Shown here: piece after piece, positions 1 through 64,000 of the stretch | Numbering within the stretch: position 1 is the stretch's first letter | Layout: each line of letters opens with the position of its first letter | Assembly (NCBI GenBank): GCA_040220875.1 | Contig: JAVJVX010000009.1 | Location: forward strand, 248,001-312,000 | Length of the DNA: 64,000 nucleotides | Reading direction: 5' to 3' | Source of the DNA: Alphaproteobacteria bacterium | GTDB lineage: Bacteria; Pseudomonadota; Alphaproteobacteria; JAVJVX01 | Position numbers and translations under genes: made by a program | Notes under the pieces: generated by a model | Seen by the model: only the letters and a program-made list of their open reading frames with translations | Told to the model about the DNA's origin: nothing | Databases searched by the model: none

Positions 1-1052
1 TTCTCCAGGCTGGCCTCCGCCACGCGGCCCGTGAGCCCCTTGGGCCGAAGGTCGACCAGCATCAGATGCGTGTCGGTGCCCCCGGAAACGATTTCGCAAC
101 CCGCCCCTTTCAGCGTCGTGGCCAGCGTTTGCGCGTTTTCAACAATCGCGGCCGCGTAGTTCCGGAAAGCAGGCTCGAGCGCTTCACCAAAGGCAACCGC
201 TTTGGCAGCGATGATATGCATCAGCGGACCACCCTGCAGGCCGGGAAAGACTGCCGAATTTATTTTTTTGGCGATTTCCTCGTCGTTCGTCAGAACCATA
301 CCGGCACGTGGACCGCGCAGCGTTTTGTGGGTCGTCGTCGTGACCACATGGGCGTGAGGAAATGGGCTGGGATGAACGCCGCCGGCGACAAGCCCCGCGA
401 AATGCGCCATATCGACCATGAGATATGCGCCAACCTCATCCGCAATCTGCCGGAACCGGGCGAAATCTATGATGCGCGGATAGGCTGATCCGCCGGCAAT
501 GATAATGCGGGGCTTGTGTGTCCGGGCCAGTTCTTCCACTTCATCAAAATCAATCAGTGCATCCTCGCGCCGCACGCCATACTGATGCGCCTCGAACCAC
601 TTGCCCGAAAGATTGGGACGCGCCCCATGTGTCAGGTGGCCACCGGCGGCGAGCGACATGCCGAGGATCGAATCTCCGGGCTTGAGCAGGGCCAGGAAGA
701 CCGCCTGATTTGCCTGCGAGCCCGAATGGGGCTGGACGTTCGCAAATCCGCAGCCAAACAGCCGGGTTGCCCGGTCTATCGCCAACTGTTCGGCCCGGTC
801 CACCTCCTCGCAACCGCCATAATACCGCCGGCCCGGATAGCCTTCGGCGTATTTGTTGGTAAGGACGGACCCCATCGCTTCAAGAACCGCGCGGGAAACA
901 ATGTTTTCGGACGCAATCAGTTCAATTCCGTCCTGCTGGCGTCGCAGCTCGGCCTCGATGATCTCCTTGATCGCCGGGTCCCGGGCCGCCAGGGGCGCGT
1001 CGAAGAAATCAGGGTCGAAGGGAGATTCGCCCCTGCTGCTGGCTACTGTCAT
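1..1052 (-). CDS. glyA: Serine hydroxymethyltransferase (3' end cut by window edge)
   Basis: PLP enzyme that interconverts serine plus tetrahydrofolate with glycine plus 5,10-methylene-tetrahydrofolate, the main entry of one-carbon units. About 350 residues are visible; the C-terminus lies beyond position 1. The N-terminal [10 protein letters not shown] block, the [16 protein letters not shown] block and the THKTLRGPR block with the PLP-binding lysine are all present, so the visible part looks intact. The start at 1052 puts MTVASS at the N-terminus, 15 nt after the rpiB stop. The gene is therefore the second of a leftward rpiB-glyA unit, a pairing common in alphaproteobacteria. A long open frame on the opposite strand here is a shadow. 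Confidence 0.97.
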
Positions 1053-1067
1053 TTCAGGTATCTTCCT

Positions 1068-1520
1068 TCACTCCGAATTGTTCAGGGCCGAGAGCTTGGC
1101 TACCCGGTTTTCGTGCCGCCCCCCCTCGAACGGCGTGGCAAGAAACTGCGTGAGACAATCCCAGGCGGTTTCCTCTCCGATCAGCCGTGCCCCCAGGGCC
1201 AGGACATTGGCGTCATTGTGCTGCCGTGCGAAACGGGCCGAGAGCCCGTCATGGCACAGCGCAGCACGGACCCAGGGGAAACGGTTCACGGCAATGGAGA
1301 TGCCTATTCCCGTGCCGCAAATGACAACCCCGCGCGAAGCCTTGCCGTCGCCAAGCGCGGCCGCCAGGGCTGCGCCAAAATCGGGATAATCCACCGATTC
1401 CTCGCCGTCGGTCCCCAGATCCACGACCTCGTAGCCTGCTTGGTCCAGCCGCGCCGAAAGCCTCTGTTTCAGCGGAAAACCGGCATGATCTGCCGCTACC
1501 AGGATGCGTTCGGGGGCCAT
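1068..1520 (-). CDS. rpiB: Ribose 5-phosphate isomerase B
   Basis: Interconverts ribose 5-phosphate and ribulose 5-phosphate in the pentose phosphate pathway. The 150 residues match the usual RpiB length. Visible family marks are the ADHAG motif (residues 10-14), the active-site cysteine in CGTGIG (C68) and the HNDANVLALG block near residue 101. The start is ATG at 1520. It is followed by glyA after 15 nt, so the two are probably one transcript starting in the 343-nt gap shared with mucR. RpiB/LacAB sugar isomerases are alike, but the context and length fit RpiB. Confidence 0.95.
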   Translation of the reverse strand: MAPERILVAADHAGFPLKQRLSARLDQAGYEVVDLGTDGEESVDYPDFGAALAAALGDGKASRGVVICGTGIGISIAVNRFPWVRAALCHDGLSARFARQHNDANVLALGARLIGEETAWDCLTQFLATPFEGGRHENRVAKLSALNNSE

Positions 1521-1863
1521 GGCCAGTTTTCTGAGAATCCGTCAAAAATGGGAGCGGCACGATACCAAATCTCGTTCCCCGGCACCAGCCTGCCACTAGG
1601 TCTGGCGGAATGCCGGAAATCGGCCGGAATGCCCCAAAACTGGGTGATTGCTCCCGGCGCACAACAAATGCTTAAATGAAGTTTCAGTAAATCCAGGCCC
1701 TTCTCGTCAAATGCCCTGTAATCATGGAAAAAAACAAATAAAACGGGTTTCGCTGCGCGGACCAATCAAAAAAATCGACAATCAAGAACTGTCGGACAAA
1801 AGTCTTTTGGCCTTGCAGCGGATAAAACAAACAATAAGCAATCGACCTTGAGCTGAGAAGAAG
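1521..1863. other. Intergenic region between divergent rpiB and mucR
   Basis: 343 nt with no convincing gene. The mucR-proximal half (about 1690-1860) is much richer in A and T than its surroundings, with several A-tracts. MucR proteins are known to bind AT-rich promoter DNA, including their own, so autoregulation here is plausible but inferred. A partial CtrA-like pattern (TTAA, seven bases, TTCA) lies near 1673-1687. A 67-codon frame at 1648-1851 has no recognisable content and is probably chance. Confidence 0.5.
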
Positions 1864-2313
1864 ATGGCACAGGAAAAACCGTCCCACGACGACTTGCTCA
1901 AGATGGCAACGCGAATCGTCACGGCCTACGCATCATTCAACAATCTTGGCTCGGCCGAGTTGCCGCGCGTCATCGACACGGTCTACCGCACCCTGTCCGA
2001 GCTGAACGATAAAAAATCCGCGGACGCGGCACGCGCCGGCAAGAAAAAGCCGGCGGTCCCGATTCGAAAATCCATTACGCCCGATCACATCATTTGTCTG
2101 GAGGACGGCAGGAAGCTGAAGATGTTGAAAAGACACCTGCGCACGGCCTACGGCCTGTCCCCCGAGCAATATCGGGAGAAATGGGGCCTGCCGGCGGACT
2201 ACCCCATGGTGGCCCCGAATTATGCCGCGCAGCGCTCGGTTTTTGCCAAGAAAATCGGCCTCGGGCGCAAGCCGGGAGAAACCAAATCCCGCCGGACAGG
2301 CCCGAAAGCTTAA
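1864..2313 (+). CDS. mucR: MucR/Ros-family transcriptional regulator
   Basis: Global regulator and H-NS-like silencer family of alphaproteobacteria, acting on AT-rich promoters of surface polysaccharide, motility and cell-cycle genes. The 149-residue protein has the N-terminal oligomerisation region, a lysine-rich linker (about residues 54-66) and the C-terminal domain with CLEDGRKLKMLKRHL and WGLPADYPMVAPNYA. In Ros, zinc is held by C-x2-C/D-x9-H followed by a fourth ligand four or five residues later; here that segment reads HLRTAY, so the final histidine is missing. The ATG follows a GAGAAG ribosome site. Its stop codon overlaps that of the convergent symporter gene (shared TTAA), leaving no room for a terminator. 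Confidence 0.93.
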   Translation: MAQEKPSHDDLLKMATRIVTAYASFNNLGSAELPRVIDTVYRTLSELNDKKSADAARAGKKKPAVPIRKSITPDHIICLEDGRKLKMLKRHLRTAYGLSPEQYREKWGLPADYPMVAPNYAAQRSVFAKKIGLGRKPGETKSRRTGPKA

Positions 2314-3848
2314 GGCTGCCGGCGGCTCTCGTCGCCTTCGCCCTCCGGCCGGAACAGGTCACGCTTGATATGGCGGGCCAATAAATACATGCCGATCACA
2401 TTGGGGAACGCCATGGTGAAAATCATGGCATCCGAGAACTGGACGACCTTGTCCAGCGACATGGCGGCGCCGATAACCGTGAAACTGCAGAACATTACCT
2501 TGAACAGGTGGTCGGAAAAGGGCGTATTTCCGACAAGGTAGGCCCAGGATTTCAGCCCGTAATACGACCAGGTGATAATGGTGGAAAAGGCGAACAGGCC
2601 TACCGCCAAAGCCAGCACGTAGGGAAACCAGGAAATGGCCGATTCGAACGCCGCGGAAGTCAGCCTCACGCCATTCAAATCGCTGCCATCGGCATAAACG
2701 CCGGAAACGACAATGACCAGGGCCGTCAGGTTGCAGATCACGATAGTGTCGATAAAGGGCTCGAGAAGAGAAACATAGCCGACGGACAACGGGTCACGCG
2801 TCCTGACCGAGGCGTAGGCGATAGGTGCGGAGCCGATCCCCGCCTCATTCGAAAACGCGGCACGCTGAAAACCTACGATGAGGACTCCCACCATGCCTCC
2901 GAACCCGGCAGCAGGCGTGAAGGCCTCCGTCACGATGTGCATCACGGCCCATGGCAAGTGATCAGCCAACGAGATCAGCACGACAAGCCCCGCAATGAGA
3001 TAGACGATGCCCATAAGCGGAACCAGTCGCTCCGTCACCTGGGCGATGGAACGTATCCCGCCGATGATCACCAGCCCCACCAACGCCGCCATGATCAGCC
3101 CGAACAACCAGCCCTGATTGTAAAGCACGCTGGCTTCGCCGCCGGTCGCATTCACAAATTGCTGGTAGGCCTGGTTCGCCTGAAACATGTTGCCGGCACC
3201 CACCGCACCGCCCATGCACATAAGCGCAAAAAAGACCGCCAGAAACTTCCCCAACCGCGGCAGGCCGATTTCGGCCAACCCCCGGCTCAAATAGTACATC
3301 GGCCCGCCCGAGACCGAGCCGTCATCGTGAATGACCCGATATTTGAGGCCGAGTGAACATTCGACAAATTTGGACGCCATGCCAAAAAAGCCGGCAACCG
3401 TCATCCAGAACGCGGCGCCGGGCCCCCCAAGTGCTATAGCGACCGCCACGCCGGCGATGTTCCCCAGACCGACCGTGCCCGACAACGCGGCCGTCAAGGC
3501 CTGGAAATGCGTGATTTCGCCCCCGCCGCCGTCAGACCCCTCCTCTTTCTTGGCCCGACCAGCCACCACACGGAAAGCGTGGGGAAACCCCCAGATATTG
3601 ATGAAGCGCAGGTAGACGGTGAAAATAACCGCCGACACGATGAGCCACACGACGATCAGCTTGAGATCCGAGCCCGCGAACGGTACCGAATAGAAGACGA
3701 CACCGGCCACAGCGTCGGAGACGGGGCCAAGCACGTTGTTGATCCGGTCGTCGAGCGAAACGACGCCTTCCGCGCCAAAGGCGGATACACCCCAGATCAC
3801 TGCGACCAGACCAAGAAGTATGATGATTGCCGGCCGACTCGCCCGCAT
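2310..3848 (-). CDS. AGCS-family sodium:alanine/glycine symporter
   Basis: Inner-membrane carrier that imports alanine or glycine with Na+ (AlsT/DagA/AgcS family). About 512 residues with roughly ten membrane segments. The conserved family regions TVGLGNIAGVAVAI, GGPGAAFWM and AAFSNEAGIGSAPIA are clear. I place the start at 3848 (MRASRP) because an AGGGGG ribosome site sits just upstream and the next residues form a signal-like hydrophobic stretch. The longer frame to 3902 adds 18 hydrophilic residues without family character. The gene stands alone and is convergent with mucR. The exact substrate cannot be told from sequence. Confidence 0.93.
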   Translation of the reverse strand: MRASRPAIIILLGLVAVIWGVSAFGAEGVVSLDDRINNVLGPVSDAVAGVVFYSVPFAGSDLKLIVVWLIVSAVIFTVYLRFINIWGFPHAFRVVAGRAKKEEGSDGGGGEITHFQALTAALSGTVGLGNIAGVAVAIALGGPGAAFWMTVAGFFGMASKFVECSLGLKYRVIHDDGSVSGGPMYYLSRGLAEIGLPRLGKFLAVFFALMCMGGAVGAGNMFQANQAYQQFVNATGGEASVLYNQGWLFGLIMAALVGLVIIGGIRSIAQVTERLVPLMGIVYLIAGLVVLISLADHLPWAVMHIVTEAFTPAAGFGGMVGVLIVGFQRAAFSNEAGIGSAPIAYASVRTRDPLSVGYVSLLEPFIDTIVICNLTALVIVVSGVYADGSDLNGVRLTSAAFESAISWFPYVLALAVGLFAFSTIITWSYYGLKSWAYLVGNTPFSDHLFKVMFCSFTVIGAAMSLDKVVQFSDAMIFTMAFPNVIGMYLLARHIKRDLFRPEGEGDESRRQP

Positions 3849-3965
3849 GCTGCCCCCTTTTAGCTTCCCCAGGCGGATGGAAACGCGGCACGAATAGACC
3901 ATGGCCGACGGGATTGCACAAGCGATGGCCCGGTCTGCGGCCCGCGTTGCAACCGGCGCCCGGCG

Positions 3966-4157
3966 TCAGTCCAGGCCGTCGCGCTTTCGCGAAAGAACGT
4001 AGTTGAGCTTACGGATCGCAGTCCGCGACAGCATATCCTCACCAAGTCGCGGGTCACCGACAATGCAGACTTCTGTCAGGGTAACCGGATCGACCGCACT
4101 GACCTTGACGGCGTTCCCGACCGGGTAGAATTCGATGATGACCTCTTGTCCGGACAT
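3966..4157 (-). CDS. Small conserved alphaproteobacterial protein (DUF6898-like?)
   Basis: A 63-residue protein of unknown function beginning MSGQEVIIEFYPVG and ending KLNYVLSRKRDGLD. It has no membrane segment or signal. The sequence alternates short beta-like stretches (EVIIEFYPVG, AVKVSAVD, TEVCIVGD) with a C-terminal basic helix. I recall such short proteins in Rhodospirillales genomes, possibly under DUF6898; that label is from memory and unconfirmed. I chose the ATG at 4157 (AAGAGA upstream) over an in-frame GTG at 4190, whose extra residues look unstructured. A CtrA-type site lies 74-88 bp upstream, which would link it to cell-cycle or motility control. Confidence 0.7.
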   Translation of the reverse strand: MSGQEVIIEFYPVGNAVKVSAVDPVTLTEVCIVGDPRLGEDMLSRTAIRKLNYVLSRKRDGLD

Positions 4158-4230
4158 GCGCGATCTCTTGGGGGCAGCCCGGGTCGACACGGGGGCTCTT
4201 GCGATGGTGGCAGAGCCTTCAGGAACATGT

Positions 4231-4245
4231 TTAAAATACTCTTAA
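4231..4245 (-). promoter_or_regulatory. Candidate CtrA binding site (TTAA-N7-TTAA)
   Basis: The sequence shows TTAA, seven bases, TTAA, an exact match to the core CtrA consensus, within an AT-rich patch upstream of the small gene starting at 4157. It is flanked by a 7-bp inverted repeat (TCAGGAA at 4219-4225, TTCCTGA at 4247-4253). CtrA is the cell-cycle and motility response regulator of alphaproteobacteria. Binding here is inferred from the match alone. Confidence 0.5.
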
Positions 4246-4285
4246 TTTCCTGACGCCATTCCGCAACACCGCTAGGGGCTGCCCG

Positions 4286-5599
4286 TCACAGTACGATCCG
4301 GTCAAAAGCCTGCCCAATGATCTCGAAGGCCTGATCCAGCTCTCGATCCGATACACAATACGGCGGCAACAGATAGACCACGTTTCCGAGCGGGCGCAGC
4401 AACAAGCCATTATCCAGGAAAAACCGCTTCAGCTTCGGCCCCACGGCCGAGGTATAGCCCGTGTCGCCCGCAACCAGGTCGAATGCGGCGATGGCGCCGG
4501 TTACCCGTCCTTTTTCAACCTTTGGATGGCCCTGCAAGGCAGTCACCCCCTCGTGCAGCCGCTCCTCGATTTCCCCGATCCGGCTCAAGGTTGCGTCCGC
4601 CCCGAATATATCCAGGCTCGCCAGCCCGGCGGCACATCCCAACGGGTTGGCCGTGTAGGAGTGACCATGAGCAAACGCGCGATCAAAGCTTTGTCCCAGG
4701 AATGCGCCGTATATCGCCTCGCTGCTTACCGTCGCCGCTAACGGCAGTGAACCTCCGGTTATACCTTTTGAAAGACAGATGATGTCCGGGGATTCGGCTG
4801 TCTGGTTGCAGGCGAACATCGTGCCGGTCCGGCCGAACCCGGTCATGACCTCGTCAAAGATGACAAGGACATCATGGTGATGCGCCAGCCTGACCACTTC
4901 GTCCACGAAGGCTGGCCGCGACATGCGCATGCCGGCGGCCCCCTGCACCAGGGGCTCGATGATAATCGCGGCTGTTTCTGGCCCGTTTCGGGCAAGAAGC
5001 CTCTCCAGAGCCGCCAGCGCCGCGCGCTCTTTTTCCTCCGCCTCAAGGTCACCGGCCCAGGTCTCCGGATACGGAACGAAGGAAACCGGCAGCAGCATAT
5101 CCTCGAATGGCGCATAAAACCCCGAGCTGCTGCCGACGGACATCGCGCCCAGCGTGTCGCCGTGATACCCCCCCTCGAACGCAATATAGCGGGATTTCTT
5201 AGGAACCCCCTGGTTGAACCAGTATTGCCGCGCCATCTTCAGTGCGACTTCGACAGCGGTCGAGCCATTATCCGAATAGAAAACGCGGCTGAGCGGCCCG
5301 GGCAAAAGTGCTGTCAGCCGTTCCGCCAATTGCAAAGCGGGCGCGTGGATGACATCCGCGAAGATGACATGTTCCAGAACCCGGGCCTGCTTCGAGATCG
5401 CGTCGGCGATCTCCGACCGCCCGTGGCCATGTAGCGTCACCCACCAGCTTGAAATGAGGTCGAGGTAGACACGTCCCTGGCGATCAGTCAGCTCCACACC
5501 CGCGCCGGCAACAATCTCCAGCGGCTCCACGGCGGTTTGCGCCTGCGTAAACGGGTGCCATACGTGTTTGTCCAGATCTCTGACGCTTTCGCCTGTCAT
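4286..5599 (-). CDS. bioA: Adenosylmethionine-8-amino-7-oxononanoate aminotransferase
   Basis: Makes 7,8-diaminopelargonic acid from 8-amino-7-oxononanoate, the third-from-last step of biotin synthesis, usually with S-adenosylmethionine as amino donor. The 437 residues are standard. Visible are the N-terminal HVWHPFTQ, the SSWWVTLHGHG block, the FDEVMTGFGRTG cofactor region (residues 248-259) and the PLP lysine in CLSKGITGG (K278). The start at 5599 overlaps the bioD stop by ATGA. A longer frame to 5824 runs inside bioD and is not real. It is the last gene of bioF-bioC-bioD-bioA; bioB is not in the window. Confidence 0.96.
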   Translation of the reverse strand: MTGESVRDLDKHVWHPFTQAQTAVEPLEIVAGAGVELTDRQGRVYLDLISSWWVTLHGHGRSEIADAISKQARVLEHVIFADVIHAPALQLAERLTALLPGPLSRVFYSDNGSTAVEVALKMARQYWFNQGVPKKSRYIAFEGGYHGDTLGAMSVGSSSGFYAPFEDMLLPVSFVPYPETWAGDLEAEEKERAALAALERLLARNGPETAAIIIEPLVQGAAGMRMSRPAFVDEVVRLAHHHDVLVIFDEVMTGFGRTGTMFACNQTAESPDIICLSKGITGGSLPLAATVSSEAIYGAFLGQSFDRAFAHGHSYTANPLGCAAGLASLDIFGADATLSRIGEIEERLHEGVTALQGHPKVEKGRVTGAIAAFDLVAGDTGYTSAVGPKLKRFFLDNGLLLRPLGNVVYLLPPYCVSDRELDQAFEIIGQAFDRIVL

Positions 5600-6246
5600 A
5601 TTTCGTCGCTCTTGCTCGATTGAATGAAATTCCTGACTGGCAAACTCGCCAGCCAGGCTTCTATGACATTGCCGTCGAGCCGTTCGAACCGCGGCACATC
5701 GAGCAGGACAGGCGCCCGCGCGTAATGCACGAGTGCCTTCCGATTTTCCGCATCTGGTTCGCCGTTCATGACTAGCCCCGCCAGCCGAATGCCACGCCCT
5801 CGCAGCGCCTCGACCGTCAGGCAAGTGTGATTGATCGTGCCAAGCGTCGTCCGCGCCACAACCACAACCGGCAGCCCCAGTGATTTCATGAGATCTGCCA
5901 TGACCGCATGCCCGTTCAAAGGCACCAGGGCGCCGCCGGCACCTTCGACGACGAGCGGTCCGGTCGATTCCGGCAGCTTGAAATCGCTCAGATCGATCGA
6001 GACGCCCTCCGCGGCCGCCGCTTCATGAGGCGAGCGCGGTTGCCGGAGAACATGGCGGGAAGGAAAGATCGGCCCCATGCTCCCGCCGGCCAATTGTTTA
6101 ACCGTCTGGACATCCGTCGCCGGCTGAAGTCCCGCCTGAACGGGTTTCCAATATCCCGCCCCGAGGGCCCGGCAAAGAATCGCGGACACGACCGTCTTGC
6201 CCACATCCGTATCGGTTCCGGTCACGAAATATCCGCGAGACGTCAT
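5596..6246 (-). CDS. bioD: Dethiobiotin synthetase
   Basis: ATP-dependent enzyme closing the ureido ring of dethiobiotin from diaminopelargonate and CO2. The 216 residues carry the P-loop GTDTDVGKT (residues 10-18), the KPVQAG segment and the VEGAGGALVPL block characteristic of BioD. The start ATG overlaps the bioC stop (ATGA), and its own stop overlaps the bioA start the same way, so translation is probably coupled through the operon. Confidence 0.96.
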   Translation of the reverse strand: MTSRGYFVTGTDTDVGKTVVSAILCRALGAGYWKPVQAGLQPATDVQTVKQLAGGSMGPIFPSRHVLRQPRSPHEAAAAEGVSIDLSDFKLPESTGPLVVEGAGGALVPLNGHAVMADLMKSLGLPVVVVARTTLGTINHTCLTVEALRGRGIRLAGLVMNGEPDAENRKALVHYARAPVLLDVPRFERLDGNVIEAWLASLPVRNFIQSSKSDEI

Positions 6247-7124
6247 GGGCGCGCCTGTCCGCCGCGCCAGGCGGCCGGCTTGCGCCCGAGCTCCGACAGA
6301 ATGCCACAGTCCGGAGCGGGCGCGCCCTCACCGCCGATGAGGCCGACTATTACTTCGTAGCTCTGCTGAAATGGAACCTGGGCGCGGCCCCGTTCCAACA
6401 CCTGTCTGGCCCGGTGCCGGTCGAGGGGCGGAATATTCTCCCGCCCGGTACCGGCCCCGATCCGGCGCAGGCTGCGCAGAAATTCTGCAGGCGAGCGGTA
6501 GTTGACCACATGAGTCTCAGCAGAAACCCGGCACCACGCCTTGCCCCAATCAGAGACGACAAAATCCGCGGGTGCGGGAAATTGCCGGACACGTGGCTCG
6601 CCCCCCGCCTGCCGCACGAGATCCGCCCATTCCCTGAAAGTCCCCGCGCCAAGAAGGGAGAAGACCAGATATCCCTCCGGCTCCAGTGCCCGTGCGGCAG
6701 CGCGCAAACCGTCAACCGGACGGCTGAACCATTGCGCGACCATGCCGGCGGCAATCAGATCGAACCGGCCATCAATGGAAAGAGCTTCTCCATCCATGAC
6801 AGCGAATTGCACGCAACCCTGCGCCGTCTCCGCGAGGCCCCCGACTCTCTTCCGGCAAGCCCCGACCATGCCGGGCGCCAGATCGGTTGCCAGCAGCGAA
6901 GCCGAGGGATTTCTCCGCAACAATTCCCGAGTCAAGAGTCCTGTGCCACACCCTAATTCGAGCATCCGCGGATTCTCGCGAAGGGGGAGTTTTGACACGA
7001 GGGCTCCCAGGCGCCGGGCAAGCAGGCGCTGGAGGCGGGCTTCGGAATCGTAACTATCCGCCGCGCCATCAAACGCCGAACGGATACGCCCTCGGCATTT
7101 GTCCGCCATTCGCCGTTCGCTCAT
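6243..7124 (-). CDS. bioC: Malonyl-ACP O-methyltransferase-type SAM enzyme
   Basis: Class I methyltransferase. In the BioC family it methylates malonyl-ACP so that fatty-acid synthesis can build the pimeloyl chain of biotin. The 293 residues include MLELGCGTGLL (SAM motif I, residues 54-64), an acidic motif II region (LLATDLAPGM) and a later DLIAAGMVAQW stretch. Sequence alone would give only a generic methyltransferase; the assignment to BioC rests on its place between bioF and bioD with ATGA overlaps on both sides. Confidence 0.88.
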   Translation of the reverse strand: MSERRMADKCRGRIRSAFDGAADSYDSEARLQRLLARRLGALVSKLPLRENPRMLELGCGTGLLTRELLRRNPSASLLATDLAPGMVGACRKRVGGLAETAQGCVQFAVMDGEALSIDGRFDLIAAGMVAQWFSRPVDGLRAAARALEPEGYLVFSLLGAGTFREWADLVRQAGGEPRVRQFPAPADFVVSDWGKAWCRVSAETHVVNYRSPAEFLRSLRRIGAGTGRENIPPLDRHRARQVLERGRAQVPFQQSYEVIVGLIGGEGAPAPDCGILSELGRKPAAWRGGQARP

Positions 7125-8317
7125 TCGGCCGCCACCCGGTTACGGCCGAGCCTTGCAATGCATGTGATCAGACGATCCAGATCCGCCTCGCCATGTGCCG
7201 CCGTTACAGCGAATCGCACGCGCGCTTGCCCTTGAGGAACCGTCGGTGGGCGGATCGCAACCCCAAGGATGCCCGCTTCTTCGAGGGCCCGGGCGAACGC
7301 CTGCGCCCGCGCGCTCGGCCCCAAAATCAATGGCACGATTTGAGTGTCGGATGCTCCCGTCCCGAAACCCGCGGCCTGAAATGCGGCCCGCAGGCGATCG
7401 GCGCTCCGCGCCAGTTCCGCTCGGGCACCCTCCATCGCCGGCATGAGATCCAGAGCAGCATCCATCATACCGAGGACCGGGGGCGCCACGGCCGTCGAAT
7501 AGACAAAACCGGCGGCCGTTTGCACAAGAAAATCGATCAGGTCCTGCGGGCCAGCGACATAGGCGCCCATACCGCCCAAGGCCTTGCTGAAGGTTCCCAT
7601 CGCCAGGAGATGATCGGCTGATATCCCGGCCGTCAGCCCGCCCCCACCAGGACCCAATACCCCCGTGGCGTGCGCCTCGTCGACATAAAGCAGGGCGTTA
7701 TGGCGCGCGGCCAGCGCCGCCAGACGGGCAATGTCGGCCCGATCGCCGTCCATGCTGAAAACCGATTCAGTCAGGATGAATTTCGGCCGCTTTTCATGAT
7801 CCGCTGCCGCCAGCAAAGATTCGAGATGCGCCAAATCATTATGCCGATAGCGCCGTTGTCGGGCGCCGGCCGCCTGGCAGCCAAGATGCAGGCTGGCATG
7901 ATTCAGGCGATCGGCGAAAACCAGCGGTTCGAGTCCGAGTATTCGGCGATCCAGCAGGGCGGCCAGAACCGAGACATTGGCCTGAAACCCGGCGGGAAAG
8001 ACGAGTGCTGCCTCCGTCTGCTTGAGGTTAGCAAGCTTGCGCTCGACCGCCAGATGCGCATCAAAAGTCCCGGTCACAAGCCGCGAGGCACCGGCGCCGG
8101 CGCCCCAACGCTGCGCCCACAGGGCCGCGCGCGCTGCCAGTTCGGGATGCGTCGCGAGGCCGAGATAGTCATTGGAGGAAAAGTTCAGGAGTTCGCGTGC
8201 ACCGGCCTGGCTGCGGCCGGCGCGTACGGGACCGAAGGCCCGGATGCTGCGACTCAGGCCGTCTTCACGCCGACGGCGGCAATAATCCTGATAAAGGTCT
8301 CGAAAGTATGCGCCCAT
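7121..8317 (-). CDS. bioF: 8-amino-7-oxononanoate synthase
   Basis: PLP enzyme condensing pimeloyl-ACP (or -CoA) with alanine, the first committed step of the biotin rings. From the ATG at 8317 it has 398 residues, close to the family norm. Family marks are NFSSNDYLGLATHP (residues 46-59), SVFSMDGD (186-192), VDEAHATGVLG (212-222) and the PLP lysine in TFSKALGG (K245). A TTG 48 nt further upstream is open but adds residues without family similarity, and a GGAG site precedes 8317. First gene of the bio operon, about 100 nt after the marR stop. Confidence 0.95.
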   Translation of the reverse strand: MGAYFRDLYQDYCRRRREDGLSRSIRAFGPVRAGRSQAGARELLNFSSNDYLGLATHPELAARAALWAQRWGAGAGASRLVTGTFDAHLAVERKLANLKQTEAALVFPAGFQANVSVLAALLDRRILGLEPLVFADRLNHASLHLGCQAAGARQRRYRHNDLAHLESLLAAADHEKRPKFILTESVFSMDGDRADIARLAALAARHNALLYVDEAHATGVLGPGGGGLTAGISADHLLAMGTFSKALGGMGAYVAGPQDLIDFLVQTAAGFVYSTAVAPPVLGMMDAALDLMPAMEGARAELARSADRLRAAFQAAGFGTGASDTQIVPLILGPSARAQAFARALEEAGILGVAIRPPTVPQGQARVRFAVTAAHGEADLDRLITCIARLGRNRVAAE

Positions 8318-8416
8318 GGCCCCAAGCTCCGGAGCACTATCTTCCCGGGGCCGGGGCGCTGTCAATGTGGGGTGGCTTGCCGGCGAGTGGCCGGCCTAAG
8401 CCGCGGCCGGAGTGCC

Positions 8417-8899
8417 TCAGGCGGTCATCTTGGGGAATGGCACGACTGCGCTCACTTCGCGCGCTTCCTCGATCCAGAACCGGCCGAGCCCCTTCAGGGT
8501 CTCGGTCGCCGTCCGGAGATCTTCCTGCCCGATATTCTCTTCCGGCAGCCGCTCGACGTGGCGTTTATACATGTCCGCCACCTGAACGCACAGATCCCGA
8601 CCCTTCTGGGACGCGCTCACCCGCACGGACCGGCGATCATGGGTCGATCGCTTCTGCTCCAGGTATCCTGATTCCACCATTTTCTTCAGGTTATAGGAGA
8701 CGTTCGAACCGAGATAATAGCCCCGTGCCGTCAACTCGCCCACGGTCACCTCATCACGTCCGATGTTGAACAGGATGAGGGTCTGGATGTTGTTGATGTC
8801 TTCAACGCCCATCCGGTCGAGCTCGTGCTTCACCACTTCGAGGAACTGACGGTGAAGCCGTTCGATCGTGCCAATGATCTCTAGATAGGTCTGTTCCAA
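8417..8899 (-). CDS. MarR-family winged-helix regulator
   Basis: A 160-residue DNA-binding protein. The middle holds a winged helix (VGELTARGYYLGSN, then SYNLKKMVESGYLEQKRS and the wing THDRRSVRVSASQKG), flanked by dimerisation helices. Such proteins bind palindromic or repeated operators near their own promoters and often sense small ligands. It is followed after about 100 nt by bioF on the same strand, so it could regulate or be co-transcribed with the bio genes, but this is only positional. It diverges from hemB. A 10-bp direct repeat sits just upstream of its start. The ligand is unknown. Confidence 0.88.
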   Translation of the reverse strand: MEQTYLEIIGTIERLHRQFLEVVKHELDRMGVEDINNIQTLILFNIGRDEVTVGELTARGYYLGSNVSYNLKKMVESGYLEQKRSTHDRRSVRVSASQKGRDLCVQVADMYKRHVERLPEENIGQEDLRTATETLKGLGRFWIEEAREVSAVVPFPKMTA

Positions 8900-8908
8900 G
8901 GTAATACT

Positions 8909-8946
8909 CTCAGACTGTCACGTATTTTTCCCGATACTCAGACGGT
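8909..8946. promoter_or_regulatory. Imperfect direct repeat upstream of marR
   Basis: CTCAGACTGT (8909-8918) and CTCAGACGGT (8937-8946) differ at one base and start 28 bp apart, close to the start of the MarR gene and on the marR side of the marR-hemB gap. They could be an operator for the regulator; this is inferred from position and repetition only. Confidence 0.35.
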
Positions 8947-9013
8947 AATCGCCATTTATTAAGTTTCAGTTTAAATTGTCTCCGACATTTCGCGGGCCTC
9001 GGAAGGCATGGTT

Positions 9014-9041
9014 TTGAAGCCCTTGAATTACGGCGAATATT
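9014..9041 (+). promoter_or_regulatory. Candidate sigma-70 promoter for hemB
   Basis: TTGAAG (9014-9019) and AATATT (9036-9041) are separated by 16 bases, placing a start point about 55 nt before the hemB ATG. Both hexamers are only moderate matches. Confidence 0.35.
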
Positions 9042-9103
9042 GCCCAAGAGTGGCGCGTCTTTGATCCAGGGAACGGCCGCCTCGTCGGCCGCGACAGACC
9101 ATC

Positions 9104-10123
9104 ATGAATTGGACAAAATTTGCTGGTGAGTTGGGGCGATACCCGGCCACCCGCCTGCGCCGGAACCGGCAAAGCGACTGGAATCGGCGGCTTGTCGCGG
9201 AAACCAGTCTATCCGCCAGTGACCTTGTCTGGCCGGTTTTCGTCATCGAGGGTGAAGGTCGTCGCGAGCCCGTGACGTCGATGCCGGGTGTCGACCGGTT
9301 GACCATCGACATCCTGCTGGACGAGGCGGCGAGAGCAGAGGAGGCCGGTATTCCGGCGATTGCGCTATTTCCGCAGGTCGACCCGGCCCTAAAAACCGAC
9401 GACGGGGATGAAGCGCTGCGGCCGGATAACCTCATCTGCCGGGCGGTGTCCGCCCTCAAATCGGCGGGCACCAATATCGGGCTCATTTGCGACGTGGCGC
9501 TTGATCCCTATACCAGCCATGGGCAGGACGGCCTGATTCGGAACGGTCTGGTCGCCAACGATGCCACAGTGGCCCGCCTGACCGCGCAGGCCTGTCTCCT
9601 CGCGGCAGCCGGCGCCGATATCGTGGCCCCGTCCGACATGATGGACGGGCGCGTCGGAGCGATCCGGCAGGCGCTCGATGAAAAGGGGCACGAGAGCACC
9701 GGCATTCTCTCCTATGCGGCCAAATATGCCTCGGCGTTTTATGGACCCTTCCGGGAGGCTATCGGCTCCGCTTCGGCCCTGGGCCAGGCAGACAAGAGAA
9801 CCTATCAGATGGACCCGGCCAACGGGGACGAGGCGCTTCGCGAGGTCGCGCTGGACCTGGCCGAAGGCGCCGATATGGTCCTGGTCAAGCCCGGCACGCC
9901 GTATCTCGATATTCTGAGCCGGATTCGGGCCGCTTTCCCGGTCCCGGTGCTGGCATATCAGGTAAGCGGTGAATACGCGGCCCTGATGGCGGCGCAGGAA
10001 AAAGGGTGGCTTGATGGCGACGCCGCATTGATCGAAACTCTGCAGGGCTTCAAGCGGGCCGGCGCGGCCGCCGTCTTCACTTATGGCGCGCCGGCCGTCG
10101 CAGCCAGACTCAAGACCGGCTAG
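9104..10123 (+). CDS. hemB: Delta-aminolevulinic acid dehydratase (porphobilinogen synthase)
   Basis: Condenses two 5-aminolevulinate molecules to porphobilinogen in heme synthesis. The 339 residues hold both Schiff-base lysines, K207 in SYAAKYASAFYGPFR and K262 in MVLVKPGTPYLD. The metal segment reads CDVALDPYTSHGQDG; the cysteine triad of zinc enzymes is replaced, as in the Mg-dependent enzymes known from alphaproteobacteria such as Bradyrhizobium. The ATG at 9104 starts a typical N-terminus (RRNRQSDWNRRLVAE). The next gene, an acylase, follows after 39 nt, possibly on the same transcript. Confidence 0.96.
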   Translation: MNWTKFAGELGRYPATRLRRNRQSDWNRRLVAETSLSASDLVWPVFVIEGEGRREPVTSMPGVDRLTIDILLDEAARAEEAGIPAIALFPQVDPALKTDDGDEALRPDNLICRAVSALKSAGTNIGLICDVALDPYTSHGQDGLIRNGLVANDATVARLTAQACLLAAAGADIVAPSDMMDGRVGAIRQALDEKGHESTGILSYAAKYASAFYGPFREAIGSASALGQADKRTYQMDPANGDEALREVALDLAEGADMVLVKPGTPYLDILSRIRAAFPVPVLAYQVSGEYAALMAAQEKGWLDGDAALIETLQGFKRAGAAAVFTYGAPAVAARLKTG

Positions 10124-10162
10124 ACGCGCGATAGAAGCCTTCGCGCAAAAGATTCGAACCTG

Positions 10163-12589
10163 ATGAAAAAGCTACCTGCCTGGCTGAAATGGACGGTTGT
10201 TGGCGCTGGCACCGGCGCGGCGCTGGTGGCGGTCGCCGTCTATGGCCTGTTTTTTCTGTCCCTGCCCCGGACCTCGGGCACGGTCTCGCTTCCCGGCCTC
10301 ACCGCAGAGGTTGTGATAACGCGCGATGAGGTCGGGATTCCGCGGATCGATGCCGCAAGTCAGAGAGACGCGGTCTACGCGCTCGGCTACGTCCACGCTC
10401 AGGACAGGCTGTGGCAAATGGATTTCATGCGCCGGTTGGGCAATGGCCGGCTGGCCGAGGTTATCGGTGAGCCCGGACTCCCTTCGGACCGGTTTACCAG
10501 GACGCTCGGTCTCGCCGGTCTGGCTCGCGAGGCGTACCGGCAGGCTTCTCCGCGGCTGCGCGAAATCGTTGATGCCTATACCGCCGGCGTCAACGCGTAT
10601 CTCGAGTATCGGGACGGACCGCTGCCGCCGGCATTTCAAATCCTGCGCTACTCGCCCGAACCGTGGCGTCCGGCGGATTCCCTGGTATGGGGCCGCGTGA
10701 TGAACATGCGGCTGTCCGGGAACTGGCGCGAGGAACTGATGCGGACCGAGCTTGCGCAATGGCTCAACCCCGCTCAGATAGCCGAACTCTGGCCGGCTTA
10801 CCCGGAAGACGCGCCGATTACCACCCAGCAGGCCAGCCATGGCGATTTCCGGACAGACGGTCTGGATGGATCGGATCAGGCCAACGTTTCAGCCCTGGTT
10901 GGAAAACTGGCAGAGGCTGTCCCCGATGAATTCGCAACGCGCCGCTCCGCTTCGAACAGCTGGGTGATCGCCGGAACCCGAAGCGAAACGGGGATGCCAA
11001 TCCTGGCAAATGATCCTCATCTTCAACTGGGCGTGCCCGGCACATGGTATCTCGCCCGCCTCCACGCGCCCGGCCTGTCACTTGTGGGGGCGACGGCCCC
11101 CGGGGTGCCCTTTCACATCGTCGGCCATAATGGATCCATCGCCTGGGGACTAACCACGACGCACAGCGATACCCAGGACCTCGTGATCGAGAAACTTGAC
11201 CCGGATCAGCCTGATCATTACCTGACCGAAACCGGCGCGGCCCCTTTTCGCACGCACGAGGAAATCATCGAGGTGCGTGGCCAGCCACCGGTCAGGATGA
11301 CGGTTCGCAGTTCCCGTCACGGCCCGATCATCTCCGACATCATCCCGAATGCCGCGACCGGCGCGGGCTTCGCAATCGCTCTCGCAGACCCGAATTTGCG
11401 CACCGACGACGAAAGCGCCGAAGCCTTCATGAAACTCAACAGGGCTGGAAGTTGGACGGAATTCCAGGACAGCCTGCGCCAGTTCCACGCGCCGCATCAG
11501 AATTTCGTCTATGCTGATGTCGCGGGCAATATCGGCTTCATTGCGGCCGCGCGCGTTCCGATTCGCAAGAAGGGCCTGGGCCTCGTTCCCACGCCGGGCT
11601 GGACCGGCGAGTACGGCTGGAGCGGCTTCATCCCGTTCGAGGACCTACCCCGAGCTTATAACCCGAAATCCGGCCAGATCCTGGCCGCCAACAACCGGAT
11701 CGTACCGCCCGATTACCCCCATTTCCTCACACGTGACTGGCCGGCGCCGTTTCGGGCACAACGGATCAGCGATTTGTTGGCGAGCGAAAGCCGGATGTCC
11801 CCTGCCCATAGCGTCGCCATGCAGCGCGACACCCTGTCCCTGTCGGCCCGACGGCTGGCACCTCTCATGACGGGCATGATTCCTTCGGATTTCGGGCACC
11901 GCGAGTTGCTTCAGCGCCTGCAGGGCTGGGATGGCGAAATGTCGCGTGAGAGCGTCGAGGCGCTGGTCTTTACAGCCTGGGTGCGCGAACTGGGACGCAG
12001 CCTTTATCGTGACGAACTGCGTGATCAGTTTCCGAGGTACTGGGCGCCCCGCTACCTGTTCCTGCTCAATACATTGCAGACCAACCCGGCCTGGTGTGAC
12101 GATGTCACCACCCCGTATGCGGAGACCTGCGCCGAAATCGTGAGTATGTCTTTCCGGCGGACGATCGAAAACCTTCGCGAGAATCTGGGTTCGGACATGT
12201 CGGCATGGACCTGGGGGCGGGTGCACGAAGTGGCGTTCGATCACCCGATTCTTTCGCATTTACCAGTGCTCGGATGGCTTTCCGGGGAAGAAATATCGAC
12301 AGACGGGAATGACGACACCATCAACCGAGGCACAACCAGGTTCTCCGATCCCGCGCGTCCCTTTACCCATATTCACGGCCCCGGCATGCGTGCCGTTTTC
12401 GATTTGTCGAACCTCGACGAGTCCCTCTTCATCGCCACGCCGGGACAATCCGGCCACGTGCTTTCGGCGCATTATATGGACCTTGCCGCACCCTGGCGGG
12501 ATGGCGGCTACGTCAAAATTCGGCCCCTTGCGGCGCGAGACGGCGACCGGCTCATTCTGCAGCCCGCCCCCGATCGGCGGAAAAACTAG
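10163..12589 (+). CDS. Penicillin-amidase-family (S45) acylase
   Basis: N-terminal-nucleophile amidohydrolase precursor of 808 residues, the family of penicillin G acylase, cephalosporin acylases and AHL acylases such as PvdQ and QuiP. An N-terminal hydrophobic segment (about residues 11-33) should anchor or export it to the periplasm. Residues 34-263 form the alpha chain and spacer. The likely cleavage site and nucleophile is S264 in ASNSWVIAG, followed by the conserved NDPHL and HNGSIAWGLT blocks of the beta chain. The substrate cannot be assigned: AHL, beta-lactam side chain or other amide are all possible. It follows hemB by 39 nt without functional link. Confidence 0.9.
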   Translation: MKKLPAWLKWTVVGAGTGAALVAVAVYGLFFLSLPRTSGTVSLPGLTAEVVITRDEVGIPRIDAASQRDAVYALGYVHAQDRLWQMDFMRRLGNGRLAEVIGEPGLPSDRFTRTLGLAGLAREAYRQASPRLREIVDAYTAGVNAYLEYRDGPLPPAFQILRYSPEPWRPADSLVWGRVMNMRLSGNWREELMRTELAQWLNPAQIAELWPAYPEDAPITTQQASHGDFRTDGLDGSDQANVSALVGKLAEAVPDEFATRRSASNSWVIAGTRSETGMPILANDPHLQLGVPGTWYLARLHAPGLSLVGATAPGVPFHIVGHNGSIAWGLTTTHSDTQDLVIEKLDPDQPDHYLTETGAAPFRTHEEIIEVRGQPPVRMTVRSSRHGPIISDIIPNAATGAGFAIALADPNLRTDDESAEAFMKLNRAGSWTEFQDSLRQFHAPHQNFVYADVAGNIGFIAAARVPIRKKGLGLVPTPGWTGEYGWSGFIPFEDLPRAYNPKSGQILAANNRIVPPDYPHFLTRDWPAPFRAQRISDLLASESRMSPAHSVAMQRDTLSLSARRLAPLMTGMIPSDFGHRELLQRLQGWDGEMSRESVEALVFTAWVRELGRSLYRDELRDQFPRYWAPRYLFLLNTLQTNPAWCDDVTTPYAETCAEIVSMSFRRTIENLRENLGSDMSAWTWGRVHEVAFDHPILSHLPVLGWLSGEEISTDGNDDTINRGTTRFSDPARPFTHIHGPGMRAVFDLSNLDESLFIATPGQSGHVLSAHYMDLAAPWRDGGYVKIRPLAARDGDRLILQPAPDRRKN

Positions 12590-12647
12590 GCCCCGCGGCC
12601 TTACTTGGCTGCGATCCCAGGCGCTTCCCTAACTGCTTGTTAACCTA

Positions 12648-12673
12648 GTTCCACGATAACTGGTTCCGATAAC
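12648..12673. repeat. Short tandem repeat before motA
   Basis: GTTCCACGATAAC (12648-12660) is followed by GTTCCGATAAC (12663-12673), the same element minus two bases. It ends 26 nt before the motA start and follows a TTAACC. It may be a regulator site for the stator operon; no known consensus is matched. Confidence 0.35.
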
Positions 12674-12699
12674 AGCAATTCTCTGTGCGTTCGGCGGGC

Positions 12700-13563
12700 A
12701 TGTTCGTAATAATCGGCGCCATCATCGTGGCTAGCTGCGTCATCGGGGGGTACCTCGGCGTCGGTGGCCACCTCGACATCCTCTGGCAGCCCTTTGAAGT
12801 GGTCATCATCTGCGGGGCCGCGCTGGGGGCCTTCATCATTGCCAACCCCCTGCCCGTTATAAAACGATGCTTCGGCGCGGTCGGGACACTGCTGAAGGGA
12901 AGTCCCTACGACAAGGCCGCGTATCTCGAACTCCTCAGCCTGCTTTACATGGTTTTCAAGCTGGCCAAGTCGAAAGGGCCGCTCGCTCTGGAGCCTCATG
13001 TCGAGAATCCCGATGAAAGCGAACTGTTCGCGCAGTTTCCAAAATTCCACAAGAACCACCATGCGGTCACTTTTCTCTGCGACTATTTGCGAATGATTAC
13101 TCTGGGGACCGAAAACAAACATTCCCTTGAGGACCTCATGACCGAGGAGATCGAGACGCATCATCATGAATCGAACCAGGTTTCCTCGGCCGTCCAGGCC
13201 GTCGCGGATGCGCTACCCGCCCTTGGGATCGTCGCGGCCGTGCTTGGCGTGATCAAGACGATGGGCCTTATCTCGGAGCCACCTGAAGTTCTCGGCAAGG
13301 CCATCGCCGGCGCCCTCGTCGGGACGTTCCTGGGCGTGTTCCTCGCTTACGGCTTCGTCGGTCCCACGGCCTCCTCGCTGAAGGCCGTCTACGATGCTGA
13401 AACGAAATACTACGAATGCATCCGCGCGGGACTCCTTGCCTATGTCGAGGGCTACGCACCACAGATTGCCGTCGAGTTCGCCAGAAAGGCCCTGCTGACC
13501 GACGTGCGTCCCACTTTTTACGAGGTGGAACAGGCCGTCGATGAACTTCCATCCGCCACCTAA
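12700..13563 (+). CDS. motA: Flagellar motor stator protein MotA
   Basis: Proton-channel subunit of the flagellar stator, four membrane helices with a large cytoplasmic loop. From ATG 12700 the protein has 287 residues, the family length. Membrane segments are near residues 1-22, 30-48, 160-185 and 195-215 (ALPALGIVAAVLGVI and ALVGTFLGVFLAYGFVGP). The cytoplasmic FLCDYLRMITLGTENKHSLEDLM holds the charged residues that in E. coli face FliG. A GTG 15 nt upstream is open, but ATG puts the first membrane helix at the N-terminus. motB follows after 15 nt. No other flagellar or chemotaxis gene is in the window. Confidence 0.95.
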   Translation: MFVIIGAIIVASCVIGGYLGVGGHLDILWQPFEVVIICGAALGAFIIANPLPVIKRCFGAVGTLLKGSPYDKAAYLELLSLLYMVFKLAKSKGPLALEPHVENPDESELFAQFPKFHKNHHAVTFLCDYLRMITLGTENKHSLEDLMTEEIETHHHESNQVSSAVQAVADALPALGIVAAVLGVIKTMGLISEPPEVLGKAIAGALVGTFLGVFLAYGFVGPTASSLKAVYDAETKYYECIRAGLLAYVEGYAPQIAVEFARKALLTDVRPTFYEVEQAVDELPSAT

Positions 13564-13578
13564 GGGACGGCTCATCCC

Positions 13579-14670
13579 ATGGCGAATGAAGGCGTCATCA
13601 TCATCAAGAAAAAGAAGGGTGGCGGGCATGACGGCCACCATGGTGGTGCGTGGAAGGTCGCTTATGCTGATTTCGTGACCGCGATGATGGCCTTCTTCCT
13701 GCTCTTGTGGCTTCTCAACGTCACGACGGACGAGCAGAAAAAAGGGATCGCCGATTACTTTTCCCCCGTCGTGGGCGTCAATACCTCGAATACTGGCGGC
13801 CAGGGCATGCTGGAAGGGCAGTCCGCCATCTCACCGGGTCCGATGACTGCAACGCCGACCGAACCCATGTTCTCCGTGACCGTCCCTTCGATCACGAGCC
13901 CGCAGTCCGACGCTGATGATCTGGCCGAAGCCAAAAAATCAAATATCTCCGAAGAACCTCTCGGCGTGGACCCCGAGATCGATCCTGTCGCAGAGAGCAC
14001 CGAGACCGATAAAGAGCCGGCGATCGAAGAAACAGCGCTCGGCGACACCGGCGCGGCAGTCGATGAAAAAACCCTCGACGAACAGACGCTTGCCGAACTC
14101 GTGGCGGAGAAGGAAAGGACCGAATTTGAAATTGCCGAAGAAAAATTGCGTCAGGCTATCCAGGAGGTTCCTGAATTACGTGACCTGAGCGAGAATCTGA
14201 TCATCGACCAGACGCCGGAAGGGCTGAGAATCCAGATCGTCGATCAGGACCGCCTGTCGATGTTCCCTCTCGGCAGCGCCAAGATGTACGACCATACCCG
14301 CCAGCTTCTGCAACAGATTGGCAAGGTCATAATGTCGATGTCGAACGGTATATCGATCACGGGCCATACCGACGGCATCCCCTATATGTCCAATTCGGGG
14401 TACAGCAACTGGGAGCTTTCGACGGATCGTGCGAATGCAAGCCGTCGGGCGCTCCTCGATTTTGGGGTGCCCAGATCCAGGATCGCCTATGTCACGGGCA
14501 AGGCGGATCAGGAGCCGTTGCTCCCGGAAGACCCCGAATCTCCGCGCAATCGGCGCATCAGCATCGTCCTCCTTCGAAAATCGGAGACGAGCATGTCCGC
14601 CGTCGAGGCCGGGGCGCAGGCCGACCTGCGACCGATCATGGTACAGCCCCCCAGGCCGACCCCGGACTGA
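13579..14670 (+). CDS. motB: Flagellar motor stator protein MotB
   Basis: Anchors the stator to peptidoglycan and carries the proton-binding residue of the channel. The 363 residues start with a lysine-rich cytoplasmic tail, then the single membrane helix AYADFVTAMMAFFLLLWLL with the essential aspartate D31. A plug-like segment follows (IADYFSPVVGV). A long acidic linker (about 60-190) leads to the OmpA-like peptidoglycan domain with ITGHTDGIPY and NWELSTDRANASRRAL. The linker is glutamate-rich. Second gene of motAB. Confidence 0.96.
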   Translation: MANEGVIIIKKKKGGGHDGHHGGAWKVAYADFVTAMMAFFLLLWLLNVTTDEQKKGIADYFSPVVGVNTSNTGGQGMLEGQSAISPGPMTATPTEPMFSVTVPSITSPQSDADDLAEAKKSNISEEPLGVDPEIDPVAESTETDKEPAIEETALGDTGAAVDEKTLDEQTLAELVAEKERTEFEIAEEKLRQAIQEVPELRDLSENLIIDQTPEGLRIQIVDQDRLSMFPLGSAKMYDHTRQLLQQIGKVIMSMSNGISITGHTDGIPYMSNSGYSNWELSTDRANASRRALLDFGVPRSRIAYVTGKADQEPLLPEDPESPRNRRISIVLLRKSETSMSAVEAGAQADLRPIMVQPPRPTPD

Positions 14671-14810
14671 CGGGACAGCCAGACCGCGGATTCGGGGGCG
14701 CCGGCGATCGGCATTCCCCCTTGTCGCGCCGCTTGCCGTCCAGCAAAATCCCCAGGTCCGAGCCACCACCGAACCGACGGGCGGCGTCGCCGCGCCGGGA
14801 ACCCACGCCC

Positions 14811-15542
14811 ATGCGCCTCACGCTTTTTCAGACCGGAACCATGCCGTGCCCCTATCTTGAGGGAAAGCGGGAAAGTCGCGTTTTTGCGAAACTCGATCGC
14901 CGGACGGCAAAGCAGGCCTATGACAATCTGAACAGGGCGGGGTTCCGCCGCAGCCAGGCGGTTGTCTATCGGCCCCATTGCCCGGCCTGCGATGCCTGTG
15001 TGCCGGTCCGGATCGCCGCGAATCATTTCCGCTTTTCACGCTCCTTCCGCCGGATCATCCGTCGAAACGGCGATATCGGCGTGTCCATGCGAACGGCCTC
15101 CGCGACCGAGGAACAATACCGTCTGTTCAAAGCCTATCTCGACGCGCGTCACGAGGACGGGGATATGGCTGCGATGGAATGGGTGGAATATCGCGATATG
15201 GTCGAAAAATCGCCTGTCCATTCCACCATCGTCGAATTCCGCAATCCGGAAGGCCGCCTCGTCGCAGCTAAACTTGTCGACTGTCTGGATGACGGCTTCT
15301 CCGCCGTCTACAGCTTCTTTGATCCGGCTCTCGAGAAGCGGAGTCTCGGCACCTATACCATTCTCTGGCTGGTCGATTTTGCCCGCCGGGAAAGGCTTCC
15401 CTATATTTACCTCGGATACTGGATCGCGGATTCACCAAGGATGTCCTATAAGGCTCGCTTTCAGCCGCTCGAACGGTACACTCAGGAAGGATGGGTGCCA
15501 CTGTCACGGCCTCAGAGGACTACACGGAAAGAGCATGAGTAA
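14811..15542 (+). CDS. bpt: Aspartate/glutamate leucyltransferase
   Basis: Transfers leucine from Leu-tRNA to N-terminal Asp or Glu, marking proteins for ClpS/ClpAP degradation (bacterial N-end rule). The start at 14811 (MRLTLFQTG) gives 243 residues; a longer frame from 14721 adds 30 arginine-rich residues and is rejected. Family marks are PCPYLEGKRESRVF, the cysteine cluster CPACDACVPVR near residue 60, and the ATE C-domain block GYWIADSPRMSYKARFQPLE. The stop overlaps the start of the TRAP binding-protein gene by 8 nt. Older databases call this family arginyl-tRNA-protein transferase. Confidence 0.93.
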   Translation: MRLTLFQTGTMPCPYLEGKRESRVFAKLDRRTAKQAYDNLNRAGFRRSQAVVYRPHCPACDACVPVRIAANHFRFSRSFRRIIRRNGDIGVSMRTASATEEQYRLFKAYLDARHEDGDMAAMEWVEYRDMVEKSPVHSTIVEFRNPEGRLVAAKLVDCLDDGFSAVYSFFDPALEKRSLGTYTILWLVDFARRERLPYIYLGYWIADSPRMSYKARFQPLERYTQEGWVPLSRPQRTTRKEHE

Positions 15543-16659
15543 CGCATCCCGCACGCGCACCAGGCGGCGTGACTTCCTGAAAACAGTTGCCGGCAGCTCG
15601 GCCGCGCTCGCGGCCGCTTCCACGCTCCCCGCCCCGGCCATCGCCAGTGATACGATCCGCTGGCGGATGGTGACCACCTGGCCCAAGGGCTTTCCGGGTC
15701 TGGGAGCCGGCGCCGCCCATCTTGCCGATCTGATCAACAGGACGTCCGGCGGGCGGCTGCAGGTCACCGTCTACGGGGCAGGCGAGCTCGTCCCCGCTTT
15801 CGAGGCAATGGACGCCGTGGCGAACGGGACGGCCGATCTCGGACACGGCGGCCCCTATTATTGGAAGGGCAAGGCCGAGGCCACCCAGTTCTTGTCGGCC
15901 GTGCCATTCGGCTTCACGGTACAGGAGCAGAACGCCTGGTACGAATTTGGTGGTGGTCAGGAGCTGGCGGACAAGATTTATCGGGGGTTCGGCTGCAAGT
16001 TCTTCAGCGCCGGCAATACCACGGCGCAGATGGGCGGCTGGTTCAACGTCGAAATAAGTTCCATCGACGACCTGAAGGGCTTGAAAATGCGTATTCCCGG
16101 CCTCGGCGGAGAAGTCATGCGTTCCGCCGGGGTGAATGTGGTGAATATCCCGGGCGGGGCACTCCTCACCTCGATCAAATCGGGCGCCATCGATGCCCTC
16201 GAATGGGTGGGCCCCTATAACGACCTTGCCTTCGGCCTCTATCAGGGGGCGGACTACTACTACTATCCGGGCTGGCATGAGCCGGCGGCCTGTATCGATT
16301 GCTTTATCAATCTCGAGCGTTGGGAGGAATTGCCCAACGATCTCCAGGAGATCGTGGCCGCCTGCTGCCGCGCGGCGAACGGCACCATGGTCAGCGAATT
16401 CACCGCGCGAAATAACGCTGCACTCAATGTTCTGACGTCCAGACACGGCGTGCAGCTCCGGCATTTTCCCGATGAGGTCCTGCAGGAACTTGCCCGCCTG
16501 ACCAAGGAAGTTACAGGTGACATTCGCAGCCGGGATGCCATGAGCGACGAGGTTCTGACCAGCATCGAGGCTTTCCTGAAAGCCGCGTCTGCCTGGTCCA
16601 ATCTGTCGAACAAGTCCTATCTTGATGTTCGCTCGAAAATGATCAGCCCCGCCGGCTAG
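15535..16659 (+). CDS. TRAP transporter substrate-binding protein (TakP-like)
   Basis: Periplasmic DctP-type solute receptor of a tripartite ATP-independent transporter. The 374 residues begin with a twin-arginine signal (TRRRDFLKTVAG, cleavage probably after PAIAS). The mature domain has the DctP fold with LKGLKMRIPGLGGEV, the EWVGPYNDLAFGLY block and YYYYPGWHEP. The latter pair resembles R. sphaeroides TakP and lactate-type receptors, suggesting a 2-oxo acid or lactate ligand; that comparison is from memory. The ATG at 15535 overlaps bpt by 8 nt. Its stop codon overlaps that of the convergent large permease (CTAG). A frame open further upstream is an artefact. Confidence 0.9.
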   Translation: MSNASRTRTRRRDFLKTVAGSSAALAAASTLPAPAIASDTIRWRMVTTWPKGFPGLGAGAAHLADLINRTSGGRLQVTVYGAGELVPAFEAMDAVANGTADLGHGGPYYWKGKAEATQFLSAVPFGFTVQEQNAWYEFGGGQELADKIYRGFGCKFFSAGNTTAQMGGWFNVEISSIDDLKGLKMRIPGLGGEVMRSAGVNVVNIPGGALLTSIKSGAIDALEWVGPYNDLAFGLYQGADYYYYPGWHEPAACIDCFINLERWEELPNDLQEIVAACCRAANGTMVSEFTARNNAALNVLTSRHGVQLRHFPDEVLQELARLTKEVTGDIRSRDAMSDEVLTSIEAFLKAASAWSNLSNKSYLDVRSKMISPAG

Positions 16660-18038
16660 TCGAAAAGCCTGGCCGGCAGCCAGGTCGCCAATTCTGGCCA
16701 ATAGGCGACGGCCCCGAGCGCCAGAGCCTGCATGGCAACGAACGGCAGCACCCCCTTGTAAATATCGAGCGTCGCCACCTCATCCGGGGCGATTCCGCGA
16801 AGATAGAAAAGCGCAAAGCCAAACGGCGGTGTCAGGAAACTGGTTTGCAGATTTATCGCGATCATCACGCCGAGCCAGACCGGGTCCAGTCCCATCTGCA
16901 ACAGGACCGGTCCTACAATGGGCACAACCACAAAAATGATTTCGATGAAGTCGAGAAAGAAACCGAGGAAAAACATCACGGCCATGACGACGAGCATGGC
17001 ACCAAAAGCACCGCCGGGCAGGTCCGACAACAGATCGTGAATAAGGATGTCCCCGCCGAAGCCTCGAAATACCAGCGAAAAGACCGATGCGCCGAGAAGG
17101 ATGACAAAGACCATCGTCGTGATCTGGACGGTGGACGACAGGGCTTCCGAGAGAATCCGACGGTTCAGCGCCCCTCTCCGGGCAGCGAGCAGCATGGCTC
17201 CCATCCCGCCGACAGCGGCGGACTCTGTCGGCGTCGCAATGCCCGCCAGAATGGAGCCAAGCACCGCCAGAATCAAAAGAAATGGCGGCAGCAGGGCCTT
17301 AAGCACCTGCCGCCATACGGAACCGGCGGACTGGTCGCCGCCTAGTGGCGGGCTGGAGTGCGGCCGCAGAATGGCCATCAGGATCTGCCAGGCGATATAC
17401 AAGCCCGCCAAGATCAGGCCCGGGAAAATCGCACCGGCAAAGAGATCCATGACCGAGACGGGTTCGGGCGCGAAATTTCCAAGTGCCCGCTGCGCATCTC
17501 CATAGGCCCCCTGAAGAATGTCACCCAGCAGAATCAGGACAATGGAAGGCGGTATGATCTGGCCCAGCGTTCCGGATGCGCAGATGACGCCGGTTGCCAG
17601 CTTTGGGTCATAGCCCGCTTTCAGCATCGTGGGCAGGCTCAGAAGCCCCATGGTGACGACTGTTGCGCCGACGATTCCGGTACTCGCCGCCAGTAACATG
17701 CCGACGAGAACAACGGAAATTCCAAGCCCGCCGGAAAGTGAGCCAAAGAGAAGCCCCAGCGTCTGCAAAAGGTCTTCGGCCACTTTCGAGCGTTCAAGCA
17801 TGACGCCCATGAAGACGAAAAGCGGTACTGCGACCAGAACCTCGTTCGTCATGATGCCAAAGTAACGGGATGGCAGCCCACCCAGCAGAAACGGATCGAA
17901 TACGCCTCCCAGTGTACCCAATCCGGCGAAGATGAGGGCGACCCCGCCGAGAACAAGGGCGACAGGGTAGCCTGTCAACAGGAAGCCGCAGGTAACGCCA
18001 AACATGACAAGCGCAATCGCGCCCGATTCCAGGCCCAT
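16656..18038 (-). CDS. TRAP transporter large permease (DctM type)
   Basis: Membrane subunit of about 12 segments that moves the substrate with Na+. The 460 residues show the DctM hallmarks VAVPLFVFMGVMLERS, GATVVTMGLLSLPTML and GTLGQIIPPSIVLILLGD. It follows dctQ with one base between them. The binding protein is encoded on the other strand, tail to tail, an unusual arrangement since the three parts are normally one operon. Confidence 0.94.
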   Translation of the reverse strand: MGLESGAIALVMFGVTCGFLLTGYPVALVLGGVALIFAGLGTLGGVFDPFLLGGLPSRYFGIMTNEVLVAVPLFVFMGVMLERSKVAEDLLQTLGLLFGSLSGGLGISVVLVGMLLAASTGIVGATVVTMGLLSLPTMLKAGYDPKLATGVICASGTLGQIIPPSIVLILLGDILQGAYGDAQRALGNFAPEPVSVMDLFAGAIFPGLILAGLYIAWQILMAILRPHSSPPLGGDQSAGSVWRQVLKALLPPFLLILAVLGSILAGIATPTESAAVGGMGAMLLAARRGALNRRILSEALSSTVQITTMVFVILLGASVFSLVFRGFGGDILIHDLLSDLPGGAFGAMLVVMAVMFFLGFFLDFIEIIFVVVPIVGPVLLQMGLDPVWLGVMIAINLQTSFLTPPFGFALFYLRGIAPDEVATLDIYKGVLPFVAMQALALGAVAYWPELATWLPARLFD

Positions 18039-18039
18039 C

Positions 18040-18585
18040 CTAGATGCCTTCGCCCGGCCGGGGTGGAGCCTCGGCCGTTCCGGCCGAGAACAATGTCGCC
18101 ACCGACCGCGCCATGAGGGACAGTCCCTGAAGACCGAACAAAACGCAGAACACGAGGATCGCCGATTTCAGCGCGAAAAGGCCGGGCAGGCCCCCGGCCT
18201 CCCGCGAAGCTTCAAGTCGTGCCCATGAGTCGGCCGCGTACGGCACCGACACCCAGGCGATAGTGATCACCAGCGGCATCAAAAAAAGAACCGTGCCGGC
18301 CAGGTTCACCCAGGCGCGAAATTTCCTTGAATGCCCGCGGTAAAAAATATCGACCCGCACGTGGCCGTCCCGCTGCAACGTAAACCCCGCCCCCAGCATG
18401 AAAATCAGCCCGTGGAGCCAGACATAGGATTCCTGCAGCGCGACCCAACCCAGACTGAACCCGTACCGCAGAACGACGATAAGAAATACGATCAGAACCA
18501 TGGCCAGCACGGCAAGCGAGAGGACTTTGCCGACCCCGGCATTCAGCCGGTCGACCGCATTCGCGAATTTGAGTATGGCCCCCAC
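18040..18585 (-). CDS. TRAP transporter small permease (DctQ type)
   Basis: Four-helix membrane subunit pairing with DctM. The 181 residues include hydrophobic segments near 19-40, 52-67, 92-112 and 138-158 and the DctQ-type FSLGWVALQESYVWLHGLIFMLGAGFTL block. The start is GTG at 18585. parC ends only 27 nt upstream on the same strand, so the TRAP permeases may be read through from parC, or have a promoter inside its 3' end. Confidence 0.9.
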   Translation of the reverse strand: MGAILKFANAVDRLNAGVGKVLSLAVLAMVLIVFLIVVLRYGFSLGWVALQESYVWLHGLIFMLGAGFTLQRDGHVRVDIFYRGHSRKFRAWVNLAGTVLFLMPLVITIAWVSVPYAADSWARLEASREAGGLPGLFALKSAILVFCVLFGLQGLSLMARSVATLFSAGTAEAPPRPGEGI

Positions 18586-18612
18586 CCTTTTTCCCCGACT
18601 TCTTCGTGGTTC

Positions 18613-20832
18613 TTATGAGAATTTGTTATCTTTCGAGAAGCCGCGCGGGGCCAGCCGCCCCGCCTGGGCGCGTTTCCCCTGCCAGGGCCGGATATCGGCT
18701 TCTGTTCTCACACGATCGCCAAGGCGCCACGACAGTCCGTCCGCCTTGTCGAACGTCTTGCTATCCGAAAGCCCGCCATCCTTGTATTTCTGCAACTGGA
18801 CCCCGCGCCCGCGGGCCATGACGGGCAATTCCAAAACGGGAAAAACCAGAAGCTTCCGATTTTCCCCGATTACGGCAACGCTATCGCCCTCCACGGGGCA
18901 ACAAACCCGGGCCTGCGTATCGGCCGACAGGTTCAGGATCTGTTTTCCGTTTCTTGTCTGGGCCATGACATCCTTTTCCTCAACCACGAAACCCCGGCCG
19001 TCGGCCGCCGCGACCAGCAACCGTCGCTCGGGCTCATGGATAAGAAGCGAGACAATATCCTCGTCATCCCCGAAATCCACCATCAGCTTGACCGGCTCCC
19101 CATGGCCCCGCCCGCTAGGCAGCCGATCAACCGGAAGGGTGTAAAAACGGCCGTTCGTGGCGAAGACGAGGAGCTTGTCGGTTGTCTCGGCCGGAAGAAC
19201 AAAACGCCCCTCGTCGCCTTCCTTGAATTTAAGCGCGGCAATGTCCTGCACATGGCCTTTCAGGGCCCGGATCCAGCCTTTTTCAGAGCAGATCACGGTG
19301 ACCGGTTCGCGCTCGACGACAGTCTCAATGGGAACGACCAAATCGTCCGGCGCGGCCGAAATTTCAGTTCGGCGATCCCCCGTCAGTGTCCCTGGCCCAA
19401 AAGATTTCCGGATCTCTTTGATTTCCTCCGTAAGAGCCACAAGCCTGCGCTTCTTGTCACGCAGCAGCCCGCGCAAAGATTTCTGTTCCGTCGTCAGCGT
19501 CCGATGCTCTTCCCGCAGGGACTCTTCCTCAAGTTTCCGCAGTGCCCTGAGCCGCATGTTAAGCACCGCTTCCGCCTGCACATCGGAGAGCTTGAAACGC
19601 TTCATAAGCGGCGGCTTGGGTTCGTCGTTGTCCCGAATAATCCTGATGACCGCATCGAGGTTCCGGAAAACAATCAGATACCCCTCGAGAATCTCGAGCC
19701 GATGGGCAATTTTTTCGAGCCTAAACCGGGTCCGCCGCACCATGACGTCAAGTCTATGGTCCAGAAAGGCCTGCAGAACCTCGCGCAAGCTCATAACTCG
19801 CGGGATGCTGCCATTGTCCAGTACGTTCATATTCAGGGAAATTCGGCTTTCCAGATCGGTCTGCCGGTAAAGGGACTCCATCAGGATTTCCGGCTCCACG
19901 TTCCGGTTCCGGGGCTCCAGAACGAGACGGATATCTTCGGCCGATTCGTCTCGCACGTCCTGCAATGCCCCCAATTTCTTGGCGTGAAGCAGCTCGGCGA
20001 TTCGTTCCACCAGTCGGGCCTTTTGTACCTGGTAGGGAATCTCGGTGACCACGATTTGGTATTGTCCATGCTTGAGCGGCTCCACCTCGTAGCGGGCGCG
20101 AACACGGAAACTGCCGCGCCCCGTGGAATATGCCTGAACAATTGTCTCGCGATCCTCCGTCAGGACGCCTCCGGTCGGGAAATCGGGCCCCGGCATGAGG
20201 TCCACCAGCTTGTCAATCGTCGCCCGCGGGGTTTTGATCAGGTGCAGGAGGGCAGCGCAGATCTCGCCCGCGTTATGTGGCGGGATGCTGGTGGCCATGC
20301 CGACCGCGATTCCGGTCGCGCCATTCGCCAGCAGGTTTGGAAATCGGGCCGGAAGGACAAGCGGCTCCTCCCCTTCGCCATCATAGGTCGGCCGGAAATC
20401 GACCGTGTCCTCGTCAATCCCGTCCAACAGGGCCTGGGCGACTGAGGTGAGCCGCGCCTCGGTATAACGCATGGCCGCTGCGTTATCGCCATCGACGTTG
20501 CCGAAATTGCCCTGCCCATCGATCAGCGGATACCGGACCGCGAATTGCTGCGCCAGGCGGACCAGAGCGTCATAAACGGCCGCATCGCCGTGGGGATGAA
20601 ACTTGCCGATTACGTCACCGACCACCCGGGCGGACTTTTTGAAACCAGACCCCGGGTCGAGGCGCAGTTGCCGCATGGCGAACAGCAGGCGCCGGTGCAC
20701 CGGTTTGAGCCCGTCGCGCACGTCCGGCAGGGACCGCCCCAAAATTGTGGACAATGCGTATGTGAGGTACCGCTCGCCCAGGGCGTCGGCGAGCGGCATA
20801 TCCAGTATCTGGGCGGCGGTCTTGTCAGTCAT
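18613..20832 (-). CDS. parC: DNA topoisomerase IV subunit A
   Basis: Breakage-reunion subunit of topoisomerase IV, which unlinks daughter chromosomes. The 739 residues fit ParC. The active-site tyrosine is Y123 in [18 protein letters not shown]-type and [14 protein letters not shown] regions are present, followed by the tower, the coiled coil (about 415-480) and a C-terminal beta-pinwheel. The position equal to E. coli ParC S80, the main quinolone-resistance residue, is alanine (A84). The N-terminal [13 protein letters not shown] and short C-terminus favour ParC over GyrA. It lies 36 nt after recO, with a possible own promoter. Confidence 0.95.
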
Positions 20833-20860
20833 ATCGGGATCCTACCCACCACAGCTATAT

Positions 20861-20888
20861 ATAGTAGGTCAATGGGCTAATCGATCAA
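20861..20888 (-). promoter_or_regulatory. Candidate promoter for parC
   Basis: On the minus strand TTGATC (20888-20883) and TACTAT (20866-20861) are 16 bases apart, in the very AT-rich TATATATAG patch just before parC. The -35 lies inside the end of recO. It may allow parC expression apart from the upstream operon. Confidence 0.35.
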
Positions 20889-21594
20889 TCAGGCGGGTGC
20901 GGGCTGGTGGTTCCGGCCGATTTGCGAGACCCCAGACGTGTCGGTCGAGAAAGTGGCCCGTCACGCGCAGCGCCAGCCGAATCTCTTCCGCCAGCGCATC
21001 GTCGTTCATGTCGTATTTTCCGGTGAGAAACCGGGGCAATGGCAGCAGGCGATCCTTATAGGGTTCGCCCGCAAGGCGGGAAACCGCCCGGCCGGTGCGC
21101 GGCGAAATATAAGCCAGCGTTTCCCTCTCACCCGTTGCCGCGCAGGCCGAAAGATCCAGCCCAAAGCCCAGCTCCGACAGGAGGGCCACCTCCCACTGAA
21201 CGTATGCGGCACTCCACATGTCCGAAGTGAGGGCATCGAACAGCGCCCGCAACCCGAGAAACACCGCCGGATGGCTTTCCCGTTCAGGCAGCGCCGCCTC
21301 TGCGACCGCACAGGCCGATGTAAGTGCGGCCAGCCGGAGAGGTTCATCCAGTACCAGCGCGGGCCAGGCGCAGCGCATTTCGCTACTGTAGGACCCGAGG
21401 TGTTCTGTCAGGCGTGCTCGCCAGGTCACTGTCAGTTCGTTGCCCGGCTGGTAAAGGCCGCGTGCCCGGGCACCGGCGCCGCCACGCACGAGGCCGGCGT
21501 GTCGCCCGTGGTTTTCGGTCAGCACTGACAGGATAAGAGCGTGTTCGCCATGTGGGCGGGCAGAGAGGAGGATCCCATTATCGCACCATTCCAT
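20869..21594 (-). CDS. recO: DNA repair protein RecO
   Basis: Works with RecF and RecR to load RecA at single-strand gaps. The 241 residues have the N-terminal OB fold (DNGILLSARPHGEHALILSVLTENHGRHAGLV, seen in segments) and the helical C-part with LDLSACAATGERETLAYISP. RecO is poorly conserved, so its place directly after era (2 nt apart), as in most alphaproteobacteria, strengthens the call. The zinc cysteines of some RecO proteins are largely absent. Confidence 0.93.
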   Translation of the reverse strand: MEWCDNGILLSARPHGEHALILSVLTENHGRHAGLVRGGAGARARGLYQPGNELTVTWRARLTEHLGSYSSEMRCAWPALVLDEPLRLAALTSACAVAEAALPERESHPAVFLGLRALFDALTSDMWSAAYVQWEVALLSELGFGLDLSACAATGERETLAYISPRTGRAVSRLAGEPYKDRLLPLPRFLTGKYDMNDDALAEEIRLALRVTGHFLDRHVWGLANRPEPPARTRLIDRLAH

Positions 21595-21596
21595 GG

Positions 21597-22532
21597 TCAG
21601 GCATCATAATCCAGATCGAGAGAGCGGAAGTGCTCCCGCTGTTCGGCCCAGTTTTCCCGCGTCTTGACGTGAAGAAACAGGTGGACCCGCCGGTTAAGAA
21701 ACCTCTCCAGCTCCTGCCGGGCCGCCTGCCCGATTTCCTTGATCTGGCGCCCGCCCTTGCCGACGATAATGGGCTTCTGACTCTCACGTTCGACGTAGAT
21801 CGTCTGGTCTATGCGTACGCTGCCGTCCTTATTTTCCGTCCATAATTCGGTTTCTACCGTCAGAGCATAGGGCAACTCCTGGCGCAGCCGCAAAAACAGC
21901 TTCTCCCGCGTAATTTCGGTGGCAAAAAACTGCGTCGGCTGGTCCGAAACCTGGTCTTCCGGGAAAAGCCATGGACCTTCCGGCATTCTTCCGCAAATTT
22001 CGGCCATAAGATCGGCCAGGCCATCACCCTTGAGGGCCGAAATCATGAAGGTCGAGTCGAACGTCGAAAGATCGTTCAGGGCTTTCACCAGCCACAGCAA
22101 TTTGTGCGGCGTCACGGCGTCCACCTTATTGATCACAAGGAAGGCCGGCGGCTTGCTTTGTGCCAGGCCAGCCAGCACCCGGCGCGTATCTTCGTCAATC
22201 GCACCGGCGGTAACGATTTTTCGCGCGTCCACCATCACCAGGATCAGGTCGGCATCGCCTGTCCGTGACCAGGCCGCCTTCACCATGGCGCGATCAAATC
22301 GTCGGCGCGGTGAAAATATGCCGGGGGTATCAGTGAAAACGATCTGGACGTCACCCTCTATCGCTATTCCGCGAACACGCGCGCGCGTTGTCTGGACCTT
22401 GGGCGTCACAATCGACACTTTCTGCCCGACAACCGCGTTCAAAAGCGTGGATTTTCCGACATTGGGCGCGCCAAGGATCACAACGACGCCGCAGCGATGT
22501 CTGCTTTCGGAATCGGTCCGATTTGAACTCAC
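21597..22532 (-). CDS. era: GTPase Era
   Basis: Essential GTPase that binds 16S rRNA during 30S ribosome maturation and couples it to growth. The 311 residues contain GAPNVGKST (G1), DTPGIF (G3), NKVD (G4) and SALKGDG (G5), then the C-terminal KH domain with IIVGKGGRQIKEIG. Start overlaps the rnc stop by 4 nt (ATGA). Order lepB-rnc-era-recO is the standard ribosome/membrane cluster. Confidence 0.97.
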   Translation of the reverse strand: MSSNRTDSESRHRCGVVVILGAPNVGKSTLLNAVVGQKVSIVTPKVQTTRARVRGIAIEGDVQIVFTDTPGIFSPRRRFDRAMVKAAWSRTGDADLILVMVDARKIVTAGAIDEDTRRVLAGLAQSKPPAFLVINKVDAVTPHKLLWLVKALNDLSTFDSTFMISALKGDGLADLMAEICGRMPEGPWLFPEDQVSDQPTQFFATEITREKLFLRLRQELPYALTVETELWTENKDGSVRIDQTIYVERESQKPIIVGKGGRQIKEIGQAARQELERFLNRRVHLFLHVKTRENWAEQREHFRSLDLDYDA

Positions 22533-23218
22533 GACGCGAGGCCCCGCTTGGCCAGAAACCGCGCGGCTGCATCCTGTTCAGCCGCGCGACGGGAAGCCCC
22601 CCTACCCAGCTCCGACGCCTCGCCGTCGATGGACAGCGAGATCACGAATTCAGGCGCATGATCGGGGCCGGTGCGTTCAACCACTCGATACACGGGCAGG
22701 TTCAACCCCTGTTTTTGCGCCCATTCCTGGAGGGCCGTTTTGCCGTCGACTGGCGCGTTGACCGTCTCCACCAGACGTGCCCCCCAGAACCGCCGCACGA
22801 AATTCGCCGCCTTCTCGTATCCGCCATCCAGAAACAACGCGCCGATCAGGGCCTCGCAGGCATCAGCCAGGACGCCTGTGCTTTCCCGGGTACCAGCCGC
22901 CTCCTCGCCCGGCGAGACAAGGAGATAAGCTCCAAGGTCCATCTCCTCGCTTACAGCGGCAAGGGTCTCCTTTCTCACCATGGCGGCGTGCCGACGTGCC
23001 AGGGGGCCCTCCGCATCCGCGGGAAAATGAGCCAGCAGCATTTCCGCCATGACGAGCCCCAGGACACGATCACCCAGAAATTCCAGCCGCTGATAGCTGG
23101 TTGCCCCGGGCGCGGCGGCACTCGCATGGCGCAGCGCTTCGGCCAGAAGCCCTGGGTTGGCGAAATCGTGACCGATGATTGCCTGCAAGGTCGAAAAATT
23201 TTTGGTCCGATCTGACAT
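22529..23218 (-). CDS. rnc: Ribonuclease III
   Basis: Double-strand-specific endonuclease processing rRNA precursors and structured mRNAs. The 229 residues show the catalytic signature RLEFLGDRVLG (44-54), a second acidic cluster ADACEALIGALFLDGG, and the C-terminal double-stranded RNA-binding domain ending ASRRAAEQDAAARFL. It starts at the base where lepB stops and overlaps era by 4 nt. Confidence 0.96.
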   Translation of the reverse strand: MSDRTKNFSTLQAIIGHDFANPGLLAEALRHASAAAPGATSYQRLEFLGDRVLGLVMAEMLLAHFPADAEGPLARRHAAMVRKETLAAVSEEMDLGAYLLVSPGEEAAGTRESTGVLADACEALIGALFLDGGYEKAANFVRRFWGARLVETVNAPVDGKTALQEWAQKQGLNLPVYRVVERTGPDHAPEFVISLSIDGEASELGRGASRRAAEQDAAARFLAKRGLAS

Positions 23219-24093
23219 TACTCGATTGTCTTAATTAGGCGATCGTAACGAATGGCACCCGGCCAGCTCCAAGGCGCCCACCAAGAAGCCGAACCGTCCG
23301 TGGAAAAGAAGATCGTTTCCGCCCGGCCGACCAGATTCTCGAACGGGATGAACCCCACGCCGCCGGCGCCGTTGTCGCCCGGAACCCGGCTGTCGAGCGA
23401 CCGGTCCCGGTTATCACCCATGGCGAAGACGTGACCCGGTGGCACGACATAGATGCCGGTATCGTCGAGTGCCCCTTCGTCCGAAATTTCGAGCACATCA
23501 TAGGACACGCCGTTGGGCAGGGTCTCGCGGTAACGGCGCGTGTTGATGGCGTGCCCGAATCGGTCCCGATAGCCATAATCGGCCAATCGTTCCCGGGGGA
23601 CTCTGGTGCCGTTCAGATAAAGGCTCCCGCCCCGCACCTGAACCGTATCTCCGGGCAGGGCTATAATCCGCTTGATATAGTCGGTCCGCCCGTCCCGCGG
23701 CAGCTTGAAGACGGCGACGTCGCCCGGCTCGGGCATATTGCCCAGAACCCGGCCGTCAAATGGCGGAAAACTCAGCGGAAAGGAATGACGGCTGTAGCCA
23801 TAGGCAAATTTGGAAACGAAGAGATAGTCGCCCACCAGCAGGGTCGGAATCATTGACCCTGATGGAATGTTGAACGGCTCGTAGGCAAAGGTCCGGATCA
23901 TAAGCGCAATCAGGATGGCATAAACGATCGTCCTGACGGTCTCGACGAGGCCCCCGCGTTCCGCCCCGGAGCCGGATTTCGACTCGCCTTTCCGCGAATC
24001 GGCGTCTGCCCGACCCGCGTCGCCCCGATCCGAATGCCCTTCTTCGCGAGAAGCGGAAGCCTCTTTGTTCGGTCCGTTGTCCTTTGGTGACAT
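23218..24093 (-). CDS. lepB: Signal peptidase I
   Basis: Membrane protease that removes signal peptides from exported proteins. The 291 residues have an unusual 48-residue hydrophilic, charged N-terminus, one membrane helix (about 51-69), then the catalytic serine S80 in IPSGSMIPTL and lysine K141 in DYIKRIIALPGD. The GDNRDRSLDSR box near the end is intact. Alphaproteobacterial LepB often has a single N-terminal helix. Position between acpS and rnc is the usual one. Confidence 0.96.
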   Translation of the reverse strand: MSPKDNGPNKEASASREEGHSDRGDAGRADADSRKGESKSGSGAERGGLVETVRTIVYAILIALMIRTFAYEPFNIPSGSMIPTLLVGDYLFVSKFAYGYSRHSFPLSFPPFDGRVLGNMPEPGDVAVFKLPRDGRTDYIKRIIALPGDTVQVRGGSLYLNGTRVPRERLADYGYRDRFGHAINTRRYRETLPNGVSYDVLEISDEGALDDTGIYVVPPGHVFAMGDNRDRSLDSRVPGDNGAGGVGFIPFENLVGRAETIFFSTDGSASWWAPWSWPGAIRYDRLIKTIE

Positions 24094-24126
24094 AAGAAAA
24101 ATTCCAGAAACGTTGGTATTAGGTAA

Positions 24127-24546
24127 TCAGGTGACAGGGAGATCCGGCGCCCGGGGAACCGCCGAAATAATGACAATCGCCTGCGCCAACGGAAAATCAT
24201 CGGTGATCGTAAGATCGATCCGGGCATCGCAATCCGCCGGCGTTATGCGTTCAAGCTGGAGAAGCGCACTGCCCGTCAGCACCATGGTCGGCCGCCCCGA
24301 GGACAGATTTACCACGCCAAGATCGCGCATGAACACGCCGTCCCGAAACCCGGTTCCCAAGGCCTTGGCGCAGGCCTCCTTCGCGGCAAACCGCTTTGCG
24401 TAACTCGCCGCCCTGTTGCGCCGGCGCTCGGACTTTTCCTGCTCGATCGGGGTGAAAACGCGCTCGACAAAGCGCGCGCCGAATCTGTCCAGTGTCTGTT
24501 CGATACGGCGGATATCGATGAGATCGTTGCCAATTCCCAAAATCAT
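24127..24546 (-). CDS. acpS: Holo-[acyl-carrier-protein] synthase
   Basis: Transfers 4'-phosphopantetheine from CoA to acyl carrier protein, activating fatty-acid synthesis. The 139 residues show the two family motifs, [12 protein letters not shown] near the start (with the Mg-binding aspartate) and the [15 protein letters not shown] helix (with the Mg-binding glutamate). Nine bases separate it from pdxJ. Confidence 0.95.
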
Positions 24547-24555
24547 GGAATTGCT

Positions 24556-25305
24556 TCAGGCGCTTTCTGTTGCCGAGCCGCGCCGGCCCGACTCCATCGC
24601 CTCGCGCATTTGCCCTATGGCCGCAGCAAGGCCCGTATAAATGGCTTCGCCAACCAGGAAATGGCCGATATTCAGTTCCACGATCGACGGGATAGCCGCG
24701 ACCGGACCTACTGTCGCGTAACTCAGCCCATGCCCCGCATGAACCTCGAGGCCGAGGGAACTGGCCAGGGCCGCCCCTTTCTGCAGCCGGGCCAGCTCGA
24801 TTGCCCGCCCGGCCCCAGCGGCCTCGCAATACCGGCCCGTATGCAGCTCGACCACCTGGCAACCGGCCGACATGGCGGCACGGATCTGCCTCTCCTCCGG
24901 ATCGACAAAAAGGGAAACGCGAATATCCGCCCCTTTCAAGGCATCGACATACGCACCGACATGTGCGGCCGAGCCCGCCACGTCCAGACCGCCCTCCGTC
25001 GTCAGTTCCTCGCGCTTTTCAGGGACAAGACAGACCGCATGTGGGCGGTGCCGAAGGGCTATTTCCAGCATTTCGCCGGTCGCGGCCATTTCCAGATTCA
25101 GGGGCGCCGGAACTTCAGTCGCCAGCCTGCGAATATCAGTGTCCGAGATGTGCCGGCGATCTTCGCGAAGATGGGCGGTGATCCCGTCCGCCCCATTTTC
25201 GGCCGCGAGCAGGGCCGCCCGAACCGGATCAGGGTGCAGACCACCCCGCGCGTTCCTGATCGTAGCCACATGATCGATATTGACGCCCAGTCGAAGGTAT
25301 TTCAT
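24556..25305 (-). CDS. pdxJ: Pyridoxine 5'-phosphate synthase
   Basis: Last ring-forming step of DXP-dependent vitamin B6 synthesis, joining deoxyxylulose 5-phosphate and 3-amino-1-hydroxyacetone phosphate. The true start at 25305 ([22 protein letters not shown]) gives 249 residues, and overlaps the upstream stop by ATGA; a frame open to 25443 is not used. Conserved blocks are [31 protein letters not shown] and [11 protein letters not shown]. Confidence 0.96.
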
Positions 25306-25889
25306 TTCGGATCTTTTCTGTTTTCCCTGTTTCCGAATTTTCCGGCTTCGCCCTTCTCGGCCGGCTCCTTTGCCAGTCGAGCGCGCCGGGCCGCCTGATA
25401 GGCGGCAACCACCCGCCGCGTCGGCCAGTAGACGGCGAACCACGCCACCACCGCGGTCGGCAGGCCCCCGAAAGCCATGGGCAGAAGCAACTCAAAAGGG
25501 TTATCGAAGATACTCTGAAAAGTCATCTGGTGCTCATGAAAAACGGTCCCCTCCAGGCCCAGCATCCAGGTCCCGAGCTGGTAAATCGACAGCCAGATAA
25601 TTGGAAAAGTCCAGGGATTGCCCACCACTGTCCCGACCGCGGAGGCAAGGTAGTTGCCCCCCATGAGCCAGGCCAGAAGGGCCGCCAGCACAAAATGAAA
25701 TCCCAGAAAGGGCGTGAAGGACACGGCCGCGCCGCAGGCGAGGCCGGCGGCGATAGCATGCGGCGAGTCCGATATCCGCGATACCCGATGCGTCAGGTAC
25801 CGCGCCGTGCGCGACCATCCGGAACGCGGCCATAGGAGGTGCGACAATCTCCGGTGAAGGGGAAGGTCGGTACGCCGTTTGAATAACAT
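25302..25889 (-). CDS. DUF2062 membrane protein
   Basis: Predicted inner-membrane protein of 195 residues, function unknown. The DUF2062 core is visible: [33 protein letters not shown] and the [14 protein letters not shown] motif, with three hydrophobic segments (about 46-75, 80-105, 135-155). The C-terminal 40 residues are highly charged. Start ATG at 25889 has a GGAG site. It sits between rsh and pdxJ, a common alphaproteobacterial position, and its stop overlaps the pdxJ start. Confidence 0.85.
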
Positions 25890-25907
25890 AAGGCTGCGCT
25901 CCGCCCC

Positions 25908-28064
25908 CTAGCCGCGGGCCCTCTCCACGGAATTGACTTGTGGCGTAGCCCTGAGGGCCGCCACGATATCAGAGAGGTGTCGTATGTCAGCCACCTCGAC
26001 ATCCATGACCATATCGAAAAAATCCGATGACCGGCTTGTGAACCGCAGGTTGATGATATTTCCCTGGTTTTTTCCGATGACGCCGGAAAGCTGTCCCAGC
26101 GAGCCCGGCTCGTTTGCCACAACCATTTGAAGGCGCCCCACAAAGCTCTCGCCCTCGGTCTGGCGGGAGTCCCAGGCAACATCGAGCCAACGATCAGGCT
26201 GATCCGAAAAACTTTCGAGATTGTCGCAATCAATCGTGTGGATCGTGACCCCTTTCCCTGCCGTCACGATGCCGACGATGCGGTCTCCTGGAATCGGATG
26301 GCAGCAATTGGCGTAATGCACTGCGAGGCCTGGCGTCAGGCCCTTGATCGGCACGGCGTGAGTGCCGGGCCGGTCCTTGCGCAGAATGGCGCGATCTTTA
26401 CCCTTGAAGGGAATTACCGTTTCCGCCCGTTCGACATGCTTGTGTCCCGGGAAAATGGCCTCGAACACTTCCTTTCCGGTATGCAACCCTTCTCCGACCC
26501 GGGCGAGCAGGTCTTCTTCCGTCTCAACGCGGAACTGCCCCACAACACCCGCCAGGGATTTATCGGCGAATTCATATCCTTCCTGACGGAACAGCTTGTC
26601 CATAATCGCGCGGCCGAGGTTGATGTACTGGCTTCGCTGTTCGGACCGTACGAAGCGCCGGATCTGCGACCGCGCCCGTCCGGTCACGACGAAACTTTCC
26701 CAGATTGGGGACGGTTTCTGGCCCGAGGAGGTAACGATCTCGACCTGATCTCCGTTGCTAAGCTGGGTTCTGAGCGGCACCATGCGGCCGTTTACCTTGG
26801 CACCCACGCAGGTATTCCCGACTTCGGAGTGCACCGCATAGGCAAAGTCGACGGCCGTCGCCTGTGCGGGCAGGACGATCAGATCGCCCTTCGGCGTAAA
26901 GGCAAACACCTGATGGCTGAACATTTCGAGTTTCGTATGCTCGAGAAATTCTTCGGGACCCGAGGCATGCTCCAGGATGTCCAGCAAGTGGCGAAGCCAA
27001 CGATATTGCCTGCCCTCGAACTCGGGGACGTCTTGCTTGTAAACCCAATGCGCGGCCACACCCAGTTCCGCCACGCGATGCATGTCTTCGGTGCGGATCT
27101 GAAGCTCGATCCGCTTTTTGAGCGGCCCTATGACGCCCGTGTGCAATGACTTGTACTGGTTGGGTTTGGGCGTGCTGACGTAGTCTTTAAATCGCCCCGG
27201 TACAACGCGGTATTTCTGGTGTATGAGGCCGAGCGCCCGGTAGCAGTCATCAACCGATTCGACGATGACCCGAAAGGCCACGACGTCGGAAAGCTGTTCG
27301 AAGGCCACGTTGTTTCGTTCCATCTTCCGCCAGATGGAATACGGTGTTTTCTCCCGCCCCGCGACCCGCGCCTTGATTCCGGCCTCGGCCATGACCGAAT
27401 TCAATTCGGCGATGATCTGGTCGACCATGCCACCCGTTTCGGATCGCAGAAATTCGAGGCGAGCCAGAATCGATTGACGTGCGTCCGCGTGTAATTCAGC
27501 AAACGCCCGGTCTTCCAATTCATCCTTCATGTCGCGGATGCCGATCCGCTCGGCGAGGGGCGCGAAGATGTCCATCGTCTCGGTGGCGATCCGCCGCCGC
27601 CGCTCCGGCTCCTTGATATATTCAAGCGTCTGCATGTTGTGGAGACGGTCGGCCAATTTAACCAGGAGAACGCGGATGTCCTCGGACATGGCCAGGACGA
27701 GCTTGCGGAAATTCTCCGCCTGCTTGGTCTGCTCGGACTGGAGTTCGATCTGCGACAGTTTGGTCACGCCGTCGACCAGCCGCGAGATTTCGTCACCAAA
27801 CAGCGCGCGAATCTCGGCCGGCTCGACATCGGTATCCTCGATAACGTCGTGCAGCAGTGCAGTGATGATCGTGGCCGAATCGAGCTTCTTGTCAGCCAGA
27901 ATGCCGGCCACTTCGAGGGGGTGGGAAAAATAAGGGTCGCCGGAGGCGCGGACCTGCTTGCCGTGGGCCTTCATCGCGAAGACGTAGGCGCGGTTCAGGC
28001 GTTCCTCGTCCGCCGCCGGATCGTAGGTGCGCACCTTCTCAACAAGCTCAAATTGGCGAATCAT
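25908..28064 (-). CDS. Bifunctional (p)ppGpp synthetase/hydrolase (RSH)
   Basis: Stringent-response enzyme, called Rsh, SpoT or RelA in alphaproteobacteria, making and degrading (p)ppGpp. The 718 residues contain an HD hydrolase domain with the intact LLHDVIEDTD (H72, D73), a synthetase domain with FKDYVSTPKPNQYKSLHT, a TGS domain (VFAFTPKGDLIVLPAQATAVDFAY), a zinc-finger/helical region with HYANCCHPIPGD and a C-terminal ACT domain. Intact HD residues and the single copy suggest both activities. Follows rpoZ after 78 nt that contain a strong hairpin. Confidence 0.95.
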   Translation of the reverse strand: MIRQFELVEKVRTYDPAADEERLNRAYVFAMKAHGKQVRASGDPYFSHPLEVAGILADKKLDSATIITALLHDVIEDTDVEPAEIRALFGDEISRLVDGVTKLSQIELQSEQTKQAENFRKLVLAMSEDIRVLLVKLADRLHNMQTLEYIKEPERRRRIATETMDIFAPLAERIGIRDMKDELEDRAFAELHADARQSILARLEFLRSETGGMVDQIIAELNSVMAEAGIKARVAGREKTPYSIWRKMERNNVAFEQLSDVVAFRVIVESVDDCYRALGLIHQKYRVVPGRFKDYVSTPKPNQYKSLHTGVIGPLKKRIELQIRTEDMHRVAELGVAAHWVYKQDVPEFEGRQYRWLRHLLDILEHASGPEEFLEHTKLEMFSHQVFAFTPKGDLIVLPAQATAVDFAYAVHSEVGNTCVGAKVNGRMVPLRTQLSNGDQVEIVTSSGQKPSPIWESFVVTGRARSQIRRFVRSEQRSQYINLGRAIMDKLFRQEGYEFADKSLAGVVGQFRVETEEDLLARVGEGLHTGKEVFEAIFPGHKHVERAETVIPFKGKDRAILRKDRPGTHAVPIKGLTPGLAVHYANCCHPIPGDRIVGIVTAGKGVTIHTIDCDNLESFSDQPDRWLDVAWDSRQTEGESFVGRLQMVVANEPGSLGQLSGVIGKNQGNIINLRFTSRSSDFFDMVMDVEVADIRHLSDIVAALRATPQVNSVERARG

Positions 28065-28085
28065 GCCACGTGGACCCGAGTTTCA

Positions 28086-28107
28086 GGCGCCGGTCAGGCC
28101 CGGCGCC
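28086..28107 (-). terminator. GC hairpin between rpoZ and rsh
   Basis: GGCGCCGG (28086-28093) and CCGGCGCC (28100-28107) form a perfect 8-bp stem with a 6-base loop. On the minus strand it is followed by TGAAACTC rather than a run of T, so it is not a standard intrinsic terminator. It could tune read-through from rpoZ into rsh or protect mRNA ends. Confidence 0.4.
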
Positions 28108-28142
28108 GCCCCGATTGTAGCACCGCCTTAGGGTAGGAGCCG

Positions 28143-28676
28143 TTAATTCTGCCCGGACTCGCCCGGCTTTTCGGGTGCTTCCGGCTGATCCCCGGCGGTC
28201 TCGCCGGAACCGCTGACGTCGTCGGCGTCAGCCGCCGGACCGGACCGGACCGATTCCTCGACGGCAGCATCCAGCTCGCCTTCTTCGGGCTCCACCTCTT
28301 CGGCGCCATAAGACACCTCCAGCGCCGCCAACGAAGCTGCCAGCGGATCGTCAGTGGAGGGATTCTGGACCGTCGGCGCCTCGCCCACCGGCGCCGGCAA
28401 GGCCTCGCCGTCTTCCACCGCCGTTTCCTCTTCCTCCGGCTCGTCGAAATCGACATGGCGCTGCAGGGAGTGGATAAGGCTGTCCTCAAGCGCATCGATC
28501 TCCACGGTCGTCTCGGCGATTTCCCTGAGGGCCACGACCGGATTCTTGTCATTGTCACGGTCGACAGTCAGGGGCGCCCCGGCGGAGATGGCCCGTGCGC
28601 GCTGGCTGGCCATCAACACCAGGTCAAACCGGTTCGAGACAATCTCAATGCAATCTTCAACCGTAACTCGCGCCAT
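28143..28676 (-). CDS. rpoZ: RNA polymerase omega subunit with long acidic tail
   Basis: Small RNA polymerase subunit that helps assemble beta' and takes part in ppGpp sensing. Residues 1-75 are typical omega: [31 protein letters not shown] and [11 protein letters not shown]. The protein then continues to 177 residues with a low-complexity tail rich in Glu, Asp, Ala and Pro, about twice the length of E. coli omega. ATG at 28676 follows a GGAGG site; the frame open to 28790 is ignored. A good promoter lies 58-86 bp upstream. rsh follows, as usual. Confidence 0.93.
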
Positions 28677-28733
28677 CGGGCCTCCTGAGGCGGATCGGGA
28701 CCGCCGGTTTTCCACAGGTCGTGCGGGACCGGG

Positions 28734-28762
28734 AATATAGGGAGGCGGTTCCCGGAAAGCAA
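28734..28762 (-). promoter_or_regulatory. Probable sigma-70 promoter for rpoZ
   Basis: On the minus strand TTGCTT (28762-28757) and TATATT (28739-28734) are spaced by exactly 17 bases in the folK-rpoZ gap, giving a start near 28727 and a leader of about 50 nt. It probably drives rpoZ-rsh and perhaps the long cluster behind it. Confidence 0.6.
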
Positions 28763-28802
28763 CCCGTCCCGAGCGGCGAGATTGCGCCAAAAGACCCGGA
28801 AT

Positions 28803-29381
28803 CTAACGGGTTTCGAGCCGCCGGACAGCCTGATCGCCGGGGATCGCCGCCAAAAGCTCCGAAACCGGCCGCCGGCTCACCGGGTGGACCCAATCGGGGA
28901 GAATTTCTGCCAGCGGGGCAAGGACAAACGCGCGGTATTGCAGCCTTGGGTGAGGTATTTGTATACCCCTTTCTTCCTGCCGTACCACCTCCCCGAAGGC
29001 GATCAGGTCGAGATCGAGGATCCGAGCCTCATTTCGCGCCCCACGGGTCCGGCCGAACTCGGCCTCGATACGCAGCAACAGGCCGAGGAGCGCTTCCGGA
29101 CTGCGCCCGGTTTCGACGACCGCGATGCCGTTGACGAACCAGGGCTGATCGGATGCCGGCACCGGGGCGGATTCAAACCAGGAGGAGCGCGCCAGCACGC
29201 CTATCCCTGCCCCTTCCAGCGCCCCGAGGGCTGCCGTCAGGGTTTCCGCCGGCGCGCCGTGGCTGGGGCTTGGCAAATTGGCACCAAGCCCGACGACGAT
29301 CGGAAATTGCCAGACATCCGGCAAAGTTTCCGGTCGATGGGCCGGGCGACCGGCTTCAGGCAGGGTGATTTTCCAGGTCAT
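28803..29381 (-). CDS. folK: 2-amino-4-hydroxy-6-hydroxymethyldihydropteridine pyrophosphokinase
   Basis: Transfers pyrophosphate from ATP to the pterin precursor of folate. The 192 residues show VVGLGANLPSP (N-terminal HPPK motif), the ESAPVPASDQPWFVNGIA block, and the signature RILDLDLIAFGE followed by IPHPRLQYRAFVLAPLAEI. The first 27 residues are an extension before the usual start. A 6-bp inverted repeat, CCTGCT/AGCAGG (29385-29398), lies immediately upstream of the ATG and would cover the ribosome site. rpoZ follows after a promoter-bearing gap. Confidence 0.93.
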   Translation of the reverse strand: MTWKITLPEAGRPAHRPETLPDVWQFPIVVGLGANLPSPSHGAPAETLTAALGALEGAGIGVLARSSWFESAPVPASDQPWFVNGIAVVETGRSPEALLGLLLRIEAEFGRTRGARNEARILDLDLIAFGEVVRQEERGIQIPHPRLQYRAFVLAPLAEILPDWVHPVSRRPVSELLAAIPGDQAVRRLETR

Positions 29382-29466
29382 GACCCTGCTTTAGCAGGCT
29401 CGCCGCCAGTGAGAAAGGCCGACCGCGGAGATTGCGCCGCCGGCGTGGCTCGGCTACCTGTCACCC

Positions 29467-30114
29467 ATGACCGGTCCATGTGCAGAGCCCGCCCCCCATT
29501 GTCCCCGATGCCCTCGGCTATGCGAGTTCCGCCGCGAAAACGCAGCCGCCCACGCCGACTGGCACAATGGACCGGTCCCGTCCTTTGGCCCCCTTTCCGC
29601 AGAACTGCTCGTCATCGGCCTGGCCCCCGGGCTTCGCGGCGCCAACAGAACCGGGCGGCCCTTTACCGGCGATTACGCGGGCGATCTTCTCTACCCGACA
29701 CTGCATAAATTCGGGTTCGCTCACGGCACTTACGAGGCCAGGGCCGGTGACGGGCTGCAAATGTCTGGTGCCCGGATCACCAACGCGGTGCGCTGCGTCC
29801 CGCCGCAGAACAAACCCCTCCCGGACGAGGCGCGAAACTGCCGTCCCTTTCTGGAAGCCGAGATCGCGACCATGACCCAACTCAGGGTAATCCTGGCCCT
29901 TGGCGTTGTCGCTCATCAGCAGGCGATCAGGGCCCTTGGCTGCCAGCCGAGCCGCTTTCGCTTCGGCCATGGCGTCTGGCACGACATGCCGGCCGGCAGG
30001 CCTCTTCTCGTCAACAGCTATCACTGCTCACGCTACAATACGAATACCGGTCGTCTGACGTCGGGGATGTTCGACAAGGTCTTTCAAGACATTCGTCAAC
30101 GCCTTAAAGCCTGA
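29467..30114 (+). CDS. Family 5 uracil-DNA glycosylase (UdgB type)
   Basis: Iron-sulfur DNA repair enzyme that removes uracil and other deaminated bases. The 215 residues have cysteines at 12, 15, 110 and 125 as likely [4Fe-4S] ligands, the family-5 motif GLAPGLRGANRTGRPFTGD (51-69) and the late motif NSYHCSRYN with H186. Family 4 enzymes have GEAPG and an acidic residue in motif A; the alanine here and GANRTGR point to family 5 as in Thermus UDGb. Its stop codon touches that of convergent smpB with no base between. Confidence 0.9.
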   Translation: MTGPCAEPAPHCPRCPRLCEFRRENAAAHADWHNGPVPSFGPLSAELLVIGLAPGLRGANRTGRPFTGDYAGDLLYPTLHKFGFAHGTYEARAGDGLQMSGARITNAVRCVPPQNKPLPDEARNCRPFLEAEIATMTQLRVILALGVVAHQQAIRALGCQPSRFRFGHGVWHDMPAGRPLLVNSYHCSRYNTNTGRLTSGMFDKVFQDIRQRLKA

Positions 30115-30588
30115 CTACCCCTTGTCACGCAGCAGCCGCCCCTGTTCGCGCCTCCAGTCCTGCTCTTTCTTTGCCGCCCGCTTGTCGTGCGCCTTTTTGC
30201 CCCGACCCAGGCCCAATTGAACCTTGGCCCGCCCGTGGTGGTCGAAATTGATTGAAAGCGGGACAATGGTAATGCCGCGCGTCGCGATCTGGGCCGTCAG
30301 GCGATTGATTTCACGCCGGTGCAATAGCAGCTTGCGGGGGCGCATCGGTTCATGATTATCACGGCCCGCCGGGTCGTAGCGCGGGATATGCGCATTCAGC
30401 AGATAGATCTCGCCCCCCGCCTCCTGCGCATATGCATCTGAAATATTGCCATGCCCGGCCCGCAAGGACTTTACCTCGGAGCCCTTCAGGACGATCCCGG
30501 CTTCGAATTTTTCGAGGATTTCGTAATCGTGCCGCGCCTTGCGGTTCTGTACCGCGATACGTTGGGGCGGACCCTTTTGCGCCGCCAT
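30115..30588 (-). CDS. smpB: SsrA-binding protein SmpB
   Basis: Binds tmRNA and brings it to stalled ribosomes for trans-translation. The 157 residues show NRKARHDYEILEKFEAGIVLKG (in segments), GSEVKSLRAG, EIYLLNAHI and the basic C-terminal tail GRGKKAHDKRAAKKEQDWRRE that enters the decoding centre. It follows dapA by 7 nt. The tmRNA gene itself is not in the window. Confidence 0.96.
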   Translation of the reverse strand: MAAQKGPPQRIAVQNRKARHDYEILEKFEAGIVLKGSEVKSLRAGHGNISDAYAQEAGGEIYLLNAHIPRYDPAGRDNHEPMRPRKLLLHRREINRLTAQIATRGITIVPLSINFDHHGRAKVQLGLGRGKKAHDKRAAKKEQDWRREQGRLLRDKG

Positions 30589-30595
30589 GGACGGC

Positions 30596-31471
30596 CTAAT
30601 TCAGCAAGCCAGCCGACCGCATTGCGGTTTCGACCTTTGCCTTCGACGTATCTGAAAGAGGCACCATGGGGAGGCGCAACTCGGGCGAGCACTTACCAAG
30701 AAGGCTCGCCGCAAATTTGACCGGGGCCGGATTCGTCTCCACGAAAAGGGCTGCATGCAGCGGTGCCAGCCGATCATTGATCTCCTGTACCGCCGCGAAA
30801 TCGCCGGCCTGCCAAGCCTCCTGCACCCGCGCGCACGCGGCGGGCGCTACATTCGCGGTCACCGAAATACATCCGTCACCGCCCTGGCCAAGGAAGGCGA
30901 CCGAAGTGCCATCCTCGCCCGAGAGCTGGACGAAATCGTCGCCACATGCGAGGCGTTGCAAAGGAGGCCGGGCCAGGTCGTTGGTGGCGTCCTTTACACC
31001 CACAATGTTGGGCAGCTTGGCCAGACGGCTCATGGTCTCGACACTCATGTCGATCACGCACCGCGGCGGAATGTTGTATATGAGGACCGGCAGGTCGACC
31101 GAGTCATTGATCGCCTTGAAATGCTGGTACAGGCCTTCCTGCGTAGGTTTGTTGTAATAGGGCGTCACCACCAGCGCGGCGCTCGCGCCAGCCTTCCGGG
31201 CGTGTCGGGTCAGGTCCACCGCCTCATCCGTCGAATTAGACCCGGTCCCCGCGATCACCGGCACGCGGCCGGCGGCCGCCTCGACACAAAGCTCGGTCAC
31301 GCGCATGTGTTCGGGATGCGTCAGGGTCGGCGATTCCCCGGTTGTTCCGCACGAGACCACACCGTGCACGCCTTCAGAAATCTGCCATTCGACGAAGGAC
31401 TGGATGCCATCTTCGTCAACCAGGCCATCCTTGAAGGGCGTGATCAGCGCTGTGTAGGAGCCCCTGAACAT
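30596..31471 (-). CDS. dapA: 4-hydroxy-tetrahydrodipicolinate synthase
   Basis: Condenses pyruvate and aspartate semialdehyde at the start of the lysine/diaminopimelate branch. The 291 residues fold as a TIM barrel with the TTGE motif (43-46), YNIPPR with catalytic Y132 and the Schiff-base lysine K160 in NIVGVKDA. The start at 31471 has its own upstream region shared with the divergent transglycosylase gene. dapA-smpB is a common alphaproteobacterial pair. Confidence 0.95.
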   Translation of the reverse strand: MFRGSYTALITPFKDGLVDEDGIQSFVEWQISEGVHGVVSCGTTGESPTLTHPEHMRVTELCVEAAAGRVPVIAGTGSNSTDEAVDLTRHARKAGASAALVVTPYYNKPTQEGLYQHFKAINDSVDLPVLIYNIPPRCVIDMSVETMSRLAKLPNIVGVKDATNDLARPPLQRLACGDDFVQLSGEDGTSVAFLGQGGDGCISVTANVAPAACARVQEAWQAGDFAAVQEINDRLAPLHAALFVETNPAPVKFAASLLGKCSPELRLPMVPLSDTSKAKVETAMRSAGLLN

Positions 31472-31507
31472 TCTTACCTCTGGACAAATCGGCGGCAGAA
31501 ACCGGAT

Positions 31508-31525
31508 TGCAAGAAATTTTTTGCA
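31508..31525. promoter_or_regulatory. Near-perfect palindrome in the dapA-transglycosylase gap
   Basis: TGCAAGAAA and TTTTTTGCA form an 18-bp inverted repeat with one mismatch, 37 nt upstream of dapA and 125 nt upstream of the transglycosylase gene. It looks like a dimeric regulator site; no known consensus fits clearly. Confidence 0.35.
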
Positions 31526-31649
31526 CCATAGACAGGGAGAGAGACTCCGACAAGCGCTGCCGTGGCTCTCGGCTTCTGGTCCGAGATTATCCTAAATGGC
31601 GTTAGATTTACGGCCCTTTTTTCGCTAATTTCCAGAGCTTAGGGGGAAG

Positions 31650-33824
31650 ATGGCCCTCAGCCGGGCCGGGGAAGTCATCGTGACGGGTTTGAAGCACTGG
31701 AGCACAATAACGGACGCGCTTGGGCGACGGCAACGGCGCGCCAGGCGGTGGTGGCCTGGCTTGCTTCCGCTCGTTCTCGCGGCCTCGCTCGGGTGGCTTC
31801 TTGCCCCGCAAACAGCCCACGCTCAGGACCTCTCGGCCGACCATATCGAAAAGGCCAGGGCCGCGTTTCGTGCGGCGGCCGACGGGCGCTGGCAACACGC
31901 CCACGCCCAGGCCCGGGCGACCGGCTCGCCGCTCGTGGCCAAAGCTGTCGAATGGTTCGAGCTCACCAAAGGTCGGAGACAGCATCTCTCCTTCGATCGT
32001 CTCAGCGATTTCCTCAAGAACAGCCCGGACTGGCCCTACCAGAATGTCCTGCGCGCGAGAACCGAGGCGGCCATCAATGACGACATTGGCGACAAGACGA
32101 TCATCGAATGGTTTGATCAGTTCGAGCCGGTCACGTCAGCCGGAAAATTGCGCCATGCCGAATCACTGCTACGCGCCGGAGAGGCCGAAAAGGGCCGTGA
32201 AATTCTGCGAGGCCTCTGGCGCTCCGGCCAGTTTTCGATGAGTGAGGAGCGCCGTATCCGAAGGAGCTACAAAGACGTCCTGACCACGTCCGATCATGAA
32301 GCCCGACTGTCCTATTTGCTGAGTGAGAGACGGACGACGGAAGCGAAGCGCATCATGCCCTTCGTCTCGCAGGACCGGCAAAAGCTTGCAAATGCGCGGG
32401 TCCATCTGATGACCAATGCACCGGGAGTCGATTATGCAATCGAGCGGGTGCCCAGTTATCTGAAATCCGACGCGCTTTTGACTTTTGACCGCGCGAGTTG
32501 GCGGCGACGACGCGGACGGACAGACGAGACTCTCGCCATGCTGTCAAATCTGATGCCGCCAGCCCTGCGACCCCATAACTGGTGGCAGGAGCGTGAATTG
32601 GCGGCCCGCTACGGGGTGCGCAACGGCGAGACATCACTTGCCTACTCGGTCGCTTCCAACCACGGCTTTGAAGAAGGTGTCGAATACGCCGAGGCGGAAT
32701 GGCTGGCCGGCTGGATCGCCCTGAGGTTCGCCAACGACCCCAAAACCGCGCTCGGTCATTTCGAGCGCCTGTTCGATAACGTGAGATATCCCGTTAGCCG
32801 TGCGCGTGCCGCGTACTGGGCCGGTCGCGCAGCGGCGGCACTGGATCAGCGCCAGGGTGCGCGCCGCTGGTATCGGCAGGCTTCCGAATATGTGACCACT
32901 TATTACGGGCACTTGGCGCGGCTTGAAGCGCTGGCCATCGGCGGGCTGACGCATAGCCGGATTCCCGCACCACCCAGGCCCAGCCCGGCTGAGAAGCGGG
33001 CCTTTTATGAGGACGAGGTCGTAAGGGTTGTCCGGCTCATGGGCGCTCTCGGCCTCAATGAGGAAATCGACCCTTTCGTGCGCAAACTGAGCTTGCGCGC
33101 CGAAACCCCTGCCCAGCACGTTCTGGTCGCAGAAATCGCGATCGAGGCCGGCCGGCAGGACCTGGCGGTCCGGACGGGCAGACGCGCCATCCGGGAGGGG
33201 GTCATCAGCCTCGCAACCGCCTACCCGACAACTCCGCCGGTTTCGGCCGCCGTGCTGACCGGTGCAGAAGGCAGCGAGTTGGAAAAAGTGGAAACGGCCT
33301 TGATCTTATCGATCATGCGCCAGGAGAGCGGTTTCAAGCCAACTGCCACCAGCCACGCCGGGGCACGAGGACTTATGCAGATCATGCCTGCAACAGCCCG
33401 GACGGTTGCACGCAAGGTCGGTGTCCCCTATTCCAGGCAACGGTTGAGGGAGGATCCGGACTATAATCTGCGCCTCGGGCGGGCGTATCTGGCCGATCTT
33501 CTGGAACGGTTTGACGGATCCAAGGTTCTCAGCCTGGTCGCATATAACGCCGGGCCCAACCGGGCCGATCGCTGGGTTCGGGAGTACGGCGATCCGCGCC
33601 GACCCGAAGTCGATATGGTCGACTGGATCGAGATGATCCCCTTCTCAGAGACGCGGAACTACGTCCAGCGAGTGCTGGAGAATCTTTATATCTACAGGCA
33701 ACTGCTCGAGGACATTGATCCCGATGCCGGACTGGCGCGGGATCTTCACCTGCCGCCGCCCGAAAGAACGCCCTTTGGCAGGGAGCGCAGCAACGCCCGT
33801 GCGCCTGACAGCAGCCCTGGCTGA
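31650..33824 (+). CDS. Soluble lytic murein transglycosylase (Slt type)
   Basis: Periplasmic enzyme cleaving peptidoglycan to 1,6-anhydro-muropeptides. The 724 residues open with a positively charged stretch and a signal helix (about 34-53, cleavage near AHAQ). A long superhelical alpha-solenoid follows (about 60-520), then the GH23 domain with catalytic E559 in MRQESGF, ARGLMQIMPATA and the later SLVAYNAGPNRADRW. Length and architecture match Slt70 rather than MltC/E. The start follows an AGGGGGAAG site. The gene is convergent with trpB2, 12 nt apart. Confidence 0.93.
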   Translation: MALSRAGEVIVTGLKHWSTITDALGRRQRRARRWWPGLLPLVLAASLGWLLAPQTAHAQDLSADHIEKARAAFRAAADGRWQHAHAQARATGSPLVAKAVEWFELTKGRRQHLSFDRLSDFLKNSPDWPYQNVLRARTEAAINDDIGDKTIIEWFDQFEPVTSAGKLRHAESLLRAGEAEKGREILRGLWRSGQFSMSEERRIRRSYKDVLTTSDHEARLSYLLSERRTTEAKRIMPFVSQDRQKLANARVHLMTNAPGVDYAIERVPSYLKSDALLTFDRASWRRRRGRTDETLAMLSNLMPPALRPHNWWQERELAARYGVRNGETSLAYSVASNHGFEEGVEYAEAEWLAGWIALRFANDPKTALGHFERLFDNVRYPVSRARAAYWAGRAAAALDQRQGARRWYRQASEYVTTYYGHLARLEALAIGGLTHSRIPAPPRPSPAEKRAFYEDEVVRVVRLMGALGLNEEIDPFVRKLSLRAETPAQHVLVAEIAIEAGRQDLAVRTGRRAIREGVISLATAYPTTPPVSAAVLTGAEGSELEKVETALILSIMRQESGFKPTATSHAGARGLMQIMPATARTVARKVGVPYSRQRLREDPDYNLRLGRAYLADLLERFDGSKVLSLVAYNAGPNRADRWVREYGDPRRPEVDMVDWIEMIPFSETRNYVQRVLENLYIYRQLLEDIDPDAGLARDLHLPPPERTPFGRERSNARAPDSSPG

Positions 33825-33836
33825 GCGTGCGGTGAG

Positions 33837-35204
33837 CTAGACGGCGGCGACCACCGGCAATTTGGCAAGGGACTGGCTCAGCGAGGCCTCGTCATATGAG
33901 TCGTCCGACAGTTTGCCGGCAAAGAAATCCATATACGCCTGCATGTCAAAATGCCCATGCCCCGAAAGGTTGAACAGGATACACTCGCTCCGCCCCTCCT
34001 CCTTGCAACGAAGGGCTTCGTCGACCGCCGCCTTGACCGCGTGCGTTGATTCCGGAGCTGGCAGGATCCCTTCGACTCGCGCGAAATCGACCCCCGCTTC
34101 GAAGCAGCCGAGTTGGCGCAATGCCCGTGCCTCGAGAAGCTCCAGGCTCTTGGCGTGACTGATCAGGGGCGACATGCCGTGGTACCTGAGTCCTCCCGAA
34201 TGAAACCCCGGCGGCACGAAAGCCGATCCGAGTGTGTGCATCTTCATGAGCGGAGTAAGATGGGCGATGTCTCCAAAATCATAAGCGAATTCGCCCCGCG
34301 TCAGCGTCGGGCAAGCTGCCGGCTCTACCGCAATGATTCGGGGATTCGGCCCGCCTCGCAGCCCCGCTCCCATGAACGGAAATGCAATCCCCGCCAGATT
34401 GCTTCCACCCCCCGAGCATCCGATGACGATGTCAGGGTAATCATCGGCCATTTCCATTTGGGCGATGGCCTCCAGTCCGACCACCGTCTGGTGGAGACAC
34501 ACATGGTTGAGAACGCTCCCCAAGGCGTAATTGGTATCGTCGCGCGAGGCCGCACGCTCGACCGCTTCCGAAATCGCGATACCGAGACTGCCGGGACTGT
34601 CGGGGTTTTCAGACAAGACATCACGCCCGGCCTGGGTCTCGCTACTGGGGCTGGGGATACAACTGGCGCCATAAGCCTCCATCAGCGCCCGCCGGTAGGG
34701 CTTCTGCTCGAAGCTCACCCGAACCATGAAAACTTCGATCTCAATGTCGAAAAGACTGCCGGCGAACGCGAGAGACGAACCCCATTGTCCGGCACCGGTC
34801 TCGGTAGCGATCTTGCGGACCCCGGCCTCTCGGTTGAAGAACGCCTGCGCCACGGCCGTATTCGGCTTGTGGCTGCCGGCCGGACTCACGCCCTCGTATT
34901 TGTAATAAATGCGTGCTGGCGTATCTAAGAACTCTTCAAGCCGCCGGGCCCGGAACAGGGGCGACGGGCGCCATTGACGGTAGATCTTGCGCACGGGGGC
35001 AGGAATTTCGATTTCCCGCTCCGCCGAAATCTCCTGACGTATAAGCTCCTTCGGGAAAATCGCTTCGAGATCCGTCGGGTCGAGAGGCTTGTGCGTGGCC
35101 GGATGGACCGGGGGCTCCGGGGGCGCCGGGAAGTCAGCCACGATATTGTACCAGTGCGTCGGCATGCGCTCCTCATCAAGGAGATATTTCACGGTCTCGG
35201 ACAC
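33837..35204 (-). CDS. TrpB2-type tryptophan synthase beta subunit
   Basis: PLP enzyme of the TrpB2 subfamily, which joins indole and serine (or related substrates) and acts without a normal TrpA. The 455 residues exceed the classical TrpB by about 50, mostly as an N-terminal extension typical of TrpB2 ([19 protein letters not shown]). The PLP lysine is K113 in [23 protein letters not shown] and the phosphate-binding [10 protein letters not shown] are present. No trpA or other trp gene is near. Possible roles are indole salvage or a related beta-replacement. Confidence 0.9.
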
Positions 35205-35540
35205 GTTGCCTCCCGGGCCAGCGAATTCGAATGATGGACAGGCAGGATTAGCGGAGGAATTGCCCGAAAATCAAGCGCCATCGCCGCAGCCAGCGACCAA
35301 ATCCCGCAGATTTCCGCCTTTTCGACAATCACAAATCCCCGGAAGCCCGCATCCCGCTGCCGGACAGAACGAACTTCCGATGAATGAGAAGACCGCGCGA
35401 TCCATCAAGACGGAAAAGGAAAAAACCGGCGACCCTCGAGCCTCATGGCGGGGAAAAAGATGTGCCAGACTTGAAACGCACAGCAAACTCGACCACAAGG
35501 AAAGCGAGGAAAGAATGGCGCAACCGTTCGGGATTAGGCG
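35205..35540. other. Long leader region before nhaA
   Basis: 336 nt between divergent trpB2 and nhaA. No promoter hexamers stand out. The last 160 nt are purine-rich and hold an in-frame chain of ATGs (35380, 35515) ending at a stop inside nhaA. Structured Na+/Li+-responsive leaders (nhaA-I and nhaA-II RNA motifs) are known upstream of nhaA genes in proteobacteria, so this length could hold one, but I cannot recognise the motif by eye. Confidence 0.4.
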
Positions 35541-35559
35541 ATGGCCCTGGATCAGCTGA
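35515..35559 (+). CDS. Possible 14-residue leader peptide overlapping nhaA
   Basis: ATG at 35515 has a strong GAGGAAAGA ribosome site, better than that of nhaA. It encodes [14 protein letters not shown] and stops 16 nt inside nhaA in another frame, so ribosomes ending here could restart on nhaA. An in-frame ATG at 35380 would make it 59 residues, basic, unrecognised. It could also be non-coding. Confidence 0.35.
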
Positions 35560-36785
35560 CCGAAGCACTCAAGGATCCGCTTGCCCCTATAAAGGAATTC
35601 CTGAAGCTTGAAAGCGCTGGCGGCCTCGTCCTCATGGGCGCCGCCGTGCTTGCCCTTCTTATCAGCAATTCCGCCCTGGGCCCCTACTATGATGGGCTGT
35701 TCGCCCTGCCCCTGACCATCAGCCTTGGTGACTTCGGAATATCCAAAGCACTTCTCCTCTGGGTCAACGATGGCCTGATGGCCATTTTCTTTCTGCTCGT
35801 CGGACTGGAAATCAAGCGCGAAATCCTCGAAGGCGAATTATCAAGCCTTGATCGTGCTGCCCTGCCCGCCGTTGCCGCGGCTGGCGGCATGATCGTCCCC
35901 GCCCTGATTTACATTGCGATAACAAACGGCGATCCGGTCGCGCTCAATGGGTGGGCGATCCCCGCCGCAACCGACATCGCCTTCGCGCTCGGAATACTCT
36001 CCCTGCTCGGCAAACGGGTGCCGATTTCACTCAAGATTTTCCTCACCGCGCTCGCCATCCTGGATGATCTTGGCGCAATCATCATTATTGCTCTTTTCTA
36101 TACCCACCAACTCTCTCCCCTCTCGTTGGGGATGGCGGCCATCGCGCTCACCGGACTCTTCTTCATGAACCGGATTGGCGTGACCCGAACGGCCGCCTAC
36201 GTGCTGGTCGGGATTTTCCTTTGGGTGTGCGTTCTCAAATCCGGTGTACACGCGACACTGGCCGGCGTAGCCCTTGCGCTCGCCATTCCGCTGCGCGCGA
36301 CGAACGAACATGGAGAGTCCCCCCTGAAGACCTTCGAGCACGCCCTGTTGCCCTGGGTGGCCTTCGGAATCATGCCACTTTTTGCCTTCGCGAATGCCGG
36401 CGTCTCCCTGTCCGGCCTTTCACTGGACTCCATCCTCGCCCCGGTCCCGCTGGGCATTGCCCTCGGGCTGTTCCTTGGTAAGCAGGTAGGCATCGCGGGC
36501 TTCAGCTGGCTCGCCATCAGGGGCGGTCTCTGCCGGTTGCCTGACGAGGTGACATGGCTGCAACTCTATGGGGCGAGCATTCTCGCCGGCATCGGCTTCA
36601 CCATGAGCCTTTTCATCGGCACACTCGCCTTCTCGGACCCGGCCTATGCCGTCGACGTGCGGATCGGCGTGTTGGGCGGCTCGCTGATCTCGGCACTAAC
36701 CGGTTATCTTCTACTGAGATTCGCGACAAAATCGAAGGCAGTCGGGGCTGGCGGCAAGCCCGAGACGAGCAGCCGAAAAACCTGA
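35541..36785 (+). CDS. nhaA: Na+/H+ antiporter NhaA
   Basis: Inner-membrane antiporter exporting Na+ (or Li+) for protons, for salt and alkaline-pH tolerance. The 414 residues have about 12 membrane segments. The ion-binding pair is D175-D176 in [17 protein letters not shown], preceded by TDIAFALG (D145), and the [10 protein letters not shown] block is conserved. The C-terminal 20 residues are a basic tail. The start at 35541 has only AGG three bases before it, so translation may depend on the upstream short frame. pta follows 58 nt later on the same strand. Confidence 0.95.
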
Positions 36786-36843
36786 TATCCTTCTGTCATA
36801 GTCGATTGTTAGGATTCAGACATCGCGCAAGGCGACCACACCA

Positions 36844-37827
36844 ATGGCGAAGAGAGACAGGGTGCGACCAACCAAACCCGCGATGATCGCGGAACCGCAT
36901 CACGAACCCGGCGCTGGCCATGCCGAGCTGATCGCCCGCGCGCGCCGATTTGAAGCCATCCGCATGGCCGTTGTACACCCGGTCGACACGCTTTCCCTGA
37001 GCGGCGCAGTCGAGGCACAAAAGAATGGCCTGATCATACCTGTGCTGGTGGGTCCACCGCACAGGATCGAACAGGCCGCCCGGGACGCCGACATCGACAT
37101 TTCGGATTTCGAAATCCTTGCCGCGGAACACAGCCACGCGGCGGCGCGCAAGGCCGTCGATCTGGCCCGGACGGGCGAGGTCGATGGCCTGATGAAGGGC
37201 GCCATACATACCGATGAAGTCATGACACCCGTGATAGACCACGAGTTCGGCCTCCGCACCGAGCGGCGCATCAGCCATGTATTTGTCGTGGATATCTCCA
37301 CATATCCGCGCCCCCTGCTTCTGAGCGATGCGGCGATCAACGTATATCCTGACCTCGAGGACAAAAGGGATATCGTACAGAACGCGATAGACATGGCCCG
37401 TGCGCTTGATATTGCCGAACCCCGCGTCGCGATCCTTTCCGCCATCGAGACGGTGAACCCGAAAATCGTATCCACCGTCGATGCCGCGGCGCTTTGCAAA
37501 ATGGCTGATCGTGGTCAGATATCGGGCGGACTGCTTGACGGGCCGCTAGCTTTCGATAACGCAATCTCGATGGAAGCCGCCGCCGCCAAAGGCATTGTTT
37601 CGCCGGTCGCCGGACGCGCCGACATCCTGATCGTGCCGGACCTCGAGGCGGGCAACATGCTGGCAAAGCAGCTCGAATATCTGACGGACGCGCAACTCGC
37701 CGGTATCGTCACTGGAGCGCGCGTCCCTATCGCTCTGACCAGCCGGGCGGACGACGTGCAGACGAGGTGCGCGTCGGCCGCCGCCGCCGTACTTCTCGCC
37801 CATTACAGAAAGACCTCCCGACCGTGA
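36844..37827 (+). CDS. Phosphate acetyl/butyryltransferase
   Basis: Converts acetyl-CoA (or another short acyl-CoA) and phosphate to the acyl phosphate. The 327 residues contain a single PTA/PTB domain: DGLMKGAIHT, RRISHVFVVD, DGPLAFDNAIS and the nucleotide/CoA block DILIVPDLEAGNML. There is no N-terminal MaoC or DRTGG domain. It runs into ackA with a GTGA overlap, so the pair makes ATP from acyl-CoA during fermentation or overflow. The Ptb/Pta distinction cannot be made; coupling to AckA favours acetyl. Confidence 0.88.
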   Translation: MAKRDRVRPTKPAMIAEPHHEPGAGHAELIARARRFEAIRMAVVHPVDTLSLSGAVEAQKNGLIIPVLVGPPHRIEQAARDADIDISDFEILAAEHSHAAARKAVDLARTGEVDGLMKGAIHTDEVMTPVIDHEFGLRTERRISHVFVVDISTYPRPLLLSDAAINVYPDLEDKRDIVQNAIDMARALDIAEPRVAILSAIETVNPKIVSTVDAAALCKMADRGQISGGLLDGPLAFDNAISMEAAAAKGIVSPVAGRADILIVPDLEAGNMLAKQLEYLTDAQLAGIVTGARVPIALTSRADDVQTRCASAAAAVLLAHYRKTSRP

Positions 37828-39005
37828 CCAAGGCATATCTGGTCCTGAATGCCGGCTCCTCCAGCCTGAAATTCTCCATTTTCGACCAGAATTCCAAGAC
37901 ACGTGATCCTGTCCGCCTGTACCGGGGGGATATTACGGGCATCGGCGGGGCCCCGCGTTTTTCCGTCCGGGATCCGGACAACGGCGAAATTCGACACACG
38001 ACACTGCCTCCGGATACCGGGCAGGCCGGAGCCCTCGAGCACCTCCTGGTTTGGTTAAAAAATCTGGAAGACGTGATCGAGCTGGTCGCCGCGGGACATC
38101 GCATCGTTCATGGCGGACGTGTATTCCCGGGGCCGGTTCGCGTTACCGATGCCGTAATCTCGGAGCTGGAGACGCTGAGCTCTCTCGCGCCGCTGCACCA
38201 ACCCCACAATCTCGCGGGCATCCGCGCGGTTCAGTCCGCCTATCCGGATCTTCCGCAAATCGCCTGCTTCGATACCAGCTTTCACATGACCCAGCCCGAC
38301 CTGGCCCGGCGGTTTGCCTTGCCTGAAGAAATTACCGACAAGGGCGTCGAGAGATACGGCTTCCATGGTCTCTCCTATGAATATGTCCGCGACAGCCTGC
38401 GAAGAAAAGCCCCCTCAGTGGCCGAGGGCCGCGTCATCGCCGCCCATTTGGGCCATGGTGCGAGCCTCTGCGCGTTGCGCGGTGGGAACAGCATCGCCAC
38501 GACGATGGGATTTACCGCCCTCGACGGGCTTCCTATGGGAACGCGCTGCGGCGATCTCGACCCGGGCGTGGTCCTGCACCTTCTGGGGCCAGCCGGTTAC
38601 AGCCTCGAAGAGGTGACCGCGCTTCTCTACCGTCAATCGGGGCTTCTGGGTCTTTCCGGCATCAGTGACGATATGAGAGACCTGCTGGCAAGCGACGCGC
38701 CCCGCGCCAAGCTTGCCGTCGATCTTTTTGTCTACAGGACATTGCGGGAAATCGGATCGCTGACAGCCGCCCTTCAAGGCCTGGATGCTCTGGTTTTTAC
38801 CGCCGGTATCGGCGAAAACGCCCCCCTCGTGCGGGAAAAAATCGGCGCGGCTCTGGGATGGTTGGGGCTCGAGGTGGAACCGGCCCGAAATCACGCAAAT
38901 GCAAAAGTGATTTCCACAGACGGGTCCCGGGTTTCCTGCTTTGTCATTCCGACGGACGAGGAGAGCATCGTCGCTCGTCATATCCACGAAAGCCTCGCCA
39001 CGTAG
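37824..39005 (+). CDS. ackA: Acetate kinase
   Basis: Forms ATP and acetate from acetyl phosphate. I start it at GTG 37824 (MTKAYLVLNAGSSSLKFSIF), overlapping the pta stop; the frame open upstream to 37767 is inside pta. The 393 residues show NAGSSSLKFSIF, CFDTSFH, RYGFHGLSYEYV, HLGHGASLCA, TRCGDLDPGV and FTAGIGENAP, all ASKHA acetokinase marks. Butyrate kinase is less likely by length and motifs. Confidence 0.95.
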   Translation: MTKAYLVLNAGSSSLKFSIFDQNSKTRDPVRLYRGDITGIGGAPRFSVRDPDNGEIRHTTLPPDTGQAGALEHLLVWLKNLEDVIELVAAGHRIVHGGRVFPGPVRVTDAVISELETLSSLAPLHQPHNLAGIRAVQSAYPDLPQIACFDTSFHMTQPDLARRFALPEEITDKGVERYGFHGLSYEYVRDSLRRKAPSVAEGRVIAAHLGHGASLCALRGGNSIATTMGFTALDGLPMGTRCGDLDPGVVLHLLGPAGYSLEEVTALLYRQSGLLGLSGISDDMRDLLASDAPRAKLAVDLFVYRTLREIGSLTAALQGLDALVFTAGIGENAPLVREKIGAALGWLGLEVEPARNHANAKVISTDGSRVSCFVIPTDEESIVARHIHESLAT

Positions 39006-39054
39006 CTCTTCGAGCTGCCGCCGCGACCGCACAGTCTGATGGGTGGACCCGTTG

Positions 39055-39834
39055 TTAGCCCAACCCTTCCATACGTGCACCGAGCCCGGCGATCGCCGCC
39101 TGGGTCCGGTTCTTTACGCCGAGTTTGCGAAAAATGCTTTTCACGTGGACCTTGACCGTCCCTTCCAGCATGGCGAGATCCCGGGCAATCTCCTTGTTGG
39201 AATAGCCGCGCGAAATCAGTTCCAGAACGTCACGCTGCCGTGCTGTCAAAGATGCGTGTCCGCCGACTGAAAGCCCGGAGGGGAGCGATAGCATTACATC
39301 ATGGAAAACGGGGAAAAGCCGACCCGGGAGATATATCTCACCGCTCAGGACCAGATCCGCGGCGCTCAGCAGCACTCGGGCGTTGCTGGATTTAAAGACC
39401 AGCCCTTTCATGCCAGCGGCAATAATCCTGAGTGCGGTCGCGTTCGAGCATGAGCGCACATATACGAGTGTCTTCGCAGCGCCGGCCAACGGGCTCAATT
39501 CACCACGGGGCAGGGCAAAAAATTCCCCGCCGGCTTCGAGGCCCAGAATGACCAGATCGACATTGCCGAGCTGCAGAATCGATGCGGCATCGTAAAGAGA
39601 GTCCGCCTCGGTGATTTCAGGCGTATCGAACCTGTCGGAAAGCATCGCGGCCGTGCCGCGGCGCGCCATCGCGTCAGGATCGATGATCAGGATGGCTGGC
39701 GCGCCTGCCCCGGCTGCCCGACGACCGGTATCCCGTCCCTCGACGCACCGCGCATCTGAAATCCCGGGAGCCGGCGCCCGCCCCGTCGCGACGGGCTCGG
39801 TCTCTTCGCGCAGTTTACGGTTGGGATCAGGCAT
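39055..39834 (-). CDS. LuxR/NarL-type regulator with degenerate receiver
   Basis: A 259-residue response-regulator-like protein. Residues 1-46 are a disordered Ala/Gly/Arg-rich stretch. Residues 47-165 look like a receiver: IIDPDAM keeps acidic residues, but the expected phospho-aspartate after DLVIL is glycine (G98); a conserved lysine (GLVFKSS) remains. The C-terminus is a clear LuxR helix-turn-helix ([22 protein letters not shown] ... in segments, [18 protein letters not shown]). It is probably not controlled by normal phosphorylation. ATG at 39834 has a GGAGG site. No histidine kinase is nearby. It lies tail to tail with ackA. Confidence 0.88.
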
Positions 39835-39954
39835 GGGCGTGTCCTCCGTCCCGCCGCGGCCGGAACCGCGAAGACCCGATTGACCGATGCCGCACTCGGC
39901 AGCGGCTTCCCACCCCTCTTCTATCGGGTCATATGCCTCCCAAATATGGCGAAT

Positions 39955-39973
39955 TTGCGATATGCCTTCGCAA
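39955..39973. promoter_or_regulatory. Inverted repeat in the luxR-amidohydrolase gap
   Basis: TTGCGA (39955-39960) and TCGCAA (39968-39973) form a dyad with a 7-base spacer in an AT-richer patch, and ATATGCCT occurs at its spacer and again about 30 bp away. It is about 120 nt before the LuxR-type gene and 140 nt before the amidohydrolase gene. The spacing suits a LuxR-family operator; this is inference. Confidence 0.35.
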
Positions 39974-40111
39974 TTTTATGGACATTGTCGCGCCACACTC
40001 GGGTCCGATGTCCTTTTAGTGCCGGGCGCACTTGTGAAAGGCATCGCGGGCAGGAATAATCGCCGCCGACACAGGCTCGACACACACGCGTTTCTTTTGG
40101 GGGGCAAGATC

Positions 40112-41455
40112 ATGACGGATTCTCTACTTATTCAAGGCGGCACGATCTTGACGGCCACCAAAGAACAGCCGGTCATCGAGAACGGCTTCATCCTCATCGA
40201 AAAGGGACAGATTGCGGCGATCGGGCCGGGCCGGCCAAAGCCAGAGATAGACGTGGATGAGGTTATCGACGCCCGTGACAAGCTTGTGATCCCCGGCTTC
40301 GTCAACGCGCACACTCATCTCTGCATGACACTCGGTCGGTCTCTGGGTACGGATCGTACCCTGCTGCAATGGCTGTCCCTTTCCCAATTACCCTTCATGA
40401 ACCAGATGACGCCCGAAGACTACGGGCTCGCGGTCACCCTCGGGGCGATCGAAAACCTGAAATCGGGGAACACCACCGTCTGCGAGATATTTTTTTCCTC
40501 CCGATATGACGACGGCGCGGATGAAATCGCCGTGGCGGCGCTTGCCGAGACCGGCATACGAGGGCTCTTCTTCCGGTGTTCCAATGACGAAGAATTCGCA
40601 CCGGGCTTTCACGAGGCAACCATCGACATCTCGACGCGTAGCCAGCGGCTCATCGAAACATGGCGAACGGATAAACGTGTTCATGTGGGCGTCGGCCCCA
40701 TCGTGCCCTGGTCTGCCAGCGAAAACTACTGGGCCGATACAGTCGATCTCGTGACAAACAAGGCCGTTCCCGTCCATCTCCATACGGCCGAGACCCCCGA
40801 ATATAACGATCTGATCAGTGCCCGAAGCGGGAAACGAAATGTGGAATTTCTCGCGGACATCGGTGCGCTCGGCCCGAACGTGATGCTCAACCACTGCGTC
40901 CATCTTACGCCCGGCGACATCGACCTCATCGCCGAGCACGGTTCGCCCGTCATTCACGACCCCACATCCAATATGATACTTGCCTCCGGCGTTTCTCCTG
41001 TCCCCGAAATGCGCGCCGCCGGAATTACCATGGGGCTCGCCTGCGACGGGCCCGCCTGCAACAATACCCAGGACATGTTCGAAGTCATGAAGGACGCTGC
41101 GCTCTTGCACAAGGTAACACGCCTGGATTCAGGCGTTCTGACCGCTGCCGATGTTTTCGCCATGGCCACGACCGGCGGGGCCCAGGCGGCGGGACTGGGC
41201 GACAGCGTTGGCTGCCTTGCGCCAGGCCGAACCGCCGACATCGTCCTCGTCGATACGCTGTCAAGCCATATGCGCCCCCTGCACGACCCGATGGCCGCGC
41301 TGGTGTATTCCGCCCGCGCGGCCGATGTCGACACCGTGCTCGTGGGGGGCCGGGTTGTCGTCCGCAACCGGGAAATTCTCACCGTCGACGAGAAATCCGT
41401 CATCCGGCGGGCGCAGACGAGAGCGGAAGAGCTTCGACGCTCGGCCGGCGTCTGA
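40112..41455 (+). CDS. Amidohydrolase (cytosine-deaminase-like, TrzA/MtaD group)
   Basis: Metal-dependent deaminase or hydrolase of 447 residues. Metal ligands are visible in GFVNAHTHLCMT (H67, H69), VHLHTAE, LNHCVHLTP and the aspartate of CDGPACNN. This group covers S-adenosylhomocysteine/methylthioadenosine deaminases, 8-oxoguanine and guanine deaminases and triazine hydrolases. Divergent transcription from the LuxR regulator suggests control by it. I start at ATG 40112 after GGGGGGCAAG; the open frame to 39887 has no family similarity. Substrate unknown. Confidence 0.88.
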   Translation: MTDSLLIQGGTILTATKEQPVIENGFILIEKGQIAAIGPGRPKPEIDVDEVIDARDKLVIPGFVNAHTHLCMTLGRSLGTDRTLLQWLSLSQLPFMNQMTPEDYGLAVTLGAIENLKSGNTTVCEIFFSSRYDDGADEIAVAALAETGIRGLFFRCSNDEEFAPGFHEATIDISTRSQRLIETWRTDKRVHVGVGPIVPWSASENYWADTVDLVTNKAVPVHLHTAETPEYNDLISARSGKRNVEFLADIGALGPNVMLNHCVHLTPGDIDLIAEHGSPVIHDPTSNMILASGVSPVPEMRAAGITMGLACDGPACNNTQDMFEVMKDAALLHKVTRLDSGVLTAADVFAMATTGGAQAAGLGDSVGCLAPGRTADIVLVDTLSSHMRPLHDPMAALVYSARAADVDTVLVGGRVVVRNREILTVDEKSVIRRAQTRAEELRRSAGV

Positions 41456-41493
41456 AGCCAGCGCGGGACAAACCACGGGGTCGACGAGGCCGG

Positions 41494-44199
41494 TCATTGC
41501 ATCCGCCGAAGCCAGTTCGGCCGGAGGACATGAAGCCCGAGCCCCAGGGCCAGCGGCACCAGACTGCCACCAATCGCGAGACACCAGCCGCGGAAATCGG
41601 GCATGGCCATGCCGAGAAGGTCCGCAAGGCCGGGGACGGCCACAGCGCCCGTAATAAGCGCGGCAGACAGCGCCAAAGCGCCCCAGACAAACGGGTTTTC
41701 CGTCACTTCATTTCTGAGCAGCGGCGCATCCGACGCCCGCATATTGAAGACATGCCAGAGCTGGGCGAACGCCAGGGTCAAGAATGAGATCGTCAGCGCC
41801 TGCTGTTCCCCCATGCCCAGGGGACCAAGCGCGAGAACGAAATTGGCTATCACTGCGGATGTTATGAAAACGCCATAAACCACGATGGCGATCCAGCGAT
41901 CCCGGCCGAGAATTGCCTCTCGCGGATCCCTCGGCGGGCGACGCATGATGTGGGGATCTCCTTCGCCAAACCCCAGGGCGAAAGCGGGGAAAACATCCGT
42001 AACCAGGTTGAGGTAAAGTATCTGCAACGGCAGCAGCGGAAGCGGCAGGCCGCTCATGGCTGCCCCGCCAATGACAAGAATTTCGCTGAGATTGCAGGAC
42101 ATCAGATAGACCACGAATTTTCGGATGTTCCCGAAAATAACCCGGCCCTGGCGCATGGCCGCCACGATCGATGGAAACGCGTCATCCCGCAAAACCATAT
42201 CGGCAGCCTCGCGCGCGACTTCCGTGCCCCGCTGGCCCATGGCGACACCGATATCCGCCTTTTTCAGTGCAGGTGCGTCATTGACCCCGTCTCCCGTCAT
42301 GGCGACGATCTCACCGTTCCTCTGATACAGGGAGACGATGGAGAGTTTTGTTTCCGGACTAACTCTCGCAAAGACTAATGCCTGGAGAAACCGGGCTTCT
42401 TCTGCGGGCGGTATGACTTCGCCCGCCCGGATATCGGCTGTATCGATGACCGAAGCATCGTCTCCCGCAAGGTTGATATTCTGCGCGATCGTCAGCGCCG
42501 TCCCGGCATGGTCGCCCGTGATCATGACCACGCGAACCCCAGCGCTATGGCAGGCTTCGATAGCGGCACCGACATCGGCTCGGGGCGGATCCAACAGCCC
42601 CACCAGCCCCACCAAAGTCAAATCGTCATAAGGCATGACATTTGGCTGACTGGCTTCCTTCATAGCCACGGCCAGAACACGCAATCCCTTCAAGGTCATG
42701 TCATCGTTGTATCGCAGCCAGTCTGTTCGACCGGCGTCGTCGAGCGGGACCGCCCCTTCACCCGCGAACAGACGCACGCTATGCCTGATGACTTCTTCCG
42801 GCGCGCCCTTCACGGCAACGAAATAGTTCATGTCCGTTCCCGGGCGGGCGGGCGGCTGGTGGATTGTCGCCATCATCCGGGTTTCGGGGCTGAACGGCTC
42901 TTCAGCCACCCTGGGAAATTCCGCCTCCAGCGAACCTGCCTCCATCCGCGCCCTCCGGCCGGCCGCAAGTAGCGCAATTTCCATCGGATCGCCCTCATCA
43001 CGTTCCGTCCGACCCTGATTATCCGGTGTGGCGAGAGAGGCATTGTTACACAGAGCAGCGATCCGCAGGGCCAACCGAGCTGGTCCATTTGCCGCCTTGC
43101 CCTGGTCACTCAGGGCGTCAGTCGGATGCACCCCACCGGCCTTCGAGTCGAGCTGCACGATTCCGTCGACAACCCGGATCCGGTCCACGGTCATACGGTT
43201 CTCGGTAAGCGTTCCGGTCTTATCCGTCAGGACAACGGTCGTGGCACCGAGAGTCTCCACGGCCGAGAGATTCTCTATCAGCGCATTCCGGCGAGCCATA
43301 CGCCACATGCCACGGGCCAACGCCACTGTCGCCACAATAGGCAGACCTTCGGGAACGGCGGCTACTGCGAGCGCCACGGCAGTCTTGACCATTGTCGCGA
43401 ACGGGTGGCCGGCATAAACGCCGCTGACGCCGATCAGCACCGCCAAGCCTAACGTCGCCCAGACGAGCTGCCCGCCCAACCGGTCAAGCCGCTTTTCCAA
43501 AGGGGAAATCTCGGCTTTCGCCTCAGCAGCCAGGGTAGCGATCTTGCCGATCTCGGTTTCCATACCCGTAGCAACCGAGATCGCGATACCGGTGCCGCGC
43601 GTTACGGCCGTGCCCTTGAACGCCATGCTCGTGCGCTCGGCCACGGGGGCATCGGAGGAGACCCGCCCGACGGATTTCGATACGGGCAGAGATTCGCCAG
43701 TCAGAGCTGACTCATCGCATTGCAGTCCGGCGGAGTTTACAAGACGAAGGTCCGCTGGCACGACGTCTCCGCTTTGAAGCAGAATTATGTCGCCGGGGAC
43801 AATTTCATCAGCGAGGACCGTAACGGTGCGACCTTCGCGCCGGACCCGGGCGTGCACCCGTGAAAGCCGGCGCAGGGATTCCATCGATTTGATGGCCCGC
43901 AATTCGGTGGTAAACCCGATTGTGGAATTGATGGCCAGGACCGCGACGATGGTCCAGCCCTCGGCCCAGTCCCCGAGAAAAAAGGACAGCGCCGCGGCAG
44001 CCGCCAGGAGATAGATGATAATGCCCCGGAACTGGCCCAGGAGGATGGTCCAGACACCGCGACGCGCCGTTTCACTGAGGCGGTTCAGCCCGTATTTCCG
44101 GCGCCTCTTTGCGACCTCCGGCTGAGTAAGACCGCTCTCCAGCGGAACGCCGCTCATCCGAAGGATTTTTTCCACCGGTTGCGCGTGAGCGTCATCCAT
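41494..44199 (-). CDS. P2-type cation-transporting ATPase (Ca2+-ATPase-like)
   Basis: ATP-driven cation pump of 901 residues. It has an N-terminal cation-ATPase domain, actuator motif TGES (167-170), M4 motif PEGLP (283-287), the phosphorylation site DKTGT (D326-T330) and the hinge GDGVNDAPALKKAD. Residues that bind Ca2+ in SERCA have counterparts: E284 (PEGLP), N and E in CNLSEIL (M5), N, T and D in YLNLVTDVFPA (M6). Ca2+ export is therefore the best guess, though Na+/K+-like relatives exist. Length and type match mycobacterial CtpF. It is the last gene of the leftward FNR-box operon, 29 nt after the dehydrogenase. Confidence 0.93.
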   Translation of the reverse strand: MDDAHAQPVEKILRMSGVPLESGLTQPEVAKRRRKYGLNRLSETARRGVWTILLGQFRGIIIYLLAAAAALSFFLGDWAEGWTIVAVLAINSTIGFTTELRAIKSMESLRRLSRVHARVRREGRTVTVLADEIVPGDIILLQSGDVVPADLRLVNSAGLQCDESALTGESLPVSKSVGRVSSDAPVAERTSMAFKGTAVTRGTGIAISVATGMETEIGKIATLAAEAKAEISPLEKRLDRLGGQLVWATLGLAVLIGVSGVYAGHPFATMVKTAVALAVAAVPEGLPIVATVALARGMWRMARRNALIENLSAVETLGATTVVLTDKTGTLTENRMTVDRIRVVDGIVQLDSKAGGVHPTDALSDQGKAANGPARLALRIAALCNNASLATPDNQGRTERDEGDPMEIALLAAGRRARMEAGSLEAEFPRVAEEPFSPETRMMATIHQPPARPGTDMNYFVAVKGAPEEVIRHSVRLFAGEGAVPLDDAGRTDWLRYNDDMTLKGLRVLAVAMKEASQPNVMPYDDLTLVGLVGLLDPPRADVGAAIEACHSAGVRVVMITGDHAGTALTIAQNINLAGDDASVIDTADIRAGEVIPPAEEARFLQALVFARVSPETKLSIVSLYQRNGEIVAMTGDGVNDAPALKKADIGVAMGQRGTEVAREAADMVLRDDAFPSIVAAMRQGRVIFGNIRKFVVYLMSCNLSEILVIGGAAMSGLPLPLLPLQILYLNLVTDVFPAFALGFGEGDPHIMRRPPRDPREAILGRDRWIAIVVYGVFITSAVIANFVLALGPLGMGEQQALTISFLTLAFAQLWHVFNMRASDAPLLRNEVTENPFVWGALALSAALITGAVAVPGLADLLGMAMPDFRGWCLAIGGSLVPLALGLGLHVLRPNWLRRMQ

Positions 44200-44228
44200 A
44201 ACCGCGCCTCGTCCGATGGATCTGCCGG

Positions 44229-45230
44229 TCAGCTGACCAGATGTCGCGGCCTGCCGGCGATAAATGCTTCGATGTTCTCGCGGGTCGTATCAAGGATACG
44301 ACGTACCGCTTCTTTGGTATTGAAGGCACTGTGGGGCGTGATCAGAACGTTCCGCAAGCGCAAAAGAATATGGTCTGCAAGGAGACTTTCCAGATCATGT
44401 TCCCGGCTAAAGGCCGAGCGCAATAGTTCCGCCTCCTCCCTGATGACCGGCTCTTCCGGCAGGACATCAATCCCGGCCGCGGCCACCCGCCCCCTGGACA
44501 GGGCTCTCAACAGGCTTCGGACATCGACAACGGATCCCCGGGCCGTATTGATCAGCACGACCCCGTCTTTCATGGCGTCAAATTCCCTATCGGCGATCAT
44601 ATGACGGGTTTCCGTCGTTGCCGGCACATGCAGAGACAAGACATCTGCCCGGCCAAGCACATCCATAAATGACGTGTATTCAAAGCCCACCTCTTCCGCC
44701 ACTGCCTCGTCCGGCCTGGTATCATAGGCAAGCACGTCCATGCCGAATCCTTTGGCGATACGCGCCGTATGGCGGCCGATATTGCCGGTCCCGATGATGC
44801 CCATGACCTTGCCCTCGAGATCGAAGCCGGTCAGTCCCGCCTGCGTGAAATCGCCCCGGCGGGTCCGGTCCACCGCCTCGACCAGGCGATGACTGATTGC
44901 GAGGAGCAGCGCAAAGACATGTTCGGCTACCGTATTTTCACCGTAATTCGGAACATTGGTTACCGTAATATCGCCGGCGTGGCAGATGTCGAGATCGATA
45001 TGGTCAAACCCCGTGGACCGGGTTGCAATCAGCTTGAGTCCGGGAAATTGGCTCAGCACTTCCCGGTTCAGGGCCGAATAGATGAAGGTCGAGATGATTT
45101 CCGCGTCGCTGTGCTTGCTGGCCGAATGCTTGTCCAGACGTCCCGCCTCAAAAACCAGATCGTGCTCCCGTTCGAGACTGGCGAAGGCCTCGCGTTCCCA
45201 AGGCTCGATTTCGAAGATCACGATTTTCAC
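44229..45230 (-). CDS. D-2-hydroxyacid dehydrogenase (D-lactate dehydrogenase-like)
   Basis: NAD-dependent enzyme reducing 2-oxo acids to D-2-hydroxy acids. The 333 residues have the Rossmann motif GIIGTGNIGRHTARIAKGFGM (in part), the substrate arginine in INTARGSVVD, the glutamate in LPEEP and the catalytic histidine in ITPHSAF. The NVPNYGENTVAEH segment and length resemble fermentative D-lactate dehydrogenases (LdhA type). The start overlaps the ppsA stop by ATGA, linking pyruvate reduction to PEP/pyruvate metabolism. Other 2-oxo acid substrates are possible. Confidence 0.88.
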   Translation of the reverse strand: MKIVIFEIEPWEREAFASLEREHDLVFEAGRLDKHSASKHSDAEIISTFIYSALNREVLSQFPGLKLIATRSTGFDHIDLDICHAGDITVTNVPNYGENTVAEHVFALLLAISHRLVEAVDRTRRGDFTQAGLTGFDLEGKVMGIIGTGNIGRHTARIAKGFGMDVLAYDTRPDEAVAEEVGFEYTSFMDVLGRADVLSLHVPATTETRHMIADREFDAMKDGVVLINTARGSVVDVRSLLRALSRGRVAAAGIDVLPEEPVIREEAELLRSAFSREHDLESLLADHILLRLRNVLITPHSAFNTKEAVRRILDTTRENIEAFIAGRPRHLVS

Positions 45231-47632
45231 AAGGTACTCTCCGGACGACCGGATTCAGCTTCGGTCCGAGCCACAACTTCCTTGACCGCCAGAAAACTGT
45301 CCGGACTTACCGATATTGAGGTAATCCCCTGGGATACCAGGAAGGCCGCGAATTCCGGGTGGTCGCTGGGCGCCTGGCCACAGAGCCCGGTCGGGATTCC
45401 GGATTTTCGGGCTTTCGACAGAAGATCGCCGATCGCCGCCTTTACCGCCTCGTTCTGCTCATCAAAGAGGCCGCTCAACAGGCTGCTGTCACGATCGACC
45501 CCTAGGATCAGCTGAGTCAGGTCGTTCGATCCAATGGAAAAGCCGTCAAACCGCTCGGCGAATTTTTCCGCCAGCAGGACGTTTGAAGGAATCTCCACCA
45601 TCACATACACATCGAGACCGTTTTTACCCCGCATCAGGCCATTCTCCGCGAGGACCTCGAGCACGTTATCGGCCTCTTCAAGGGTCCGGCAGAACGGAAT
45701 CATGACGACAATGTTGTCGAGGCCGATTTCCTCGCGGGCGCGGCGAACCGCCTGACATTCGAGGGCAAACCCGGCCCGATAGCCTTCGCTGTAATACCGG
45801 CTCGCCCCGCGCCAGCCGAGCATCGGATTCTCCTCCGCCGGCTCAAACGCCTCACCCCCGATAAGTCTGGCATACTCATTCGTCTTGAAGTCGCTCATCC
45901 GGACAATTACGCGATTGGGGAAATGGGCCGCCGCAATACGCGCCATTCCTCGCGCGAGGGTCTCGACGAAATATTCCGACTTGTTGTCGTAAGCCTTTGT
46001 CAGTGCATCTATTTCACGACGCGCCTTTTTATCCTTGAGCGTTTCGAAACGAACCAGCGCCATCGGATGGATCCTGATCTGGGTCCCGATAATGAATTCC
46101 ATGCGAGCGAGCCCGACCCCATCGGTCGGCAATCTCCACCAGCGGAAAGCCGCGGCCGGATTGGCAAGGTTGACCATAATTTTGGTTTCCGTCGCCGGGA
46201 TTTGCCCCAAGTCGATTTCCCGGACGTCATAATCCAGCGCCCCCTCGTAGACGTTTCCTTGCGCGCCCTCGGCGCAGGAAACTGTAACCTCGTCGTCGTC
46301 CTGGAGGGTATCTGTTGCCCCGCTCGCGCCGACGATAGCGGTCAGTCCAAGTTCCCGACTCACGATCGCCGCATGACTGGTACGTCCGCCGTGATCCGTA
46401 ACGATGGCAGCCGCCTTTTTCATGATCGGAACCCAGTCGGGGTCCGTCATGCCGGTAACCAGGACCGCCCCCGGCACGAACTGATCGATATCCCGGGCGC
46501 TGTCCAGCCGACAAACCTTTCCGGTAGAAATGGCGTCTCCGATCGCCAGCCCCGAGACGAGCTTGCGGCTCGTCGTTTTCAGTTTGTAGGACTTGAGCGT
46601 TTGGGCCTCCCGCCGCGACTGGACGGTTTCGGGCCTTGCCTGAACGACAAACAGGTCTCCAGTACGCCCGTCCTTCGCCCATTCCATATCCATGGGCTGA
46701 CCGTAATGCTCTTCGATTACCACCGCCCATCGGGCCAGCTGCAGGATTTCCTCATCGTTGAGGACGTAGGCGGACCGCTCCTTCATCCTGGTAGAGACCA
46801 GCTTTGAACTGCCTTTGCCGCCCTTCGCATAGATCATCTTCTGCGCCTTGCCACCAAGCGACTTCTCGATGATGGGCTTGAGATGGGAATGGCTCAGCAG
46901 GGGCTTGAAGACGTGGTATTCGTCGGGATCGACCATGCCCTGAACAACGGTCTCACCCAGTCCCCAGGCTGCATTGATCAGCACACTGCCGGGAAAGCCC
47001 GTTTCTGTGTCTATGGAAAACATGACGCCCGACCCTGCCTTGTCGGCACGCACCATCTCCTGCACGCCGACCGACAAGGCCACGTCCATGTGATCGAAGC
47101 CGTGGTTTCGCCGGTATATGATCGCCCGATCGGTAAAAAGAGAGGCAAAACATTTCTTGCATGCCTTGAGCAACGCGGCGTCCCCCCGCACGTTGAGAAA
47201 TGTCTCAAGCTGTCCGGCGAAGCTTGCTTCCGGCAGATCTTCCGCCGTCGCGCTGCTACGAACCGCCACGCTTCCAACCCTGTGGCCGCTTCGTTCCGTC
47301 ATATCGTGATAGGCGTCGAGGATGGCATCCGAAAGCGCCACGGGGAAATCTGCCTCCAGAATCAGCCTGCGAACGGATTTCCCGACCGCGGCGAGATTGC
47401 TGCCATCCTCTTTCAAGGCCCCGAGCCGCTCGGCCAGGACCGGCTTGAGTTCATTTGCCTCGAGAAACTCCCAATAAGCCGTCGCTGTTGTCGCAAACCC
47501 GCCGGGAACCCTGATGCCGGCCTCGCCAAGATGCGCAACCATTTCCCCCAGAGAAGCGTTCTTGCCGCCGACAACGGCAACGTCAGCCCGGGAAATGTCG
47601 GAAAACCATCGCAGAAGATCGCCGTTACCCAT
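45227..47632 (-). CDS. ppsA: Phosphoenolpyruvate synthase
   Basis: Converts pyruvate, ATP and water to PEP, AMP and phosphate. From ATG 47632 (MGNGDLLRWFSDISRADV) it has 801 residues, the family length. N-terminal ATP-grasp part: VGGKNASLGEM, VRSSATAEDLPEASFAGQ; phosphohistidine domain: DHGGRTSHAAIVSRELG; C-terminal barrel with GSNDLTQLILGVDRDS and CGQAPSDHPEFA. The last replaces the usual CGQxPS loop cysteine intact. The start lies 8 nt inside the end of the GH65 gene; the frame open further upstream is not used. Its presence in a low-oxygen operon suggests pyruvate recycling. Confidence 0.95.
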   Translation of the reverse strand: MGNGDLLRWFSDISRADVAVVGGKNASLGEMVAHLGEAGIRVPGGFATTATAYWEFLEANELKPVLAERLGALKEDGSNLAAVGKSVRRLILEADFPVALSDAILDAYHDMTERSGHRVGSVAVRSSATAEDLPEASFAGQLETFLNVRGDAALLKACKKCFASLFTDRAIIYRRNHGFDHMDVALSVGVQEMVRADKAGSGVMFSIDTETGFPGSVLINAAWGLGETVVQGMVDPDEYHVFKPLLSHSHLKPIIEKSLGGKAQKMIYAKGGKGSSKLVSTRMKERSAYVLNDEEILQLARWAVVIEEHYGQPMDMEWAKDGRTGDLFVVQARPETVQSRREAQTLKSYKLKTTSRKLVSGLAIGDAISTGKVCRLDSARDIDQFVPGAVLVTGMTDPDWVPIMKKAAAIVTDHGGRTSHAAIVSRELGLTAIVGASGATDTLQDDDEVTVSCAEGAQGNVYEGALDYDVREIDLGQIPATETKIMVNLANPAAAFRWWRLPTDGVGLARMEFIIGTQIRIHPMALVRFETLKDKKARREIDALTKAYDNKSEYFVETLARGMARIAAAHFPNRVIVRMSDFKTNEYARLIGGEAFEPAEENPMLGWRGASRYYSEGYRAGFALECQAVRRAREEIGLDNIVVMIPFCRTLEEADNVLEVLAENGLMRGKNGLDVYVMVEIPSNVLLAEKFAERFDGFSIGSNDLTQLILGVDRDSSLLSGLFDEQNEAVKAAIGDLLSKARKSGIPTGLCGQAPSDHPEFAAFLVSQGITSISVSPDSFLAVKEVVARTEAESGRPESTL

Positions 47633-50114
47633 TTTGCGCCGACCTCCCTGAGGCCAAAGCCGTCCCCGGTGGTTTCCGGTTTTCGTCCCGGTCCCGCTCT
47701 TCCGGCCGCAAAAGCCGGAATTCGTAGCTATCACCGGGTGCCACGTCGCGAAACCGGCCACGATAGGCAATGGTAATGGGATTCGCGGTAAAGGCACGGC
47801 TTGCGATCCGCAAACGCTCGTGATTGGCCTCCACATCGAGCACCTGGCGACGGTAGCGCAGGCGCACTTTTACGCCGCCGAGATTCTCGGGGAGGCCTGG
47901 GTCGAAATGCAGGACGTTCGCACGCATCTCGATCCCGAGGAAGCAGCGCTGGATGAGATCGATCGCGCCCGCCATCGCGCCCACATGTATGCCCTCCCGC
48001 GTCGAGCCTCCCTGAATATCGGAAATGTCGCTCTCGAGCGCCCGCTGGAAAAGGTGCCACGACCGTGGACGGTCGGACCGCGCCAGCACCCAGGAATGAG
48101 CCACCCGGCTCAGGGTGGACCCGTGGGACGTCCGGGACAGGTAATATTCCACATTGCGCGGGATCGTATCGTACTCGAACGGATAGCCGAGCTGCTCGAA
48201 CAGCAAACGAAGCTCATCGGCCGAGAAAAGATAGAAAAGCATCAGCACGTCGGCCTGCTTGGAAACTTTGTAACGGTTTGGTGTATCTCCCTCAGCCTCC
48301 AGAATCCGGTCGAGGCGCTGTATGTCGCCGTATTTTTTCTCGTACGCCCGCCAGTCGAACTCGGCCAGATCGCCGTAGCCGTCGAACTGGCTGATAATGC
48401 CGCCGTCGTGGAACGGAACCCTGAGCTTGCGGCTGATGACCTGCCACTGGTCTATCTCATCCAGGCTGAGGCCGATTTTTTCGCAAATCCTCTCGCACTG
48501 CACTTTGGGAAGCAGGTCGAGCACATCGCAGGTGCGTGTCAGGACCCAGGCCGCCATGACATTGGTATACGCATTATTGGCGAGCCCGCCTTCCTGTTCG
48601 GGATCGGCATCCGGATAGGCCGTATGATATTCGTCCGGCCCCATGACGCCCTTTATCTCGTATCGGTCGATCGCGGCGTTATAGGTCGTAAGGCTGGCGA
48701 GAAACCGGGCAATTTCAAGCATCATTTCGGCACCGTAGAAGTACAGAAACTCGTGGTCGTCGGTCGCCTGATGGTATTTCCAGATGCTGTAGGCGATGGC
48801 GGCGTTGATGTGCCGTTGACGGTAGGTGTTGTCGGGCAGCCAGCGGCCCGAGCGCGGATTGAGATGAACCCGCTGGCTCTCTTCTCGACCGTCGCTGCCG
48901 CTTTGCCAGGGGTACATCGCCCCTTCGTAGCCCGCCTCTTGAGCGGACCGGCGCGCTTCGGGCAGCCGGCGGTAGCGATAGCGCAACAGCGCACGAGTCA
49001 GCATCGGCATCCGAAGAGTCATGAATGGGAAAATGAATACCTCGTCCCAGAAGATGTGTCCGCGATAGGCTTCACCATGCCAACCCCGGGCCGGCACCCC
49101 GGCATCCCGATCAACGGAATGAACGGACACGGTTTGCAGCAGATGAAAAACGTTCACGCGCAGATTAAGGGCGGTGTCTTCCGTCAGATGGTCCTCGAGG
49201 ATGATATCGAATTCGTCCCAGAGGTGATTCCAGGCAAGTGCGTGGGCCGAAAAAAGTGACTCGAACCGACCGGTATGCGCCAGAGTGCGCTTCGCTTCGA
49301 GACCCGGCTCCGAGATCGCCTGATCGAGCGAGCTGTGGAAGGCCACGATCTTTTCGACTGTAATGCTCTCTCCCTTCTTGATGGGATGGCTGATGTCCTG
49401 TCGGATCTGGTCTTTGAGGATTTTGACCTCGCGCTTACCCCCGATCTCGGCATTATTCTGGTAGAGCCGCGTACGGGCCGCCTGGGAGAATTGGATAAGG
49501 GACTGGGTGGTTCGTCCCCTGAGAAAGATGACATCTTCACCCAGATGATGCAGATCGGTCGTCTCCAGGTGCTGGCTGGACAGGTCCCGGTAACGCGCCA
49601 CGCCTGCGTTGGTGATCGCAGCATCGAGCACCGAGCGCACCGTGAGAACGCCCGCCCAGTCTTCGGCCGAGATTTCCACTGAAAGGGCGGCCAGATTGGG
49701 GTTCGCCATACTGACGATGCGGCGCTCGAACCAGCGCGTGGTGCGTCCGTCCGTGTCACGAAAGCGAATGTTCCGGGTGAGCAGGCCCGCCTTCAGGTTC
49801 AACTCCTGCCGGAACGACAGAATTTCGACTTCGTCGAGCCGGAACCAGTCACCATTATCGATTCGGAAGGTCAACCTCAGCCAGTTGGGGAAATTGACGA
49901 GATCCTCGTTCTCCACTTCGCGATTATCGACTTTGGACGTCAGACGGTTATAGCCGCCCGCGAGATAGGTGCCGGGATAGTGAACATTGTCGGCCGTGCT
50001 GTCCGGCGCGGCGCCGCGTGTCGCGAAATACCCGTTTCCCAACGTGCAGAGCGTTTCGCGCAACCCTTCCTGGTCGGGCTCATACTTGTCGTACCCAAAA
50101 CACCATTGATCCAT
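47625..50114 (-). CDS. GH65 disaccharide phosphorylase (trehalose phosphorylase-like)
   Basis: Inverting alpha-glucoside phosphorylase of 829 residues: trehalose, maltose or kojibiose plus phosphate give glucose and beta-glucose 1-phosphate. It has the N-terminal beta-sandwich (1-270), linker, (alpha/alpha)6 barrel with RGWHGEAYRGHIFWDEVFIFPF (in part), general acid E495 in GVMGPDEYH, and the phosphate-binding TSHGSTLSR and STREGIHVGAMAG. Adjacent trehalose genes favour trehalose, or trehalose 6-phosphate, as substrate. The gene begins right after the stop of the mutase/phosphatase fusion (TGAATG), and that fused beta-phosphoglucomutase is the usual partner consuming beta-glucose 1-phosphate. 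Hydrolase members exist but lack the phosphate site. Confidence 0.9.
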   Translation of the reverse strand: MDQWCFGYDKYEPDQEGLRETLCTLGNGYFATRGAAPDSTADNVHYPGTYLAGGYNRLTSKVDNREVENEDLVNFPNWLRLTFRIDNGDWFRLDEVEILSFRQELNLKAGLLTRNIRFRDTDGRTTRWFERRIVSMANPNLAALSVEISAEDWAGVLTVRSVLDAAITNAGVARYRDLSSQHLETTDLHHLGEDVIFLRGRTTQSLIQFSQAARTRLYQNNAEIGGKREVKILKDQIRQDISHPIKKGESITVEKIVAFHSSLDQAISEPGLEAKRTLAHTGRFESLFSAHALAWNHLWDEFDIILEDHLTEDTALNLRVNVFHLLQTVSVHSVDRDAGVPARGWHGEAYRGHIFWDEVFIFPFMTLRMPMLTRALLRYRYRRLPEARRSAQEAGYEGAMYPWQSGSDGREESQRVHLNPRSGRWLPDNTYRQRHINAAIAYSIWKYHQATDDHEFLYFYGAEMMLEIARFLASLTTYNAAIDRYEIKGVMGPDEYHTAYPDADPEQEGGLANNAYTNVMAAWVLTRTCDVLDLLPKVQCERICEKIGLSLDEIDQWQVISRKLRVPFHDGGIISQFDGYGDLAEFDWRAYEKKYGDIQRLDRILEAEGDTPNRYKVSKQADVLMLFYLFSADELRLLFEQLGYPFEYDTIPRNVEYYLSRTSHGSTLSRVAHSWVLARSDRPRSWHLFQRALESDISDIQGGSTREGIHVGAMAGAIDLIQRCFLGIEMRANVLHFDPGLPENLGGVKVRLRYRRQVLDVEANHERLRIASRAFTANPITIAYRGRFRDVAPGDSYEFRLLRPEERDRDENRKPPGTALASGRSAQNG

Positions 50115-51665
50115 TCAGGCCTCCCCCGCGCCAGTTTCCGCAAGGAACTTCAGAAATCGGGCTACCTCATCCGTGTCCGGCAGGGCGTAATCGGCGGCCG
50201 TTTGCCTGTCCTCCTCACCCCGGACCGCGATCGACATGCCAGTCCCTGCAAGGACCCGAAACGCATCCTCATCCGTGATATCGTCCCCTATATAGAGAGG
50301 GAGTATGGCAGATTGGTCAGAGTCAAGCCGCTCCACCAGCCATTCGACCGCACGGCCCTTGTCCCACCGGATATCAGGCTGAACCCTGAAGACCTTTTTT
50401 CCGTGGCCCATGTGGAGCCGGGGGAACTCCGTGAGGGCTTCCTCCACGATTCTTTCAATGCGGGGAACATCTTGCACCCCGGCCCTTCGATAATGCACTG
50501 CAACAGAGAAACGTTTGCGCTCGACGGCGTGCCCATCGATATCGGTCAGGCGCGCCCGGAGCTGTGCCTCGATTTTGTCCAGGTCAGGCAGGAATTCCAC
50601 GCCTTTTTCCAGCCTTTGCTTCCAGCCGCCCGGGCCCTCAATCTCAAACCCATGGCTGCCCGCGTAGTACAGTGAGTTCAGTTGCACAAGCCCCCTGAGG
50701 ATCGCGACATCGCGCCCGCTCACGACGGCGACCCGGCAGCGACGACTCAGGGTCTGCAGGGCCTGCCGCATGTCCGCCGGCAGAAAGGCCCGCCGATAGT
50801 CCTCAACGATGGGTGTCAGCGTGCCATCGTAATCGAGGAAGACCACGGGGACGTGGCCGGCCAGACGACCCCGGATCTCATCCAGATGGGAGGTGGCAAG
50901 GGGCCGCGTGGAGAGCCGCTTTATTCCGATTTCGCCGGCCCGGCTGCAGGTTAGCTCGGCAACATCATTGATCACGATATCGGCACCCGCTCCGGCCAGT
51001 TGCGCTGCGTTCCCGCCGCGGTCAACTCCGATGACCAGACCGAAGCCGCCAGCACGTCCGGCCGTGACACCCGCGATCGAGTCCTCTATGACCGCTGTCT
51101 TCACGGGCGGGATCCCGAGCCGCGCCGCCGCCTCGATCAGCATGGCAGGATCTGGCTTGCCCGGCAGCCCGAGCGACGCCGCCTCATCCCCGTCCAGCCG
51201 TACCGCGAATGATTGCAGCACCCCGGCGCTTCGCAGGACAGCCGCCGCGTTGCGGCTTGCCGAAAAGACCGCTTTCCTTACGCCCGCTTTCCCGAGCGCC
51301 TCCATGAAGGCCATTGTTCCCGGAAAAACTTTCGCGGCGTTTTCGTCGAGCCAAGCCCTGAATATTTCGTTCTTCCGATTACCGAGACCGCAAATCGTCT
51401 CGGCTTCCGGACCATCGGTTTCAAGACCCCAGGGAAGCGAAATGCCTCGCGCGGCGAGAAAGCTTTCCACGCCATCGTAACGTGGCTTCCCATCGAGATA
51501 CGACTTGTAATCCTGATCCGGATCGAAGGGGTGAAGGGTGACGCGATATCGCGCGGACCAAGATTTCAGAAATTCGTCGAAGAGCCGCTGCCAGGCAGCG
51601 GCGTGTGCTTCGGCCGTGTCGGTAACGACGCCATCCATGTCGAACAGCACCGCCTGAACCGCCAT
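50115..51665 (-). CDS. Fusion: beta-phosphoglucomutase + trehalose-6-phosphate phosphatase
   Basis: Two HAD enzymes in one 516-residue chain. Residues 1-240 are beta-phosphoglucomutase: FDMDGVVTDTAEAHAAAW with D9/D11, the long cap, and AVIEDSIAGVTAGRAGG. Residues 265-516 are an OtsB-type phosphatase: VVFLDYDGTLTPI with D278/D280, VAVVSGRD, AGSHGFEIEG and YIGDDITDEDAF. The first would turn beta-glucose 1-phosphate into glucose 6-phosphate, the second trehalose 6-phosphate into trehalose. I start at ATG 51665, directly before the HAD motif; an ATG at 51758 adds 31 residues and has no ribosome site. With the following GH65 gene this equals the domain order of mycobacterial OtsB1 (Rv2006). Confidence 0.9.
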   Translation of the reverse strand: MAVQAVLFDMDGVVTDTAEAHAAAWQRLFDEFLKSWSARYRVTLHPFDPDQDYKSYLDGKPRYDGVESFLAARGISLPWGLETDGPEAETICGLGNRKNEIFRAWLDENAAKVFPGTMAFMEALGKAGVRKAVFSASRNAAAVLRSAGVLQSFAVRLDGDEAASLGLPGKPDPAMLIEAAARLGIPPVKTAVIEDSIAGVTAGRAGGFGLVIGVDRGGNAAQLAGAGADIVINDVAELTCSRAGEIGIKRLSTRPLATSHLDEIRGRLAGHVPVVFLDYDGTLTPIVEDYRRAFLPADMRQALQTLSRRCRVAVVSGRDVAILRGLVQLNSLYYAGSHGFEIEGPGGWKQRLEKGVEFLPDLDKIEAQLRARLTDIDGHAVERKRFSVAVHYRRAGVQDVPRIERIVEEALTEFPRLHMGHGKKVFRVQPDIRWDKGRAVEWLVERLDSDQSAILPLYIGDDITDEDAFRVLAGTGMSIAVRGEEDRQTAADYALPDTDEVARFLKFLAETGAGEA

Positions 51666-51783
51666 GTCCGTCCCGTGGCGCACATCGTCGCCGACACCCG
51701 CTCCGGCCACTTCGCATACCGACCTTTCGTATGGGTCGTCCTGCCCCTCCGTGACCATGCGTCAATACAGCGCCACTGACATC

Positions 51784-51990
51784 TCAGGAGTTTTCCAGCA
51801 GGAAGGAAATTTTGCCGTTGATCCGGTACCGGGTAATCTTGCCATTTTCAACGCTGGCTTCCATTTCCTTGATGTAGATCGACTTGATGTCGCGGACCGA
51901 TTTCCCGGCCTGATCGACCGCCTTCTGCGCAGCATCCTCCCAATTCTTATCGGACTGCGCCAGCACCTCGATGACTTTCAGCATTGTCAT
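51784..51990 (-). CDS. Dodecin-like protein without canonical flavin residues
   Basis: Small beta-alpha-beta-beta protein of 68 residues; dodecins assemble as hollow dodecamers. The start MTMLKVIEVLAQSDKNWEDA follows a GAGAGG site; the frame open to 52017 is not used. Compared with flavin-binding dodecins, the stacking Trp (WFEV segment) is replaced by DIKSIYIKE and the Gln of the YQV strand by Arg (ITRYRING). This pattern resembles the calcium-binding dodecin subgroup (mycobacterial Rv0379-like), from memory. First gene after the FNR-type promoter and about 118 nt before the fusion gene. Confidence 0.85.
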   Translation of the reverse strand: MTMLKVIEVLAQSDKNWEDAAQKAVDQAGKSVRDIKSIYIKEMEASVENGKITRYRINGKISFLLENS

Positions 51991-52029
51991 ATCGGCCTCT
52001 CTTTTTATGAAACTCAAGAGAACTTTGTT

Positions 52030-52072
52030 ACTGTAACGGCCGGCTGCGGGTTGGGACTTTGATTCAAATCAA
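52030..52072 (-). promoter_or_regulatory. FNR/FixK-dependent promoter of the dodecin operon
   Basis: TTGAT-TCAA-ATCAA (52059-52072) is a perfect FNR/FixK box. On the minus strand a -10-like TACAGT (52035-52030) follows, giving a start near 52023, so the box centre is at about -42.5, essentially the class II activator position (-41.5). The leader to the dodecin ATG is about 33 nt. Confidence 0.75.
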
Positions 52073-52173
52073 GGTCTCCCGTTTCAACGCCTGGAGGCGG
52101 GGTTGCCCCCGGCAGATAAGACGGGGTCGACGTTCTCCGCTCGAGACCGTGAATCCGGGGAACCCGGGGAGGT

Positions 52174-52187
52174 TTGATGTCAATCAA
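52174..52187 (+). promoter_or_regulatory. Second FNR/FixK box, before the antiporter
   Basis: TTGAT-GTCA-ATCAA is again a perfect match, 85 bp before the antiporter ATG. A TATAGT at 52198-52203 could be its -10, which would put the box near -29.5, overlapping the -35 region and more fitting for repression. A weaker -10 further down would give activation. Direction of control is open. Confidence 0.65.
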
Positions 52188-52271
52188 ACGGCCATTCTAT
52201 AGTCGGGCATTCGGGACTGCCGAGTATGCCCATCCCTGCCGAGACGTCCGGCATACCGGAAGCAAGGCACA

Positions 52272-53468
52272 ATGACCGGTAACGACATCACACTCATGAC
52301 GCTGGGCGGGTTACTGCTTCTCGGCCTCGCCACCGACGCATTTGCAAGATACACACCGCTCCCGCGCGTGACGCTCCTGGTCCTGTTCGGCGTGGCGGTC
52401 GGTCCAACAGGCTTGGACCTGCTGCCCGTCGAGATTGACCACTGGTATGCACTCTCGGCCGATATTGCACTCCTGATGATCGGATTCCTTCTCGGTAGCA
52501 AACTCTCGCTCAAGAACCTGAGAAAGACCGGCTCGCAAGTGCTCTGGATTTCATCCCTCGAAGTCATCGGTGTTGCGGCCATCATGTTCGCCGGCCTCGT
52601 TGCCCTTGGCTTCGATGCGACCATAAGCCTTCTGCTGGCGGGGATAGCCCCTGCCTCCGCACCCGCCGCTATCGCAAATGTTGTCGACGAGGTGCCCCAC
52701 AGGGGACGCTTCACCGAATTGCTGCTTGAAGTCGTCGCGGTAGACGATGCATGGGGTCTTATCGCCTTCAGCGTATTCCTTGCCTGCGCCCAGGCCATGG
52801 CCGGCGGCGACATGCTGAGCGCCCTCAGCTATGGCGGCTGGGAGTTGGGCGGCGCGCTTCTGGTCGGCGCTGCCATCGGTCTTCCCGCCGCACTTCTGAC
52901 CGGGCGTGTCGCCCCTGGCCAGCCCACGCTGACGGAAGCACTTGGCGTGGTGCTATTTTGCGGAGGCCTCGCGCTCTATCTCGAAGTTTCCTTTCTTCTG
53001 TCCGCCATGATCGCGGGGACAATCATCGCAAATTTCGCGCACCATCATGAGCGGCCGTTTCATGAAATCAGCAATATCCAGTGGCCATTCATGGTGCTGT
53101 TTTTTGTCCTCGCCGGAGCCTCACTTCATTTCGAGACACTTCTTGGCGTCGGCCTTATCGGGGCAGCATATATATTTTTGCGGGTCGTCGGGCTTACGAG
53201 CGGAGCCTGGCTCGGTGCCCGGATATCGGGATGCGAACCGGCCCATTGCCGGTGGATTGGCCTTGCGATCACACCACAGGCTGGCGTGGCTCTTGGCATG
53301 GCGCTTGTCGCAGCCAGCCGATTCCCCGAACTCCGAGATCAGATCATGCCTGTCATCATCGGCACCACAGTCATCTTCGAGCTTGCGGGACCGATTCTTA
53401 CCCGGCTTGCGATCCTTCGCGCGGATCAGGCGCAACCCCCTCGAGCACGGAAACCGGAAAGCGGGTGA
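52272..53468 (+). CDS. CPA-family cation/proton antiporter
   Basis: Membrane antiporter of 398 residues with about 11-12 segments and no RCK domain. It resembles the Kef/NapA group: ALLMIGFLLGSKLS, SAPAAIANVVDE, and the acidic pair VVAVDDAWGLIAFS that should bind the ion. Na+ or K+ export for H+ is expected; the ion is not resolved. It is divergent from the dodecin operon with an FNR-type box in front. Its last 71 nt overlap the end of convergent treY. Confidence 0.88.
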   Translation: MTGNDITLMTLGGLLLLGLATDAFARYTPLPRVTLLVLFGVAVGPTGLDLLPVEIDHWYALSADIALLMIGFLLGSKLSLKNLRKTGSQVLWISSLEVIGVAAIMFAGLVALGFDATISLLLAGIAPASAPAAIANVVDEVPHRGRFTELLLEVVAVDDAWGLIAFSVFLACAQAMAGGDMLSALSYGGWELGGALLVGAAIGLPAALLTGRVAPGQPTLTEALGVVLFCGGLALYLEVSFLLSAMIAGTIIANFAHHHERPFHEISNIQWPFMVLFFVLAGASLHFETLLGVGLIGAAYIFLRVVGLTSGAWLGARISGCEPAHCRWIGLAITPQAGVALGMALVAASRFPELRDQIMPVIIGTTVIFELAGPILTRLAILRADQAQPPRARKPESG

Positions 53469-56142
53469 GCAGATGACCGACATCAAGCACGTCATCCGCC
53501 TCATGGATCTGGCCGGTCACGACATCCTCTAAAACAAGAGGCCGCGCCAGGCGGGGCAGACTAACCACCGTTCCTTCCCAGGCCCTGGCTGGTACTAATG
53601 GCCGATCGGTCCCGCGCAGCATCGAAAACGCAAGGCGCGGCGCGACGACAATGGCGAGAGCACCGCCCCGCCGCCGTGCAAAAGCGATCACATGACCCGC
53701 ACGGGTGCCCGTGACTTCAAGCGGCACATACGCGCCCTCAGCGAAAAGCGCCGGGTGGCGGCGGCGCAAGGCCAGACCAGCACCGGTCAGAGCCATTTTG
53801 GGCCGGCCGTCAACCCAGCCCGACACCAGAGCCTCGGGCGCCGCCTGGGAAAGCCTCGCGAGGCAGCCCGCACGGCGGTCGAAATCAACCTGGCCCCGAT
53901 TATCCGGGTCAACCAGACTCACATCCCAGAATTCCGTCCCCTGGTAGAAATCAGGCACGCCGGGCGCGATCAATTTGACCGCGAGTTGCGATAACCCGTT
54001 CAAAGCGCCCGCCCGCCAGATCGGCTGCGCGGTCGCGACGAAATCCTCCAGAAATCCGGCGGATGCTTCAAGGGAGAGCGCTCGCTCGACAAAATTGCAG
54101 ACGGCCGCTTCATAGGCGACATCAGGGGCAAGCCAGTTGGTCCGCTGTTTGGCCTCGCGCGTGGCTTTCTTCATGTAGCGCACCATCCGCCGACACAACT
54201 CGGCCAGGTTGTGCGGATCATGCCGCCACGATGAGCCCTCGACCAGCGGAGCCGGCCAGGCGCCCAAAAGGGACTGATAGAAGAGCCATTCGTCGTTGCG
54301 TGTCGGAGCCCGGCCGCAAGCCAGGTCCCGGGCATGGGGAGAATTCTGGTCGGACCAGCGGGCCACCGCGCACGCCCAGTCTTCTGGCATCTCACTCAGG
54401 ACATAAAGCCGCGCACGGGCATCCTCTCCCCGCTTGGTGTCGTGGGTCGATGTTGCCGACAGGCCGGCAGGTTGCTCACGACCACGTTTGGCCATGGTGT
54501 CATGGAAATGTGCGAGGGGCGCGCCGAAACGGCCGGGCGCGCCGCCAACCTCGTTGAGGGCGATAAGCCGGTTGAAGCGGTAGAAAGCCGTGTCCTCGAC
54601 CGATTTCGCCATGACCGCCCCTGTCGTCTGCTGGAAGCGTATCGAAAACGCGGCAACCCGGCCCGGGTCCATGTCTGACCGGGCATCACGGCAAACGAGG
54701 TTCTTGACAAATTCGACAGCACGGCCGTCTCCCGTCTCATGTCTCTCGCGGACATTTCGGGCGGCGCTGTCCATCAGCGCCCGATCTGCCCGCATCGCGC
54801 CGCCCGCGTCTACATAAGTTCGATAAACCGGCAGCGCCGCAGCCAGCGCGACGATCGCCCGGCGCAACGTGTCGGCGCCCAGATCACGGGCCGACGCATC
54901 CTCAAGCGCGATCTTCTGCGCCATCTCGGTAAGTGTCTCGAGCTCGGCCGCGAGATTATAGCTAAAGACTTCCCGCTTGGTTTCGCCCACCACCTCTGCA
55001 TAATCTTTTTTCTCACCCGAGAAATCTCTATAAGCAGCAGTCATCGCCTTTTCGCCGCCCGGCCACACGAGAACCCCGGCCAGGGGCGCGATAAACTCAT
55101 ATCCCGTAGTGCCTGCGACCGGCCACTCAGAGCGGAGTGACTCGTCAGGGCCAAGAATTTTCTCTACCAGAACGTAGGCAGCACCGGCGGGGAAAATTGT
55201 TTGAAGCCGCGCCAGATACTCACGGGGATCGGCCAGCCCATCCACGTGATCGACCCGAACGCCGGCAACATCTCTGGCAGACAGAAGACGGCCCAGCAGG
55301 GCGTGCACCGCGTCGAACACGGCCCGATCCTCCACGCGCAGGCAAATCAAATCGGTAATTTCAAAGAACCGGCGATACACCAGGTGCTCGCGCCCAAGTC
55401 GCCAGTCCGCGAGCCGCCAGGTTTGAGCTTCGTGCACGGCATGGAGGCGATCGCGTTCCGCTGAGATGGTCGAAGCGGCCACCTGCAACGCCGCTCCCGT
55501 TGCCGGCGTTTCCGCCAGCCTGGCGAGCCGGCGCTGAAGCGGGGGTGCCCCGGCCGGGCCCGCCGCCCGAAAAAGCGCCCCCAGTTCTCCCAGCATCGTG
55601 TTGCCACCGGCCTCGAGCACCAGGGCGTAGGAAGGTGGCGTAAGGGGCAACCGGCTGTTCCCATGGGTAAACAGGAAGCGTCCCGTCCTGGCGTCGAACG
55701 AGACCCCCAGTTGCCCTGCCTCGAGAGCTTCTCCGTAGGGTATCGGAAGAACTGGCAGGATCAGCCGGCCCCCGGACCAGTCAATATCGAAGAAACGGGC
55801 ATAATCGCTCGCCTCACCCCATTCCAGAACCGACTGCCACCAGGGATTGTTTTCCGAAGTCCCCATATGATTGGGGACGAAATCGACGATCATCTCGAGC
55901 CCGGCCGACGTCAATGCCCGGGAGAGACGTTTAAAGCCCGCCTCGCCGCCAAGCGCCGGCTCCAGCTTCGTGCAATCGCTCACATCATAGCCGTGCTCCG
56001 ATTCGGGACCCGCTGCGAAAATCGGCGACCCATAGAGATGCGACACGCCAAGCTTCTGCAGATACGGCGCGAGGCCAGCGGCCACCTCGAAGGTTACGCC
56101 GTCGCGAAATTGCAGCCGGTAAGTAGCCACGGGCACGGTCAT
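53398..56142 (-). CDS. treY: Malto-oligosyltrehalose synthase
   Basis: GH13 enzyme turning the reducing end of a maltodextrin into a trehalose unit. The 914 residues show ATYRLQF at the start, DFVPNHMGT, the nucleophile region GVRVDHVDGLADP, the acid in LVEKILG and STHDTKRGEDARARL, all TreY marks. Its start overlaps the malQ stop by ATGA; it is the last gene of the glgB-glgX-treZ-malQ-treY operon. The conserved C-terminal LLTRFPVSVLEG lies inside the antiporter overlap, so the overlap is real coding on both strands. Confidence 0.95.
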   Translation of the reverse strand: MTVPVATYRLQFRDGVTFEVAAGLAPYLQKLGVSHLYGSPIFAAGPESEHGYDVSDCTKLEPALGGEAGFKRLSRALTSAGLEMIVDFVPNHMGTSENNPWWQSVLEWGEASDYARFFDIDWSGGRLILPVLPIPYGEALEAGQLGVSFDARTGRFLFTHGNSRLPLTPPSYALVLEAGGNTMLGELGALFRAAGPAGAPPLQRRLARLAETPATGAALQVAASTISAERDRLHAVHEAQTWRLADWRLGREHLVYRRFFEITDLICLRVEDRAVFDAVHALLGRLLSARDVAGVRVDHVDGLADPREYLARLQTIFPAGAAYVLVEKILGPDESLRSEWPVAGTTGYEFIAPLAGVLVWPGGEKAMTAAYRDFSGEKKDYAEVVGETKREVFSYNLAAELETLTEMAQKIALEDASARDLGADTLRRAIVALAAALPVYRTYVDAGGAMRADRALMDSAARNVRERHETGDGRAVEFVKNLVCRDARSDMDPGRVAAFSIRFQQTTGAVMAKSVEDTAFYRFNRLIALNEVGGAPGRFGAPLAHFHDTMAKRGREQPAGLSATSTHDTKRGEDARARLYVLSEMPEDWACAVARWSDQNSPHARDLACGRAPTRNDEWLFYQSLLGAWPAPLVEGSSWRHDPHNLAELCRRMVRYMKKATREAKQRTNWLAPDVAYEAAVCNFVERALSLEASAGFLEDFVATAQPIWRAGALNGLSQLAVKLIAPGVPDFYQGTEFWDVSLVDPDNRGQVDFDRRAGCLARLSQAAPEALVSGWVDGRPKMALTGAGLALRRRHPALFAEGAYVPLEVTGTRAGHVIAFARRRGGALAIVVAPRLAFSMLRGTDRPLVPARAWEGTVVSLPRLARPLVLEDVVTGQIHEADDVLDVGHLLTRFPVSVLEGVAPDPREGSQAG

Positions 56143-58007
56143 TGCCGAGGCGGTCTTTCTGCACGAACCGCCGCCACGATCGCCTGATAGAAAGGAGACC
56201 GCCCCAGGTCCTCGATGTCCAGCGGCAGGCGGCGGCGCCAGTTGGGATATTCGTCATGGGTCCCGGGCACGTTGACGGGCGCCGTCTCGCCACAAAGATC
56301 GTCAACCTGAACGCCCAGCAAGTAGGCCGGTGTGCGCGCTAGAAAGCGGTGGATATCGGCCGCCTGTTGCGGGCCGAGGGTGCTGAAACCGTCGCCGGAC
56401 AATTGCGAGCAAATGCCCTCTTCCGTTAGCCGTCTGACGAGCGCCTCGCGGTCTCGGCGACGCTCTCCCCGGCGACGGACTGATTCCGCGTTATCGATCT
56501 GGCCGATCGATCGAAGGAGGTGAATATCCTCTTCCCCCCACCAGGCGAGCAATGGCGGCAAGTCGTGTGTCGACACGCTGGCGAAGCCTTGCTGCACATA
56601 GGACCCGGCAGGGTGAAATCCCTTCCTGTCCCGGGCGAAGTACAAAATTTCCGAAGACAGGATGTGAGCCCGCCGCAAAATATCGCTGAATCCTTTTGGC
56701 ACAGTGCCGAGGTCTTCACCGACGAGAAGCGTCCGGCTCGCTGCCGAAACGTCAGCCAGAACTTCCAGCATTCCCGCGAGCGGATAGAGAACGTAGGCAC
56801 CCTCATCCGGCGTGCGGCCTTCCGGAATCCAATAAAGGCGATAGATATTCATCGCATGATCGATGCGAAGGGCACCCGCATGACACGTCGCGCGCCCGAT
56901 CAGAGTGCGGTAGGGCATCATATCTTCCTGTCGCAGCACGCGTGGTGACATGGGCGCCAGACCCCAGTCCTGCCCGGCCTGAAAAAATGCATCGGGGGGC
57001 GAACCGATGTGGGCATCCCGCACGACCAGGTCCGGCCGTGACCAGGTGGCTGACCCGTCCGGCGCCGTTCCCACGGCAAAATCGAGATAGAGCCCGATGC
57101 GCATCCCGGCATCGCCGGCCCGGCGCATGGCTTCAGCCAACTGTGTGTCCGCGATCCATTGCAGCCAGAGGTGAAAGCGGATATCCGCCTCGTGATCCTG
57201 TGCGAACGCCGTGACTGCGGCGCTGTCGGCAGCCTGAAAAGGGCCGGGCCAGCGATGCCAGCCGGCCCCTTTGCCCTGATCCGCCATATGGTGAGACAAC
57301 GCTTCGAAGCACGCATGAGCCCAAAGCATTTCACTGCCTTCTCGGACGAAGGCATTGAAATCCGACACCGAATTTTCATTCTTGAAGTTTGGCCAGGCCC
57401 GACGCAGAACGCGGAACTTGAAGTCCGCCACCGCGCGATAGTCCACGCTCTGACCCGCCCGGAGACTTGAGACTACTTCCGGCCGGAAATCTGGCGGCGT
57501 TGAAAGGCCCGGCACGCGATCGATCGCAATGTAAAGCGGATTGAGAAATCTGCGGCTCGACGGGGAGAACGGACTGCACCGGTCCGGGTCTGCACTGAAC
57601 AGGGCGTGCAGCGGATTGACACCGACAAAGTCGGCCCCATCCTGGGCGGCGATTTCAGCCAACCGGGCAAGATCCTCGAAATCGCCGATCCCGTGGTTCC
57701 GCGCCGATCGCAGGCCATATAACTGGCAGGTGATCCCCCAGGCGCGATCTCTTTCCAGCCAGTCCGGCAAAAAGCATTTCAGCCCGGCGGGCGCAACCAT
57801 ACGGTCCGGCTGCGGGGATGGGGCTTGTGCGAGGGCGCGCTCGATATCGGCCTTGGTTCTTGCCGCCACGCCCATTGCTTCGAGCACCTCTCTGACCACT
57901 GCGTCACTGACCCGACGGATCCGGCCCCGATCGCTCAAATAACTACGCTGCACGCCATAAGCCGACGCCAGACGCGCCAGAGTGGACGTGTCGCGCGCGC
58001 CCGTCAT
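56139..58007 (-). CDS. malQ: 4-alpha-glucanotransferase (amylomaltase)
   Basis: GH77 enzyme shuffling maltodextrins, releasing glucose and lengthening chains for phosphorylase or TreY. The 622 residues show WGITCQLYGLRSARNHGIGDF, the nucleophile in ALRIDHAMNIYRLYWIPEG, LVGEDLGTVP with the acid, and VSTHDLPPL. ATGA overlaps with treZ before it and treY after it. Placement between treZ and treY suggests it feeds chains of suitable length to TreY. Confidence 0.94.
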   Translation of the reverse strand: MTGARDTSTLARLASAYGVQRSYLSDRGRIRRVSDAVVREVLEAMGVAARTKADIERALAQAPSPQPDRMVAPAGLKCFLPDWLERDRAWGITCQLYGLRSARNHGIGDFEDLARLAEIAAQDGADFVGVNPLHALFSADPDRCSPFSPSSRRFLNPLYIAIDRVPGLSTPPDFRPEVVSSLRAGQSVDYRAVADFKFRVLRRAWPNFKNENSVSDFNAFVREGSEMLWAHACFEALSHHMADQGKGAGWHRWPGPFQAADSAAVTAFAQDHEADIRFHLWLQWIADTQLAEAMRRAGDAGMRIGLYLDFAVGTAPDGSATWSRPDLVVRDAHIGSPPDAFFQAGQDWGLAPMSPRVLRQEDMMPYRTLIGRATCHAGALRIDHAMNIYRLYWIPEGRTPDEGAYVLYPLAGMLEVLADVSAASRTLLVGEDLGTVPKGFSDILRRAHILSSEILYFARDRKGFHPAGSYVQQGFASVSTHDLPPLLAWWGEEDIHLLRSIGQIDNAESVRRRGERRRDREALVRRLTEEGICSQLSGDGFSTLGPQQAADIHRFLARTPAYLLGVQVDDLCGETAPVNVPGTHDEYPNWRRRLPLDIEDLGRSPFYQAIVAAVRAERPPRQ

Positions 58008-59851
58008 TTCGCCTCCGCCTGCGGACCGCCGTCGTCATTTAGGAAAACGAGCACCGCCCAGCCAGGAAGATCCCCCGCCCCAACCGCCCGGGAAAGGCCT
58101 GGCGACGATTCGAACAGCAGCCTGCCCCCACCGCCGGCAAACGCCACCGGGCCCGGGTCGTCGCTCAAATTGGCGAGCATTCTCAGTTCCGCACCGTCCG
58201 CCAATTGCCAGACCACGCCGAGCGTCCGGTCATCACGCGTCTCGGCGCGTCCGGCGTGCCCGTCGATACCGGCCAGCCGGGGCGTGATCTCGCCCCGTCG
58301 AATTGCGAGGAGCCGGCTGACAAGCTCGTGCCGCGATCGGCCCCGTTTCGAGGCCAGCCTGGTCCAGTCGAGTTGAGACGTGCGAAAGGTCGATTCGGCA
58401 TTGGGGTCTGGAATACGATCCCGGTTCGCTTCGTCTGCAAACCGCGCGAAGCGGCGAAATTCCCGCCGGCGCCCTTCCCGCACCGCCTCCGCCAGTTCTC
58501 CCTGAAAATCGGTAAAAAAACCGAAGGATCGGGTCTCTCCATATTCCTCGCCCATGAACAGGAGCGGAATATGCGGCCCCAGTATGAGGAGTGCCAGAAG
58601 TGCCTCTATCACCTGCGCTGGCGCGAGGGTCACGAGCCGTTCGTTGAAGGCCCTGTTGCCGATCTGGTCATGGTTCTGCAGAAAATTTATGAAGGTCGTC
58701 GGCGGCAAATGGGCGGATGGAACACCCCTCGGAGAATTATCCCGGAAACGTGAAACCTCGCCCTGATAGACGAACCCTTCGGCCAGGCTTCGGGCCAGCT
58801 TTTCCACCCGCCCGGCGGCATAATCAATGTAATACCCCTCTGTTTCACCTGTCGCGATAACATGGGCTGCGTGATGGAAGTCATCATTCCATTCAGCCGT
58901 GTAATATCCCGGCGCTTCCACCCGATCCTTTTCGTGGAACCGCGTGAGGTTGCGATCATCCTCCGTCGTCAGGTGGATATGCCGATCGGTGATCCTTGTC
59001 CTGACGAGACGGCCGATCTCATCGAGAATATTTACTTCCGATACGTCCTCGATCTGGTCAATTGCATCAAATCGCAGGCCGTCAAACCGGAATTCTTCCA
59101 GCCAGTAAAGAGTATTATCCACGAAATAGTCGCGAACCGCCGGGACATCATAGGCGATGGCACCACCCCAGGGCGTCTGGCGTTCAGGATGGAAAAATGA
59201 CGGCGCGTAATGGTGCAGGTAATTCCCATCCGGGCCGAAGTGATTGTACACGACATCCAGGATGACCATCAGGCCGCGCTCGTGGGCCGCGTCAACAAGC
59301 TCTTTCAGGGCGTCCGGACCGCCATAGACATGATGGGGCGCATACATGAGAACACCGTCATATCCCCAGCCCCGGTTTCCCTCATATTGCGCAACCGGCA
59401 TCAGTTCGAGCGCCGTGATGCCGGTGGCGGCCAGGTGATCGAGCCGCTCGAGCACAGCCTTGAAGGTGCCCGAGCCCGTGAAAGTGCCGACGTGAGTCTC
59501 GTAGATCACGGCCTCGGGCCAGGGACGGCCGGGCCAATCCCCACACCGCCACTCATAGGCGAGAGGCTCCACCAGAAGAGACGGACCGTGGACGTCCCCC
59601 GCCTGTGCGCGGGCCGCCGGATCGGGCACCAGCATTCCGTCCGGCAGGGAAAATGCGTAGCTGTCGCCGCTTGCCATCTCTGGGATGGCGCACTCGAACC
59701 AGCCATCGCCGACCGGATTCATCGCCAACCGGCTTCCCTTGGCGACAAGCCAGAGGCTCTCGACACCGGGCGCCCACAGGCGGAACCTCGCACCACCCCC
59801 ATCAAGAAGCTCACTCCCCCAAGACTTTCGATAGGCAAAGCGCGCACTCAT
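58004..59851 (-). CDS. treZ: Malto-oligosyltrehalose trehalohydrolase
   Basis: Releases free trehalose from the TreY product. The start at 59851 ([16 protein letters not shown]) overlaps the glgX stop by ATGA and gives 615 residues; the open frame to 60103 is not used. There is an N-terminal E-set domain (RFRLWAPGVESL), then the GH13 barrel with DVVYNHFGPDGNY, FRFDGLRFDAIDQI (nucleophile), HLTTEDDRN (acid) and LQNHDQIGN. These variants separate TreZ from GlgB. Confidence 0.95.
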   Translation of the reverse strand: MSARFAYRKSWGSELLDGGGARFRLWAPGVESLWLVAKGSRLAMNPVGDGWFECAIPEMASGDSYAFSLPDGMLVPDPAARAQAGDVHGPSLLVEPLAYEWRCGDWPGRPWPEAVIYETHVGTFTGSGTFKAVLERLDHLAATGITALELMPVAQYEGNRGWGYDGVLMYAPHHVYGGPDALKELVDAAHERGLMVILDVVYNHFGPDGNYLHHYAPSFFHPERQTPWGGAIAYDVPAVRDYFVDNTLYWLEEFRFDGLRFDAIDQIEDVSEVNILDEIGRLVRTRITDRHIHLTTEDDRNLTRFHEKDRVEAPGYYTAEWNDDFHHAAHVIATGETEGYYIDYAAGRVEKLARSLAEGFVYQGEVSRFRDNSPRGVPSAHLPPTTFINFLQNHDQIGNRAFNERLVTLAPAQVIEALLALLILGPHIPLLFMGEEYGETRSFGFFTDFQGELAEAVREGRRREFRRFARFADEANRDRIPDPNAESTFRTSQLDWTRLASKRGRSRHELVSRLLAIRRGEITPRLAGIDGHAGRAETRDDRTLGVVWQLADGAELRMLANLSDDPGPVAFAGGGGRLLFESSPGLSRAVGAGDLPGWAVLVFLNDDGGPQAEAK

Positions 59852-61932
59852 GACGGACTTGAAGCCAGTAGAAACAAGGACCGTTCGGGAAGAGAAAAAA
59901 TTTCTTGCGGATGAAAAAACGGCTCGTCCGGATTGATCCGGCCCACTGCCGTATCCACCAGAAGCCGCCAGCGACGGCCCGTTTCTGAAGGCGGCAGGCA
60001 AAAATTTGTTGTCGTCGTGCTGCCGTTGATCAGAACGATCGCCTGGTTCAGGGAGGCCTCGCTCAAAAGGAGCCCTATTGTGTCGACTTCCGGGTCGTGC
60101 CAATCGTCATCATTCATCTCAGACCCGTCAGGCTTGAGCCAGATCACGTTTTTCAGATTTTGTTCGCCGATTTCCTGCCCGTGCAGGAATTGTGTCTGTC
60201 GCAGAAGTGAAAAATTCTTCCGGAGTTGGATAAGGCCTGACATAAACACCGAAAGTGCCAAGTCACGATCCGTGTTGCCGGTCCAGTTCATCCAGACTTC
60301 CTCGTTGTCCTGACAGAAGGCGTTGTTGTTGCCGCCCTGACTGCGACCGAGTTCATCCCCCATAAGAAGCATGGGTGTTCCCTGGGACAGCAATAGCGTG
60401 GCCATGAGATTGCGGCGCATCCGGTCACGGAGGTCGAGAATTTTGGGGTCGTCCGTGGGTCCCTCTGCGCCGCAGTTCCAGCTTCGATTGTCGTCCTGTC
60501 CGTCCTGATTGTCCTCCAGATTGGCTTCGTTATGCTTTTCGTTATAGGAGACAAGATCCTTCAGTGTGAATCCGTCATGGGCGGTGATGAAATTTACGCT
60601 CGCCCACGGGCGACGCCCGCTATGGTCGAAGAGATCGGCCCACCCCAAGAGACCACGGGCGAGATCGGGCATCGCGTTCTCCTCTCCACGCCAGAAGTCC
60701 CGCACGCTGTCGCGATATCGCCCGTTCCACTCGGCCATGCCCGGCGGGAAGCGTCCCAGTTGATAGCCATCGGGCCCGACATCCCAGGGCTCCGCGATCA
60801 ATTTGACATCCGAAAGAATCGGGTCCTGCTTGACGGCTTCAAAAAACACTGCCTGATTGTCGAAGGCCTCGCGCTCCCGGCCAAGCGCGGTAGCGAGGTC
60901 GAAGCGGAAACCGTCCACATGGGCCTCCTCGACCCAGTAACGCAGCGAATCCATGACCATCTGAAGGACCCGCGAGTTATTCAGATTAAGCGTATTCCCG
61001 CAGCCCGTGACGTCGTAGTAATAGCGGGGATCGCTATCGAGAATGTAATAACTGGCGTTGTCCGCTCCCCTGAAGGACAGGGTGGGACCAAGGTGATTGC
61101 CTTCGGCGGTGTGATTGTAGACGACGTCCAGGATTACTTCTATTCCGGCCTCGTGAAGGCGACGCACGACAAGCTTGAATTCGTGCAGATCACTGTGCGG
61201 CGAGATATAGCGTGTAGCCGGCGCAAAAAACCCGACCGTGTTGTAGCCCCAGTAATTGACGAGGCCTTTCTGCACGAGATAGCGATCGTCAAAGAAAGCC
61301 TGGATCGGCATCAGCTCCAGCGCGGTGACGCCAAGCTTGACAAGGTGATCAATCACGGCCGGATTGGCGAGCCCGGCGAATGTTCCCTGAAGGGACTCCG
61401 GCAGATCCGGGTGACGCGCTGTCAGGCCCTTGAGATGGGCTTCGTAGATAATGGTCTCCGCCCATGGCCGTCGCGGCCGCACCTCATCCCCCCAGACTAC
61501 GGACGGGTCGATAACCACGCATTTCGGCATGACGAAGGCCGAGTTGCGTCGATCCATCGAAAGATCTTCGCGCGGATGGCCGATTCGGTAGCCGAACGCT
61601 GCATCATGCCAGCGCAGGTCGCCGTGATAGGCCTTTGCATAAGGGTCCAGCAGCAGCTTGTTGGAATTAAACCTGTGACCGGCAGTCGGCTCATACGGCC
61701 CGTGTGCGCGGTAGCCGTATAACTGGCCGGGGCGCACGTCGTGCAGGTAACCGTGCCACACCTCATGTGTGTATTCCGGCAATTCGATCCGCTCGAGCTC
61801 ACGCCGTCCGTTCCGGTCAAACAGACAGAGTTCGACCTTCCGGGCATTTGCCGAGAAGAAGGCAAAATTAACACCGGACCCGTCCCATGTCGCACCGAGC
61901 GGGTAAGGCCGCCCTTCACTCAAGCGCCTCAC
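59848..61932 (-). CDS. glgX: Glycogen debranching enzyme
   Basis: Isoamylase-type GH13 enzyme that hydrolyses alpha-1,6 branches of phosphorylase-limited glycogen, releasing short maltodextrins. The 694 residues start at GTG 61932, overlapping the glgB stop (GTGA). CBM48 domain at 1-130 ([18 protein letters not shown]), then [44 protein letters not shown] and [15 protein letters not shown]. Its products are substrates for TreY and MalQ in the same operon. Also classed with TreX. Confidence 0.95.
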
Positions 61933-64000
61933 GGCCCGCCTCCCCGGCTTCCCTTCGCCGGCGGATCGGGAGTGAGCACCAGGGTGGCGAGCGGCGGCAG
62001 GGTCAGATTCAGTGACTGGTCCCGGCCATGCCAGGGCTTTCGCTCCGCCTCGACCATGCCGCTATTGCCGACATTGGAGCCACCGTAACAGGCACCGTCG
62101 GTATTCAGAATTTCGAGCCATTTACCGGCAACAGGAACGCCAATCCGGTAATTTTGATGCACAACGGGAGAAAAATTCGCCACCACGACCACGGGGAGGC
62201 CATCCCCCATCCCCTTTCTCAAGTAGACGAGCACATTTTGATCCGCATCGCTGGCGTCGATCCATTCGAAACCCTGCCACTCGCAATCGAGCTGGTGCAG
62301 AGCCGGGTACTCCCGGTAGAGCAGATTCAAATCCCGGACCAGATCGCGGACACCCGCATGGAGAGGATCATCCAGCAGATGCCAGTCGAGGCTTCTGTCA
62401 TGGCTCCATTCCCTTTCCTGGCCGAACTCGCCGCCCATGAAGAGCAGTTTTTTGCCGGGATGCGTCCACATGAAGGCAAAATACGCCCGCAGATTGGCGA
62501 ATTTCTGCCACCGGTCTCCTGGCATTTTCGACAGAAGTGAGCCCTTCCCGTGAACGACTTCGTCGTGACTGAGCGGCAGAATGAAGTTCTCGCTGAAGGC
62601 ATAGATAAGGGCGAATGTCATTTGGTCCCGATGGTAGCGCCGAAAAACCGGATCGGTTTTCATGTACTCCAGCGTGTCATGCATCCATCCCATGTTCCAT
62701 TTGTACCGGAAACCAAGCCCGCCTCTCTCCACGGGTGCGCTCACACCGGGCCAGGCGGTGGATTCCTCGGCAACAGTCGCAGCTCCAGGCACTTCCGAGT
62801 GAATGGTGATGTTCATCTGTCTGAGGAAACGTATCGCCTCAAGATTTTCATTACCCCCCTGCTCGTTCGGGACCCAGTCTCCCGGTTCGCGGCTGTAATC
62901 GAGATAAAGCATCGACGCCACCGCATCGACTCGCAGCGCATCTACATGATATCGGGAGAGCCAGAACAGGGCATTGGCCTGGAGGAAATTCGAAACTTCC
63001 CGTCGCCCGAAATTGTAAATCAGGGTGTCCCAGTCCCTGTGAATGCCGAGGCGCGGATCGAGATGCTCGTAGAGTGCCGTACCGTCGAACCGGGCAAGTC
63101 CGTGCGGGTCCGAGGGGAAATGAGCCGGCACCCAGTCGACGATAACGCCAACGCCGGCGCGATGGCACTTGTCCACGAAAAGCGCGAATTCCTCCGGCCG
63201 TCCAAACCGGCTGGTCGGCGCGAAGAGGCCGACGGGCTGATACCCCCAGGATCCGGTAAAGGGATGCTCGGAGATCGGCAGCAATTCTATATGCGTAAAG
63301 CCCAGATCCTGAACATGGGCGATCAGCCGGTCCGCCAGTTCCTCGTAATTGGGGCTGCTCCCGTCGTCGTGGCGCCACCAGGACCCGGCATGGACCTCGT
63401 AGATCGAGATCGGCATCGCCGGATCAAACGCCGTGCCGCGCCAGGCCAGCCAGTCACTGTCGCCCCAGGCATATTCCAGAAGCCCGTGGATTCTGGAGGC
63501 GGTTTCGGGCGGCGACTGCTGCTCAAAGCTTACGGGATCCGCCTTGAGCGGCAGAATTTCGCCCCCGCCCCCCAGAATTTCGTACTTGTAAAGGGCGCCC
63601 CGCTTTAGGTCCGGGATGAAAAGCTCCCAAAGACCGCCTTCCGGGCGATGACGCATCGGATGTACCCGGCCATCCCAATTATTGAAATCCCCCACGATAC
63701 TGACCCGGCGCGCGTTGGGGGCCCATACCACGAAGGCGACCCCTTCCACACCCTCAAGCTCCATCGGGTGTGCGCCAAGACGGGTATAGAGGTGCCGATG
63801 CGTCCCCTCCGACATCAGGAAAATATCCAGCTCCCCCAGTATGAGGCCGAAGTGGTACGGGTCCTCGATTTCCCGAACCCCGCCCAGCCCCGAAAGACGC
63901 AAGCGATAGGGAAACCGGTCGCGGCGTCCGGGAATCGTTCCAGCGAAAAAACCTTCGTCATGCAGGCAAGCGAGAGGGGCGACAATACCCCCGGTTTCCT
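61929..64000 (-). CDS. glgB: 1,4-alpha-glucan branching enzyme (5' end beyond window)
   Basis: Makes the alpha-1,6 branches of glycogen. The frame stays open to the right edge and codes for typical GlgB N-terminal sequence there ([22 protein letters not shown]), so the gene starts outside the window; the TTG at 63902 is not its start. About 690 residues are visible: the N1 domain end, CBM48 ([23 protein letters not shown]), [28 protein letters not shown] (nucleophile), EEST (acid) and [10 protein letters not shown]. First visible gene of the coupled glycogen/trehalose operon; glgA and glgC may lie to the right. Confidence 0.95.

Follow-up and report, generated by a model that had tools for sequence, protein, structure and literature searches.

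The region between a dodecin gene and a divergent cation/proton antiporter gene contains two perfect copies of the box TTGAT-N4-ATCAA, and raises the question of which regulator may use them, and with what effect on the genes at either side. The genome (2.54 Mb, 99% complete) is that of a deep-branching alphaproteobacterium. Unless a contig is named, positions refer to the window, the whole 64,000-nt stretch of DNA analysed (C9:248001-312000).

Organization of the dodecin/antiporter gap

A pattern scan of the window found the perfect box at 52059-52072 (box 1) and 52174-52187 (box 2) and nowhere else, in agreement with an earlier note on this DNA, which had reported both copies and had seen none in the other gaps that it scanned; the next best sites of the window, with 1 mismatch, lie at 540 (coding) and at 51869, within the dodecin gene. 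Given a dodecin ATG at 51987, with AGAGAGG just upstream of it, the gap spans positions 51988-52271. Its elements and the flanking genes are listed below.

52003-52017, minus strand: third, degenerate copy of the box (2 mismatches) within the leader of dodecin, doubtful as a functional site
52030-52035, minus strand: TACAGT, predicted -10 hexamer for dodecin transcription, located 23 nt beyond box 1, with the start expected at about 52023
52059-52072, minus strand: box 1, TTGATTTGAATCAA read towards dodecin; predicted FNR site at about -42.5, the activator position
52174-52187, plus strand: box 2, TTGATGTCAATCAA; predicted FNR site; it overlaps the predicted -35 element of the antiporter
52174-52203, plus strand: TTGATG-N18-TATAGT, a predicted sigma-70 promoter facing the antiporter, with the start expected at about 52210
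51784-51987, minus strand: dodecin (67 aa; Pfam Dodecin, 3.8e-24), with which the unit begins
50115-51692, minus strand: beta-phosphoglucomutase-like HAD protein fused to trehalose-phosphatase; the start may be 51758
47625-50114, minus strand: GH65 enzyme; nearest solved relatives are trehalose-6-phosphate hydrolase and kojibiose phosphorylase
45227-47638, minus strand: PEP synthase (pyruvate, water dikinase); NCBIfam equivalog cut-off passed
44229-45230, minus strand: D-2-hydroxyacid dehydrogenase; among solved structures, a fermentative D-lactate dehydrogenase is the closest
41494-44199, minus strand: P-type ATPase, Ca-transporting (IIA) group, with which the unit ends
52272-53468, plus strand: cation/proton antiporter (CPA2-like), single divergent gene

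The first junction of the unit, behind dodecin, is a gap of about 90 nt; all later ones, down to the P-type ATPase gene, are short or overlapping. Within the unit PEP synthase stands out, as it fits poorly with a fermentation function. The 3' ends of the antiporter gene and of treY overlap by 71 nt (53398-53468).

Promoter geometry of the two boxes

In E. coli, 19 of 23 FNR-activated promoters carry the site at -41.5 +/-4, and sites at FNR-repressed promoters range from -125.5 to +1 (PMC3688515). Class II geometry was scored as the presence of a -10 hexamer (A at position 2, T at position 6, at least four matches out of six) 22-23 nt beyond a box. Box 1 has such a hexamer, TACAGT, at 23 nt; the start, predicted 7 nt past it at 52023, places the centre of the box at -42.5, in agreement with the earlier note, and leaves a dodecin leader of about 36 nt. 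This arrangement resembles that of E. coli class II promoters, where the site lies near -41.5 (-42.5 at ydhY and fnrS) and the -10 about 22-23 nt beyond (PMC3688515); the target genes differ, and the E. coli starts are mapped whereas those described here are predicted.

Box 2 has no -10 hexamer at 22-23 nt in either orientation. Its first six bases are the -35 of TTGATG-N18-TATAGT, one of two promoter-like sites found in the gap region versus 0.3 expected, and its centre falls at about -29.5. Since box 2 covers the antiporter -35, repression is proposed rather than activation: FNR bound at this site would most likely block the polymerase, the sign of the effect being deduced from position alone.

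The main rival to repression is a helper role of box 2, according to which both boxes serve the dodecin promoter, box 2 from about -157.5, and the antiporter is outside FNR control. The boxes lie on the same face of the helix because they are 115 bp apart, or about eleven helical turns, and this spacing favours a helper role, as does the absence of a class II -10 from box 2 towards the antiporter. Far upstream FNR helper sites are uncommon, however, and the exact overlap of box 2 with a promoter-like -35 facing the antiporter is better matched by repression; a helper role is thus considered unlikely. A small RNA encoded in the gap was also considered and rejected, the one Rfam match (15.9 bits versus a threshold of 45) being taken as chance.

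An FNR-type regulator

The genome encodes one FNR-type regulator, featuring four cluster cysteines and an ETVSR recognition helix, whose gene (C5) is preceded, about 80 nt upstream, by a perfect box at C5:704948; no class II -10 accompanies this box. In alignments with solved FNR chains (5cvr, 5e44 and relatives), the CRRCEVSANC stretch and the Cys in TRVCRLP match cysteines of these chains, and the protein displays the features of FNR/FnrN, namely an N-terminal C-X2-C-X5-C, a fourth, central cysteine and an E-x-x-S-R helix. The best profile scores of the protein are 148 bits for FixK, 136 for FnrL and 111 for Fnr, none reaching the respective cut-offs of 300, 300 and 228; these matches assign the protein at the family level only, and the putative FNR subtype is named from its cysteines. 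The earlier note had left the choice between FNR and FixK open: because of the cysteines and of ETVSR, and with different helices in the other Crp-family genes, the FNR-type assignment is retained and the FixK-type one abandoned.

The other clear Crp-family genes of the genome are two, with recognition helices VVHVNR and KVHVSR. One Crp-family gene, at 4839-5714 of L030 (C5:245000-255000), shows one in-frame TAG between the sensor and the DNA-binding parts, and is either decayed or affected by a sequencing error.

Near-identical sites may be read by different members of the family (PMC4999443), and the presence of these two genes suggests that the boxes could be used by another Crp/FNR-family regulator, FixK- or DNR-like, with a kinase or nitric oxide as its input and no direct role for oxygen. 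Both helices differ from that of the FNR-type protein, however, and one of the two genes is interrupted, so that such a regulator appears quite improbable.

Perfect boxes in the genome

A genome-wide pattern scan found the perfect box at 8 places, versus about 0.5 expected by base composition (Poisson P ~7e-8); the reversed pattern, used as a control, was found at 0 places. Boxes were sorted manually as intergenic or genic on the basis of mechanical ORF calls: 5 of the 8 perfect places are intergenic, versus 3 of the 39 places with a single mismatch (Fisher P 0.002), the remaining 36 falling within genes. The three other perfect boxes look non-functional: two fall within genes, one for an acyl-CoA dehydrogenase and the other nrdR, and the third covers the stop codon of a NUDIX gene. 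A class II -10 is present at 3 of the 5 intergenic boxes and at 0 of the 3 others, against a background of 1.6% per orientation (P ~4e-4 for three matches among ten); the hexamers are TACAGT at 23 nt for dodecin, GATAAT at 22 nt for a NarL-like gene and TAGATT at 23 nt for the glgE unit.

When the dodecin/antiporter gap was shuffled 20,000 times by preserving dinucleotide frequencies, at least one box was obtained in 4 shuffles and two boxes in 0, and two perfect boxes 88-114 nt apart were found in only 3 of 385 genomes of the class. That the boxes are chance matches or functionless relics is therefore hardly tenable, in spite of the three copies that lie within or bordering coding sequence, and a chance origin was rejected on the shuffles and the genome counts, the recurrence of class II geometry at other boxes arguing in the same direction.

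One of the intergenic boxes, at C9:317833, lies outside the window, between divergent glgE-like and otsA-like genes. It is associated with a second unit, whose window part is:

53398-63902, minus strand: treY-malQ-treZ-glgX-glgB, window part of the glgE-headed unit; FNR box outside the window, at C9:317833

These genes run on past the window into treS-maltokinase and the glgE-like gene, the name glgE deriving from its position and from weak matches to alpha-amylase. The apparent gap between treS and glgB reads as the N-terminus of GlgB, so that seven genes, about 17 kb in all, make up the unit behind the box. The stretch framed by box 1, box 2 and the glgE box comprises about 30 kb, with genes for storage sugar, pyruvate and ions. 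Also within the window, NhaA-pta-ackA has no box at up to 2 mismatches.

The box at C7:155725 is located upstream of a NarL/ErdR-like response regulator gene; with this box and its GATAAT, the regulator may constitute a second level in the FNR response. In the stretch L027 7294-11457 (C7), its gene has those of a histidine kinase (NahK/ErcS-like) and of an NtrC-like activator as neighbours. A paralogue of the NarL/ErdR-like regulator is found in the window at 39055-39834.

Terminal oxidases and the core FNR regulon

In alphaproteobacteria, FNR is known chiefly as the switch for high-affinity respiration and haem. A single COX1 homologue, found in an aa3-type locus, represents the haem-copper oxidases of the genome, and neither a cbb3 nor a bd oxidase was found in it; the usual oxidase targets of FNR are thus missing. 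FNR control of the aa3 locus was rejected, as only sites with 2 mismatches are found there. The core alphaproteobacterial FNR regulon includes the cbb3 oxidase, hemN, uspA, ompW and the regulator itself (PMC2908626). Of these, the regulator is preceded by a box of its own here, and cbb3 genes are not targets; hemN and uspA were not seen among the genes beside perfect boxes, the neighbours of boxes being the genes viewed. The core set of cbb3, hemN, uspA and ompW is at least partly absent as targets.

Genes resembling Rieske-type ring-hydroxylating oxygenases, as judged by eye, are many for a 2.5-Mb genome (L031, L032, L034, L037, L049, L056, L069 and L071).

A predicted low-oxygen switch

Oxygen control of a unit of carbohydrate, pyruvate and ion genes had been predicted in the earlier note, and gains support here: with an FNR that has the needed residues, a box at its own gene and class II geometry at two further boxes, it is the best reading of the data. 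Both boxes are probably sites of the organism's own FNR, by which the six-gene unit would be activated, the antiporter repressed and the glgE unit driven. From what is read in the sequence, namely the boxes and their rarity, the promoter geometry, the regulator residues, the gene families and the oxidase inventory, we infer binding, the cluster, start sites, the sign of control, operon read-through and physiology as follows. As oxygen falls, FNR would take up its [4Fe-4S] cluster, dimerise and bind both boxes. At box 1, at about -42.5, it would bring about class II activation of the six-gene unit from the dodecin promoter; at box 2, covering the antiporter -35, it would most likely repress. 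With box 1 activating and box 2 repressing, a fall in oxygen would raise the expression of one divergent unit and lower that of the other. The glgE box, outside the window, would similarly drive glgE-treS-glgB-glgX-treZ-malQ-treY. The outcome would be that, at low oxygen, a cell lacking a high-affinity oxidase draws on its trehalose and alpha-glucan stores and disposes of electrons through lactate.

The predicted regulon thus appears to deal mainly with storage sugar and fermentation. As judged from sequence data, it is a genuine FNR switch that is out of the ordinary in its targets but not in its mechanism: the box, the regulator and the promoter logic are known, and the target set and the aa3-only setting are new. 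Only tentatively, it may be proposed that in this deep-branching alphaproteobacterium, equipped with aa3 alone, FNR has lost its respiratory targets and turned into a dedicated switch for drawing on trehalose/alpha-glucan stores and for D-lactate formation, the antiporter responding in the opposite direction. A small genome keeping FNR and perfect sites in the absence of those oxidases would show to which targets the sensor can be re-assigned. Dodecin and the GlgE/trehalose pathway would gain a testable setting, oxygen limitation, and the divergent gap would represent a compact two-way promoter.

Comparison with other systems

In Pseudomonas aeruginosa, anaerobic survival by pyruvate fermentation depends on Anr. 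Common ground with the genome described here is an FNR-family regulator and a dehydrogenase that, among solved structures, comes nearest to a fermentative D-lactate dehydrogenase. In the present genome, however, the dehydrogenase gene stands in one unit with trehalose/glucan genes, and the pta-ackA of the window has no box. The FnrL regulon of Rhodobacter sphaeroides (PMC2908626) has the same TTGAT-N4-ATCAA box, the same [4Fe-4S] type of regulator, activation as well as repression, and sites common to divergent genes. Unlike in the FnrL and core regulons, the boxes are found here at genes for trehalose/glucan enzymes, PEP synthase, a lactate-type dehydrogenase, dodecin and an antiporter.

Elsewhere in the class, a box was found at 0 of 30 dodecin genes; a general link between dodecin and FNR was therefore rejected, and the link looks lineage-specific. 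No paper combining dodecin, FNR and anaerobic was found in the literature collection searched. The antiporter occurs in 6 of 384 other genomes of the class, none with the dodecin-gap context, and a scan of named genomes found one distant relative, likewise outside that context. At the HAD-GH65 loci of other class members, single boxes with 1 mismatch are present about 160 to 310 nt upstream in 2 of 10 cases (L097:10607 and L089:1304, in other genomes of one family), and are only suggestive of a link with FNR.
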